From Nilaparvata lugens (Eukaryota; Arthropoda; Insecta; Hemiptera; Delphacidae), in contig NC_052511.1 in NCBI RefSeq assembly GCF_014356525.2, positions 47,549,682-47,613,681 of the forward strand: 64,000 nt of DNA, read 5' to 3'. The notes below the pieces were generated by a model that was not told where the DNA came from, did no database searches, and worked only from the letters and a program-made list of their open reading frames with translations. The translations under genes were made by a program, and so were the position numbers. This document shows positions 1 through 64,000 of this stretch, piece after piece. Each line of letters begins with the position of its first letter. Positions within the stretch are counted from its first letter, which is position 1.

Positions 1-1745
1 TGAGCAGAAAAATTAAAACTACTATCACTGCAACTATCAGCTGAAAATGAGTGATACTGACAGCTTAAAGTGAATCTCCCCATAGTGAGTTTTACATCAT
101 ACTGTCAGTATTAGTGACTACTGCAATGAATAATAGCTACAAAGTACTCTACTAAATCTACCTGGTTTTCTAGAAGTTTCCATCTACTATATTCTATTTA
201 CAATATTATAGTACTATACGATAAAAAGATCATCACGTCTACTGTCTTTTAGAAGCTTTCATTCACAATATTCCATTTACAAATATTTACAACGTGTCCG
301 ATAAATCATAGCTACAAACTACAAATTACTGTAGGCCACCTAATAAATAATGTATTACTATAGATTAAACTGTTGCCTTTGACATTTACATAACAGGTCT
401 GCAACTTTGAGTCACTCACTTATTTTAACTGGGCTTCAATATCATAGTTGATTCAACTACTCACTGTCAGTATTAGTTAAATGGGAACCTATTGATGTTG
501 TTCATAAGGAACGCTGCCAGATTGAAATGATTCTCACAACGGCTCATTCAGCTTCAATCTGTCAGTATCGTTTAAATGTGCAGCATTAATGTAATTGCAT
601 TAGGAATTCTGACAGAATTAAGTGAATCTCAATGTATTCCATTCAATTATTAAATGTCAGTATTGGTTGAACGGCAAGTATTGGTGTCAGTTTATGAGGA
701 ATTCTGTCAGTTTGAAATGAAACTCACCACAGTTCATTCAACTTTTTAAAGGAAACCGGTTCGATCGCTAAAGACAAGTCATGCTTCAATTAATCCGTCA
801 GTAATTTCCACAAAAGATTTATCGAATTTCAAGTTTTTGCTGAGGTTTTTGAGGCCACAATGTTGCATTCGATAGTATTTGGTTACAATGGAGAAATCTA
901 TCGACAGTCTAGTTTGGTTTGGAAAATGATATCGATGGAATATGAAACTTGAAATTGAAATTGATTGTTAACCTAGATTGGTTTTGGAAGTGATAAGATA
1001 GGGTATCATTATCGAAGGAATAAGATATTTATTGATAAGTTATTGGCTCAGGTAGAACAAAACAAAATAGTAGATAACAACCACAATAAATTATATACAA
1101 GTTAATTTTATCATTTTGGTTCGGTTGCACAAAAGCCTATTGGATTGTAACCGTGATTAAATGTCACGAAAACCAATCAGAGAAGCCTTATTTTCAAGAA
1201 CGTATTCTCTGATTAGTTCTCCTAGCATTCGATTTGATCTTGATTGAAATTTAACAGGCTTTTGTGCTTCCGGTCCTAGTACTTCAATGATATTATATCG
1301 ACATATTACTTTCTGTTGTTAGATTATCATAGATTATTTATTATAGATTATTGTATTATCCATAGAAAATATATTAGACCCACCTGCCACACTCTTGGAA
1401 TATTCCGTGAGATATCGATGTGATCCCGTCGTTCAATCTCATCGTTGGTTTCTTTTTCAACCATAGGATGATGTTTTCTATTAAGATAAAGGCTAGGAAG
1501 TAGGGCCATGCCTGCAAAATAATGCAAATTACACATTGAAATAATTCTTCAATTGGTGGATTAAAACGTGAGGCTGTGGCAAAAATTATGAAAATATTGT
1601 TAATGCAAAGCCATTCTGTTGCTTCAGCCAATGAGAAGGTGTTATAATGTAGGCGGGGACTCCAACTGACTAGCTCGCTTGTGATTGGTTGAAGCTGTAT
1701 GACGTAGTAGGTCTCGTAGATTGAGTTGAAGTATTGACATCTATC
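1..1745 (-). repeat. Tandem copy I of the exon 2-intron 2 block
   Basis: It matches 4208-5905 almost base for base, including the start TGAGCAGAAAA, the MITE at 1125-1272 and exon 2. The copies diverge after GTAGATTGA (1730 and 5910). Copy II repeatedly lacks single bases that are present in copy I. Confidence 0.92.
1384..1511 (-). CDS. AGMO: AGMO exon 2, inverted copy I (intact)
   Basis: 128 bases identical to the main exon 2, with acceptor and donor preserved. No neighbouring exon 3 lies in this contig within reach, so by itself it is a gene fragment, or part of a second allele whose remainder is not assembled here. Confidence 0.85.
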
Positions 1746-1999
1746 ATCTACAAATAGAAAGAAAGGCTTCAAAACGAATTTGATAATAATAATTAATTCA
1801 TTAGCATTTGAATAATTGCAATATATCAGTAATTTCTATCTGTAGAAAGAAAGGCTTTCCGTTTGAAAGTTGTGATACAAGTTTCTCTCTGATACAAATA
1901 TTCTACATTGGAATTGCGTTCTGAAATTTATTACAGATTTATATAATGCAATAAACATGGAATAAATTGATAACCGCTATTTACTGAAATTGAACAGTT

Positions 2000-2530
2000 C
2001 CCTTTTGAATTGATATAATTATTTATTAATTTTTGAGAAAACATAACAACAGGTCAATGTAAACTTACTGAGCGCGAGGTCTATTGTTCACAGAACTACT
2101 AGTATTAAATGTATAATGAAATAAACATGGATAACGGCTATATTCACAGAAGTTGAATAATTTCTACTCTCCTTCTACGGGTTAATAGTTAAACATGGGT
2201 AAATAGTTAAACATTTTAAACATGGTTAATAGTTAAACATGGATAACGGCTATAGTCACAGAAGTTGAATAATTTCGACTCTCCTTCTATGGGTTAATAG
2301 TTGAACATGGGTAAATAGTTGAACATTTTAAACATGGTTAATAGTTAAACATGGATAACGGCTATAGTCACAGAAGTTGAATAATTTCGACTCTCCTTCT
2401 ATGGGTTAATAGTTAAACATGGGTAAATAGTTGAACTTTTTAAACATGGTTAATAGTTGAACATGCAATAAACATGGATAACGGCTATTCAGAGAAGTTG
2501 AATAATTCCTTCACTCTTTCTACGGGTTAA
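2000..2530. repeat. Minisatellite, inverted counterpart of 32030-32730
   Basis: Repeats of GGTTAATAGTTAAACATGG with ATGGATAACGGCTAT, about 120 bases per unit, 4 units. It starts with a fragment of Helitron A (ending CTAG at 2099-2102). Confidence 0.85.
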
Positions 2531-2534
2531 TAGT

Positions 2535-3310
2535 GCAACTCCGCGGACGATCCGGACCCCAGGAGGACAGCTAGTGCCCGCCAGTAGGACTTAGGAAAGT
2601 CTAGAGTGCTGGCCGCCGCAGCGTGCTGGTCCAGTGCGGGATCGCAAGAGGACGTCTAGAAGGCAGGAAAAGCCTTTCCCGCAACTCCGCGGACGATCCG
2701 GTCCCCAGGAGGACAGCTAGTGCCCGGCCAGTAGGACTTAGGAGAGTCCAGAGTGCTGGCCGCCACAGCGTGCTGGTCCAGTGCGGGATCGCAAGAAGGC
2801 GTCTAGGAAGGCCAGGAAAGGCCTTTCCCGCAACTCCGCGGCCGATCCGGACCCCGGGAGGACAGCCAGTGCCCGGCCAGTAGGACTTAGGAAAGTCTAG
2901 AGTACTGGCCGCCGCAGCGCACTCGTCTAGTGCGGGATCACAAGAGGACCTCTGGGAAGGCCAGGGAAAGCCTTTACCAGGGCCCCGCAACCAACCCGGA
3001 CCCCGGGAAGACACCCGGTGCCCGAGGACTAGGACTTAGTCCCGACACGAAGCCCTTTCTCACGACTAACACTGCAAGGTTCCTGTTCCCTTCTTTCCGC
3101 GACCACCCTGTTTGGCAGTGCGAAAGCACGGCCCCTCTTTCCTAAAAGAGGGAAACATTCCTCCAAAGCACTCAAAGCCCTGTTTCAACCCCCAACCCGA
3201 GCGAGGGTGGTTGACGGACGCCCCACCGAGACTCCCGTCCCCTGCCGCGGCCCTCCCCAGTCGCCGACTGAGCTTAGCCGGCCCAGAGCGACACTGGAAT
3301 TCTGATAGAG
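2535..3310. repeat. GC-rich tandem repeat and attached GC-rich sequence
   Basis: Three full units of 146-149 bases start at 2535, 2681 and 2830 with GCAACTCCGCGG; a diverged fourth starts near 2986. A non-repeated GC-rich stretch follows and ends in a (TA)n run at 3340-3360. Composition is far from that of the surroundings. The long open frames inside are products of high GC and repetition. Absent from the main AGMO copy. Confidence 0.85.
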
Positions 3311-4207
3311 ACAGGTGTGGGCAAAATCTACTCAGAATATATATATATATATATATATCATCTACTTTCTTTGAAGATAGGATCAATCAGACTATAGAAT
3401 TATTCATAATCAATCAGCTGACAAGTGGATTATTCATTGCATGCATTCAGAGATGTCTGGCACACATGCATTACATAGATGTGTCTATTTCTATAAGGTA
3501 GGGTTTCAATATTTTTTATGATGAGTGCCCATCAGTATCAATATTCTCATATTTGAAAAACATATTTAATAGGTGATTGAAAATAAATAAAAAATGATTA
3601 AATGAACTAAATGATGCTGAAAAAATTATAATATTCTTGATTGAAAAAAAAATCAAAGACTTCTCTTTAAGGTCTTTGAAAAAATTTAAATAGGAGAAAT
3701 ATCTTTATCAGATGGAAGATTATCAACGAACTGGATAAATAAATTATCATAGGGATACAAATCAAACGTGATGATTAGAGTTTATTAACATAAGGGAGTT
3801 TTTGATCTTCGAGAAAACAAATAATAGTTTTTAAGAGTAAATTATGATTCAGTGTGAATTGTAATTCAACTGAATCAACTAGAACGGTGATATCAGATAC
3901 TTGTGGATGAGAAAACTGCGTGAAGTCTATACTGTTCACAGAACTGCTAGTATACTATACGTTAATAATTATTCATCCACTCTTTTAAAAGCTTCCATTC
4001 ACAATAATCTATTGACAATATTTTACTACTGCAATTTATTTATTATTTATTCTTATGGCTTTTATCGGCAGAGAGATCCTTTCGGATGTTCTGCCTTGTC
4101 GTATTACCCAATGTATTTCCTATCAACACTCAAGTTTATAGGTTATGTATTGGGTTCTTCATGTTTTTCTCACTAAAAATTTGCACTTTCACTTCCTGAG
4201 TCAATTT
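3311..4207. other. AT-rich spacer with a Helitron A end
   Basis: No gene seen. A diverged copy of the Helitron A 3' end occupies about 3895-3953 (CTGTTCACAGAACTGCTAG). A short stretch near 3380-3410 (CAGACTATAGAATTATTCAT) also matches Helitron A interior sequence. Confidence 0.55.
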
Positions 4208-5905
4208 TGAGCAGAAAATTAAACTACTATCACTGCAACTATCAGCTGAAAATGAGTGATACTGACAGCTTAAAGTGAATCCCCCATAGTGAGTTTTACA
4301 TCATACTGTCAGTATTAGTGACTACTGCAATGAATAATAGCTACAAAGTACTCTACTAAATCTACCTGGTTTTCTAGAATTTCCATCTACTATATTCTAT
4401 TTACAATATTATAGTACTATACGATAAAAAGATCATCACGTCTACTGTCTTTTAGAAGCTTTCATTCACAATATTCCATTTACAAATATTTACAACGTGT
4501 CCGATAAATCATAGCTACAAACTACAAATTACTGTAGGCCACCTAATAAATAATGTATTACTATAGATTAAACTGTTGCCTTTGACATTTACATAACAGG
4601 TCTGCAACTTTGAGTCACTGGGCTTCAATATCATAGTTGATTCAACTTCTCACTGTCAGTATTGGTTAAATGGGAATCCTATTGATGTTGTTCGTAGTAA
4701 ACGCTGCCAGATTGAAATAATTCTCACAACGGCTCATTCAGCTTCAATCTGTCAGTATCGTTTAAATGTGCAGCATTAATGTAATTGCATTAGGAATTCT
4801 GACAGAATTAAGTGAATCTCAATGTATTCCATTCAATTATTAAATGTCAGTATTGGTTGAACGGCAAGTATTGGTGTCAGTTTATGAGGAATTCTGTCAG
4901 TTTGAAATGGAACTCGGCACAGTTCATTCAACTTTTTAAAGGAAACCGGTTCGATCGCTGAAGACAAGTCATGCTTCAATTAATCCGTCAGTAATTTCCA
5001 CAAAAGATTTATCAAATTTCAAGTTTTTGCTGAGGTTTTCGAGGCCACAATGTTGCATTCGATAGTATTTGGTTACAATGGAGAAATCTATCGACAGTCT
5101 AGTTTGGTTTGGAAAATGATATCGATGAAATATGAAACTTGAAATTGAAATTGATTGTTACTCTAGTTTGGTTTTGGAAGTGATAAGATAGGGTATCATT
5201 ATCGAAGGAATAAGATATTTATTGATAAGTTATTGGCTCAGGTAGAACAAAACAAAATAGTAGATAACAACTACAATAAATTATATACAGTTTATTTTAT
5301 CATTTTGGTTCGGTTGCACAAAAGCCTATTAGATTGTAACCGTGATTAAATGCCACGAAAACCATCAGAGAAGCCTTATTTTCAAGAACGTATTCTCTGA
5401 TTAGTTTTCCTAGCATTCGATTTGATCTTGATTGAAATTTAACAGGCTTTTGTGCTTCCGGTCCTAGTACTTCAATGATATTATATCGACATATTACTTT
5501 CTGTTTTAGATTATCATAGATTATTTATTATAGATTATTGTATTATCCATAGAAAATATATTAGACCCACCTGCCACACTCTTGGAATATTCCGTGAGAT
5601 ATCGATGTGATCCCGTCGTTCAATCTCATCGTGTTTTCTTTTTCAACCATAGGATGATGTTTTCTATTAAGATAAAGGCTAGGAAGTAGGGCCATGCCTG
5701 CAAAATAATGCAAATTACACATTGAAATAATTCTTCAATTGGTGGATTAAAACGTGAGGCTGTGGCAAAAATTATGAAATATTGTTAATGCAAAGCCTTC
5801 TGTTGCTTCAGCCAATGAGAAGGTTTTATAATGTAGGCGGGGACTCCACCTGACTAGCTCGCTTGTGATTGGTTGAAGCTGTATGACGTAGTAGGTCTCG
5901 TAGAT
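4208..5905 (-). repeat. Tandem copy II of the exon 2-intron 2 block
   Basis: Partner of 1-1745. Differences are chiefly one-base deletions (AAAAATT to AAAATT, CCAATC to CCATC), indicating poorer sequence or younger decay in this copy. Confidence 0.92.
5571..5697 (-). pseudogene. AGMO: AGMO exon 2, inverted copy II (frameshifted)
   Basis: 127 bases, one fewer than copy I. The loss is in the stretch encoding KKKPT (near 5633-5637), which breaks the frame. Splice sites are intact. Surrounding sequence shows many further single-base deletions relative to copy I. Confidence 0.85.
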
Positions 5906-6269
5906 TGAATTGAAATCGGCCATTGAGGGGGCAACCTATAGATTATTACATACCAATGCCTTTGTAATCTATAGTATTACGAATATATAGATATAATATC
6001 TCGTGCTAAAATACCCCAATGGCGGTGTTCAATTTCAAGCAAGAGCTATCATTGGGAAGACATAGGCATTGTGGGTCTATATCTCTTTAAAGTCTTTGGG
6101 TTGGCTCAGGTCTGGTGTCAGAGTTTTCAGGTCGCAACTGACCAATTTCAGGGCCTCTGGCATGATCTATTCTCCATGAAGTGTATACTTTACTCGTGTT
6201 CTCAACAACTTGATCACTATATTCGTTCATTTCTTCAATGTTGTTTTCCATCACGAACTGCTTATTATA

Positions 6270-6930
6270 AAAACACTTTTTGCTATTAAAAAGAACGACT
6301 AGCAGTCAGAATATAATTGACCGAGCGAAGTGAGGTCTAAGATTCAAGTCGACGGTTTGGCATTTCTCTTAATGTTTGAATGTTTATATGTTGCGCATTA
6401 ACGGCGAAACGCGGTAATAGATTTTCATGAAATTTGACAGGTATGTTCCTATTTAAATTGCGCGTCGACGTATATACAAGGTTTTTGGAAATTTTGCTTT
6501 CAAGGATAATATAAAAGGAAAAAGGAGCCTCTTTCATACGCCAATATAAGAGTAAAAATCAGACTATAGAACTATTCATCATAAATCAGCTGTTTAGAGG
6601 ACTATAAAACTACCCGTTCAAAAACATCGAACATCTTGAAAATGTATCTTTCCTTCAACGTTGTAGACAGTTGCTGCCAGACCTGATAACAGCGCTCACA
6701 CTCACATTCCGGGACGACACGTCACGGTACGATAGGACAGGAAGCTCTATGTTTATTAAGGATTATTTCTAGACATTTTAAATTGATAATTATTTATCAA
6801 TTTTTGAGAAAACATAACAACAGGTCAATGTAACTTACTGAGCGCGAGGTCTACTGTTCACAGAACTACTAGTAACAGTCAGCAGTCATCTGACTGCTAG
6901 TCGTTCTTTTTAATAGCAAAAAGCCATTCA
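6270..6930 (+). mobile_element. Helitron A copy 1 within a 34-base inverted repeat
   Basis: Helitron A runs from about 6317 (TTGACCGAGCGAAGTGAGG) to CTAG at 6869-6872, followed by T. It is flanked by near-perfect inverted arms (TTTTTGCTATTAAAAAGAAC at 6277 and its complement ending near 6926), so it lies inside, or is part of, a larger foldback. No coding capacity. Confidence 0.72.
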
Positions 6931-7046
6931 TTCCATTCATGTTTTTTCCCAATTATTTTATGCTATCAAATGATATAACTTTCTCCATACAGTAAATTCA
7001 TTTATTATTTGTCTGGATTATTTTCTGCTATAGATTGTCGTCTCAC

Positions 7047-7247
7047 CTGCCTGAAAAACGGCGGGACATCCTTATAGTTCTTGAACGTAGTAGTGGCTGG
7101 ATCGACTATATAGAAGAGCCTACCGCTCCCGTCAGCCATCAGAGCGCAGGATGTTATTGACGCTGCTCAATCTCCTGCTTCAGAAAGAGGCCACCGAGAA
7201 TTGCCCACGTCAGCTGATTCGTCCACGTCGCACGATTCGCACAGCAT
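7047..7247 (-). pseudogene. AGMO: AGMO exon 1, inverted decayed copy
   Basis: 201 bases against 207 in the main exon. I count six separate single-base losses, mostly in runs of identical bases (TTT to TT, TT to T, GGG to GG), plus a few substitutions such as CCACAG to CTATAA. The donor is CAG/GTGAGA. The frame is destroyed. The pattern fits unpolished long-read sequence as well as genuine decay. Confidence 0.85.
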
Positions 7248-7249
7248 TT

Positions 7250-7830
7250 TAGAGCCGGGGGTCTAGAGATTTGCTGGAAAGAGAATTGAACGAAAATTGA
7301 AGTTTCTGAAAATTTATCTTTTAAATCTATGATACTACTGTATAACAAAAACACTACACCCTGATAAACTCTCTCATTTTTCAGGTACTGCCTACATTAG
7401 AAGATTTTCACAGCATTTTACAGCCGGGTGTGTACAGAATTGCTGAAAAGAGAATTGAACAAAAATTGAAGTTTCCGAAAATTTATCTATTAATCTATGA
7501 TACTACTGTATAACAAAAGCACTACACCCTGATGAACTCTCTCATTTTTTAGGTACTGCCCACATCAGGAGATTCACACAGCATTTTACAGCCGGGGGTC
7601 TACAGAATTGCTGGATAGGGAATTGAACAAAAATTGAAGTTACCAAAAATTACTCTATTAATCTTTGATACTACTGTATATTAAAAACACTACACCCTGA
7701 TAAACTCTCTCATTTTTTAGGTACTGTCCACTTTAGAAGATTCACACAGCATTTTACAGCGGGGGGGGGTCTACAGATTTGCTGGCAAGAAAATTGGAAA
7801 AAATTTAAGTTTCTGAAAGTATATCTAAAA
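7250..7830 (-). repeat. Start-codon tandem array, inverted short version
   Basis: Three units upstream of the exon 1 copy (7409, 7578, 7746 for ACAGCATTTTACAGC), spaced about 168 bases. The main copy has six units upstream of exon 1. Confidence 0.85.
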
Positions 7831-7852
7831 CGATACTATAACAAAAACACTA

Positions 7853-8812
7853 ATATCAGGGACCGAGCTTCGCTCTGATGTACAAATGCATAAAAAATGT
7901 ATTACGAAAGAAGAAATTATAATAACTACAGAAATGCTCTATCTAATCACAGTAAATTAATTCCCAGAAGAATGCAAAATTTTCCCTCACAAACAGTGGC
8001 GTATATAGAAGAATATTTTGAGTGGGCTGAACTACCGGGGAGCCTGGGGGGTATGGAATACCCCCAGTAGAAGGGGGGTCCGGGGGTACTCCCCGGGAAA
8101 ATTTTGCCAATTTAAGTCTTGAAAACACAGGTTTTTGGCATGTGTAAACGCTAAAATGGAAAGAATGAAAATCACTCTTTCGGAGAGATTTTTTAGTTTT
8201 CCTTCTTTTCGAGCAGGTTTCACTTTTCCATTTTAGCGTTATTATAGTTTATATAGAAGACCTGTACCTTTGTATATATTTTTGTATAAAATTAATTCAA
8301 AACTTAAGTGTCTGCTAGTTTTCAGTTGTTAAAATAAGAAAAATAATAGAGGCTATAAAGTCCTATTTAAAATCTTTGGTTTAAAATAGTTCTTATACAA
8401 AGAAATATATTGTCCTATGTATCTAAAACACAACACACCACAATATTATAATTTTGAAGCTAATAAATGTTGGACTATATACTATATTTATTTTAGCAAT
8501 TGAATTGTATTTTAGTCCAACCTCTGAAAAAAATAAATATTGAATATTGTTAGGTATCATAATGTATTCTTAAAATTCCACTATAAACTATAATACTAAT
8601 GTAGTCGGAAGTATAGAAGCACAGCTTATTGAAAATAAAAATAAATTATCGTATATAAGTTATAATATTTTTTTGTGTTTCAAATTAAGGGGGGGGGGCT
8701 CGAATTTCGTGAGAATCGTTAGAGCCGTTTTCGAGATCCGGTGAAATACAAACATATAAACATCTAAACATCCAAACATATAAACAGGAGTTGCTCGTTT
8801 AATAGTATAGGA
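7853..8812 (-). mobile_element. Helitron D copy 1, with empty site known
   Basis: On the minus strand it starts TCCTATACTATTAAACGAGC and ends CGAAGCTCGGTCCCTGATAT. The second copy of this locus at 29218-29240 has the uninterrupted sequence CCTCACTATAGTGTTTTTG, so the boundaries and an A-T target are read directly. A G-rich stretch lies at 8030-8095. No transposase gene. Confidence 0.85.
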
Positions 8813-8899
8813 TAGTGAGGACCACTTTATAATAGCAGTAGAGAAAGATAGGAGAAAAGTGAAGCCGATTCTATGTCTTGCCACTGCCCTCTATAAAGG
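8813..8899. repeat. MITE B remnant next to the gap
   Basis: Matches 29140-29226 in reverse (TAGTGAGGACCACTTTATAA to CTCTATAAAGGA). This is the inner and outer end sequence of MITE B with the middle deleted. Confidence 0.7.
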
Positions 8900-8900
8900 A

Positions 8901-9000
8901 NNNNNNNNNNNNNNNNNNNNNNNNNNNNNNNNNNNNNNNNNNNNNNNNNNNNNNNNNNNNNNNNNNNNNNNNNNNNNNNNNNNNNNNNNNNNNNNNNNNN
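8901..9000. other. Scaffold gap (100 N)
   Basis: Exactly 100 N bases, a conventional gap of unknown size. The order and orientation of 1-8900 relative to the rest are therefore inferred by scaffolding and not read through. Confidence 0.99.
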
Positions 9001-9320
9001 AATTATCGAAATTCAAATAATGGAATCTAATCTTCAATGTGATTTATAAAATTCTTCATATTTTGTAAAATTCGATGAATAATTAACTATATTGTCATTT
9101 AACGCAAATAAGTAATGATTGTGTGATTACATAACCTTAACTTTTGGACAACATTAACATTTTATCAACATTTTTGGAGAGAAATAGTACAGGCTCAGTC
9201 TAGTTTTCTCTCCAATGTCATAGGTAATAAATTATGTTATAGAATATATATTATGATTGTAGTGTTTTATACACTAAATTAAATAAACGTCTAAGCCAGA
9301 ATCCCATAATATATTGTAAA
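9001..9320. repeat. AT-rich flank with an interspersed repeat tail (family G)
   Basis: 9140-9290 belongs to family G, whose shared core is a TTTGG(A)GAGA block followed by AATAGTACAGG. The same family in the opposite orientation is at 40283-40395. Likely the 3' end of a retroelement. No gene. Confidence 0.5.
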
Positions 9321-9992
9321 CTAGCCATCAGGCTCGCTTCGCTCGCCATATCCGTCTAGCAAGGGGGCTCCGCCCCTGGACCCCCGACTGGATCGTCCAA
9401 GAATGAGATCGCCTCGCTTCGCTCGCCTGCATTTTTCATTTGAGTATTTTTATCATATGTTAGGACGATCCAGTCGGGGGTCCAGACTAAACGTCTGTCT
9501 AAACGGATATGGCGAGCGAAGCGAACCTGACGGCTAGTAATATAATATTCCCAGGAGTAGCTCTGATTGAAGCAGCAGTGCCCAATCAATTTTTCCGCGA
9601 TAAATGCATTTCAATCTTCAACTTGGTGCCAACCTAACAAAGTCAACTCAACTTAATGCCAACCTGACAAAATTATTAATTTAGTTACCAGTTAACAACT
9701 GTTTCGAAGAGGTACTCTCTCTAGATTATAGTTCTATATTAACATATGGTATGGACAGTTTTCAATTATAATTAAGAGAATAAGAAGAATATACATGCTA
9801 AAGGACGAACTTTAAACCCTTAAAAATCACCCTTAGAGTTAAAATATTGCCAAAAGATTTCTTAGTGCGCCTGTAAAGGGCCAACTGAACATACCTACCA
9901 AATTTGAACGTTTTTGGTCCGGTAGATTTTTAGTTCTGCGAGTGAGTGAGTCAGTCAGTCAGTGAGTGAGTGCCATTTCGCTTTTATATACA
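9321..9992 (-). mobile_element. Helitron K copy 1
   Basis: Reads on the minus strand from TATATAAAAGCGAAATGGCA with (CACT)n to a 3' end of GCGAGCCTGATGGCTAG. It contains the inverted GC-rich pairs GGGGGCTCCGCCCC and TCGCTTCGCTCGCC. Non-autonomous. Confidence 0.85.
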
Positions 9993-11384
9993 TACATGAG
10001 TTAAAGATGAGTTAAAGTATGAGTTATGATACTACATGAGTTAAAGAGCTCTTATCCAATCTCTTTCCCCGGCATTTATATTCTATCTCTTTTTGATAAC
10101 TTTACCTGCTCGTCCTGTCTCACTCAGCTTTCTCCACTTTCACAGTTCTAAGAAATTTTGAATCATTTAATTCTATTCTGAGTACGATTCTAAAGAAAAC
10201 ACTAAATTATATGAAATTATTTTATCATCTATAATGATTCCAAGTAGAGCCACTGGAAGATTTCAATTTATTTTATGCCTACGGCTTCTTCTTTCATTTC
10301 TCCCTCACAGCATCTTTTTCTATTCCCACTCTATCAGCATCTCATTATCATAATCAAACAGGACAGATTCAACAGTTTCTTTTAATACAACTGTCATCGC
10401 CGCTATTCATCTGCATACTAAAAGGATGAACGATGAAGAATACAGAAATGAATGAATAAATAAATAGAGAATACAGAATAGAAGCTCACGTCTCAATTTC
10501 ATGGCGTTCATATAATCTCATATTATTATTATCTTCTCCAATTTCCAAAGATTATAAGTTTTCATGTGAAGTGATCTCAACACAGTGAATGGAAACTTGA
10601 TACTGTGTTTCAATCTTTTATCTCTCAATCTACATTTTTTTTTCAAACAGATGTTGATCCTTATACTGTTAAAGTGAGGTCCAGGATATAATGGCAGTAT
10701 TTGTTTAACATTGGTTCTGCTATCCTAGTCTATCATCCTTGCATCATCTTCGTATAATATTTGTATACTGAGAATTTTTCACCACTACAAATTTATTGAA
10801 ATAAAGATTTACAAGTTTCACTAGTTCCATAATTATGAATCTCTGATGAACCAGAAACAAAAGTAGGCTACAGAGCAGCGGAATATGATTGGACGAATGA
10901 GCTATCAAGAGAACGTCTGCCATTGGCCCAGATTTTCTTGAATAGTTCCAAATTTCTTAAATAACTCAATATTATTCGTTAAAAGTGGTAATTAAGTGGA
11001 ATATTTCTAATTAATTTATCAATTTAAGCCATCTACATTCTAAATTTATAGTTTTAATGTTTACTTTGGACCAACATTTTATAAAAATGTACACGTGAAA
11101 TTCTAACCTTATCTTGGACTTTGTCATCTATAAATTTGGAAGAAAAATAGCACAAGGACTAACTTATTATTTTATCTTCTATAATGTTATTGCATTAGTG
11201 TTATATTTGCATTGTAAATAAATAAATAAAATTGTAAAAATAAGCCACTCCCACAACTAGATTCATTCAAACGGCACAGCAGTGACGGTTCATTCACCAG
11301 ATATACTACGAAACTACGAGTAATAACATTATGTTTTCAATAGAGGCTTTTAATTCTTCTAGTTTATTATATTCTTTTTTTGTG
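9993..11384. other. Mostly unassigned AT-rich sequence
   Basis: No gene seen. It holds a MITE B end fragment at 10672-10712 (GTGAGGTCCAGGATATAATG), a stretch at 10853-10950 resembling the inner part of foldback F1 (CTGCCATTGGCCCAG), and a family G tail at 11040-11235 ending in (AAATA)n. Confidence 0.5.
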
Positions 11385-12152
11385 TAGTTGAGAAGTTGAT
11401 ATTGTTGTAATTATTCATATTGAATGAAAAAGACCAAGAAATTTCAAAAACTACAGATTTATTGTTACTTAGAAAGACCGGTTTCTGTTATTACACCATT
11501 GTCAATCTCCGATAAACTAAAACTAAATACAAGAGCAGCAGAATTTATTCCAGTAGGCGAGTATTGCTATTGGTCAAGGGCATGAATGCCTGCCATTGGC
11601 CCAGCTAGACAGTCTCCTCCTACTCAACGGTGTGACAAAATAGCGGCTTATCAACAGAATCGCCATGATAATAAAATTTACTTTCAGTACAAGCTTTCAC
11701 ACTTGTTTTCTTGGTTCTTATTTAGTACTGAAAGTAAATTTGCCTGCCATTTGCCCAGCTAGACAGTCTCCTCCTACTCAACGGTGTGACAAAATGGCGG
11801 CTTAAGCAACAGAATCGCCATGATAACAAAATTAATTTCAGTACAAAATAAGAACCAAGAAAACAAGTGTGAAAGCTTGTACTGAAAGTAAATTTTATTA
11901 TCATGGTGATTCTGTTGCTTAAGCCACTATTTTGTCACACCGTTGAGTAGGAGGAGACTGTCTAGCTGGGCCAATAGCAGGCGTTCATGCCCTTGACCAA
12001 TAGCAGTACTTGCCTACTAGTATAAATTCTGCTGCTCTTGTATTTAGTTTTAGTTTATAAGAGATTGACAATGGTGTAATAAAGGAATCCGGTCTTTCTA
12101 AGTATCAATAAATCTGTGGTTTTTGACAATTTCTTGGTCTTTTTCATTCAAT
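11385..12152. mobile_element. Foldback element F, long nested form
   Basis: The outer arms match in reverse complement: AGAAAGACCGGTTTCTGTTA near 11470 and the mirror near 12090, continued by GACAATGGTGTAAT. Inside is a second inverted pair (GACAGTCTCCTCCTACTCAA at about 11608 and 11768, with its complement at about 11950) and CTTTCACACTTGTTTTCTTG with its complement. A palindrome inside a palindrome. No coding capacity. Confidence 0.8.
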
Positions 12153-12435
12153 ATTATATTCTTCTTCTAGTATATATAGCTTCTCTGTATCATCTTCTCC
12201 CTAGCAGACAATTCAAACTAAATTTTTTTTTAATTTGGAAAATCAGGGTCTCAAATCATGGAGAATTTTTCACTCACAGTATTCATCGAAATGCATTCAT
12301 TTTCAACTCTAGCATCAAATTTGTATATCAACTATTCAAAGTTATTCTAAAGTTAAAGTTGTTGTAGTGTGATGTTATATGAACAATTTGATGTTTAATA
12401 TTACTATATTCCAATTCTGTCGTAGTAAGTGCATT

Positions 12436-12810
12436 TAGGGCCGGTTTCCGAGCTCGGGATTCAGCTGAGTCCTAGACTTTAAACAGCTGGAGTCAGAAAA
12501 TTGGCTTTCCAAAACGGGGCGTAGTCGCAGTCATTGTCATAGTCACGTTTGAATTAATTTTCGGAAAACTAGAAAATTGAACACAAAATAAAATAAAGAG
12601 ATAATAGTGTAGTTCCAGCTATTTTGAATTATTCAGGAATGTTTGATTTCGTCAAGGAAAAACGTTTCCAATTATAGAAATGAGAAAATAAAAACTATGA
12701 CTACTGTTATAAAAGCTGCGACTACGCCCCGTTTCGGAAAGCCAATTTTCTGACTCCAGCTGCTTAAAGTCTAGGACTCAGCTAAATGCCGAGCTCGGAA
12801 ACCGGCCCTA
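12436..12810. mobile_element. MITE P with about 100-base terminal inverted repeats
   Basis: Ends are AGGGCCGGTTTCCGAGCTCG and its complement CGAGCTCGGAAACCGGCCCT. The arms continue through GACTCCAGCTG and the GGGGCGTAGTCGCAG region. AT-rich centre. No open reading frame. Confidence 0.9.
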
Positions 12811-13616
12811 AATATACAAGCAAATAATCAAGAAATCCACATTCTAACTTGACAGTTCATTTCCAAAGATGAGTAATCCACGAATGAAATATAACGTTGT
12901 GAATTTCTTCACATGCTAGTTTGACTACATTGGTAGTTTTTGATAAATTTACGGCGATATTTATCATGATAAAAGAGCTCGTTTCGAGTTCTTGTTGGGA
13001 CTTAATCAATCATATTAATAAATAATGAAAGAAGAACAATTAGAAAGAATTAGCAGAGTTACTTTCGACCCACTCTATTCTGTAGCTATCTTTAATTTAT
13101 TACTGTATTGCCTTTCATCTATTCTTTTCTCACTCCGATCTCCGATGTATTTATCCCACCCAATTACCTTCCTATCTTCTACTCCCATCTCCTCTATCGT
13201 CTCATCTCTCTCCTCCATTTCGTATCCGGTTCGCAAACAGGTGGAACGGTGGCAAAAGAGAAAAACAGATGGAAGATGATGAAAAGAATATCAATCACAC
13301 GGTTCACTCGTTATGTAACAGGACTTAACCGTCCGGTTGTTATGTAATGAACGCCTTTTCTCTACGATTTGCTTTATTTATCAAATGATACACGAATAAA
13401 ATTTCTGTAATTGTTTTCACTAAGATCAAAATCGTTCATACCTTGTCATATAACCAACGGGTTGTAATAATTTTATTCTTTATTATTTATTTTCCCCTAA
13501 TAGTTGGACATATTATTTTTGGAATTATGATCTAAATTCTTGAGTTCTGTAATGTCTTTTCTTTTCCTTTTGTTATAATGTAATTATTGCTACTCCTACT
13601 GGCGGACAAGTTATAC
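12811..13616. other. No recognised feature
   Basis: Open stretches near 13025-13347 are short and show no family resemblance, and codon use follows the local CT bias. Nothing else is seen. Confidence 0.5.
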
Positions 13617-13617
13617 T

Positions 13618-13648
<31 letters not shown>

Positions 13649-13713
13649 TATTATTTATTATTATTATTATTTATTATTATTTATTATTATTTATTATTTA
13701 TTATTATTATTTA

Positions 13714-13746
<33 letters not shown>

Positions 13747-13748
13747 TA

Positions 13749-13787
<39 letters not shown>

Positions 13788-13806
13788 TATTATTTATTAT
13801 TTATTA

Positions 13807-13851
<45 letters not shown>

Positions 13852-14055
13852 TATTCATTTGTTCATTTGTTCATTTATTTATTATTATTTATTCATTTGT
13901 TCATTTATTTATTTATTCATTTATTTATTATTATTATTATTATTTATTATTTATTTATTTTTATTTATTATTATTATTTATTATTTATTTATTCATTTAT
14001 TTATTATTATTATTATTATTATTTATTATTTATTATTATTTATATTTATTTATTT
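13617..14055. repeat. (TTA)n/(TTTA)n microsatellite, about 440 bases
   Basis: Almost uninterrupted TTA and TTTA units with a few TTCATTTG interruptions near 13853-13990. The Leu/Tyr/Ile-rich open frames across it are artefacts. Confidence 0.97.
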
Positions 14056-14084
14056 AATCGTGGACAGAATCACAAATCATATAA

Positions 14085-14405
14085 ATATGATTAGGAAGGA
14101 ACAACAGGCTTGGCCCAAATCTATTCCATTCCCAAATTTTGATAAATTAATAAATGTCCAAAGAATAGGTAGAAATCACTATGTAAAATAAAAAATACAG
14201 TATGATATGTATATTAATAACTATGTTATTTTGCTTTTGAGAACTTGTATTGTGTACGTTTTTGTGGAATAAATTTGAATTTGAATTTGAATTTATTGAT
14301 TGATACAATAAGTACATCATCATAATGAGAGGGAGAGGAAAAATAAGGAAACCTTGTGCTATTCCTCTCCCAAATTTAGATAAGGTTACACATAGTCCGA
14401 AATAG
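14085..14405 (-). repeat. Two adjacent interspersed repeat tails (family G)
   Basis: 14085-14280 (GGAAGGAACAACAGGCTTGG, ATTCCCAAATTTTGATAA) and 14283-14405 (GGAACCTTGTGCTATTCCTC, CCCAAATTTAGATAAGG). Both are reverse-oriented members of a family also seen at 18718, 27900, 38704 and 61576. The TTGAATTTGAATTT junction is a typical tail. Probably 3' ends of LINE or SINE elements. Confidence 0.6.
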
Positions 14406-14598
14406 GTTAAGTCTTGTAGTTGTTCACTTCACAAGGTCTTCAGTCATTAATTATTTCCGCTCTACAATACGAAAATAATATTACTGTTTTAGTTTTCTCA
14501 GATTAGAATCTTTCGTGTAGTGTAACCTTAGGCCTAATTTCCATTAAATATGTTTCAGAATTATGGAGATCTGTAGATTACAAGAAGAAGGCTGCTGC

Positions 14599-15027
14599 TA
14601 TAGTGAGGTCCACGTTATAATGGCAGTATTTGATTAGCCAAGGTATTGCTTGTCAATACACAATATTTTGTGTATATACACAGAGTATTGCTTGTCAATA
14701 ATCCTTGTCTATCATTCAACAAAGCAGGTAGCGCAATCTCTCTCTCGCTTTGCTATGTTGCCAGATCGTCTTCCAACAATGTAGAATTGATAATTAATAA
14801 ACAAAATATTTCATCTTAACTATGAAAATTCATTTAGAAATCATTGAAAAAAATAATTTCTAGCTTGATAAAATGTAATTGATTATTTTAAACGAGAATG
14901 AACAGTTGTTGTTACATCAATGAATCTGTATCAGCTACTGTCTATAGAAAGAATTGACAAGACAGAGGATCGGCAACGTTGTTCTGCTATCTTTCTACAC
15001 TGCCATTATAACATGGACCTCACTTTA
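14599..15027. mobile_element. MITE B copy 1
   Basis: Terminal inverted repeats CTATAGTGAGGTCCACGTTA and the mirror at 15002-15027. The interior GCTTTGCT..GTTGCCAGATCGTCTT matches the other B copies at 20203, 39527 and 50256. Confidence 0.88.
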
Positions 15028-15143
15028 GTTAAATATTCTTGTCATAACTGCTTTCAAATTGAATTTAAATCATTGTGGTTTTCCATTTCGAGTATTAAAT
15101 CTTTGAATAAAATCTCAATCATCACAGCATACAGTATATCTAA

Positions 15144-15970
15144 ATGTGCGTACAGATATACGCGCCGCGAACATGAGCAATTCACTTTTAATCAGCTGAC
15201 CAACTTATATCTGTATTTTTACAGAAACGGTAAGATACAGATATAGAAATCTTGGCATCAGCTGACTAACTTATATCTGTATTTTTACAGAAACGGTAAG
15301 ATACAGATATAAAAAGCTTGGCATCAGCTGACTAACTTATATCTGTATTTTTACAGAAACGGTAAGATACAGATATAGAAAGCTTGGCATCAGCTGACTA
15401 ACTTATATCTGTATTTTTACAGAAACGGTAAGATACAGATATAGAAATCTTGGCATCAGCTGACTAACTTATATCTGTATTTTTACAGAAACGGTAAGAT
15501 ACAGATATAAAAAGCTTGGCATCAGCTGACTAACTTATATCTGTATTTTTACAGAAACGGTAAGATACAGATATAAAAAGCTTGGCATCAGCTGACTAAC
15601 TTATATCTGTATTTTTACAGAAACGGTAAGATACAGATATAGAAATCTTGGCATCAGCTGACTAACTTATATCTGTATTTTTACAGAAACGGTAAGATAC
15701 AGATATAAAAAGCTTGGCATCAGCTGACTAACTTATATCTGTATTTTTACAGAAACGTAAGATACAGATATAAAAAGCTTGGCATCAGCTGACTAACTTT
15801 ATCTGTATTTTTACAGAAACGGTAAGATACAGATATAGAAAGCTTGGCATCAGCTGACTAACTTATATCTGTATTTTTACAGAAACGGTAAGATACAGAT
15901 ATAAAAAGCTTGGCATCAGCTGATTAAAAGTGAATTGCTCATGTTCGCGGCGCGTAAATGTGTACGCACC
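15144..15970. mobile_element. MITE S copy 1 with an internal 66-base satellite
   Basis: The arms GTGCGTACAGATATACGCGC and mirror (ending 15970) extend about 55 bases each to CAGCTGA. Between them about 11 head-to-tail units of 66 bases start at 15193, 15259, 15325, 15391 and so on to 15916. Each unit is itself a hairpin (ATATCTGTAT / ATACAGATAT). A second copy at 20709-20873 has a single hairpin in that position. Confidence 0.92.
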
Positions 15971-16010
15971 TTTTTTCATTCATGTTCAGAACTGAATAGT
16001 ACTGTGTTTA

Positions 16011-16289
16011 ACCATAGAGAAACAATAGCATAAGTAGATATCCCATGGTATAGGGCGTTCATGTCGCAAATCTCACTGTTATCTCAAGCTGATAGTCCAC
16101 GTAGTTCTTTCCCGTGAAGCTTTATGACGCTGGTAGTCTCTCATATTGTGCCGTTCATACACTCTTACACTGCCAAAACAGTAAAAATCGACAATAATCC
16201 ACAGTAATCGGCTTGAGATAACAGTAAAAGTTGCGACATAAACGCCCTATACCATGGGATATCTACTTATGCTATAGTTTCTCTATGGT
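16011..16289. mobile_element. MITE C copy 1
   Basis: The arms start ACCATAGAGAAACAATAGCA and end in the mirror at 16289, continuing through GATATCCCATGGTATAGGGC for about 90 bases. Other copies at 21400 and 60698. Confidence 0.92.
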
Positions 16290-16372
16290 TTAACTGAAGA
16301 TGAAACTCTTCAGAGTTTCAAATTTTCAGGAGACGAAAACTTTTCAGACGTTTTAGAAAATGGAGAGAACTT

Positions 16373-17047
16373 ATATACAGAGTGATTCCTAATTATGGTA
16401 GAATAATTTAATACGTGATAGTAGAGGTAAAAATAAGAAAAAAAATCTTATAAACATATATCCATAAACGCTTCATTAGCGAGCTATACAGGGTGAAAGA
16501 TTTCGCCCGGAATTCAATTCCTCTAGTGAAATACACCGATGCTGAATTGTTTGGGGACCAGTTTTGGAATACTTATGCTGGATTCATATCGAAAAATATC
16601 TGAAAAATTGAATAAAACTAGTCTGGAAGCTGTAGTGTGAGTAGTTTTTGAGAAAAAAGTTGAAATATGCAAAAAATCTAAGTAGAAAAACACAGACTTC
16701 TAAGTTTGATTCCCAAGAACTTTCTTTAATGACCAGTAAACAAATAATAATTCTTCGCAATAAAAATTGTAGAGAATTTATATCTGAAAAGAATTATGTA
16801 AGCTGTGTAAACTAAATTTGAATAAAATGTATTCTTATGTAGTACAGTATATTATACCACAAAAATTTGTTGTTTCATGAGGAGAGAACTAATAACTCAT
16901 AGGTTGTAGCAAAATCTTTCATTCTGTATAGCTCGCTAATGAAGCGTTTATGGATATTATTTATGCTCATAAGAACTTTTTTCTTATTTTTACCTCTACT
17001 ATCACGTATTAAATTATTTTACTATAATTAAGAATCACCCTGTATAG
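16373..17047. mobile_element. MITE Q with about 120-base arms
   Basis: Left TATACAGAGTGATTCCTAAT, right mirror ending CACCCTGTATA. The arms continue through ACCTCTACTATCACGTATTA and AGCGAGCTATACAGGGTG. The tip resembles MITE R (32839), suggesting a related family. Confidence 0.88.
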
Positions 17048-17218
17048 GTAGGGTCATCATTGTACAAATTGGTAGCAGATCATAGATCTTGGTCGTAATG
17101 AAACTATAACTATAACCAGACTATTGAAGGTCTTCTCTTTTTTTCATGGTTTATAATGTAGGCTACTCTTATTGAAGTTCTTGATCTCATACATCACTTT
17201 CAACATATCAAAATAGTA

Positions 17219-17878
17219 ATATCGGGTACCGAGCTTCGCTCTGGAGTACAAAAGCATAAAAAATGTATTACGAAAGAAGAAATCATAATAACATTCATAC
17301 AGAAATGTTCTATCCAATCACAGTAGATTGAGATTACTTCCCAAAGGGAAGGCAAAAATTTCCCTCACAAAGGCCCAGTTGCACAAAAGCCGGTTAGATT
17401 TTAATCCTGATTAACTTCACGTGAACTAAATCAGAGAAGACCATTTCAAAAAGATGGATCTACTGGAATTAATCAGGATTGAAAATAACCCGGCTTTTTT
17501 GCAACCGGCACTAAGTACCTGATTGAATGATTACAAAAGTTCAACAGCTGAGTCATAATTTTGACACAGTCCCACACACATGAACTCGCTCTCTCACTTC
17601 CATCACCAACAGACGACGAAATAATTATTATCAGCTGTTTTTCCAAGAATGAATAATAATCATCCTTTTAATCTCCAAGGATAATTGATAAGTATCCTTT
17701 CAATGTCCTTCAGCGATTTTTCCAAGGGATGAGACCTAGTACAATCGAATCTTTATATTATAAACCTACTATGTTCTGAATTTCGTGAGAATCGTTAGAG
17801 CCGTTTTCGAGATCTAAACATCCAAATATCTAAACATATAAACATAAAAACAGAAGTTGCTCGTTTAATAGTATAGGA
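17219..17878 (-). mobile_element. Helitron D copy 2
   Basis: Minus-strand TCCTATACTATTAAACGAGC to CGAAGCTCGGTACCCGATAT, flanked by A and T. It contains MITE M at 17382-17514 at the same internal position as in copies 3 and 6. Confidence 0.88.
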
Positions 17879-18717
17879 TACAGAACAAAAGAGTGAAAAC
17901 AAAAAACCCACACTTCTCGCTTTCTGAAGAAACCTCCCTTCAGCTACCACAGAAAACCTCCCCTACAAAAACCACAGATTTTTTCCCCTACAATAAAACT
18001 TCAAAACATCTTCCCCTCTGAGATCCTCAACTTTTGCCCTTCCACTAAAAAAAACAAACAATGGCACTCTCCAAAACCCCAGTTTGAAAGCCTTGGGGTC
18101 TACTAGTTAGAGACCTGTAGACATCTGACAAACTGAGGTGTTTAGCTTGGTGTTGAAAAGTGTTTTTAAGAAGATTATAATCTACGAAATAAATAATTAC
18201 AGTCCTTCAAACAATTAATCCAAGTCAAAGCTTCTCCAAAGTTCTCAAATAGGTTTAATAAGCTACGCAACTTGTATCTCGGATTTCTATCAATGTCAGT
18301 TCATTGTGTAATCATTCACCATGAGTTTATATAATTATATATGTGTGAGATAATAATTATAGACATATAAGACGTGTGTGTTATAAGTAGTGTGACACTG
18401 ATAAGTGTTGGTTTAAGAAATAATTTAGCAATCATTAAGAAATCTCTGAATACAGTGGCTTGGATCTACAATTTTCAGACAATTCGGTAATATTAATATC
18501 TCAATCTAAGATCGTGTTTGTTTCAATCATTTTATTTTATTGTAACTTGTTTTTCTCACTTCTAAAAGATACGGTAGCTACATTCTGTTTTCTAAACGCT
18601 TCTCCAAAGCTCTTAAATATTTTTAAGAGGTTACGTAACTTGTAACTGGGATTTGTTGTAGCAGAGAGATCTTGATTTGAGAAATTCTTCTTTTCTTCCA
18701 TAGTATTATGTTGTTAA
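17879..18717. other. No recognised gene
   Basis: AC-rich then AT-rich sequence. A weak internal similarity links CTTCTCCAAAGTTCTCAAAT (18230) and GCTTCTCCAAAGCTCTTAAA (18599), suggesting an old tandem duplication of about 370 bases. Confidence 0.5.
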
Positions 18718-18830
18718 TGTTGACTATGTGTAACCTTATCTAAATTTGGGAGAGGAATAGCACAAGGTCACCTAATTTTTTGTCTCCTTATCATTTTGAT
18801 GATGTACTTATTGTATGAATCAATAACGAA
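18718..18830 (+). repeat. Interspersed repeat tail (family G)
   Basis: GTGTAACCTTATCTAAATTT, GGGAGAGGAATAGCACAAGG and a TGTATGAATCAAT end, nearly identical to 27900-28005. Confidence 0.7.
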
Positions 18831-18903
18831 TCAATGGTGCTAATTAATAAGTAGTACACCAGTGCTTATTAAACTGGATTGTATTGTACTGTAATAGTAC
18901 TGT

Positions 18904-19985
18904 GTAGTAATAGTACTAGTAGTTCTGTGAACAGTAGACCTCACGCAGTATTCTCATCCACAAGTACCTGATTGAAACTATAGACCTTATGGAAATACAG
19001 CAATAGAGACTGGCTTCTCCAAACAATCATCTGTGTAATCATTTGTCAGCTGATGTATCTATATATAAAAGCGAAATGGCACTCACTCACTCACTCACTC
19101 ACTCGCATAACTAAAAATCTACTGGACCAAAAACGTTCAAATTTGGTAGGTATGTTCAGTTGGCCCTTTAGAGGCGCACTAAGAAATCTTTTGGCAATAT
19201 TTTAACTCTAAGGGTTGTTTTTAAGGGTTTAAAGTTCGTCTTTTAGCATGTATATTCTTCTTCTCCCAATCTCTTAATTAGAATTGAAATTTCCATATCA
19301 TATGTTACTATAGAACTATAATCTAGATAGAGTACCTCTTCGAAACAGTTGTTAACTGGCAACTAAATTAATAATTTTGTCAGGTTGGCATTAAGTTGAG
19401 TTGACTTTGTTAGGTTGGCACCAAGTAGAAGATTTAAATGCATTTATCGCGGAAAAATTGATTGGGCACTGCTACTTCAATCCTGGGAATATTATATTAC
19501 TAGCCGTCAGGCTCGCTTCGCTCGCCATATCCGTTTAGCCAGACGTTTAGTCTGGACCCCCGACTGGATTGTCCTAATATAATATGATAAAAATGAAAAA
19601 TGCAGGCGAGCGAAGCGAGCCTTCTGATCTCATTTTGGACGATCCTGTTGGGGGTCCAGGGGCGGAGCCCCCTGGCTAGACGGATATGGCGAGCAAAGCG
19701 AGCCTGACGGCTAGTGATGAATAATTCTATAGTTTGGTTTTTACTCTAATATTGGCGTATGAAGGAGGCTCTTTTTCCTTTTATATTATCATTGAAATGC
19801 GAAATTTCCGAAAACCTTGTAAATACGTCGACGCGCAATTTAAAAAGGTACATACCTGTCAAATTTCATGAAAATCTATTACCGCGTTTCGCCGTAAATG
19901 CGCAACATATAAACATTTAAACATTAAGAGAAATGCCAAACCGTCGACTTGAATCTTAGACCTCACTTCGCTCGGTCAATTATAT
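18904..19985 (-). mobile_element. Helitron A copy 2, split by Helitron K
   Basis: Left part 18904-19058 (reverse of the 3' end, CTAGTAGTTCTGTGAACAGT) and right part 19715-19985 ending at the CTTCGCTCGGTCAA start motif. The parts join to match copy 4 at 49277-49680 once 19059-19714 is removed. Confidence 0.85.
19059..19714 (+). mobile_element. Helitron K copy 2, complete
   Basis: Canonical Helitron structure: 5' TCTATATATAAAAGCGAAAT with (CACT)n, 3' GGCGGAGCCCCCTGGCTAGA region, final GACGGCTAG. It is inserted between A (19058) and T (19715) without target duplication. No Rep/helicase. Confidence 0.92.
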
Positions 19986-20112
19986 TGTATTATACTGTAA
20001 TTGATGTAATAAAGGAGATTTAATAAATTGATGTAATAATATAAAGGAGCAGTATAGCAATAAGCTAAACCAGGACTTCCTATATACCATGTAGTATATG
20101 GAAGGTCCTGGC

Positions 20113-20202
20113 TAAACCATATAGAAAAGATAGCATAAAAAGATATCCCATGGTGTAGGACGCTTATATTCCAATCTTCAATGCTAACTCAATGCGATGG
20201 TC
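20113..20202. mobile_element. MITE C fragment
   Basis: Only the left arm (ACCATATAGAAAAGATAGCA, GATATCCCATGGTGTAGG) remains, ending where MITE B copy 2 begins. Confidence 0.7.
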
Positions 20203-20570
20203 CTATAGTGAGGTCCACGTTATAATGGCAGTGAAGAAAGATAGAGGAACAACGTTGCCGATCCTCTATCTTGTCAATGCCCTCTATAGACGGTAGCTGA
20301 TACAGGTTTATTGATGTAATATTAACTGTTCATTGTCGTTTGAAATAAGCTAGAAATTATATTATTCAATGATTATTCCATAAGGAATTTTCATAATTAA
20401 GATGAAATATTTTGTTTATTTATTATTAATATTCCACATTGTTAAAAGACGATCTGGCAACAGAGCAAAGCGAGAAAGAGATAGCGCTATCAGCTTTGTT
20501 GAATGATAGACAAGGATAGCAATACCATAGCCAATCAAACACTGCGATTAAAACGTGGACCTCACTATAG
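20203..20570. mobile_element. MITE B copy 2
   Basis: Arms CTATAGTGAGGTCCACGTTA at 20203 and the mirror at 20570. Opposite interior orientation to copy 1. Confidence 0.9.
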
Positions 20571-20708
20571 ACTAGTATTTATTTCGTGAAGCTTATTTCT
20601 TTTTCTCATGAAGCTATGTGATTTTTGTGGAGCTATGTGACGCTGGTAGTCTCTCATATTTATTTCTTGTGACGCTGGTAGTCTCTCATATTGTGCCGTT
20701 CTTAACGT

Positions 20709-20873
20709 GTGTAGGCATACAGATATACGCGCCGCGAACATGAGCAATTAACAATTAATCAGTTGATGCCAAGCTTTTTATATCTGTATCTTACAGTTTC
20801 TGTAAAAATACAGATATAATCAGCTGATTAAAAGTGAATTGCTCATGTCGCGGCGCGTATATCTGTACGCACC
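20709..20873. mobile_element. MITE S copy 2, single central hairpin
   Basis: Arms AGATATACGCGCCGCGAACA and mirror ending GTACGCACC. One TATATCTGTATCTTACAG hairpin in the centre. It represents the state before expansion seen at 15144-15970. Confidence 0.9.
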
Positions 20874-20984
20874 TATACACTCTCACCCGGCTAAAACCGT
20901 AATAATAAACATGAGTTAACAAAAAATCGGCTTGAAATTTGGAACACAAAGAAGGACCTATACGATGGGCTCAGAAGTAGATGT

Positions 20985-21135
20985 TATGAAGGGACGGATT
21001 CAAGGATTCATGAACAATATTCAAGGATTCAAGGATCAAGGATTCAAGGATCCAAGGATTCAAGGATCAAGGATTCAAGTATCAAGGATTCATGGATCAA
21101 GGATTCAAGGATTTAATGATTCAAGGATTCCTTAG
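20985..21135. repeat. GGATTCAAGGATCAA minisatellite
   Basis: About ten degenerate units of GGATTCAAGGATC. The open frame across it (67 codons) is made of repeated RIQGF units and shows no start context or homology, so I do not call it a gene. Confidence 0.9.
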
Positions 21136-21262
21136 CTTATTGTGTGTCCGGTATTAGGATGAGGTATCTCCTTAAGCAATCTTTTCTCTATGGCTAGATT
21201 AAACTGTTCTGTTAGTTTATGGTTATTTTCACGTTATCAACTCCCCATTATTTCAGTATGTA

Positions 21263-22180
21263 ATATCGGGGCATCGAGCTCCACTCCGGTGTACAAAAAC
21301 ATAATATATATTACATAAAATCTATTACGAAAGAAGAAATTATATATATTTATATTTTTGATCATCATTGCTGTATTAGTTCATACAGTAATGTACTATC
21401 ATAGAGGAACAATAGTATAAGTAGATATCCCATGGTATAGGGCGTTTATGTCGCAACTTTTACTATTATCTCAAGCCGATAGTTCATGTAATTCTTTCCC
21501 GTGAAGCTGTGTGACACTGATAGTCTCATATTGTGCCGTTCATACACTCTCACCTCAACAAAACAGTAAAAATCGACAATAATCAACAGTAATTGGCTTG
21601 AGATAACAGTAAAAGTTGCGACATAAACGCCCTATACCATGGGATATCTACTTATGCTATTGTTTCTCTATGGTTCTATTTAATCACAGTGGATTGAGAT
21701 TAATTCCCAGAGGAACGCACAAATTTCTCTCACAATAGCATGTTACATTTTAATCCTGATTAATTTCACGTGAACCAAATCAGAGAAGTACCATTTCAAA
21801 ATTATAGCTTATCTGATTGGTTCTACTGGAATTAATCAGGATTACAATGTAACTGCCTTTTGTACAACCGGCACCAAGTACCTGATTGATTACCAAAGTT
21901 CAACAGCTGAGTCATAATTTTGTCTCAGTCCCACAAACATGCAATTGCTCACTCACTTCCATCATTAACAGACGACGAAATTGTCAGCTGTTTTTCCAAG
22001 GATGAATAAATCCTTCTCATGTCCTTCAGCGAGTTTTCCCAGGGACGAGACCTAGTGAAATCGAATTTTTATAATATAAACCAACTATGTTCTGAATTTC
22101 GTGAGAATCGTTAGAGCCGTTTTCGAGATCTGGTGAAATACAAACATATAAACAGAAATTGCTCGTTTAATAGTATAGGA
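21263..22180 (-). mobile_element. Helitron D copy 3, interrupted by MITE C
   Basis: Minus-strand TCCTATACTATTAAACGAGC to the GATAT end at 21263, flanked by A and T. MITE C copy 2 interrupts it at 21400-21674, and an eroded MITE M lies at 21725-21876. Confidence 0.87.
21400..21674. mobile_element. MITE C copy 2, nested in Helitron D
   Basis: CATAGAGGAACAATAGTATA to TGTTTCTCTATGG. About 90-base arms with GTCGCAACTTTTACT inside. Confidence 0.9.
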
Positions 22181-22241
22181 TTATATCAAATCATGCTCAA
22201 TATGGAATATGCAAATAATGTAATTATGAAACATATAATTA

Positions 22242-22645
22242 CAGATGGAATTAAATAGAGAATGCATTTATCCAAATGCTAATTAATATATAATTATTAT
22301 TCAACGAAAATCCTGAATACATGCTGCAAATCACCCCGAAGACCTCTGCTACTGCAGACATTGACAACAGGGTTAACAGCTAGATGGAAATTTGATGAGA
22401 ACTACTATCCAAAAATTAGTTGTCAGCCCGGGAATCGGACCCGGTACCTCCCAATTTCTAGTCAGGAATGCTTGCCCTTACACCAAACTGCAGTTTGGTT
22501 TTAATACAGTTTGGCAACTAATTTTTGGATAGTAGTTCTCATCAAATCTCCATCTAGCTGTTAACCCTGTTGTCAATGTCTGCAGTAGCAGAGGTCTTCG
22601 GGGTGATTTGCAGCATGTATTCAGGATTTTCGTTGAATAATAATT
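22242..22645 (-). mobile_element. SINE E copy 1: head-to-head inverted dimer with 13-base target duplication
   Basis: Flanked by AAACATATAATTA at 22229-22241 and 22646-22658, which occurs once at the empty site in the duplicate block. On the minus strand the centre carries a tRNA-like head with an A-box match (TGGTGTAAGGG) and a near B-box (GGTCCGATTCCCGG) at about 22424-22495. Bodies (ACCCCGAAGACCTCTGCTAC) extend outward on both sides. The junction CCAAACTGCAGTTTGG is a perfect palindrome. Confidence 0.85.
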
Positions 22646-22906
22646 AAACATATAATTATTATTGATGGATTTTCCACGAATATTCTATTTTTCTCAAGAA
22701 GATGAATTAAAAATCCATCTCATATATTACTACCACATATTTCTAATAAATTAATAGAATACTAATACTAATTTGAATAGTAATACATTGCAGTCAATTC
22801 TTCATCCTAAGTAAACATAATGATGCAACATAGCTGTCCATCGACATCAGAACTGCAAAAATAATAAAATCCAGTTTCTAGAAAATTCTACTTGTTGGTA
22901 GATGAA

Positions 22907-23183
22907 ATAAACATATAAACATCTAAACATCTAAACATCTAAACATCTAAACATCTAAACATCTAAATATCTAAACATTTAAACATCTAAACATCTAAAC
23001 ATCTAACATCTAAACATCTAACATCTAACATCTAAACATCTAAACATCTAAACATCTAAACATCTAAACATCTAAACATCTAAACATCTAACATCTAAAC
23101 TTCTAAACATCTAAACATCTAAACATCTAAACATATGAGCATATAAACAGAAATCGCTCGTTTAATAGTTTTATAGTGGTATA
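22907..23183 (-). repeat. (AAACATCT)n array from a Helitron D 5' end
   Basis: Roughly 28 units of AAACATCT with a few 7-base variants, then the Helitron D terminal sequence (AACAGAAATCGCTCGTTTAA). Intact D copies have only two to four such units at this position. Confidence 0.9.
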
Positions 23184-23495
23184 GGATTATATCAAATCAT
23201 GCCCTATATGGAATATGCAAATAATGTAATTATGAAACATATAATTATTATAGATTGATTTTCCACGAATATTCTATTTTTCTCAAGAAGATGAATTGGA
23301 AATTTATCTTCTATATTTCTACCACATATTGCTAATAAATTAATAGAATACTAATACTAATTTGAATAGTAATTGCAGTCAAGTCTTCATCCTAAGTAAA
23401 CATAATGATGCAACATAACTGTCCGTTCCCATCAGAACTGCAAAAATAATAAAATCCAGTTTCTAGAAAATTCTACTTGTTGGTAGATGAAATAA

Positions 23496-23975
23496 AAATA
23501 GAAACATCACTTCTAGAATCTCTAAAAGTAGACAATTTCTCATCTATATGGTTCCTAATTTGGAAGAGATTTGAAATTCAAAAGAGTTTTTCATTGTTAC
23601 GAGATCTGAAAACTGTTTTAACGGATTTTTCTGTCAAATAACATTTATTTTATATTCTAAATGATATTTAATTATTAATTTATTCTTCAAAACTGACCGA
23701 TGATGCAACTAAATACTTGGAGTACATCAGTAGGCTACTTTTACAGGAATTGTAATAAAATCATTTGGCAGCCAATCAAATCAACAATGCGACAAGAGTT
23801 TTCTGATGTAAAGCAGAAATCTAGTTTCATGCGTTCAAAATGAATAATTCATGAATTTAGCAGCAGCAATTATCAAGCTCATAACACGTTGACAACTTGA
23901 AAACAGTTAATCGTTTTATTGAATTGTTTTCCGTTAGTAACTTTCCGTTCTAGAAAAGTGGAAAATTGAAACATT
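23496..23975. other. No recognised feature
   Basis: AT-rich sequence without coding or repeat similarity that I can detect. Confidence 0.5.
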
Positions 23976-24667
23976 TTTGTTTTGTAAGATTCTATGACAG
24001 AGAGAGAGTGAGAGAGAGGTGGAGGAAACGGTAGTAAATGTGATTGTAGCAGACTTCTTAGTTTTCTTATTCTTCTTCTTCTCTTCTTCTTCTTCTTCTT
24101 TTCTTCTTCTTCTTCTTCTTCTCCTCCTCCTCCTCCTCCTTCTCCTCCTCCTCCTCCTCCACCTCCTACGTTATTTGTGTCGAAATTATCTTCTTCTCCT
24201 TCTACTCTGTTTTTCACTGTCTATTGATAATCTTCTCTTGATCATCCACCTATCTCAAAATCCCCACAAAAAACCTACTTCTTCTTTTCTCTTCTTCGCC
24301 TACTTCTCCTTTTCTCTCTCAATACACTTACTCATACTTCAGTTACTTATTAGTTACTCATACTTCATAATCCTCTCTCCCTCTCACTCTTTTCTCTTAC
24401 TCTCTCTTCTCTCTCTTTTATTGTATCTCTTGTCATTTGTCCCTGTCTTATTGTAACCTAAATGAATAAAGAACTGCGATCTAATCCTATCTATTTTTTC
24501 TCTCTCTCTCGCATAAAAAACCAATCAATCAATCTCTCTCCCACTCTCTCAAAATTTCCTCTTTTCAAATTTTCTCTATCTCATTTCATCATTTTCTTCC
24601 TCGTTCTTATTCATATCACTTTCCATCTCATTCAACACAACCATCCTCCTTCTTCAATAAATTCTCC

Positions 24668-24820
24668 AAGGCCCGGTTGCACAACAGCCGGTTAAATTTT
24701 AACCGTGATTAACTCCACGAGAACCTATCAACCGTCTTTTCAAAAACGCCTTCCCCGATTGGTTCTCGTGAGATTAATCACGGTTAAAATTTAACCGGCT
24801 GTTGTGCAATCGGCACTTAA
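24668..24820. mobile_element. MITE M copy in repeat unit 1
   Basis: GCCCGGTTGCACAACAGCCG and mirror CGGCTGTTGTGCAATCGGCA. Arms about 60 bases (TTAAATTTTAACCGTGATTA). Confidence 0.9.
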
Positions 24821-25553
24821 TTTTCTCTCCACCCCATTCTCTATCTCTATCTCTATAATATTATTACATGTTTTGTAAGATTCTACGACAGAGAGGGCGG
24901 TGGAGGAAACCGTAGAGAATGAAAGTGTAGTTCTTCTTCTTCTTCTTCTTCTTCTTCTTCTTCTTCTTCTTCTTCTTCTTCTTCTTCTTCTTCTTCTTCT
25001 TCTCCTCCTCCTCCTCCTCCTTCTCCTCCTCCTCCTCCTCCACCTCCTACGTTATTTGTGTCGAAATTATCTTCTTCTCCTTCTACTCTGTTTTTCACTG
25101 TCTATTGATAATCTTCTCTTGATCATCCACCTATCTCAAAATCCCCACAACAATCCTACTTCTTCTTTTCTCTTCTTCACCTACTTCTCCTTTTCTCTCT
25201 CAATACTCTTACTCATACTTCAGTTACTTATTAGTTACTCATACTTCATAATCCTCTCTCCCTCTCACTCTTTTCTCTTACTCTCTCTTCTCTCTCTCTT
25301 TTATTGTATCTCTTATCATTTGTCCCTGTCTTATTGTAACCTAAGTGAATAAAGAACTGCGATTATAATCCTATCTATTTTTTTTCTCTCTCTCGCATAA
25401 AAACCAATCAATCAATCTCTCTCCCACTCTCTCAAAATTTCCTCTTTTCAAATTTTCTCTATCTCATTTCATCATTTTCTTCCTCGTTCTCATTCATATC
25501 ACTTTCCATCTCATTCAACACAACCATCCTCCTTCTTCAATAAATTCTCCAAG

Positions 25554-25702
25554 GCCCGGTTGCACAACAGCCGGTTAAATTTTAACCGTGATTAACTCCA
25601 CGAGAACCTATCAACCGTCTTTTCAAAAACGCCTTCCCCGATTGGTTCTCGTGAGATTAATCACGGTTAAAATTTAACCGGCTGTTGTGCAATCGGCACT
25701 TA
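25554..25702. mobile_element. MITE M copy in repeat unit 2
   Basis: Essentially identical to the copy at 24668-24820, as expected if it was duplicated with the block. Confidence 0.9.
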
Positions 25703-25975
25703 ATTTTCTCTCCACCCCATTCTCTATCTCTATCTCTATAATATTATTACATGTTTTGTAAGATTCTACGACAGAGAGGGCGGTGGAGGAAACCGTAGAG
25801 AATGAAAGTGTAGTTCTTCTTCTTCTTCTTCTTCTTCTTCTTCTTCTTCTTCTTTTCCTGTCTTCGTCTTCTCTTCTTCTTCTTCTTCTTTTTCTCCACC
25901 CCATTCTCTATCCTCTATCTTCATTCAACTCACTCTTTTTCTCACCCTCTCTCTCACTTTTGGTAGAGAGTTAGT

Positions 25976-26262
25976 GGGGAGGATATTTTTAATATTCTTT
26001 CCAAAGAATGGACATTGATATGTCCAAAGCTCCGCCAATTTATGTAGATGCATAACAATATAATTATCTATAGTTGTTATATTACAAATTGCTTTTTCAT
26101 ATCATATACAGTTCAACAATTATTTTCTTAGTCTTTATTATGTAAATTCATCTAAAATTTTGCTGTATTGTAAGCTATTGTAAATAAGTGTAAAAGCCAG
26201 TAATAAGCCAATAAGTATATTGTAATCCACATAAATAAAGTACTCAATCAATCAATCTTCAT
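25976..26262 (+). repeat. Interspersed repeat H, copy 1
   Basis: GGACATTGATATGTCCAAAG, CTCCGCCAATTTATGTAGAT, then AATAAAGTACTCAATCAATC with a (CAAT)n tail. The tail indicates a retroelement 3' end. Other copies at 39555 and 60095. Confidence 0.8.
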
Positions 26263-26551
26263 TCAACTCTGTCTCTCACTCTCTCTCTTTCTCTCTCTCT
26301 CTCACTCTGCTTCTCGTTCCTCTTTCAACACTCTACTACATTATGGAAACAAACAACCCGTTAACAAGAAGCCATTCAAAACATATTGATACACTTTGTT
26401 ATAAATAGCACACACACACACACACACATCAGGAGATAACCTTATACATTATTTAACACATAACCTCATTATCATTTAAACTCAAGTTCTTAAAAAACAA
26501 AAAATACTGCAATAAATAACACAGTAGAGTATCAACACACACGACTATATA
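26263..26551. repeat. CT-rich tract and (AC)n microsatellite
   Basis: CTCTCTCTTTCTCTCTC at 26280-26305 and (AC)n at 26409-26429. The polypyrimidine tract could be promoter-like, but no core motif supports that. Confidence 0.6.
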
Positions 26552-26758
26552 CTGAGTTCCACTTTAAACTGTCAGCACACCTTATGAATAAACATTAAAG
26601 CTCCCCATTTAATCAATGCTGACAGAATTAAAACAAACTACGACTAGGTCACAGATCTGTTTACAAACTCAATTATCACTTCGATCTGTCACTATTAGTT
26701 GTATGGGGATCGTAGATGTTTATTCATAAGGTATACTGTCAGTTTGAACTGAATCTTA
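26552..26758. mobile_element. Small foldback element
   Basis: Imperfect 55-base arms: AAACTGTCAGCACACCTTAT plus GAATAAACAT against ATGTTTATTCATAAGG plus TATACTGTCAGTTTGAA. Confidence 0.7.
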
Positions 26759-26889
26759 CTATAACAACTAAATTAAATAAGAACAAAACAATATAGACTC
26801 TCTCTTTTTAAAAAGCCGGACTGATAAACAACTGTTTATCATTCAGAAGTCGACTTTACTCGATTATAGAGATATCGTCTCTCTCAGAG

Positions 26890-27880
26890 AGTGGAAACGA
26901 GCGTGTTTAACGGGTTAAATCTTGGATTTGATGTTAGTTTAACGGGAGTTTATCGATTATTTTAGAACGAGAATGATGTCATTCATACAGTTAGACGAGT
27001 GTTTAGTTTATTTTCGAGTGCCAAGTTGTTCAACGGATTGAAACTTAAATTTAACGTTAGTTTAACGGAGGTCTATAAATTATTTTAGAACGTGAATGGT
27101 GTCATTCATACAGTTTAACGAGTGTTTAGTTTATTTTCGAGTGCCAAGTTGTTCAACGGATTAAAACTTAAATTTAACGTTAGTTTAACGGAGGTCTATA
27201 AATTATTTTAGAACGTGTATGTTCTCATTCATTCAGGGTGTCGAGTGTCAAGTTTATTTCCAAGTGTTTATTAAAACTTGGTTTCTACGTTAGTTTAACA
27301 GAGGTTCATCGTTTATTTCAAAACTTGAATGGTGTCATTTATTCAGTTTGACAAGTGTTTACTTCATTTATTTTCGAGTGCCAAGTTTTGAATGTGACAA
27401 TTTGAGGAGAGTGTAGAGAAGTTTTGGGATTTAACGAGTTTCGGAAGTTGAGTAAACGGGTTCCCTTGTTATTTCAAAACAAGTTGATTGATGAAATGAA
27501 TTTCTAAATTATCCATTCAAGGTGTTGAACTCATGAACTGTATTTATTGAGCTTGAAGTACCGTTGTTACGTTGATTAAACGAGTTGTATTATTGGTTTA
27601 TTACAAAAAGTTGAATGATCAATTTCATCATATCATATTCAAGGTGTTGAACTCATGAACTGTAATTATTGTGTGCCGTTTACAAGTTCCGGAACTGAAT
27701 ACGTTGATTTGAAGAGTTCCCTCAGTTATTCCAAAACGTTGAACGACATCGGTTTCAAGTGCCGTTAACAAGTTGCAGAATCAAATACGTCTATTCAACG
27801 GGTTTCTCAATATTTTTAAAACGTTTACCGGCATCTGTTTTTCAGATTCGAGTCCCATTTTAGAGTTTCGGAATAGAATA
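26890..27880. repeat. Degenerate tandem repeat, about 120-130 bases per unit
   Basis: GTTTAGTTTATTTTCGAGTG, CCAAGTTGTTCAACGGATT and GTTAGTTTAACGGAGGT recur from 26895 to about 27395. More diverged units (AACGGGTTTCTCAA, GTTGAACTCATGAACTG) follow to about 27880. Confidence 0.8.
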
Positions 27881-27899
27881 CGTCAATTTGCATCCTATC

Positions 27900-28010
27900 T
27901 ATGTGTAACCTTATCTAAATTTGGGAGAGGAATAGCACAAGGTTACCTTATTTTTTATCTCCCTATCATTTTTGATGATGTACTTATTGTATGAATCAAT
28001 TGATAAGAGA
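27900..28010 (+). repeat. Interspersed repeat tail (family G)
   Basis: GTGTAACCTTATCTAAATTT, GGGAGAGGAATAGCACAAGG, GATGATGTACTTATTGTATG. Nearly identical to 18718-18830. Confidence 0.7.
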
Positions 28011-28586
28011 ATTAAGAATACGTTAATTCAACGGGTTTCTTAAACTGTTTCAAAACTATCAACTATGAAACTATGTACAGTTGCAAAAGTGATGAGTTGA
28101 CTTTGAAGTGTCAAGTTGACAATTTAATTGCGCCAAGTGTCAATTATTGTTGTTATAGTGCCAGTAATCCCCTTTACTGGTCTGGTTATGATAGTCTTCA
28201 ATAGATATGATGTAATACATTTTAAATAAACTGTTCAGTTGAATAAATTATCATCAATTCCCTCGACTAGTGAAAATCGTAACTTTTTAAAAGGAAAACT
28301 TTTCAATTTTCCGGTTTTAATATGGGAGTCATACATGAAGTTTGTGAGACTTATGTGTCTATATATGTGTGATAGTCTGAGTGCAGTTATGATAATTATT
28401 CAGAAATGAAATAGTAACATCATTTGTTGGAGTAGTAGGTGAGTTGATTCAAAACCCATAGTATTTTTCTTTTTCTCATTCATACTTTAGTGATTCTACT
28501 ATATTTTCAATTCATAACTCATAGATTGTTGAGACTTTTGTATTCTCCAAGGGTTGTTATCAATAATCAGTATCTTATATCATTCA
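28011..28586. other. No recognised feature
   Basis: Upstream of AGMO. An untranslated first exon or the AGMO promoter could lie here or nearby, but nothing in the sequence identifies it. Confidence 0.4.
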
Positions 28587-28660
28587 CTTTCCTTGCCCTA
28601 TTACCATAGGTAAGGAAAGTATTGCTTTCCGAAAAAAATTAAGGTATCCCAATTTTTTGT
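28587..28660. repeat. Interspersed hairpin repeat L, copy 1
   Basis: ACTTTCCTTGCCCTATTACC then ATAGGTAAGGAAAGT forms a hairpin, followed by ATTGCTTTCC. Further copies at 51866 and 55572. Confidence 0.75.
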
Positions 28661-29137
28661 TTTGAAGTACTCTCTTTAAATATCTGTATTAATATCAATA
28701 AATCTATAATACACCTCAATATCTGTATATCCTTTTAGTCCTGTCACTATATACATTGGTGCTTGCAATTTAAATTCCCGTGTGCAATATACAGAATGGC
28801 CCAAAAACCTCGTATTTTCGGTTCATTTTTCAGTTTTCAGCTATTTCCGCCAAATCAAATGATCGGACAGAAAAATGTTTTAAGATTATAAAATCTTTAC
28901 TGGACTATTTTTCTTGATAAGGGCTACTCGAATCCGCATGAAAATTATTATATTGCAAATCAATGAAACCTTTTCTCAACTTACTTTTGTGAGGAATTAA
29001 AAAACTTTTTAAAATGTTTTGCTTTTAAATTTCATATATCAATACGAAGTGTAAGGTCGTTTTTGGTCATTTTGTAAGGTCGTTTTGTTCGAAGTGTAAG
29101 GTCACCACGAATTATCAAATATACCGGTATCATAATA

Positions 29138-29226
29138 TATCCTTTATAGAGGGCAGTGGCAAGACAGAGAATCGGTTTCACTGTATCTTTCTCTACTGCT
29201 ATTATAGAGTGGTTCTCACTATAGTG
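29138..29226. repeat. MITE B remnant
   Basis: CCTTTATAGAGGGCAGTGGC to GAGTGGTTCTCACTATAG. It marks the outer limit of homology with the inverted contig, and its right edge is the empty site of Helitron D copy 1. Confidence 0.7.
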
Positions 29227-30310
29227 TTTTTGTTATAGTGACAAACTTTTGGAGACTTTAATTTTTGTTCAATTCTCTTTCCAGCAAATCTGTAGCACCC
29301 CCGCTGTAAAATGCTGTGGAAATCTTCTGATGTAGGCAGTACCTAAGAAATGAGAGAGTTCATCAGGGTGATGTTTTTGTTATACAGTGGTATCATAGAT
29401 TAATAGATCAATTTTCAGAAACTTCAATTTCTGTTCAATTCTCTTTCCAGCAAATCTGTAGACCCCCGGCTGTAAAATGCTGTGCGAATTTTCTGATGTA
29501 GGCAGTACCTAAAAAATGAGAGAGTTCATCAGGGTGTAGTGTTTTTGTTATACATTAGTATCATAGATTAATAGATAAATTTTTGGAAACTTCAATTTTC
29601 GTTCAATTCTCTTTCCAGCAATTCTGTAGACCCCCGGCTGTAAAATGCTGTGAAAATCTTCTAATGTAGGCAGTACCTAAAAAATGAGAGAGTTCATCAG
29701 AGGGTAATGTTTTTGTTATACAGTGGTATCATAGATTAATAGATAATTTTCGGAAACTTCAATTTTCGTTCAATTCTCTTTTCAGCAATTCTGTACACCC
29801 CCGGCTGTAAAATGCTGTGAAAATCTTCTAATGTAGGCAGTACCTGAGAGAGTTTATCAGGGTGTAGTGCTTTTGTTATACAGTAGTATCATAGATTAAT
29901 AGATAAATTTTCGGAAACTTCAATTTTCGTTCAATTCTCTTTTCAGCAATTCTGTAGACCCCCGGCTGTAAAATGCTGTGAAAATCTCCTAATGTAGGTA
30001 GTACCTGAAAAATGAGAGAGTTCATCAGGGTGTAATGTTTTTGTTATACAGTGGTATCATAGATTAATAGATCAATTTTCGGAAACTTCAATTTCTGTTC
30101 AATTATCTTTCCAGCAATTCTGTAGACCCCCGGCTGTAAAATGCTGTGTGAATCTTCTAATGTGGGCAGTACCTGGAAAATGAGAGAGTTTATTAGGGTG
30201 TAGTGTTTTTGTTATAGAGTAGTATCATAGATTTAAAAGATAAATTTTCGGAAACTTCAATTTTTTTTCAATTTTCGTTTCCAGCAATTCTGTAGACCCC
30301 CAGCTGTAAA
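29227..30310 (+). repeat. Tandem array carrying the AGMO start-codon sequence
   Basis: GCTGTAAAATGCTGTG recurs at 29303, 29469, 29637, 29803, 29964, 30132 and 30303, spacings 161-171. Each unit has TTTCCAGCAATTCTGTAGAC (acceptor-like), then an ATG, then CAGTACCT and GAGAGAGTTCATCAGGG. The last occurrence continues into exon 1. Confidence 0.93.
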
Positions 30311-30517
30311 ATGCTGTGCGAATCGTGCGACGTGGACGAATCAGCTGACGTGGGCAATTTCTCGGTGGCCTTCTTTCTGAAGCAGGAGATTGAGCATGCG
30401 TCCAATAACATCCTGCGCTCTGATTGGCTGACGGGAGCGGGTAGGCTCTTCTATATAGTCGATCCAGCCACTACTACGTTCAAGAACCACAGGGATGTCC
30501 CGCCGTTTTTCAGGCAG
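30285..30517 (+). CDS. AGMO: AGMO exon 1 (first recognised coding exon)
   Basis: Coding from ATG at 30311 to the donor CAG/GTAAGA after 30517, 69 codons, ending in phase 0 with VPPFFRQ. The end matches the family pattern in which an aromatic-rich TTTFKNHRDVPPFFRQ stretch leads into the first membrane helix. A good acceptor (pyrimidines then CCAG) lies at 30281-30284, so this may be an internal exon preceded by an untranslated exon that I cannot place. The ATG is the first one in frame, and the sequence just before it is the last unit of a tandem array (29226-30310). Confidence 0.82.
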
Positions 30518-33500
30518 GTAAGACGACATTTATAGCAGAAAATAATCCAGACAAATAATAATTGAATCGGTGTGAAGAGAAAGGGAACATGTCAAAAATC
30601 AGAATTTTTCAGGGGAGAGAAAAAACTAAATACAGATAATTTCATATATTGATAATTTCAAGATTGTTTTTGTCATTAGGGTGCAAACTCTTTTAAGACA
30701 ACAATTTTAATCCAGTACTTATATAAGATTCACCCCTTAAAATTGAGTTTTTTGTTAACTTCCTTTTACTCATAATGATATTATAAATTATCACCTTCAA
30801 CTTTTACAATAAACACCTCAACCGAAAGCAATCTAACCTCAAAGCAATGCGTGAATCAAACGTAACCTAACAATAGCATAAAAATCACAACTGACAAAAA
30901 GCTGATTTACGAATGTTCGGCGTTGAAAGGAGACATGTGTGTCATGACTAGTTCCCTTTCACTCCAGTACAGCAAAAATACGATATCTGTTTCTCGTATA
31001 AAGAGAATGCTGACATGTTCCCTTTCAACTCCAATCGATGTATCCCACAGTAAACAATGTCAAATGTTGAAATGATCAACCATAAAAAATGAAAAATTTT
31101 GACATGTTCCCTTTCTCCTCAGGCCTATTCAATTAGATATCTTTACTCTATGGAGAAATTTATATCATTTGATAGCAGAAAATAATAATTGAGAAAAAAA
31201 TTGAATGAATAGCATATACACTTCATGGAGAATAGATCATGTCAGAGGCCCTGAAATTGATCAGTTGCGACCTGAAAACTCTGACACCAGACCTGAGCCA
31301 GCCAGGTCACTCGATATTATTATTATAGACAATAGAGAAAATATTATAGAAATAAATATTATTTTTCAATTTTTAATATTAGTTTTTTGAGCAGAAGTAT
31401 TAGTACAGTAAATGTGGCGAATGCTGACTTTTGGTTATATTATATGATTTCATTTATGGCGATGTGTAAAGAGATATATTTACAGAGGAAATTACTGAGA
31501 TGTTGCAATTATTCAATGCTAATGAATTAATTTATAATTAAACGAAAATCCAAATTAAATGCTGTGAATCACCCCGAAGACTTCTGCTACTGCAATATTG
31601 ACAACAGGGTAAAAAGCTAGATGGAAATTCGATGAACGCTTCATTCAAAATTATTTTTCAGCCCGGGATGACAAATATTTTTGAATTGTAGTGTAGTGCT
31701 CATCGAATTTCCATCTAGCTGTTTACCCTGTTGTCAATATTTGTAGTAGCAGAAGTCTTCAGGGTGAATTACAGCATTTAATTTGGATCTTAGTTTAATA
31801 ATAATAATTATTGAGAAATATTTCTTTGTATTCTTACATTGTTATATTTTTAGCATTTGCTAAATTTAGCTAATAACTTGTTATCGTTGTTGTGTTTTTC
31901 TTGTAATATTGTACTGTTCTTCATGAGAAACAATAAATGCTATTCTATTCTAAAAAAATACTTTACTCACTTCTAATAAAGAATAGTCTAGGTCTAGTCT
32001 ACTCTATGAAGGAGAGTAGAACCTATCAGAAGTAAGAGAGATGAACTATTAACCCGTAGAAAGAGGGAAGGAATTATTCAACTTCTCTGAATAGCCGTTA
32101 TCCATGTTTATTGCATGTTCAACTATTAACCATGTTTAAAGAGTTCAACTATTTACCCATGTTCAACTATTAACCCATAGAAGGAGAGTCGAAATTATTC
32201 AACTTCTGTGACTATAGCCGTTATCCATGTTTGACTATTAACCATGTTTAAAATGTTCAACTATTTACCCATGTTTAACTATTATCCCATGGAAGGAGAG
32301 TAGGAACTATTCAACTTCTGTGAATAGCCGTTATCCATGTTTATTTCATGTTTAAGTATTAACCATGTTAAACCATGTTTAAAATGTTCAACTATTTACC
32401 CATGTTCAACTATTAACCCATAGAAGGAGAGGAGACATTATTCAGCTTCTGTGACTATAGCCGTTATCCATGTTTATTGCATGTTTAACTATTAACCATG
32501 TTTAAAATGTTCAACTGTTTACCCATGTTTAACTATTAACCTGTAGAAGGAGAGTCGAAATTATTCAGCTTCTGTGACTATAGCCGTTATCCATGTTTAT
32601 TGCATGTTTAACTATTAACCATGTTTAAAATGTTCAACTATTTATCCATGTTTAACTACTTTAGTATTAACCCATAGAAATTATTCAACTTCTGTGACTA
32701 TAGCCGTCATCCATGTTTATTGCATTATACATTTAATATTATAGTTTTCAAAATTTGAAAGAATTCGTAGAATGAAGGAGGGAACTGTTCAAATTCGGTA
32801 AATAGCCGTTAAATTTATTCCATTTTCATCGTATTATACAGAGTGAGTCATATGTATGGGAACCCTTCAATAAGTTGGAGACTGTTGTAGATATAATACT
32901 GTAACTTTCAGGATAAGTTATTGGTCAAATACTCTATCTTTTGACGTACACTGAATTTAACCCCTCATAAGGGGGTGACTTAGGGGTTGTAACTCGAATA
33001 TTTTATATATAAACACCCATTGTGTGGTACATCATTTTAAAGGCCTTTTCAAAACGAGAAAGATGGCATCACCAAAATGTTCTATGAAACTTGTATCCGA
33101 AATGGCGGCTGATTTTCAAAGAAATAATTGATAAATTTTAATCATCCCCTCATGAGGGGTTGAAATTCAGTTGTATGTCAAAAGGTAAAGTATTTGACCA
33201 ATAACTTATCCTGAAAGTGACAGTATTATATCTACAACAGTCTCCAACTTATTGAAGGGTTCCCCATACATATGCCTCACTCTGTATAAATCTGTAATAA
33301 ATTTCAGAACGCAATTCCATTGTAGAATATTTGTATCAGAGAGAAACTTGTATCACAACTTTTAAACGCCTTTCTTTCTATTGGTGAACGCCTTTCTTTT
33401 AAACGCCTTTCAACTCAATCTGCGTCTGCGAGACCTACTACGTCATACAGCTTCGACCAATCACAAGCGAGCTAGTCAGTTGGAGTCCCCGCCTACATTA

Positions 33501-36500
33501 TAACACCTTCTCATTGGCTGATGCAACAAAATGGCTTCGCATTAACAATATTTTCATAATTTTTGCCGCAACCTCACGTTTTAATCCGCCAATTAAAGAA
33601 TGTTTTCATTTTTTCAATGTGTAATTTGCATTATTTTACAGGCATGGCCCTACTTCCTAGCCTTTATCTTAATAGAAAACATCATCCTATGGTTGAAAAA
33701 GAAACCAACGATGAGATTGAACGACGGGATCACATCGATATCTCACGGAATATTCCAAGAGTGTGGCAGGTGGGTTTAATCTATTTCCTATGAATAATCT
33801 ATGATAATCTAACAACAGGAAGTAATATGTCAATATAATATCATTGAAGTACTAGGACCGGAAACACAAAAGCCTGTTAAATTTCAATCAAGATCAGATC
33901 GAATGCTAGGAGAACTAATCAGAGAATACGTTCTTGAAAATAAGGCTTCTCTGATTGGTTTTCATGGCATTTAATCACGGTTACAATCTAATAGGCTTTT
34001 ATGCAACCGAACCAAAATGATAAAATAAACTGTATATAATTTATTGTAATTATTATCTACTATTTTGTTTTGTTCTACCTGAACCAATAACTTATCAATA
34101 AATATATTATTCCTTCGATAATGATACCCTATCTTATCACTTCCAAAACCAAACTAGATCAACAATTAATTTCAATTTCAAGTTTCATATTTCATCGATA
34201 TCATTTCCCAAACCAAACTAGACTGTCGATAGATTTCTCCATTGTAACCAAATACTCTCAAATGCAACATTGTGGCCTCGAAAACCTCAGCAAAAACTTG
34301 AAATTTGATAAATCTTTTGTGGAAATTACTGACGGATTAATTGTTGAGCATGACTTGTCTTCAGCGATCGAACCGGTTTCCTTTAAAAAGTTGAATGAAC
34401 TGTGGTGAGTTTCATTTCAAACTGACAGAATTCCTCATAGACTAACACCAATACTTGCCGTTCAACCAATACTGACAGTTGATAATTGAATGAAATACAT
34501 TGAGATTCACTTAATTCTGTCAGAATTCCTAATGCAGTTACACCAATGCTGCACATTTAACCGATACTGACAGTATGAAGCTGAATGAGCCGTTGTGAGA
34601 ATCATTTCAATCTGGCAGCGTTTACTATAAACAACATCAATAGGTTCCCATTTAACTAATACTGACAGTGTGAAGCTGAATCATCTATGATATTGAAGCC
34701 CAGTTAAAATAAGTGAATGACTCAAAGTTGCAGACCTGTTATGTAAATGTCAAAGGCAACAGTTTAATCTATAGTAACAAATTATTATTAGGTGGCCTAC
34801 AGTAATTTGTAGTTTGTAGCTATGATTTATCGGACACGTTGTAAATATTTGTCAATTGAATATTGTGAATGAAAGCTTCTAAAAGACCGGATAAATAATT
34901 ATTTATCGTATAGTAACCCTACTATTATAATTATTATAAATGGGATAAAGTGGATGTAAACTCGTAGAAAACCAGGTAGATTTAGTACAGTACTTTGTAG
35001 CCATTATTCATTGCAGTAGTAAAATATTGTCAATGAAATATTGTGAATGGAAGCTTCTAGAAGTCCGGATAGATGATTATTTATCGTATAGTACTATAAT
35101 ATTGTAAATGGAATATAGTAGATGGAAACTTCTAGAAAACCAGGTAGATTTAGTACAGTACTTTGTAGCCATTATTCATATTGCAGTAGTAAAATATTGT
35201 TAATGAAATATATTGTGAATGAAAGCTTCTAAAAGACAGTAGACGTGATGATGTTTTTATCGTATATAGTACTATAATATTGTAAATTGAATTTTATAGT
35301 AGATGGAAACTCCTAGAAGACCATTTAGATTAGTACAGTACCGTAACTTGTTTCCATGATTAATCACCCTTGTAGTAGGAAATTGTCAAGGAAAATTTGT
35401 GAATGGAAGCTTCTGAAAGTCCGGATAGATTATTATTTGCCGTATAGTAAGTTACTATAATAGTTTGAATGAAATATAGTACATGGAAATTTCTAGAAGA
35501 CTATTAATCTTCTAGTAGATTAGCTTACCGATTGATCATATTAAAGTGAAATCATTGGCGATGGAGAATATTATGATGAATGAAAACTTCTAGATTTTAG
35601 AAGACCTGGTAGATTATTTATTGTATAATGAACACACTTTTTCTATATATTTTCACACGACATGCAGTCAAATATCTAAGTAAATAATCAAATCCGTTTA
35701 CTTACTGACTGTAGTAGTTTCGACCAGCTAGCGATCATTTCCAACAGTTGACTGTTTTGACTGTTGAAAATGATGATCGCTAGCTGGTCAAAAGTACTAT
35801 AGTCATTAAGTAAAACATTTTGATTATTTACTTAAATATTTACTGCATGTCGTGTGAAATACATAGGAGAAAGTGTGTTAATACATTGCAGCTCGGAATG
35901 GAACAAGAAACCATCACCATGTATAATGAAATTATTGTAAATGATACAGATTGAATGAAAGCTTCTGGAAGATGAGGTAGATTAGCCTACTGCTTATAGT
36001 AACTGATAGATAATGAACTGGTGGATTATAAAGTATTGATTGTAAAGTGAGAGTATGACTCTTACAAGATCAGATGAGAACTTGATCAGCATTTTTGAAA
36101 GAAAGATTCTCCGCAGAATTTTTGGAGGAGTGCTGTTGGATGGAGTGTGGTGCAGAAGAAAGAATCTTGATCTTTACAACATGATTGTATGCGGTGGCTC
36201 CTATCCGAGTAGGTAGGCTCAGGTGGGCAGGCCATGTTGTAAGAGCTGATGAGTCATTTCCACCAAAAAAGATAATGGCTTACAACATGGAAGGTAGAAG
36301 ACCTCCTGGTAGACCAAGGTTGAGGTGGATGGATGCAGTTGCCGGAGATGCAAGAGTTGTTGGGGTCAGGAATTGGAGGCGTGCTGCCATGGATAGAGTA
36401 GAATGGTGGCAAATGTTAGAGGAGGACAAGATCCGCTCTGGATTGTTGAGCCAATAATGATGATGATGATGATGATGAAAGAAAGAGTATTGTCAATGGA

Positions 36501-39500
36501 ACAAGGTTGATGGTTGAATGGATGCTTAATCTTATAGTCAAACTATTGTCAATAAAACATGATAAATAAATGCTTCTGGAAAATTATAAATTCAATCATG
36601 CAACACGCAAATAATAACTTATACGACAACACATATCACCTATAGTGGGGTGTATATTATAATATATCCATTGAATTATCTATGCCTATTAAGAAATTAT
36701 TCAATGCATAAAAACTTCTTTGTTTTGATTTTATTAAATTTTATAGTACCTATTCAAATTTGTATTGTAATATTGTTTCTGATGAATAAACTTTTCTTGA
36801 AAATTTGAATTTGAATCTTAACTGAAACTACTGGGAGACTATTGTTTCAAAATGATATCAATGACAATAATTGGAAAATGGTTAATACATTATGTTAATG
36901 TAAATGAAAACTTCTACATTTTAGAAGACCTGTTAAATTATTTATTGTATAGTGGAAATATTGTGAATGAAACAGGTTGAATGAAAGCTTCTAGAGATAT
37001 GAGGTATCATGTTAATTATTCAATATCGGGGCACCGAGCTTCGCTCGTTATTTTTATTTATAGATATACAGAACACAATTATCTCTAAAATTATCGTGTT
37101 TATATTTTACAGCTGGCTGTACGTCAGCTTATGAATTTCGGGGATGTGATATTTTGATTTTTCACATACTCACTAGCTCACTCACTTTTTTACTATCCAT
37201 AGCTGTTTCAGCCAAGGATGAATTATCCTTTCAATGTCGTTCAGCGAGTTTTCCCAAGGATGAGACCTAGTGCAATCGAATTTTTATATCATACACCTAC
37301 TATGTTCCAAATTTCGTGAAAATTGTCAAAGCCGTTTCCGAGATCCGTTGAACATAAATATATACCCATTTAACCAGATAACCAGATAAACAGATAACCA
37401 GATAACCACATAATCATATAAATATATACAGAAACTGCTCGCCTAATATAATATGATGAATTTGGAACTGGACTACTTAATTTTATGAAGGAACAGTTTT
37501 GGACTAGAATCTAAAATCCTACCCCAGTTTCCATTCGATTTGTATAAGTTTTATGTAGAGATGTTTTTATATGTATTTTTGATTACAGGTTATTGTTCAG
37601 AGGAGCCGAGAGCGCCCTCTATGTATATATTTACGAGAACTATAGACTGATGGAGCTCCCCTGGGATTCTCCTATGACTTGGTACATAGCGGCCATTGCT
37701 GTCGACTTCTGCTATTATTGGGTACACCGAGCCAGCCATGGTGAGATAGTGCTTCAATAATACTATAATATAATACGTTATGTATAATTGGATAGTACTT
37801 ATTCAAATTTATTGCTTCAATAAAATTATATTTGAATTATATTCATAGTACCTAATATTTGAGGATTGATTCATCAGAAATGACTTCATTTGAGTGTATT
37901 GTAACTGTCACCTGGTCATATGTGGAAATATATATGAATCATATATTTATCTCATAAAGATCAGGATTTTAGAGTTTTTGAATTAAAAGTTAAATGAACA
38001 GTATTTTGTCTTTGAACAATCTTTGTCATCGACAGGAAAAATGTTTATTCATATGTTGTCAATATTAACGTTAGGTTCTCTTGTTTCTAATAACAAACGT
38101 GCCGTTTGTGCGACAGATAAAAATATGTACTTGAAATGGCCTTCATGTTTGGCATTGACTGAACTTATATTAGGTTAATACCCAAAATTTAGCTTTTGGG
38201 GCAGAGCTCGTTCGTTAGGACTGTGAGTAAAGTCCGGCTGATCCAGTGAAAAGGCTAGACTTTGTTTCGTTTTATTAACAGTTATTCTGTCACATATCGG
38301 CAGTTTAAAAATAATTGTATTATTAAGGGAGACGGGTTCTGAACCTATTCATTGGTTCAGTTAATTTTTGTTTTCTAAAATACTAACTGTAAAGTCGTGA
38401 CTAAACCAGTAAATGCCAAAGGGGGAAGCCATCTTCAAAAGGTAGGTGACTACTGGATAAGATCATTGTTCTTAATTTTCATAACCACAAAGATTGAATC
38501 ATCTTAAGCAGCAGCGAGTAGTTTCCCCATTAAATTTTTTTGTCAAATTAATGTCAATTAATGGTGATTTGAGTGTGATTTTTTGTTTTTTATTCTGTTT
38601 TCAACCATAAAAATTTAAAATTCTTAGTTTTCGTGTTTTTTTTTTTAGTAAGAATGGATTAAATTTTGGAAAAGTGAAACCATAACCCTATTTCGGACTT
38701 TTAAAATGTTATCTAAATTTGGGAGAGAAATAGTTCAAGGAGTATCCTTAGTTTCTCTCCCAATCAGTGCTACTTTGTAAAAATTATGAATAAATGAATA
38801 AATATATAAATAAATTCAATTTTAATATTGTGTTTGTTTATTTATTTATATTTTATCTTCTTTTGGAATGGAAAAAATTGATATTTAGCATTTTAAACCG
38901 AAAGATAACAATTAAATAACGTTCTAGTATTTCTGTTCTCTCTTTTTGTTATCATAGTTCTTCCCCTCCTTACATAATCGGTAGTCCTTCCCGCCTTACA
39001 TAACAAATGTATTCCATTGTGTTTCTCTTTTCTACTCTATGTTTTATTTTAGAAATCCATATATTTTGGGCACAACACCAAGTCCATCACAGCTCTGAAG
39101 ACTACAATCTAACCGTGGGACTAAGGCAGTCTGTGCTTCAGGGATGGTGTGGATTTGTAAGTTCATAAAATATTTTATTTATCACAAAATTACAATAATT
39201 AAAATTACCCATATGCAAGCTCTTTTAATCCTATTAATATAAATATTATTCGATATTCAATAATTGAAATTTCTATAGTGATATGGGACCAGCGTAAAAC
39301 TGTAGAATGGAAGATATGAGTTTTAATGTTTCTTAAAAATTTTGAGATTCAATTAGTGGAAGGAGAATTTCAAGTTTTGAATTCTCATACTGAAGATGAC
39401 AGCATAGGTGTTGAAACATGAAAAATTTCAATAAATTCGTGGTATTTTCAGACAATATTCTAGTGTTCTATAAAGGAACAATAGTTTATTGTAATAAACA

Positions 39501-42500
39501 GATAGTTTTTTTTATATAGGCTGCATATAGTGCGGTCCACGTTATAATGGCAGAAGAGATTGATTGATTGATTGAGTACTTTATTTATGTAGATTACAAT
39601 ATATACTGGCTTATACACTTATATACAATAGCTTACAATACAGCAAAATTATAGATGAATTTACATAATATAGACTAAGAAAATAATTATTGAACTGTAT
39701 ATGATATGAAAAAGGAATTTGTAACATAATAACTATAGATAATAATCATATTGTTATGCATCTACATAAATTGGCGGAGCTTTGGACATATCAATGTCCA
39801 TTCTTCGGAAAGAATATTAAAAATATCCTCCCCACTAACTCTCTACCAAAGATAGGAGAAAAACGTTGCCGATCCTTTGTCTTCTCAATGCCTTCTATAG
39901 ACGGTAGCTGATACAGGTTTATTGATGTGATATTAACGGTTCATTCTCGTTTAAAATAATCAATTTTATTTTATTAAGCAAGCAGCAGTTACATTTTTCA
40001 ATAATCCCATGATGAATTTTCATAATTAAGATGAAATATTTTGTTAATTAGTTATTAATTCTACATTGTTACAAGACTATCTGAAACAGAGCAAAGAGAG
40101 AAAGAGATAGCGCTATCCGCTTTGTTGAATGATAGACAAGGATAGCAATACCATTGCTAATCAAACACTGCCATTATAACGTGGACCTCACTATAGGCAT
40201 GTTTGTATTTGTCATTTACTTCTGTGTTCTACTTTCATTCATTCATTCATTCATTTATTGTATAAAATACTATAATCATAATACAATTATGACATTGGAG
40301 GAAAAACTAGGCTGAGCCTGTACTATTTCTCTCCAAAAATTTTGATAAAATGTTAATGTTGTTCAAAAGATAAGGTTATGTAATCACACACTGCTTCGTC
40401 ACTTGATTTTCGGTCCAGGAATGATGATTTAAAATTTTGAATTTTGAAGGTTGATTTTATACTCTAAATAAATCACAGAATGTATCACAATAAATTAAAA
40501 ACTTGAGAAAAAATTTAATTTCTACTTTTAACTGATAAAGTTTTTTCATGTTCTACAGAGGTTAATATTTAGAAGAATATAATTTTCTAGAACAAAATTA
40601 TATTCTTCTAAATATTAACCTCTATTAGAAGAAATATAATGTAATATTATTCTATATCTCTATGAATTTAGAGAGTTCACTATTTTAAGCTTCTCTCATA
40701 AAATTTGAAATACTTGGAACATGAGAAGCTGAAACTAACTCCCGTATTCAAAGTAAAATCCAAGACTATTTCAAATTAAAATCAGTGACCCACATTTTTT
40801 TAATATTGTTGTTGTTCATCTGAGATTAGTATCCAAGCTGAACTTGTTGTTTGATTATCTACTTCCTTATTGACAGCTCAAAACTGAGGAAACAGATTTG
40901 TTTGTTTTTTTAATGGCTTTGATAAATTACCAAAATGTAGGTCATTGCTATTGAGATATTATCATTGATAAGTTTCACTGTCAATGAAACACTATAAGCT
41001 TTGAATACCGACACGAAGTTTCCAAGCATTCTTATAGAAAAAATCTCGTTGAAAATTGTTATAAAATCTATTAGTATTGACTACCGTACTGTTACTCCTT
41101 CATTTATATTAAACAATTGACTATTGACAAGCCTAATAAACTGTCGAAAATAATTAATTTTAATATGTTCAAATCCCGGTTTACTATTTATTTTAATATT
41201 TCACTTCCCTTATGATGAATGAATAAACAACAGCCTGTATTGTTATAATAGGTACACTTGCAATAAATTGCAATTATTGATATTGATTGATGATCATCTT
41301 ATATTGATAAAAAAGCATCATTCTATCTATGTGAATATTCATATCTCTATGAATTCACATTACTCTAGAATACTATAATATTATATTTTTGGGGTTGTAT
41401 TTAAAGATGGAAATTACTGAGATATTGAATCTATTAAAATGCTAATAAATAAATAATTATTATTATTATTCATTTATTTATTTACATTGTTTACAAATAC
41501 TTAACATGAGGATAGGCACAACAGGCTCATGCCCAAAACTGTCCCATTTCTAATTTAAACTATACTGTCCAAATCAAATTGTGTTATCATCTATCATCAA
41601 ATTAATCATCCATTTTGTACATATACAATTCAATGCAATATATGCAAAATTCATCAACACTTAGAAGCTTTAAATATGATTCAATATTATTATTAAACGA
41701 AATTCCAAATTAAATGCTGTAAATCACCCCGAAGACTTCTGCTACAGCAAATATTGACAAAACGGTAAACAGCCATACGGAAATTGAATAGTAGCGCTCA
41801 TCGAATTTTAATCTAGATGTTTACCCTAGTTGTTGATATTTGGAGTAGCAGAAGTCTTCGGGGTGAATTACAGCATTTAATTGGGATTTTCTTTCAATAA
41901 TAATTACTGATCCATATTTGAAGCTTCTTAAGTTTTGATGAATATTGCATTGAATTGTATATGTACAAAATGGATGATTAATTTGATGATAGATGATAAC
42001 ACAATGAAGTAGGTACCATATCATATCTTAGAATAAAAATAGCACTGTTCTTTCGTAGCGTATTATATCATTGGAAAGATTGATTAAAATAGTCAACTCT
42101 ATAGGTATATTCTGTTTTGTAATTGAAATAGTTACTCAAGATGAAATGAAATTATTATAGAGTATTATTATTATATATTAACCTTTTTTGGACAACTTCT
42201 ATCCAAATTTAGGAGAGGAACAGTTGTGGGCTTTAAGCTTGTTGTTCCTTCCCCTATTATTCATAATTATTGAGAATTATATATTGTATCTATATCAATG
42301 TACTAGCCGTTAGGCTCGCTTCGCTCGCCATATCCGTCTAGCCAGGGGGCTCCGCCCCTGGACCCCCGACTGGATCGTCCAAGAATGAGATCAGCAGGCT
42401 CGCTTCGCTCGCGTGCATTTTTCATTTTTAGCATATTATATTAGGACAATCCAGTCGGGGGTCCAGACTAAACGTCTGGCTAAACGGATATGGCGAGCGA

Positions 42501-45500
42501 AGCGAGCCTGACGGCTAGTAATATAATATTCCCAGGATTGAAGTAGCAGTGCCCAATCAATTTTTCCGCGATAAATGCATTTAAATCTTCAACTTGGTGC
42601 CAACTTAACAAAATCAACTAAACTTAATGCCAACCTGACAAAATTATTAATTTAGTTGCCAGTTAACAACTGTTTCGAAGAGGTACTCTATCTAGATTGT
42701 AGTTCTATAGTAACATATGATATGGAAATTTCAATTATAATTAAGAGATAGGGAGAAGAAGAATATACATGCTAAAAGACAACATTTAAACCCTTAAAAA
42801 CAACCCTTAGAGTTAAAATATTGCCAAAAGATTTCTTAGTGCGCCTCTAAAGGGCCAACTGAACATACCTACCAAATTTGAACGTTTTGGTCCGGTAGAT
42901 TTTTAGTTATGCGAGTGAGTGAGTGAGTGAGTGAGTGAGTGAGTGAGTGAGTCAGTCAGTGAGTGCCATTTCGCTTTTATATATATATATATATAATATA
43001 TATATATAATATTATATATATAAATGTATATTATATAATATTATATATATATATTATATATATATATATTATATATATATATAATATATATATATATATA
43101 TTATATATAATTAATTATTAATGTTCCCAGGGTGCTGGAGAGTTTTTACATAAATAAGTGACCTACAAAGGTCATTATTATATTATTATTTCGTGTGTTA
43201 TTGGAATTTAGTTGATTTACTTTTGATGTTATATACACTTCTATTTCATACTTTAATATTGATCAAAACTATTATTATAATCGATTTTATTATTAATTTT
43301 TCAGGCGTTCTACCTACCCATGGCCCTGTTTGTCCCACCAGCGCAGTTCCTAACCCACCAACAGTTCAACCTCATGTACCAGTTCTGGATCCACACAGAA
43401 ACTGTCAAATCTTTGGGACCTCTAGAATGGGTTCTCAACACACCTAAACACCACAGACTGCATCATGGTAAGCTGCTAATAGATAAAAATGAACTGGATG
43501 TAGGCTATAGAAATTCAGCCTTTAGAGAAATCGGAGGGAGATTTAGAAAACAAATAATTGTTGAAATGCTGGAAAAATGTAGTAAACGTACAACCTAACA
43601 AAATACAAAACACACCATTTAAGATTGGTCACACCACACCGATTAATCAAGACATGATCAGACAAGTTTAGTCACAATACTCCACATTGCTGCTTATGAC
43701 GCAACACCCACTGATTAGTCATTGCAATTAGACATGAATCCATATTTTTATTTATTATTTTACAAAGGCAATTCCATTCAATTATATTACCTAGATAATA
43801 TACCTAGATTATATTACCTTTATATTCAATTATTTTACCTAGAAGTATTTTAAGTCATGATGATGATATGAATGATAATACAATGGAGGTAGAGTTATGA
43901 ATGAATAAAAATTATAGGTTATGCTATCCGCTTGAATTGATTAGAGTCCACTTTTCAGTCCAGAAATAAATAAGCTAGAAATTTTGAATTTGATTTGATT
44001 AAAAACCTAATAAAATAGAATGATTACATTCAATAAACTCTTAGAACTTGAAAATATTGAGTTATTAATAGGCAACTATGTGAAGTATTGTGACTAAACG
44101 TGACTAGTCTTGTCTTGACTAATCGGTGTGTGACCAGCCTAATGTTTCAAGCAAAGACTTGCAGACAATTATTATTTATGTGAATAAACAATAATTGTCT
44201 GCAACAGAATTATTCTGTTCACGCACTGACTGGAGTACTTTCGGACGGCAAGAGTTCATTCTCAACAGTTCAAATTGCTCCAGTGAGTAAGAGAACAAAA
44301 TTTTTCTCTACATAAAATAATTTACTGCATGTCGTCGGAATAATGTGTCAATACATAGCAGTTTGGAATGAATCTAGAAACCATCATATTTAGAAAACAC
44401 AAATTTTCCATGCATTCAATAAACGGATTCAATAAACTCGTAAGATTGGAACTTGATTTTTTTAAAGAAAAAGACGCACTGCATGGGGAGGAAATACTTC
44501 ACAATGCTGCCTTTAGAATTACAGTCAACAAAGAACATCAAAAAATTTAGTATAAAACTCAAGGAGTATTTAATAGCATTGTCTCTGTACACCCTACAAG
44601 AGTTTACAGATCATACTATGAGTTTATGACTATTGTTTATCAATTTTTGCTATATCTATAGGAGGTTGATAGGACTATTTTCTACTACCTACTTTGTATG
44701 TTATGTTTGTATTATATTGACGCTGCTCCTGATTATGAATGAAGAATTGATGTGTGCGACAGTTCAGTCCAGTTGAGTTAGAAAAATAATCATATAAAAT
44801 ATATTCCAGAGATTTTTCAGTTTGGTGTAAGGGTAAGCATTCCTGACCGGCAATGGAGGTACTGGGCTCGTTTCCCGGGCTGACAAATAATTTTTTAATA
44901 GTAGCGCTCATCGAATTTCCATCTAGCTGTTCACCCTGTTGTCAATATTTGCAGTAGCAGAAGTCTTCGGGGTGAATATTACAGAATTTAATTGGATTTT
45001 CGTTTAATAATATAAAATATTTCACACCAACCAAATTTTAAATTGTTTCTAGGCTATATACCTACTTTAATATCTTCAATCATATTATATCAAAAGAATT
45101 TTAAAGTATTCATAGGATATAATTGTTTTCAGCGAACCCTTTCTTCAATGTTTTGAAGATGAAATTATCATATCATTGAAGAAGGTCCAGATTGTAACGG
45201 TTCTATTTCTCAATTTGTCCATACTACAGTTGTATTTCACCTTCTTTTACACAGAATTTCCAGTATTTGATTTGATTAAAAAAATACATTTTTTTAAAAG
45301 TACCTAGCTTATTGCAACTTTCATCCTCAGCATTGCTATGAGTGAGGAAGTGATAATATCACTAGTAGTTTAATTTAATTAATCAAAAATTAAAAAACAA
45401 TTTATCATTTTAAAATGTCTAGAAAAAATCCTAAATAATATAGGTAGCTCTATGTCCTATCTTACCGTGACTTGTCGTCCCGGAACGGAGTGTGAGCGCT

Positions 45501-48500
45501 GTTATCAGGTCTGGCTGCAACTGTCTACAACGTTGATGGAAAGATACATTTTCAAGATGTTCGATGTTTTTTAACGGGTAGTATCATAGCCACCTCTAAT
45601 ACAAGGCCGCGGCCTACGATATTGCAACGTCGCAGTGTAGGCTTAGAATCTAATACATGATTGGTGAAAAAGATTTAAAAAAATACCAGCTGATCTTTTT
45701 CACCAATCATGCATTAAATTATAGCCTTGTATTAGAGGTGGCTATGGTAGTATTAAAGACCACTAAACAGCTGATCAATGATGAATAATTCTATAGTCTG
45801 ATATTTTTCACTCTAATATTGGCGTATGAAGGAGGCTCCTTTTTCCTTATATATTATCATTGAAATGCAAAATTTCCAAAAACCTTGTATATACGTCGAC
45901 GCGCAATTTAAAAAGGAACATACCTGTCAAGTTTCATGAAAATCTATTACCGCGTTTCGCCGTAAATGCGCAACATATAAACATTTAAACATTAAGAGAA
46001 ATGCCAAACCGTCTACTACAATCTTGAAGACCTCACTTCGCTCGGTGAATAATTGTAACTTGAAAACATTAAAGAAAGGGTTAGCTGAAAACAACTGTAT
46101 CCTATAAAAAATTTTAAATTATGTTGATGTAATATGTTTTAATTATTCCTCCATACTTATTTCTCATAATTCTGCAGGTTTAGTTTCAATCAAATTGTGT
46201 AAAATTTTTATTGTGTAAAATTTTGTTGATAAAATATGTTTTAATTATTCCTCCACACGTATTTCTTATAATTTTACAGGTTTAGTTTCAATCGAATTGT
46301 GTAATTTTTATCTTTTACAGATGGAAGTTATTGAGATATTGCAATTATTCTAATGCTAATGAATTAATTATTATTATTATTTTTTGTGTAGTTGAGAAGT
46401 TGATATTGTGGTAATTATTCATATTGAATGAAAAAGACTAAGAAATTGTCAAAAAACCACTGATTTATTGATAATTAGAAAGACCGGTTTCGGTTATTAC
46501 ACCATTGTCAATCTCTGATAAACAGAGAATAGTTTATCAGAGATTGACAATGGTGTAATAACCGAAACCGGTCTTTCTAATTATCAATAAATCAGTGGTT
46601 TTTTGACAATTTCTTAGTCTTTTTCATTCAATATTATTATTATACGAAAATCCAAATTAAATGCTGTAATTCAGCCCGAAGTCTTCTAAGTGAAAGTAAA
46701 TATATAATTTTGATCTTTTATTGTTTCAGGCAGCATGCTATGGTGTCTGGATAAAAACTATGGCGGCTGTTTAATAATTTGGGACAGGTTATTTGGGACA
46801 TTTGTAGAGGATAAGAAGGAGCAGGAGATTATCTACGGCCTTGTCTACAACCAGCCATCTTTCAATCCTTTCTTTCTACAGGTAATGATAAAATTATTAA
46901 TTGGCAGAAATATAAAATTACAACATCTTAGAAAATACACAATAAAAGCAATACAAGTTTTACAACATGAGTAAATACTATTACAAAATAAAATGCAATG
47001 CCAATTGAGTATAGAAGTACCTATTAGACGAAGAGTACTATGTACTAAATTAACATCATATCTAGTAGAATTTATTGAAATTCAATAAAATTACCTACTT
47101 CTCATAGATATGAATATTTTTTATAGTAATTAGGCAACATTGTTATAGCCTAAGTACCAGGTTTTTTTCGGCAACATGTAAGATAGTCAGAATACTGATG
47201 ATAATGAGTAAATGAATTCAAAGTACTAAGATTATTATAAATCTTCTAAGTTCTCTGATAGAAAAAAACCATTTTTTTCCTACAGTTACGTTGAAAAGTG
47301 GCCATTGCTGCACTGATTACAGAACGCAAAGAATCACTTCTCCGCTCTACTGCGGGAAAATTTTTTCTGCACTCCAGATTTGCAACACGGCAACGCAAAA
47401 TAGTTAGTTGGCTATATGGAGCACCAGTGCAAAAAAATCAAAATTAAGTTGGTAACAGTGACTGTGGTGCACGTTATAATAATATTAAGGACAACGAGGA
47501 CAGCCACCACATGAGTGACAGCCGCCCCTTCATTCATTTATTACTACTACATTATTCAATTTTATTTATTAATAGTAAAATCACACAGAAAAACATTCGA
47601 TGGATTTAATCAGGGAATTTTACCCATAATGACCCACTTTTGATATTCAATGGTGACTGTAGGAAAAATTAAATGTGAAATACGTGCGCAAAGTTCCTCT
47701 GCTGCACTCAAGAAACCATTCCGCCCTCGCCTATGGCTCGGGCGTAAACGTTTCTTTCGGTGCAGCAAACTGTAACTTTGCGCACTAGTTGCACAAATAA
47801 CTATTAAATTGGTTGTTGGTTATCCATCTTGTTTTCACTGATATTATTACTATTGTATTCTTATATAACTTTAAAGTGAAAAACACTCACATTTTTTGGT
47901 GTGGCGATGACTGAATACTTCAGTTTCTGTTTGGCTTGAGAATGTGCAACATCAGCACGAAACGGTCGTCGCCACACCAAGAGTGTTTTTTTCACTTTTA
48001 AGTTACATAAAAATACAATAGTAATATTTTTTTAATACTCCAAACAAACAGAAACACATTTGAAAACTGTCCCAAGTTAGACCACTTGACTTTTCTTCCT
48101 TGTAATTGTGTTCCTATTGTAATCCTATTATATTAAGCAAGCAATTTCTGTATATATCTGGTTATTTTTATATCTGGCTATCTTTATATCTGGTTATTTA
48201 TGTTTTACGGATCTCGAAAACTGCTCCAACGATTTTCACGAAATTTGGAACATAGTAGGTTTATGATATAAAGATTCGATTGCACTAGGTCTCATTCTTT
48301 GGAAAACTCGCTGAACGACATTGAAAGGATAATTCATCCTTGGAAAACAGACGATAGTTTCGTCGTCCCTCGATAACAGAAGATGCGTATGCTGTGTGGG
48401 AGAGAGGCAGAATTATTTCCAGTTGTGCGATCATAATAACCAGCGAGAAACTTTATCTAGCTAGACAATTTTTAATCGATTTGATCAACATAATCTGATT

Positions 48501-51500
48501 TGTTGACATGACATGATAATCCTCCTAATCTAGAGTATATCATAATTTTCAAAGTTGATCATTATTTGACGATTTCAAGTGATTAATGAGTGTTATTTTG
48601 TTATTCAATTTGGTTTGTGTATAGTCTGAATTATATTTTTTTTGTTTTCAAATGTTTGAACAGAAAATTGAACCTGAATTCAAGTGTATGGAACATAACC
48701 TACTTCCTGGACTATTTTTATAGTGTATAAATCAAAATTCGGGAAAAAACAGTTTTGGGCTGTGCCTGTTGGTCCTTCCCAAATCATTTTAAAGAATTGT
48801 GTTCGGTTTATCAAAATTTATTCAATAAATAAATAACGAGCGAAGCTCGGTGCCCCGATATTATATTCTAATATGAGACTTGTGCTTTTGTTGATATATT
48901 GAAAGAATAAATGATAGGCTACTTCATGTGTCAGCTTTTACCTTATTCGACTTTTCATCTCATATTTTCTCGATTCTTAGATTTTCTACAAAAAAATCTA
49001 TAAATCTAATGAGACTTGTGCTTTGCTGATGAAATAAATCATACTCGATCTGTAGGCTTACTTAACTCAACTTATTCAACTTATATGATATTTTCTCGAT
49101 TTTGCAGATTTTCTACAACAAAAACCTGATAAACAAATGGAAAGCAATGAAGGCTTGAAAAACAAATTGTGTTCTTTGATAAAAGGACCAAGCTGGCTGC
49201 CTGGGAGACCTTGGACTGGTGTAGATGAGGATAAACATAGTGTAAGTTATAAAATTTATAAAAAAAATCACAAATACTAGTAGTTTTGTGAACAGTAGAC
49301 CTCACGCAGTATTCTCATTCACAAGTACCTGATTGAAACTATAGACCTAATGGAAATACAGCAATAGACTGGCTTCTCCACACATCTGTGTAATCACTTG
49401 TCAGCTGATTTATGATGAATAATTCTATAGTCTGATTTTTACTCTAATATTGGCGTATGAAGGAGGCTCCTTTTTCCTTTTATATTATCCTTGAAATGCA
49501 AAATTTCCAAAAACCTTGTATATACGTCGAAGCGCATTTTAAGAAGGAACATACCTGTCAAATTTCATGAAAATCTATTACCGCGTTTCGCCGTAAATGC
49601 GCAACATATAAACATTCAAACATTAAGAGAAATGCCAAACCATCGACTTGAATCTTAGACCTCACTTCGCTCGGTCAACAATCATTTATACATTTGTATT
49701 TTTCTGGAAGATATATGCAATGACGGGATTCCTTCAAGGCTTTTTTGATATTAAAATTTTCGTATTACCGATATTATATTTTTTTTATACAGTTATATTG
49801 GGTAGCCTATTTATGTACAGTTAATAGCCCAGTCAATGAAGGTCCAAAAAAGCAGTTTCGATCCGAAAATTAAATAAAAGCTGAATTTCCCACCATCAAT
49901 AGAACCCTCCCAGAGGGTCATTCTCCCAAAAGTCCCAAGAAATCCCCTTGGAGCTTTCTGCCCCAGCCCCCTAAAACATGAAAAATGCAGGTAAACACGG
50001 GAAATCAATTATCTCTGTAGCCAAATCGAATGGCATATAATAAAACTGTTTCCGATAAATGGCTACAGAAATAATTAATTTTCCGTGATTACCTGCATTT
50101 TTCAACTTTGAGGGTGGCTAGGGGGGAAAGCTCCGAGGGGATTTCTTGGGACTTTTGGGAGAATGACCCTCTGGGAGGGTTCTATCGATGGTATAAGATT
50201 CAGCTTTTATTTAATTTTCGGATCGAAAATACCTTTATTGACTGGGCTATAAATGCTATAGTGACGTCCACATTATAATGGCAGTGTTTGATGAGCAATG
50301 GTATTGCTATCCTTGTTAAACAAAGCGGATAGCGCTATCTCTTTCTCGCTTTGCTCTGTTGCCAGATGGTCTTTTAACAATGTAAAATCAATAATAAATT
50401 AACAGAATATTCTATTGATCGAGGGAAGTGAGGTCTAAGATTCAAGACGACGCGGTTTTGCATTTCTATTTATGTCTATATTTTTATTTATATGTTCCGC
50501 ATTTACTGCAAAACGCAGCAATAGATTTTCATGAAATTTGACAGGTATGTTCCTTTTTGGGTTTCACGTCGACTTATACATACGGTTTTTTGAAATTTCA
50601 AGGTTAATACAAAAGGAAAAAGAGTCTCCTTTGAACGCCAATATTACCGTAAAAATCAGACTTTGTAATCATTCATCATAAATCAGCTGTCTAGTGGACT
50701 ATAATACTACCCGTTCAAAAACATCGAACATCTTGAAAATGTATCTTTCCATCAACGTTGTAGAAAGTTGCAGCCAGACCTGATAACAGCGTTCACACTC
50801 ACATTCCGGGACGACACGTCACGGTACGATAGGACAGAAACCTCTATGTTTATTTAGGATTTTTTCTAGACATTTTAAATTGATAAATTTTTTATTAATT
50901 TTTGAGAAATCATAACAACAGGTCAATGTAACTTACTGAGCGCGAGGTTTACTGTTCACAGAACTACTAGTTATGTAAGTTCATTATGAAATTATTGAAA
51001 AATATAATTTCTTGCTCTAGAAAATATAATTGATTATTTTAAACAAGAATGAACAGTTAATATTACATCAATAAACCTGTATCAGCTACCGTGATGGCAT
51101 TGACAAGACAGAGGATCGGCAACGTTGTTCTCCTATCTTTCTCCACTGCCATTATATAACATGGACCTCACTATATTATTATATATTCTTATATTATTTA
51201 TTGGTTCTATATTGAATTAAAACGGGTAGATATAGGTACCGAATTAATTGATATACACTCACGGTACCGTATTCAGTTTCGAGTAGAAGGAGCTTTCAGT
51301 TAAGTAGAAGGAGTTTTGTTATCAATTCCGATCTTAATCTTTCTAAATTCAAAATTAATTGTTTCAAGTGATTGTATTTTGTTTCAATGTGGAAGTTAGT
51401 GAAGAATTGGAAAGTCGCACATAACCTTTATTTGGACAATTTATTTTATGAAATTGGGATGAATGTAAAGAAGTTTTGGACTGTAGTCTGTTTCTTTGTC

Positions 51501-54500
51501 CTTTAGTTGATTGTAAATGATGAATGAATAAATAATAAATACCAAAATTCTAATAAAAACAAGTAGTAATTAATGTGAAAGATTTCAATGATTATTTGAA
51601 GCATTGGGATGAATATTCAATCTAAATGTCTCCTTTCTTGTTAACAGGTGACGCATCGTATAAAATACGATGTAAAATTGGCAACATGGTGTAACGTCTA
51701 CCTCATAGTCCACTTTGCTGCCGTGCTCGTGGGGTTTCAGGAATTGATGCTTAGGCATATGGTAAGTAATGCTGGCTCTCAGAATATCATTTCCTACTCC
51801 CCTACAAGCTTCCAGAGAAATTTCTTACATTTCCAATTAGAATAACATCAGTTCTCTCTATTTTTACTTTCCTTGCCCTATTATCAAAGGTAAGGAAAGT
51901 ATTGCTATTCCTCCTAAAGTAGGAATACACTAAAACAGATTTCTTAAAAATCATGGAAACAGATAAATTTTTCTTTTACAATGACAATTTCATCTATTTC
52001 ATTGGGGATCATATTCTAATTGGAAAATAGCTTTCAGTTAGAAAGCTAAAGAAACATAATTATCACCAACTCTGGACATACATTTTTGATTGTCTGATTG
52101 TTTCCTTTCTTTTGCTTTCACTGTGACATCTTGCAACGTTGAAATTCATGCAATAACTCACTTATTGCGCCCTCATCAATAATTGTACCCATTCTATATT
52201 TAAGCCTCAACTATATCACAGAGAAAAATATATTCTTTATTACTCTATACTCGTAGCCATACTTTCAAGGCAATTTTGCTACATTGTTGATACTGTAGAA
52301 GGAATTATACTACTGCTGTTAAAACAAAGTATTAAATCAGTATGAGATTCTAAGGATTCGTGTAGATAGACCCGAATTTTCTTTATTTATCTGATCTTTA
52401 GGGGGGGCCTAGACCCCCCTTGACCCCCCTAAATGGCGCCCTTGGCTGTGAAGCCTGTGAATTACCATACTAAAAAACAGCTGAAGTATCCACATTTTTC
52501 AAAAGTTTTAAATTCTACTCAACAGGTATAGGTTTATGTAAAAAACAATTCAAAATTAATGCATAAACACACACACACGCATAGATTCAACAATCAACAT
52601 TTATTACAATATTATATAATAATTATTATTATGAAATATCGCAAGAAATTTGAAAATAATACAAATTATCACTATGTATTAGCCAATTTAGCACATTAAT
52701 CATATCCTCAAATTTTACACATCTTCCTTCCTACCCATGACGAATTATATTGGTACAAATTTCAGCTATTCCTTCTAGTCTGAAACACTGTTAAAATTGC
52801 TTACTATGTAAATATTTTCTGCATAGCTCTATAACATTAATTATGTATCAACGTATGATACACACACTGTGTATGTATCAAATCTGATACAAATTATCAT
52901 ATTTTACATGACTGTACCCTAGAAAATGTAATATTTCGATAAAGTTAGAATATATTGTGAACACTAGTATTCAAAAATACATAGCAGATTTGAATGGGTA
53001 TTGACTGAAAAATATCATAATATTTTGGGAATAGTGGGAGAAACTCCCAAAATGTTGATGACTACATTATGATGAAGGAATGTATTTCTCAATTAATAAT
53101 TATCATAGTTCTATTGATTTTTACTGAGCCATTTTCAATTTGTGCAAAATCTCATCGATAACACCTCTACGTGTTCATTTTGCTACTCAATAAATTTATT
53201 AATAAATTAATAAATATTTGTATCATATTTTTTTCCCCTACCATGAAGAATAGAAACAAATTTAAATCGAACTCTAGATTTTATGTAAAATGTAGTTGAA
53301 TTTTGAGAATGAAAACTATAACTATAAACTATCAAAAACGATGTTTTCTCCGATTTTAAAAAACTATTCACAACTGTACATGATTGAATCTCTATTTACA
53401 ATGATAAACTCTACCGAATATTGACTAAATATACCAACCACAGTTGAAATTTGATTTTCAGTTGTAAAATTCAAATTGGAATTCAATCATATTTCTATAA
53501 TTGCATTTTGAATAATGCAAATTCTTGATCAATGTATGATTTATACATTATTTATGAATTATAATATTTATTAATACGGTGAGCTGAGATTCATTTCCAA
53601 TTTAATTGATTTTTTTTCTACAATATTCTACTTTTGTAACAAATAATTGTAACAACAATTTGACTTATAATTTAGCTAGTAACATTTAGGAAACTTGAGT
53701 ATTTAACATGAATCTACTATACCTGAAACTATATTTGAAACTGTTTCAAACCTATCTTAAAGTAGGCCTACTGAATATTATTCAATGTTTTTAGTCATGA
53801 AAAATTCTTAATTATTGGTTGAAGCGTATAATTACTTGTATTTTTACCAGTACTCAATTCCGTGAATGATTATTGGGATTTTTTTATTAATTCAATTCAT
53901 TACAAATTACCATTTTGTATCATGATGGTTCGATAGTTCATAATATTATTATAAATAAGTATTTTAAAAGGAAAGGATCTCTGTTCTTGAAAAAGTTTGA
54001 TCTTACTAAATGGCACCTAAAGACTGAACCATTGCTCGGTTGATACTGCAACTCAGAGGAGTGATGGGGGGAAAGTTTTGGAATGCATAGGTGACTCATT
54101 CACTGACACCACACCATTCAATAGTTTTGTGCAGCAAAAAAGCTGTCACTGTTGTACTTTTTACAACAGCGTGACTGCCGGAGGTTTGAGTATTTTAAAA
54201 GGAAAGTGACATTTTTTCCATCAAGTTACCCATCTTTTCAAGGAATGACAGTCATGATTATTTTACAGGATGAAAAATAACTATTTTATTCTGAAACTGA
54301 TATTAATTTGAATATCATGTCATATAATATAATGAAAATAATGTATCAGGTATTCTCGTCATAGTATCATTTAAAATGGAAGATATTATTTTTGAAAATC
54401 AATTAAAATACATTTTATTTGACCCTTGGAAATATCACAACATTATTTTTTCATCTGAAACTGTAGCCTAATCGAAACATTGAAACGCTGTTTATTCATG

Positions 54501-57500
54501 AACTAGAATGTTATTACTCTGAACGATTTATCAAAATTAATAACTAAGTTTTATCTAATTATTATTAACGTTTATTAACCTTCAAGTCTAAAAACCCTAG
54601 GCCTATTACGGTTCCTACTTTCAAATAGTTTCATGGCTTCCCTGGCTTTCTTTGACTCACAATTATTATTCATTCGCAAACAATTTTTTTGTCAGTTTAC
54701 TATATGTGGCCAATTTCTTTTCAATTTACTACATTGTCAGTTTCTTCTCAATTCTTTCTTGTTAATTTCTTCTCAATTTACTCTCTTGTCAGTGTCTATC
54801 AATTTCTGTCAATATTTATTCTCAATTTACCTCCATGTCAATCTTTATCAATTTACTTTCTTGTCAATTCCTTTTCAATTTACTTCCATGTCAATTTACT
54901 TTCTTGTCAATTTACTTCCATGTCAATCTTTATCAATTTACTTTCTTGTCAATTTCTTTTCAATTTACTTCCATGTCAATTTACTTTCTTGTCAATTTAC
55001 TTCCATGTCAATTTACTTTCTTGTCAATTTCTATCAATAATTTACTTTCTTGTCAGTTTTTTTTCTTCAATTTACCTTCTTCTCAGTTTCTATTCTCCAT
55101 CTTCTATTCATGTTCAAATTTTACCATCTCTCTGAGACGTTTCAAACTTTCTTGAACCATATTTAAAATGGGATGACGTGGGAAGCGTATAAATTTTTTA
55201 GCCGTCCTTGAAAAATGATAGAAAATATTCCGCTCGTCCCGTCATGTTCCCGCGTACCGCACTCATGTCCCGCACCTGTGTGCTTGAGGTTTCTCCACAA
55301 CAGAAAATTAATAATTTTGTCTTATTGCAAATTCGATTGTCATTACTGTTTATTGATTGTGTTTATTGTAGATTCTCTAGAAATTAGAAAATTGTTGAAT
55401 TATTTTATTGCTTTATTTGAGAACCATTCAGTTACTATTTTGTGGTAACAATTTATACTATTGTATACAAGTGAAACTTCTTATCACACGGTAAACCTAT
55501 ATATAGTAGGTACTGTAGCTGAAAACCTTACTTTCTATTTTTGAGAGCACAATTCAAAAATTGACACTTTTTACTTTCCTTGCCCTATTACCATAGGTAA
55601 GGAAAGTATTGCTTTCCAAAAAAAGTTAAGGTACCCTAATTTCAAGTTTTCTATACGTTTCAAGGTCCCCTGAGTCCAAAAACATGATTTTTCATCTTGG
55701 CGATATTTTGATACAGTTCATTAACATGGTCTATCAATTTCAATTTCATTTATTGCCCATCAGAATATTCAAGACATATTACAAACTCTGATCTCTATCA
55801 TAGATAAAGGATAAGAAGGATGAGGATAAGGATAAAGGATAAGGATCTATATTTCTTGTCTCTGTCTCTATCGACTGCTGATCTTGAACATATATCAAAA
55901 AATGGAAATAAAAATAAAAATCTATGAACCCTTTTATAAAATTTATGATGGCATCATATAGCCTAAACATGTTGTGAGTAAAAAAAATTTAAAACAGAGT
56001 ACTTATAGATTTTTATTTTTATTTAAATTTTATTTAAGAGTAGCCCTATCAAAAAATTAAATCAAATAAATGTTAAGCTCCGGTTCTAGTACATATATAG
56101 ACCCTTGAACTTCAATATAAATTCAATAAAGATTTGATATACCAATAGGTTCTATAGCTGTCCTAGAATCACTGGACAATTATGTTTTGAACATTTACAA
56201 TAAAACTGAAGCTGCGTTTACATCAATGTTAATAAGTTAATCTTGAATGAAAAAGACTAAGAAATTGTCTAAAACCACAGATTTATTGATTTTTTTTTAG
56301 TTTATCAGAGATTGACAATGGTGTAATAACCGAAACCGGTCTTTCAGGTTTATCAATAAATCTGTGGTTTTTGACAATTTCTTAGTCTTTTTCATTCAAT
56401 ATGAATAATTACCACAATATCAACTTCTCAACTACACAAAAAGTAGAAATAACTTAATCCTTGAGGATTCTATTAGATTGAACATAACTTAGCATACACA
56501 TGATGAGCATCTGTGTTTGTCAAGTTCTGTTGAATTTAATAGGATCTATAAGGGATTAAGTTATCAACATTATATTAATAACTTTGGTGTAAACGCAGCT
56601 TTACTCTCTTATACTGTTCTAGCAGTTCCAATTTTGTGCAATTTTTGACCTGTGATCTTGTTAAAATTTATAGAATCAGGGCTACTTATTTTGATTTATA
56701 AAATATAATTATAGAACCTTTTTCAAAAAATAATAATATAATAAAGTAATAATACAATTTATCACTTAGTTATAAAGTAAATTTAGTCAATTTATAACTT
56801 AGTTACAAGTTTTATTCTCAATCTATTATTTTCAGTAGAAGGTTACAATAATTCTATTTTATAAATAATGTTGTTAAATTTGTAGTTTTGACCTGCGATA
56901 TATTGATCCTGTTTAACTTATTATTGCTTGTATGGTTTTTAACGATGTCTCACATTTTGTTTTTAATGTTCTGTCAATAAATTACCGTAATCTTAAATCT
57001 TGAATCTTTGAAGCACATATTTGAGACTGACATGTTCAATTACGATTTGTCGATAATGTTTTCGAGCTCATCTAATGATATTAACCACACCAAATGTATT
57101 TTTATTACGATATTTTTGGCCTACATTATTTGTTCTCAATGTTCTGACAATAAATGAATCTTGAATTTTTAATCTTTGAAGCACACATCTTCGAGACTGG
57201 ACACGTTCAATTACGATTTTTGATACTGTTTTCGAGCTTATCCAATGATATTAACCACACAAAAGTTTTTTTAATACGGTATTTTTTAATTACACATTAT
57301 GTTTATTGCATTATCGATTGTCTCACTTACTCACGTTGTTATATTTATTGTTATGTTTGGGCTTTGTTTCAGAACATGAGCCCGGCAGCAGTTTTCTGCT
57401 CAGTAATCTACATTTTAGTTTCGCTCACTGTGATTGGTCTAATGTTCGAGGACCACCCTAGAGCGGCCATCTTTGAACTGATCCGCTGCATAGCTCTGGC

Positions 57501-57651
57501 CGCCATCTTGCCGAGCTACGGCGGCGGTCACCCATCCAGCAGCGGTCCCAACTTCCTGTTGCTGCGCTGCTTCTTCGTGCTTTCGGCAGTCTTCTGGTCG
57601 TTACATTGTCTCAAAGTGCTGCAAATCAGAGTCAAAACTAAATCGTTGTAA
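30311..57651 (+). CDS. AGMO: Alkylglycerol monooxygenase (AGMO/TMEM195), nine coding exons
   Basis: Join of 30311-30517, 33642-33769, 37589-37740, 39053-39156, 43305-43467, 46730-46881, 49108-49241, 51648-51761 and 57373-57651. All introns have GT-AG ends and the phases fit, except that exon 7 is one base short. The product would be about 477 residues, against roughly 445 in vertebrates. AGMO is an ER-membrane enzyme that uses tetrahydrobiopterin and a di-iron centre to hydroxylate and split the ether bond of alkylglycerols and lyso-PAF. The superfamily histidine boxes are visible: HRASH (about residues 158-162), HQVHH followed by SSEDYN (171-175), and HHRLHH (246-251). Family-typical stretches include ENYRLMELPWDSP, QFNLMYQFWIHTE, LGPLEWVLNTP and DKNYGGCLIIWDRLFGTF. 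Several hydrophobic segments indicate a multi-pass protein. Recognition is from memory of the family, not a database search. Confidence 0.93.
30565..31139. mobile_element. Foldback insertion X in AGMO intron 1
   Basis: Arms GAAGAGAAAGGGAACATGTC and mirror GACATGTTCCCTTTCTCCTC. The inverted contig joins the flanks directly (AATAATAAATGAATTTACTG), so this block is an insertion in the main copy only. Confidence 0.75.
31480..31810 (-). mobile_element. SINE E copy 2, inverted dimer
   Basis: ACCCCGAAGACTTCTGCTAC at about 31570 and its complement near 31750. The tRNA-like head is reduced to CAGCCCGGGATGACA in the middle. The left tail GAAATTACTGAGATGTTGCA matches other copies. Confidence 0.8.
32030..32730. 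repeat. Minisatellite in AGMO intron 1, about 120 bases per unit
   Basis: About six units of AACCCATAGAAGGAGAG, TTATTCAACTTCTGTGACTA, TAGCCGTTATCCATGTTTA and AACTATTTACCCATG. The inverted counterpart is at 2000-2530. Confidence 0.92.
32839..33284. mobile_element. MITE R, TA target site, polymorphic
   Basis: CAGAGTGAGTCATATGTATG to the mirror ending CACTCTG, flanked by TA on both sides. The inverted contig near 1942 reads GCATTATATAAATCTG with a single TA, the empty site. TA duplication suggests a Tc1/mariner-type mobiliser. Confidence 0.9.
33642..33769 (+). CDS. AGMO: AGMO exon 2
   Basis: 128 bases between acceptor TTTTACAG and donor CAG/GTGGGT, codons 70-112. It encodes AWPYFLAFILIENIILWLKK, the first strongly hydrophobic segment, then the conserved RLNDGITSISHGIFQECG stretch. 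It ends after two bases of an Arg codon that is completed in exon 3. The exon is identical in sequence to the inverted copy at 1384-1511. Confidence 0.93.
33856..34016. mobile_element. MITE M copy in AGMO intron 2
   Basis: GACCGGAAACACAAAAGCCT to GCTTTTATGCAACCGAACC. Diverged member, also present at the matching places 1125-1272 and 5306-5462 of the inverted contig, so it predates the duplication. Confidence 0.75.
34405..34690. repeat. Degenerate tandem repeat around ACTGACAG
   Basis: Three units of about 130 bases: CAATACTGACAGTT, CCGATACTGACAGTATGAAG and CTAATACTGACAGTGTGAAG, each preceded by a CTGNCAG..TTCCTNAT block. Confidence 0.7.
35636..35885. mobile_element. Foldback MITE N
   Basis: AACACACTTTTTCTATATAT with CACACGACATGCAG against CTGCATGTCGTGTGAAATAC to AAAGTGTGTT. 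Centre CGACCAGCTAGCGATCATTT with its complement. A fragment recurs at 44318-44370. Confidence 0.85.
36046..36480 (+). pseudogene. 3' end of a non-LTR retrotransposon (probably RTE type), frameshifted
   Basis: The first frame from about 36051 reads LTRSDENLISIFERKILRRI and FGGVLLDGVWCRRKN. After a shift near 36185 it continues IRVGRLRWAGHVVRADES, RRPPGRPRLRWMDAV and WRRAAMDRVEWWQMLEE to the stop at 36455-36457. This is the familiar C-terminal end of insect endonuclease-reverse transcriptase proteins. A (TGA)n tail at 36457-36478 suits RTE elements. Only the 3' end is present. Confidence 0.85.
37023..37453 (-). mobile_element. Helitron D copy 4, short form
   Basis: Reverse orientation, 3' end CGAAGCTCGGTGCCCCGATA, 5' region AGCGAGT-type end eroded to GCTCGCCTAATATAAT. 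It has (AACCAGAT)n-like units at 37370-37400 in place of the AAACATCT units. Confidence 0.8.
37589..37740 (+). CDS. AGMO: AGMO exon 3, first histidine box
   Basis: 152 bases, acceptor GATTACAG, donor CATG/GTGAG. It encodes ESALYVYIYENYRLMELPWD, then SPMTWYIAAIAVDFCYYWVH and RASH, ending one base into the Glu codon that opens exon 4. HRASH is the first iron-binding box (HRMAH in vertebrates). Confidence 0.95.
37741..39052 (+). other. AGMO intron 3
   Basis: Mostly unassigned AT-rich sequence. A family G tail sits at 38704-38820 (AAATTTGGGAGAGAAATAGT, then (AAATAAAT)n). No other element recognised. Confidence 0.6.
39053..39156 (+). CDS. AGMO: AGMO exon 4, second histidine box
   Basis: 104 bases, acceptor TATTTTAG, donor TTT/GTAAGT. 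It encodes IHIFWAQHQVHHSSEDYN then LTVGLRQSVLQGWCGF. HQVHH is the second iron-binding box, and HHSSEDYN is close to invariant in AGMO. Confidence 0.95.
39527..40195. mobile_element. MITE B copy 3, interrupted by repeat H
   Basis: Arms ATATAGTGCGGTCCACGTTA and mirror GTGGACCTCACTATAG. Repeat H (39555-39856) interrupts the left side just after GTTATAATGGCAG. Confidence 0.87.
39555..39856 (-). repeat. Interspersed repeat H, copy 2, nested
   Basis: Reverse orientation with GATTGATTGATTGAGTACTT at its tail. Nested in MITE B copy 3. Confidence 0.8.
40283..40395 (-). repeat. Interspersed repeat tail (family G), (CATT)n flank
   Basis: (ATTC)n at 40236-40257, then GGAGGAAAAACTAGGCTGAG and TGTACTATTTCTCTCCAAAA. 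Complement of 9140-9290. Confidence 0.6.
40556..40624. repeat. Near-perfect 31-base hairpin
   Basis: AGAGGTTAATATTTAGAAGA with ATATAATTTT on the left, spacer CTAGAAC, exact complement on the right. No flanking element recognised. Confidence 0.85.
41405..41905 (-). mobile_element. SINE E copy 3, inverted dimer without head
   Basis: ACCCCGAAGACTTCTGCTAC near 41726 and complement near 41850. The tRNA-like centre is lost. Tail GATGGAAATTACTGAGATAT at 41405. A family G fragment (41480-41580) lies between the tail and the arms. Confidence 0.75.
42185..42295 (+). repeat. Interspersed repeat tail (family G)
   Basis: TTTTTTGGACAACTTCTATC, CAAATTTAGGAGAGGAACAG, GTTGTTCCTTCCCC. Confidence 0.55.
42303..42985 (-). 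mobile_element. Helitron K copy 3
   Basis: Reverse orientation, CTAG end at 42303-42306 next to a host T (complement), (GAGT)n at 42913-42965, 5' tip merging into a long (TA)n run. Same GC-rich hairpins as copies 1 and 2. Confidence 0.9.
42978..43112. repeat. (TA)n array at the Helitron K 5' tip
   Basis: About 135 bases of TATATA with scattered AATA breaks. The Helitron 5' end in copy 2 is TCTATATATAAAAG, so the array most simply grew from that tip. Confidence 0.9.
43305..43467 (+). CDS. AGMO: AGMO exon 5, third histidine box
   Basis: 163 bases, acceptor TTTTTCAG, donor CATG/GTAAGC. It encodes AFYLPMALFVPPAQFLTHQQ, FNLMYQFWIHTETVKSLGPL and EWVLNTPKHHRLHH. HHRLHH is the third iron-binding box. 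Translation past the donor runs into non-family sequence, which confirms the exon end. Confidence 0.95.
43468..44814 (+). other. AGMO intron 5, first part
   Basis: No gene seen. A hairpin (GCAGACAATTATTATTTATG with its complement) at 44160-44213 and a MITE N fragment at 44305-44375 are the only recognisable structures. Confidence 0.55.
44815..45010 (+). mobile_element. SINE E copy 4, single unit with tRNA-like head
   Basis: Head CAGTTTGGTGTAAGGGTAAG then GGGCTCGTTTCCCGGGCTGA, body CATCTAGCTGTTCACCCTGT and GTAGCAGAAGTCTTCGGGGT, end TTAATTGGATTTTCGTTTAA. No inverted partner, so this is the monomer form. Confidence 0.82.
45400..46047 (-). mobile_element. Helitron A copy 3, 3' truncated, with nested hAT-like MITE
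   Basis: Reverse orientation from a truncated 3' part (ACCGTGACTTGTCGTCCCGG) to the 5' motif CTTCGCTCGGTG. MITE V interrupts it at 45585-45745. Confidence 0.82.
45585..45745. mobile_element. MITE V, hAT-like, 8-base target duplication
   Basis: GGTAGTAT at 45577-45584 and again at 45746-45753. Arms ATAGCCACCTCTAATACAAG and mirror. An 8-base duplication is typical of hAT elements. Confidence 0.9.
46318..46690 (-). mobile_element. SINE E copy 5, split by foldback F
   Basis: Tail GATGGAAGTTATTGAGATAT at 46320 and body CGAAAATCCAAATTAAATGC at 46655, separated by F copy 2. Truncated 40 bases before AGMO exon 6. Confidence 0.75.
46378..46643. mobile_element. Foldback F copy 2, near-perfect palindrome
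   Basis: About 100-base arms (GAATGAAAAAGACTAAGAAA, TAGAAAGACCGGTTTCGGTT, GACAATGGTGTAATAACCGA) around a short AGAGAATA centre. Inserted in the (ATT)n tract of SINE E. Confidence 0.93.
46730..46881 (+). CDS. AGMO: AGMO exon 6
   Basis: 152 bases, acceptor TTGTTTCAG, donor CTACAG/GTAATG. It completes the Gly after the third box and encodes SMLWCLDKNYGGCLIIWDRL, FGTFVEDKKEQEIIYGLVYN and QPSFNPFFLQ. DKNYGG and IWDRLFGTF are family signatures. Most relatives have RNRYC where this protein has SMLWC. Confidence 0.93.
47276..47795. mobile_element. Element T copy 1
   Basis: TTTCCTACAGTTACGTTGAA at the left and its partner CAATGGTGACTGTAGGAAAA at 47649. Then GTGAAATACGTGCGCAAAGT, CCGCCCTCGCCTATGGCTCG and CTTTGCGCACTAGTTGCAC. 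A second copy at 61005-61545 covers the same extent. Non-coding. Confidence 0.8.
47846..48022. mobile_element. Small foldback MITE U
   Basis: ATTACTATTGTATTCTTATA to AGTGAAAAACACTC, mirror GAGTGTTTTTTTCACTTTTA to CAATAGTAAT. Inner pair TTGGTGTGGCGA and TCGCCACACCAA. Confidence 0.87.
48123..48861 (+). mobile_element. Helitron D copy 5
   Basis: TCCTATTATATTAAGCAAGC to CGAAGCTCGGTGCCCCGATAT, flanked by A and T. It contains a family G tail at 48690-48835 ending in (AATA)n. No coding sequence. Confidence 0.87.
49108..49241 (+). CDS. AGMO: AGMO exon 7, frameshifted
   Basis: 134 bases, acceptor TTTTGCAG, donor AGT/GTAAGT. In the phase set by exon 6 it begins IFYNKNLINKWKAM, similar in position and character to the family segment, then meets TGA at 49156-49158. 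From about 49145 a second frame reads GLKNKLCSLIKGPSWLPGRP and joins exon 8 in phase, matching the family KGPGW motif. The exon is therefore one base short, with the loss near 49145-49158. Causes could be an uncorrected sequencing error (likelier, since exons 8 and 9 are clean) or a real mutation. Confidence 0.85.
49277..49680 (-). mobile_element. Helitron A copy 4
   Basis: CTAG end at 49277-49280, 5' motif CTTCGCTCGGTCAA at the right. Middle deleted relative to copies 1 and 5. It begins 35 bases after AGMO exon 7. Confidence 0.85.
49824..50250. mobile_element. Foldback element O with about 190-base arms
   Basis: ATAGCCCAGTCAATGAAGGT to ATCTCTGTAGCC on the left, mirrored by GGCTACAGAAATAATTAATT to ATTGACTGGGCTAT on the right. 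Centre about 38 bases. GC-rich relative to surroundings (AACCCTCCCAGAGGGTCATT). Confidence 0.9.
50256..51174. mobile_element. MITE B copy 4, interrupted by Helitron A
   Basis: Arms CTATAGTGACGTCCACATTA and mirror ATGGACCTCACTATA. Split at 50408-50970 by Helitron A copy 5. Confidence 0.87.
50408..50970 (+). mobile_element. Helitron A copy 5, nearly complete
   Basis: TTGATCGAGGGAAGTGAGGT to CACAGAACTACTAG at 50970, followed by T. Interior matches copy 1 throughout (TACCCGTTCAAAAACATCGA). Confidence 0.87.
51425..51545 (+). repeat. Interspersed repeat tail (family G, diverged)
   Basis: CCTTTATTTGGACAATTTAT to (AATGAATAAATAA). Weak member of the family. Confidence 0.4.
51648..51761 (+). CDS. AGMO: AGMO exon 8
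   Basis: 114 bases (38 codons), phase 0 at both ends, acceptor TTAACAG, donor ATG/GTAAGT. It encodes THRIKYDVKLATWCNVYLIV followed by HFAAVLVGFQELMLRHM, a hydrophobic stretch matching the membrane segment after the KGPGW loop in AGMO. Confidence 0.88.
51866..51915. repeat. Hairpin repeat L, copy 2
   Basis: ACTTTCCTTGCCCTATTATC, AAAGGTAAGGAAAGTATTGC. Confidence 0.7.
51916..54600 (+). other. AGMO intron 8, unassigned part
   Basis: Long AT-rich stretch without recognised exons or elements. A short G/C-rich foldback (GGGGGGGCCTAGACCCCCCT) lies at 52402-52430. Confidence 0.55.
54700..55100. repeat. TTGTCAATTTACTT minisatellite
   Basis: About 16-base units alternating CTTTCTTGTCAATTTA and CTTCCATGTCAATTTA, with longer TTTCTTTTCAATTTAC variants. 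The open frames across it (up to 148 codons) are repeat artefacts. Confidence 0.92.
55572..55680. repeat. Hairpin repeat L, copy 3
   Basis: CTTTCCTTGCCCTATTACCA, GGTAAGGAAAGTATTGCTTT, AAGGTACCCTAATTT, TTTCAAGGTCCCCTGAGTCC. The longest copy. Confidence 0.75.
56243..56447. mobile_element. Foldback F copy 3
   Basis: TTGAATGAAAAAGACTAAGA on the left and AATTTCTTAGTCTTTTTCAT on the right, with GTGTAGTTGAGAAGTTGATA complemented at 56425. The left arm is shortened. Confidence 0.88.
56880..57330. repeat. Tandem duplication of about 165 bases before AGMO exon 9
   Basis: CTTTGAAGCACATATTTGAG (57006) and CTTTGAAGCACACATCTTCG (57174), with TTCAATTACGATTTG, TGTTTTCGAGCTCATCTAAT and GATATTAACCACACC following in both. 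The preceding sequence 56930-56998 matches the unit end. Confidence 0.85.
57373..57651 (+). CDS. AGMO: AGMO exon 9, C terminus
   Basis: Acceptor TTTGTTTCAG, 92 codons, stop TAA at 57649-57651. It encodes SPAAVFCSVIYILVSLTVIG, then LMFEDHPRAAIFELIRCIAL and a C-terminal hydrophobic segment FFVLSAVFWSLHCLKVLQIR. The DxxPRAAIxExxRC pattern matches the family C-terminal region. The exon is clearly more GC-rich than its surroundings. Confidence 0.92.
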   Translation, partial: NMSPAAVFCSVIYILVSLTVIGLMFEDHPRAAIFELIRCIALAAILPSYGGGHPSSSGPNFLLLRCFFVLSAVFWSLHCLKVLQIRVKTKSL

Positions 57652-57975
57652 GACTGAAAACTTTGAGGAGTTTTTTTTAATATTCAATATTTATTGAAGC
57701 AGTTTAACTGTAGTGTCGTGTGGAATTGGGTGCAAGAATAATTGGATAATTGTTTTTATTAAGGGTGGAGTTGGGACTGTAGGTCCTCTCTGCCACACAA
57801 CCCCAAGAATTAGAATCATTGAAACGATAGGTCTCTACATCAATATTATTACTGTCAATATACACATGTAAAAGATACTGTAATACACATGTATATTATA
57901 CTGTAAAATACACAGTTTGTTATAACTTATCCTGCATGGAAATGTAATAAATAAAATTATGAAAACTTGTATGAA
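57652..57975 (+). other. AGMO: AGMO 3' UTR with poly(A) signal
   Basis: Untranslated sequence after the AGMO stop. Overlapping AATAAA signals lie at 57946-57951 and 57950-57955, so cleavage is expected near 57970-57980. No other canonical signal is nearer the stop. Confidence 0.7.
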
Positions 57976-58275
57976 TTGTAAATGTAGGCTACCGTACCAT
58001 CTTTATTGGTTCAGTATCATTGTACAACAAGACAAACACCGAACAAACAAGACAAACTTTGAACACTGATTTTAATTCTCAATATCTATTCATATTCTGT
58101 ATAAAATAAGTTGAGGGTTGGAGAAAATATCAGTGTTGCCAAATTATGCGAAATTTGAATATTTTCATGGAAGCCAATATATTAAAGAGGATGTATTCAA
58201 TCTGACAACGTGTGGTCAATTTAATAATATGTAATATTATACAACACAGTCGATGCAGACTTGTCAATTCGAGTA

Positions 58276-58914
58276 TCCTATACCATTAAACGAGCAATTT
58301 CTGTTTATATGTTTAAATGTTTGGATGTTTAGATGTTTGTATTTCACCGGATCTCGAAAACGGCTCTAACGATTCTCACGAAATTCAGAACATATAGTAG
58401 GTTTATAATATGAAATTTTGATTGCACTACGTCTCATCCATGGGAAAACTCGCTGAAGGACATTAAAATGATAATTATTATTCATCTTTGGAAAAACAGC
58501 TGATAATAATTATTCTGTCGCCTGTTGATGATGGAAGTGAGTGAGCGAGCTGATGTGTGTGGGACTGTGTCAAAATTATGACTCAGCTGTTGAACTTATG
58601 TAATCATTCAATCAGGTACTTGGTGCCGGTTGCAAAAAAGCCGGGTTATTTTCAATCGTGATTAATTCCAGTAAACTCATGTTTTTGGAATGGTCTTCTC
58701 TGATTTGGTTCACGTGAAATTAATCAGGATTAAAATTTAACCGGCTTTTGTGCAACCGGGCCTTTGTGAGGGAAATTTTTGCATTCCTCTGGGAATTAAT
58801 CTCAATTAACTGTGATTAGATAGAACATTTCTATATTAATGTTATTATAATTTCTTCTTTCGTAATACATTTTTTATGCTTTTGTACTCTAGAGCGAAGC
58901 TCGGTCCCCGATAT
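58276..58914 (+). mobile_element. Helitron D copy 6
   Basis: TCCTATACCATTAAACGAGC to CGAAGCTCGGTCCCCGATAT, flanked by A and T. Contains MITE M at 58622-58764. Confidence 0.9.
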
Positions 58915-59386
58915 TATCCAGTAATATGTGCTTCCATGGAGAAATAGGAATTTTGCACAATTTGGCAACAAGAATATTTTCTCTGAATCTCAATTATTTA
59001 TTGTATAGAAATCATGAAGAATTATTATAATTTTTCATTGTGTTTGTGTAGAATCAGGTACAAATATCATTAACCAAAATTGTTACTCTTGCAGTAGCTG
59101 TAGTCTATAATATAAGAGGTTTAACAATTTGAATTTATTATAATATTAATTGCCTTTTCAAAATTCAATACAACATTGGAATTTTTTTTTCTGTATTCAT
59201 ATTTATAGTTTTGTGTATTTGTATTTCTATCCAGTGACATTCTAAATTTGATACTTACTGTACAATATTCTAAAGCCACGTTTCTATCAACAAAATTTTG
59301 TTCACAAATAATTTTCTTCAAAAAAGTGTCAATTTATTCTTTAGTAAACAAGTTGAATGCTTCTGTGCTTTTTAAGAAATATTATT

Positions 59387-59580
59387 GGTGTAGTTGAGAA
59401 GTTGATATTGTGGTACCTAATTATTCATATTGAATAAAAATACTAAGAAATTGTCAAAAACCTGATAGAAATTGATAGTTTATCAGAGATTGACAATGGT
59501 GTAACAACCGAAACCGGACTTTCTAAGTGTCAATGAATCTGTGGTTTTTGACAATTTCTTAATATTTTTATTTAATTAAA
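59387..59580. mobile_element. Foldback F copy 4
   Basis: GTGTAGTTGAGAAGTTGATA, ATACTAAGAAATTGTCAAAA, then GACAATGGTGTAACAACCGA and TTTTTGACAATTTCTTAATA. Arms shortened and diverged. Confidence 0.82.
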
Positions 59581-60094
59581 ATATTATTGGCAAAAAATTG
59601 CTAAAATTTGTTGAAATCTTAGTTGACAACTCTCTTGTAAACGTGTTTTTATGTATTGTAGACTACATTCTTCTTTCTCCTCCAAGCGCTACCAAGATAA
59701 ATAAACTGTGCCTAAAAATGTAATTATTTGTATTCGTAGAAATATTCTAAATTTTATATAGGTCTACTACTTACTTTATCGGATAAGATGGCCATACTAA
59801 TTTTTAAGATCCAAGTCAATTGAATACGTATTACTTTACAAAGATAACGGCCTACGTTAGTATGTAATTCGATAATAAATAAAACAGGTCAGGGAAGATT
59901 ATAGAGTTTAAGAAATTGATGGAATCATTTATAGCAGTATTTATGAATATCATGGAAAATATATAAAATCACGGAGAAATTTTTTTGTTACATTATTTTT
60001 ATCACCATTGATAAATCTCTTTTCTTTTGAGTGATATATTATTATTTAGTCTGTTTATTTTTTTCTGAGGGTGAAGCTCTAGGCTTGTGCGTGG
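59581..60094. other. No recognised feature
   Basis: AT-rich intergenic sequence between the two converging genes. No coding signal. Confidence 0.5.
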
Positions 60095-60385
60095 GTGATT
60101 TGATTTGATTGAGTACTTTATTTATGTAGATTAAGATATATACTGGCTTATACACTTATACAATAGCTTACAATACAGCAAAGTTTTAGATGAATTTACA
60201 TAACATAAATTAAGAAAATAATTATTGAACTGTACAATGAATAAAATCAATTTTGAATAACTATACAAGATAATATTGTAATGCATCTACATAAATTGGC
60301 GGAGCTTTGGACATATCAATGTCCATTCTTCGGAAAGAATATTGAAAATATCCTTCCCAGTAACTATCTACCATAGAGAGGAGGT
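60095..60385 (-). repeat. Interspersed repeat H, copy 3
   Basis: GATTTGATTGAGTACTTTAT to GGACATATCAATGTCCATTC and TTCGGAAAGAATATTGAAAA. Confidence 0.8.
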
Positions 60386-60697
60386 GAGGAGGAGGATGAT
60401 AATGAGAGATAAATGAACCTACAGTTTAAGGTAGGTTCCGAACCACCGGGAAGCGATTTTACAACCCATAAATCATATTCAGAGGTGTTGGCTCAAGCGG
60501 TCACCCTTCGAACGGAAGTATCAGGCGCATGTTCTCAACTTATCTAAGCTACCGTATAGCTTACCGTATGGCTTACCGTATATCAGCGCGACCACTGAGA
60601 TAAATGATTTAAAGAAAATCAACAGGATTATCCTTAAATTGTTTCTCTTCCTAAATTTGATTCATTACCTCCTCAATGAAGTATCAATAACTATTAG

Positions 60698-60973
60698 CAT
60701 AGAGAAACAATAGCGTAAGCAGATATCCCATGGTATAGGGTGTTTATGTCGCAGCTTTTACTGTTATCTCAAGCCGATTACTGTCGATTATTGTCGATTT
60801 TTACTGTTTTGACCGGGTAAGAGTGTATGAACGGCAGAATATGAGAGACTACCAGCGTCATAAAGCTTCACGAGGAAGAACTACGTGGACTATCGGCTTG
60901 AGATAACAGTAAAAGTTGCGACATAAACGCCCTATACCATGGGATATCTACTTATGCTATTGTTTCTCTATGT
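60698..60973. mobile_element. MITE C copy 3
   Basis: CATAGAGAAACAATAGCGTA to ATTGTTTCTCTATG, about 90-base arms with GATATCCCATGGTATAGGG. The middle carries an inverted TACTGTCGATTATTGTCGAT segment. Confidence 0.92.
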
Positions 60974-61004
60974 TATTAGCCTATTTAAAAGTGGGTATAT
61001 TATA

Positions 61005-61545
61005 TTTTCCTACAGTTACGTTGAAAAGTGGCCATTGCTGCACTGATTACAGAATGCAAAGAATCACTTTTCCGCTCTAGTGCGGGAAAAATTTTTCTGC
61101 ACTCCAGATTTGCAACATGGCAACGCAAAATTCTTAGAAGGTTATATGGAGCAACAGTGCAGCAAAATCAAAATGAAGTTGGTAACAGTGACTGCTGTGG
61201 CTGCTATAGTCAGCAGAGGTGCAACCAAGCACAACGCGCTAATTATTAATTACATATTATAACCAAGGACAACGAGGACTTTAGGATTTTAGGATTAAGG
61301 TTTTTATCAATAATAAAATTACACAGAAAAACATTTGATGGATTTCAGGCTATTTACCCATAATTACCCACTTTTCATATTCAATGGTAACTGTAGGAAA
61401 AACTTAATGTGAAATACGTGCGCAAAGTTCCTCTGCTGCACTCAAGAAACCATTCCGCCCTCGCCTACGGCTCGGGCGTAAACGTTTCTTTCGGTGCAGC
61501 AAACTGTCACTTTGCGCACTAGTTGCACAAATAACTATTCTGTAT
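61005..61545. mobile_element. Element T copy 2
   Basis: TTTTCCTACAGTTACGTTGA to GCGCACTAGTTGCACAAATA. Matches copy 1 over its length apart from a middle indel. The 73-codon open frame inside it is frameshifted in copy 1, so I treat it as non-coding. Confidence 0.82.
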
Positions 61546-61575
61546 CATTATTATTTAACCATATTTTGTATTCTT

Positions 61576-61680
61576 CATTGATAGATACAATAAGTACATC
61601 TTCAAAATGATAGGGAGAGAAAAAATAAGTTAACCTTGTGCTATTCCTCTCCCAAACTTAGATAAGGTTACACATATATT
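61576..61680 (-). repeat. Interspersed repeat tail (family G)
   Basis: TTGATAGATACAATAAGTAC, CCTTGTGCTATTCCTCTCCC, AACTTAGATAAGGTTACACA. Reverse of 27900-28010. Confidence 0.7.
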
Positions 61681-61808
61681 ATTTATAACGAGTTATTTGA
61701 ATGAAATGGTTTGGTATTCCTAGATAATTTGGAAATAGTAAAGGCAAAATTAGATTTATTGAAATCGGTTGAAATATTACCTGATAAGAGACAAATGATA
61801 GGCCATCA

Positions 61809-61882
61809 TCATGCCATAAGAATTGAATCGTTGAAATCTTGTCTATTCAAAGAGTTCATCAGCTCTTCGTTTTGGTTTCGCA
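61809..61882 (-). CDS. Membrane-protein last exon
   Basis: It encodes RNQNEELMNSLNRQDFNDSI then LMA and a stop, following a strong acceptor. The phase matches the donor at 63466. The intron sequence just upstream stays open in the same frame through to a second acceptor-like site at 62096-62097, so a longer alternative last exon is possible. Confidence 0.68.
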
Positions 61883-63808
61883 CTGCAAACAACAAATAGA
61901 ATAAACAATTTCTTTCACAAAATATAATTCTCAAAACATAATTATGAACACAATTTTTAGGAGATATCAAATGGGTATTGCATGCTCCAGTATATGATCT
62001 AACAGTTCTTGTTGGAAAATTATAACCATTATTGAGGCTTGAATGCTCGTTTCTGATAATTTTTAGTATTTCAAGTAGGCTACATTCAGTAGCCACTGCA
62101 AACAAATAGAATAAAACAATTTCTTCACAAAAAATATAATTATCAAAACATAATAATTATGAACACAATTTTTAGGAGATATCAAATGGGTATTGCATGC
62201 TCCAGTATATGATCTAACAGTTCTTGTTGGAAAATCAAAACCATTATTGAGGCTTGAATGCTCAATTCTGATAATTTTCAGTATTTCAAGTAGGCTACAT
62301 TCAGTAAACAAATAGAATAAACAATATTTCTTTGACAAAAATATAATTCTTAAAAAAATAATTATGAACTCAATTTTTAGGTAATATCAAATGGGTATTG
62401 CATGCTCCAGTATATATGATCTAACAGTTTTTTTTTGGAAAATTAAAACCATTATTGAGGCTTGTATGCTCGATTATGATATTTTTTAGTATTTCAAGTA
62501 CATTCAGTTTTTTTATTCATCCATAAGATCAGATGATGATATTTGGGAGCTATCACACAGACAGTCCTTCATGTGCTGACACATGATTTCGCCTGGTTAA
62601 TATACAACATAATTTACAAATTTTACATCAACAAGCTGATCCAGATTGAGATATCAATGAGTGGTTTTCGCCATTCATTTTCTCTTGGAACTCTCTGTAT
62701 CGAAATCATGTATTACATTACCACCTTCTCATTTAAAAAATTAATTTGGATTCATTTGAGGGTCAAAGTTTTTGAAGCGACAGAGTAATGTTTGAATAGT
62801 AATTTTTCAAATTCAAATTATTTCTCAAAAACATACACAATTATAATAATATGATATTATAACATCTAAATAATAATACAAGAAAAATACTATTGAATAT
62901 ATAAAATAATCCCAAAACTGCAGTATATTTTTTTTGTCCATCTATGTTTAAGGAGTTGCCTACAAGGTGAAACCTGTGCGTAGACCTAAGTTTCAGTAAT
63001 ATATTTATTCAATATAAACTAAGAAATTAAACCAAACTAAGAACAATAAAGATTAGTGGAATTTACATAGTGGAAAGATAGTGGAATAAAGATTAGTGGA
63101 AAATATAATTTTGTAGATTGGTAGATGATGAAATTAGATAAAAGTTAGTAACACACAATAATTATTCTATGATAAAAAAACAAAACATAATACAAGAAAC
63201 AGTTGGTGCCTACAAGATTTTTTCTTCAGTTTTGAAGAAAACGAATGAAACCTACTGTCAAGTTATTTTTGTGAAAGAAATAATTAGCTGTTTCCATAAT
63301 ATTTTCATCAACTCTGTATGATTAAAAGTTGTGATTTTCAAAGATTATAATACAACAGCTCATGAGCGAGTTCTCCAACCCAGGGTGTCACCAGTTATTC
63401 ATGCTAAATATTTATTGATAAAACAAATTTTCACTCTTTCTTTAATCAATTAATAAATTTGCTTACCCATCTGATCGATAATCGGCGCCATCCTTAGCGT
63501 TATCCCCACCAACAGCATACACGTGAAGAGCAGAAACCCAGCTGTTATGATGATAGTCCACTTGGCGCGTTTGGGAAGGTCATCCGGGTCAACTACCTTA
63601 CTTGGCTGCGGCCTCGCGCGCATGCGCGTACATCAGCTGTCGGTCAGTCAGCTGTTTGCGTTTGTGGTGGTCGGTCAGCTGTTTGCGTTTCCGCCGTTTG
63701 CGACGGGGTCGGTGACCTCTGGGGTCGATGACCCCGGCGGGACCTGAGTCTAGGTCAAGGTCGTCCAACTCCATGTCGACGGTTACGAAGTGGGTGTCGT
63801 CTGGACGC
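61809..63808 (-). CDS. Unidentified small single-pass membrane protein, 3' part of gene
   Basis: Two exons on the minus strand: 63808-63467 and 61882-61809. The first has acceptor CTTTGGCAG and donor ATGG/GTAAGC. The last has acceptor TTGTTTGCAG and stop TGA at 61811-61809. The phases agree and form a Val codon across the junction. The product has an acidic start (MELDDLDLDSGPAG, ATG at 63774-63772), a very basic region (RRKRRKRKQLTD, with KRKQLTD repeated), then VDPDDLPKRAKW, one membrane helix (TIIITAGFLLFTCMLLVGIT) and a tail ending NSLNRQDFNDSILMA. The first exon has one base too many: AAG is followed by in-frame TAA at 63600-63598, while VVDPDDLPKRAKW continues one frame over. Upstream exons may lie beyond the window. 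I do not recognise the family. Confidence 0.72.
61883..62515. repeat. Three tandem units of about 210 bases in the membrane-protein intron
   Basis: The shared block CATGCTCCAGTATAT recurs at 61981, 62196 and 62401 (spacings 215 and 205). Each unit holds an acceptor-like stretch and a long minus-strand open reading stretch. Unit 3 carries a two-base insertion (TATATATG) that breaks the frame, so the open reading is probably incidental. Confidence 0.85.
62516..63466 (-). other. Intron of the membrane-protein gene, unassigned part
   Basis: AT-rich. An 81-codon open frame at 62543-62788 on the + strand has no family resemblance and no coding-like composition, so it is left uncalled. Confidence 0.5.
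63467..63808 (-). CDS. Membrane-protein exon with frameshift
   Basis: The 342 bases are one more than the phase on both sides allows (341). The break is near 63598-63604. The sequence there (CCAA/GTAAGG) also resembles a splice donor, so an alternative short isoform ending in this region cannot be excluded. The GC-rich composition contrasts with its AT-rich surroundings and supports coding. An internal duplication of about 24 bases gives the repeated KRKQLTD. Confidence 0.72.
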
Positions 63809-64000
63809 CTGCCAAAGAAAAAAAAATTTTCAATAATACAGGGTGTTTACGAGCACCCTACCAATACTCTAAGGCATCTTTCCAGGGTAAAAACATATCT
63901 AAATATCATATTTAAATTGTCCGGAAGTCTTCAGTTACTCACACAGCGGCCATTTTGTTTTTCACTTATTATTTTTCCTATAACTAATGGTTAAACATAC

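Follow-up and report, generated by a model that had tools for sequence, protein, structure and literature searches.

On scaffold C8 of the brown planthopper Nilaparvata lugens (52,941,447 bases, 52.9 Mb), two versions of the 5' region of AGMO face each other across an assembly gap. Does this arrangement reflect a real inverted duplication, or was a second haplotype joined wrongly during scaffolding? The question was raised by an earlier reading of a single stretch of 64,000 nucleotides, C8:47549682-47613681, which we call the window and whose positions are used throughout. That reading (the original prediction) preferred the second explanation.

Contigs and gaps around the locus

We examined a region of 324 kb, which comprises the window, 240 kb to its left and 20 kb to its right, in an assembly that totals 1,085,386,871 bases (1,085 Mb) in 6,870 contigs. 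Negative coordinates denote positions to the left of the window start. The region contains five gaps and six contigs or contig parts, the outermost two being partial because the region ends within them. The contigs, and the two gaps that bound contig A, are as follows.

-239999 to -196264, c0, partial (edge of the examined 324 kb)
-196163 to -58201, c1
-53100 to -18700, c2
-18699 to -18600, gap of 100 N at the far end of contig A
-18599 to 8900, contig A, 27,500 bp, minus strand, second version of the 5' half of AGMO (1..8900 within the window)
8901 to 9000, scaffold gap of 100 N between contigs A and B
9001 to 64000, contig B, 55,000 bp
66501 to 84000, c5, partial (edge of the examined 324 kb)

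The predicted gap at 8901-9000 is present and is the only one in the window; both ends of contig A are thus 100-N gaps. The contig to the left of this gap had been taken to be 8.9 kb long, a size that merely reflects the window edge, which cuts through contig A. The lengths of contigs A and B are exactly round, and the next gap to the right of the window also has a round size, exactly 2,500 N. These round sizes suggest bin-sized cuts made by a program during scaffolding or correction, and the gap-bounded ends of the two contigs are therefore no proof of natural contig ends.

Inverted homology between contigs A and B

Contig A aligns inside contig B as one colinear, inverted chain of 21 blocks, which runs from -18506/51627 to 8900/29140 (contig A/contig B). 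The corresponding part of contig B is given below.

29140..51651, plus strand, part of contig B matched by contig A from one end to the other, inverted; the last part, 51628-51651, is a short match only

The chain has 14,947 aligned columns with 91.2% identity and a divergence of 5.0% when only mismatches are counted. At 117-1730, for example, contig A is 91.7% identical to 35020-33409 of contig B, and at 6996-7852 it is 89.1% identical to 30567-29705. Divergence along the chain is uneven, with between 0 and 17 mismatches in stretches of 150 bp. The whole sequence left of the gap had been described as homologous, which proved too broad, as the chain takes in 14,709 of the 27,500 bases of contig A; outside it lie, among other sequence, repeats that resemble transposons, a GC-rich block and a duplication internal to the contig. 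Contig A is nonetheless found within a longer homologous contig, in the manner of a haplotig.

As a control, we scored 30 chains, namely the 15 pairs of the six contigs in both orientations, with c0 and c5 represented by their partial sequences. The A-B chain on the minus strand reached 20,435 and the c1-c2 chain on the plus strand 15,842, whereas the next best score was 5,319 (c1-B, minus strand). The inverted homology reported for the left contig is therefore far above background. Among near-unique matches, a count that left out matches shorter than 150 bp and repeated stretches, eight of the nine A-B matches were in the minus orientation and 15 of the 17 c1-c2 matches in the plus orientation. 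Together, the 30-chain control and the near-unique matches rule out chance or transposons alone as the source of the A-B homology.

At the far end of contig A, a 29-base match (84% identity, E 0.23 when taken alone) extends the homology to position 51651 of contig B. Both contigs read TTGTTAACAG and then GTGA, the acceptor of AGMO exon 9, and contig A stops one base further. The 89 bp with which contig A ends next to contig B (8812-8900) match contig B at 29140-29222 with 87.6% identity. A match of the last bases to 29140-29226 had been pointed out previously; it exists over nearly that range, although the sequence is a dispersed repeat, for which the 324 kb contain 64 matches (E <= 1e-3), self included. 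By itself, the terminal match would be weak evidence. Among the other copies of the repeat, that at 29140 matches best, and it occupies the position expected from the chain. The earlier preference for wrong joining relied on homology ending exactly at the gap, an argument that carries less weight than it first did, because contig A ends in a repeat and is exactly 27,500 bp long. On the other side, homology starts 20 kb inside contig B and not at the gap.

Contigs A and B adjoin on one scaffold, and their divergence is high for alleles. Both observations would suit a real inverted segmental duplication, that is, two facing copies of AGMO, both under selection, with a repeat-rich junction that was left unassembled. 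However, neither junction of such a duplication is present in continuous sequence, the ends of contig A being gaps, and contig A breaks off five bases into exon 9, whereas contig B runs on.

AGMO exons and repeats in the two contigs

The joined exon peptides score 96 bits with the Pfam FA_hydroxylase family (PF04116), whose cut-off is 31 (E 3.2e-27), and the protein that they match best is named "alkylglycerol monooxygenase-like [Nilaparvata lugens]", which confirms that the gene is AGMO. Probes for exons 1-6 match both contigs; exon 8 is also found in both, and exon 9 in contig B only. Judged by the C-terminal half of the protein, exons 8 and 9 presumably belong to AGMO. The left contig had been said to hold exons 1 and 2; it does, but not these alone, since contig A carries exons 1-6 and 8, with exon 2 present twice. 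Exon 7 is not among the exons identified. The exons with coordinates are listed below.

7047..7130, minus strand, contig A, coding end of exon 1, 28 aa, 89% identical to contig B
5567..5697, minus strand, contig A, second copy of exon 2, frameshifted
1380..1511, minus strand, contig A, exon 2, intact, 0 of 132 positions different from contig B
30311..30517, plus strand, contig B, exon 1, open frame MLCESC...PPFFRQ followed by GTAAG, with a putative start codon
33642..33773, plus strand, contig B, exon 2
37587..37739, plus strand, contig B, exon 3
39052..39156, plus strand, contig B, exon 4
43305..43469, plus strand, contig B, core of exon 5, 3' boundary provisional
46750..46881, plus strand, contig B, exon 6; compared with -14419..-14550 of contig A, 9 of 132 positions differ, all synonymously
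49167..49235, plus strand, contig B, core of exon 8; counterpart in contig A at -16832..-16900
51648..51758, plus strand, contig B, part of exon 9, start set from the acceptor AG

Over exons 2-6 and 8 (756 bp), the two contigs differ at 19 positions and their translations are identical, as expected of two alleles. In exons 1-6, 19 synonymous differences give a rough dS of 0.12, and the six non-synonymous differences all fall in exon 1. The 5.0% mismatches, this dS value and the nine differences in exon 6 are high for alleles and count against the view that contig A is a second haplotype. Exon 6 also stands above the average of its own block (3.5%). The retention of coding sequence in both copies, with 19 synonymous and no amino-acid changes in the 756 bp, is a point in favour of an inverted duplication as well. 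As a property of the exon sequences, it is compatible with a pair of working duplicates as well as with alleles of one working gene, and argues only against a dead copy.

Exon 1 is less well preserved. In contig A it contains apparent 1-bp deletions that break the frame open in contig B, which speaks against an inverted duplication with two selected copies. We also considered that the two versions of exon 1 use different start codons and rejected this idea, as it is unreliable given these apparent deletions. In the exon-1 block (6996-7233), there are six one-base deletions in contig A and one in contig B, and within the internal duplication of contig A there are 23 in the second copy versus four in the first. 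Summed over 11 A-B blocks, the numbers are 46 for contig A and 36 for contig B, and single blocks have 7 versus 9, 10 versus 9, and 2 versus 7 (contig A first). Where contig A has an excess, redundant sequence seems to have been poorly polished; the excess is not general.

The repeats in question are the following.

7234..7827, minus strand, 168-bp tandem array of contig A, 3.5 copies
29243..30318, plus strand, 168-bp tandem array of contig B, 6.5 copies
-1680..1730 (first copy) and 2535..5914 (second copy), internal tandem duplication of contig A, 97.5% identical
2535..3039 and -2773..-1174, GC-rich 149-bp tandem repeats, within the 324 kb in contig A only

The difference in copy number of the 168-bp array, 6.5 versus 3.5, was counted in favour of alleles, which often differ in this way. 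The last unit of the array overlaps exon 1 close to where the start codon probably lies. The GC-rich block (2535-3300 and -2773..-1174) has 58-62% GC amid AT-rich surroundings; searches of the window and of L011-L012 for a ribosomal origin gave no Rfam match at the gathering threshold, and spacers may lie outside Rfam.

Contig A has sequence that is absent from contig B, namely the GC-rich repeats and the internal tandem duplication, which might be taken to mean that the duplication exists on one haplotype only, or that contig A is a paralogue from elsewhere misplaced here. Insertions of this kind, however, are ordinary differences between haplotypes as well, and a divergence of 5% is not recent. 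In addition, when the whole assembly was searched with a 1,681 bp probe covering exons 3-4, at least two full-length copies were found, contigs A and B being the only ones among the 40 of 4,300 candidates that were scored; the other matches listed were partial and over repeats. Taken together, these observations make a duplication confined to one haplotype, or a misplaced paralogue, highly improbable.

A second redundant pair and comparison with known systems

The region contains one more case of redundancy. Positions -87735..-58201 of c1 (C8:47461946-47491480) overlap positions -53098..-34768 of c2 (C8:47496583-47514913) in the same orientation, across a gap of 5,100 N. The overlap is a dovetail, which reaches the last base of c1, stops 2 bases short of the start of c2 and has a mismatch divergence of 4.2%. 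No comparable chain was detected in the other 13 contig pairs of the 324 kb. Thus, redundant sequence flanks two of the five gaps of the region, in one case contained and in the other overlapping. The c1-c2 pair is likely an unremoved heterozygous overlap, although it might instead be a genuine duplication. The possibility that c2 continues haplotype A was rejected, as c2 chains with contig B and c5 only at background level.

Having neighbours that dovetail at a similar divergence is a further point against a real inverted duplication at AGMO, which we now regard as quite unlikely. The containment of contig A, the gaps on both its sides, its colinearity with contig B, the conservation of exons, the two full-length copies found of the exon 3-4 region and the case of c1-c2 together favour a misplaced haplotype. 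Very probably, contig A is an allele of the AGMO region from the second haplotype, misplaced in the assembly and inverted beside contig B. On this point the original prediction is supported by the gaps that bound contig A, its containment, the similar behaviour of c1-c2 and the published heterozygosity of a N. lugens strain (PMC4269174). The passages on heterozygosity in that 2014 genome paper report a level above expectation despite 13 generations of inbreeding, in a strain that may differ from that of the present assembly, and warn that alleles may assemble as two copies.

We propose the following scenario, in which we infer that the two contigs are allelic, by what method and at which step they were scaffolded, and that the orientation of contig A is arbitrary. 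Two haplotypes that are approximately 5% apart in mismatches, with many insertions in addition, would have led the assembler to make contig A a separate contig, and this redundant contig may then have escaped removal at every step. Long-range data would have put the two alleles at the same chromosomal position, and contig A would have been scaffolded beside contig B, its orientation within the scaffold being a guess. The k-mer genome size given in PMC4269174 for N. lugens, ~1.2 Gb, is larger than the 1,085 Mb assembled, and total size is therefore no sign of redundancy, although of the other assemblies mentioned in a review (PMC11507613), one has 1,087 Mb and one is smaller, at 955 Mb.

The placement of contig A also bears on annotation. 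A public AGMO-like protein of N. lugens (P0001) is 228 aa long and starts with a methionine encoded in exon 2. All 18 residues at its C-terminal end agree with contig A, and 17 of these 18 with contig B, which indicates that the gene model was probably built on contig A and is truncated; judged by these residues, the model probably sits on a truncated redundant contig. Of the 120 proteins listed out of 7,937, P0001 (a cluster of 5 sequences) alone carries the name N. lugens, and some of the 120 are without a name. The apparent inverted duplication is most likely an assembly artefact, and this assembly could mislead gene-copy counts, duplication studies and gene-knockdown designs. The data suggest that the region has strongly diverged haplotypes. 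That it holds a real head-to-head AGMO duplication, or two anciently diverged haplotypes, with exons 2-6 and 8 identical at the protein level, seems unlikely.

How does this locus compare with known systems? According to the sections of the purge_dups paper on haplotypic duplication (PMC7203741), haplotigs and overlaps persist in the assemblies of highly heterozygous genomes, as those of most insects are, and haplotypic duplications are of two kinds, contained and overlapping. False duplications are characterized in PMC9516828 by assembly gaps within the pair and by more erroneous k-mers; here, the duplicated pair on one scaffold is separated by the gap at 8901-9000, and the far end of contig A is a gap too. 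Like the contained haplotigs and heterotype false duplications treated in these parts of the two papers, contig A is contained, separated from its partner by a gap on one scaffold, and divergent yet colinear, and, as with heterotype false duplications, a gene model is probably affected. Unlike the heterotype false duplications described there, contig A is inverted relative to its partner, contig B; inverted pairs do not figure in the passages of PMC9516828 on false duplication, and the main text of that paper contains neither "inverted" nor "orientation". As for the gene, the exons of both copies encode AGMO, of the fatty acid hydroxylase family PF04116, with nothing unusual in the part read, and exon 1 differs between the two copies. 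Finally, c1-c2 resembles the heterozygous overlap of contig ends outlined in PMC7203741, with a similar dovetail and a similar divergence, whereas contig A is contained rather than dovetailed.
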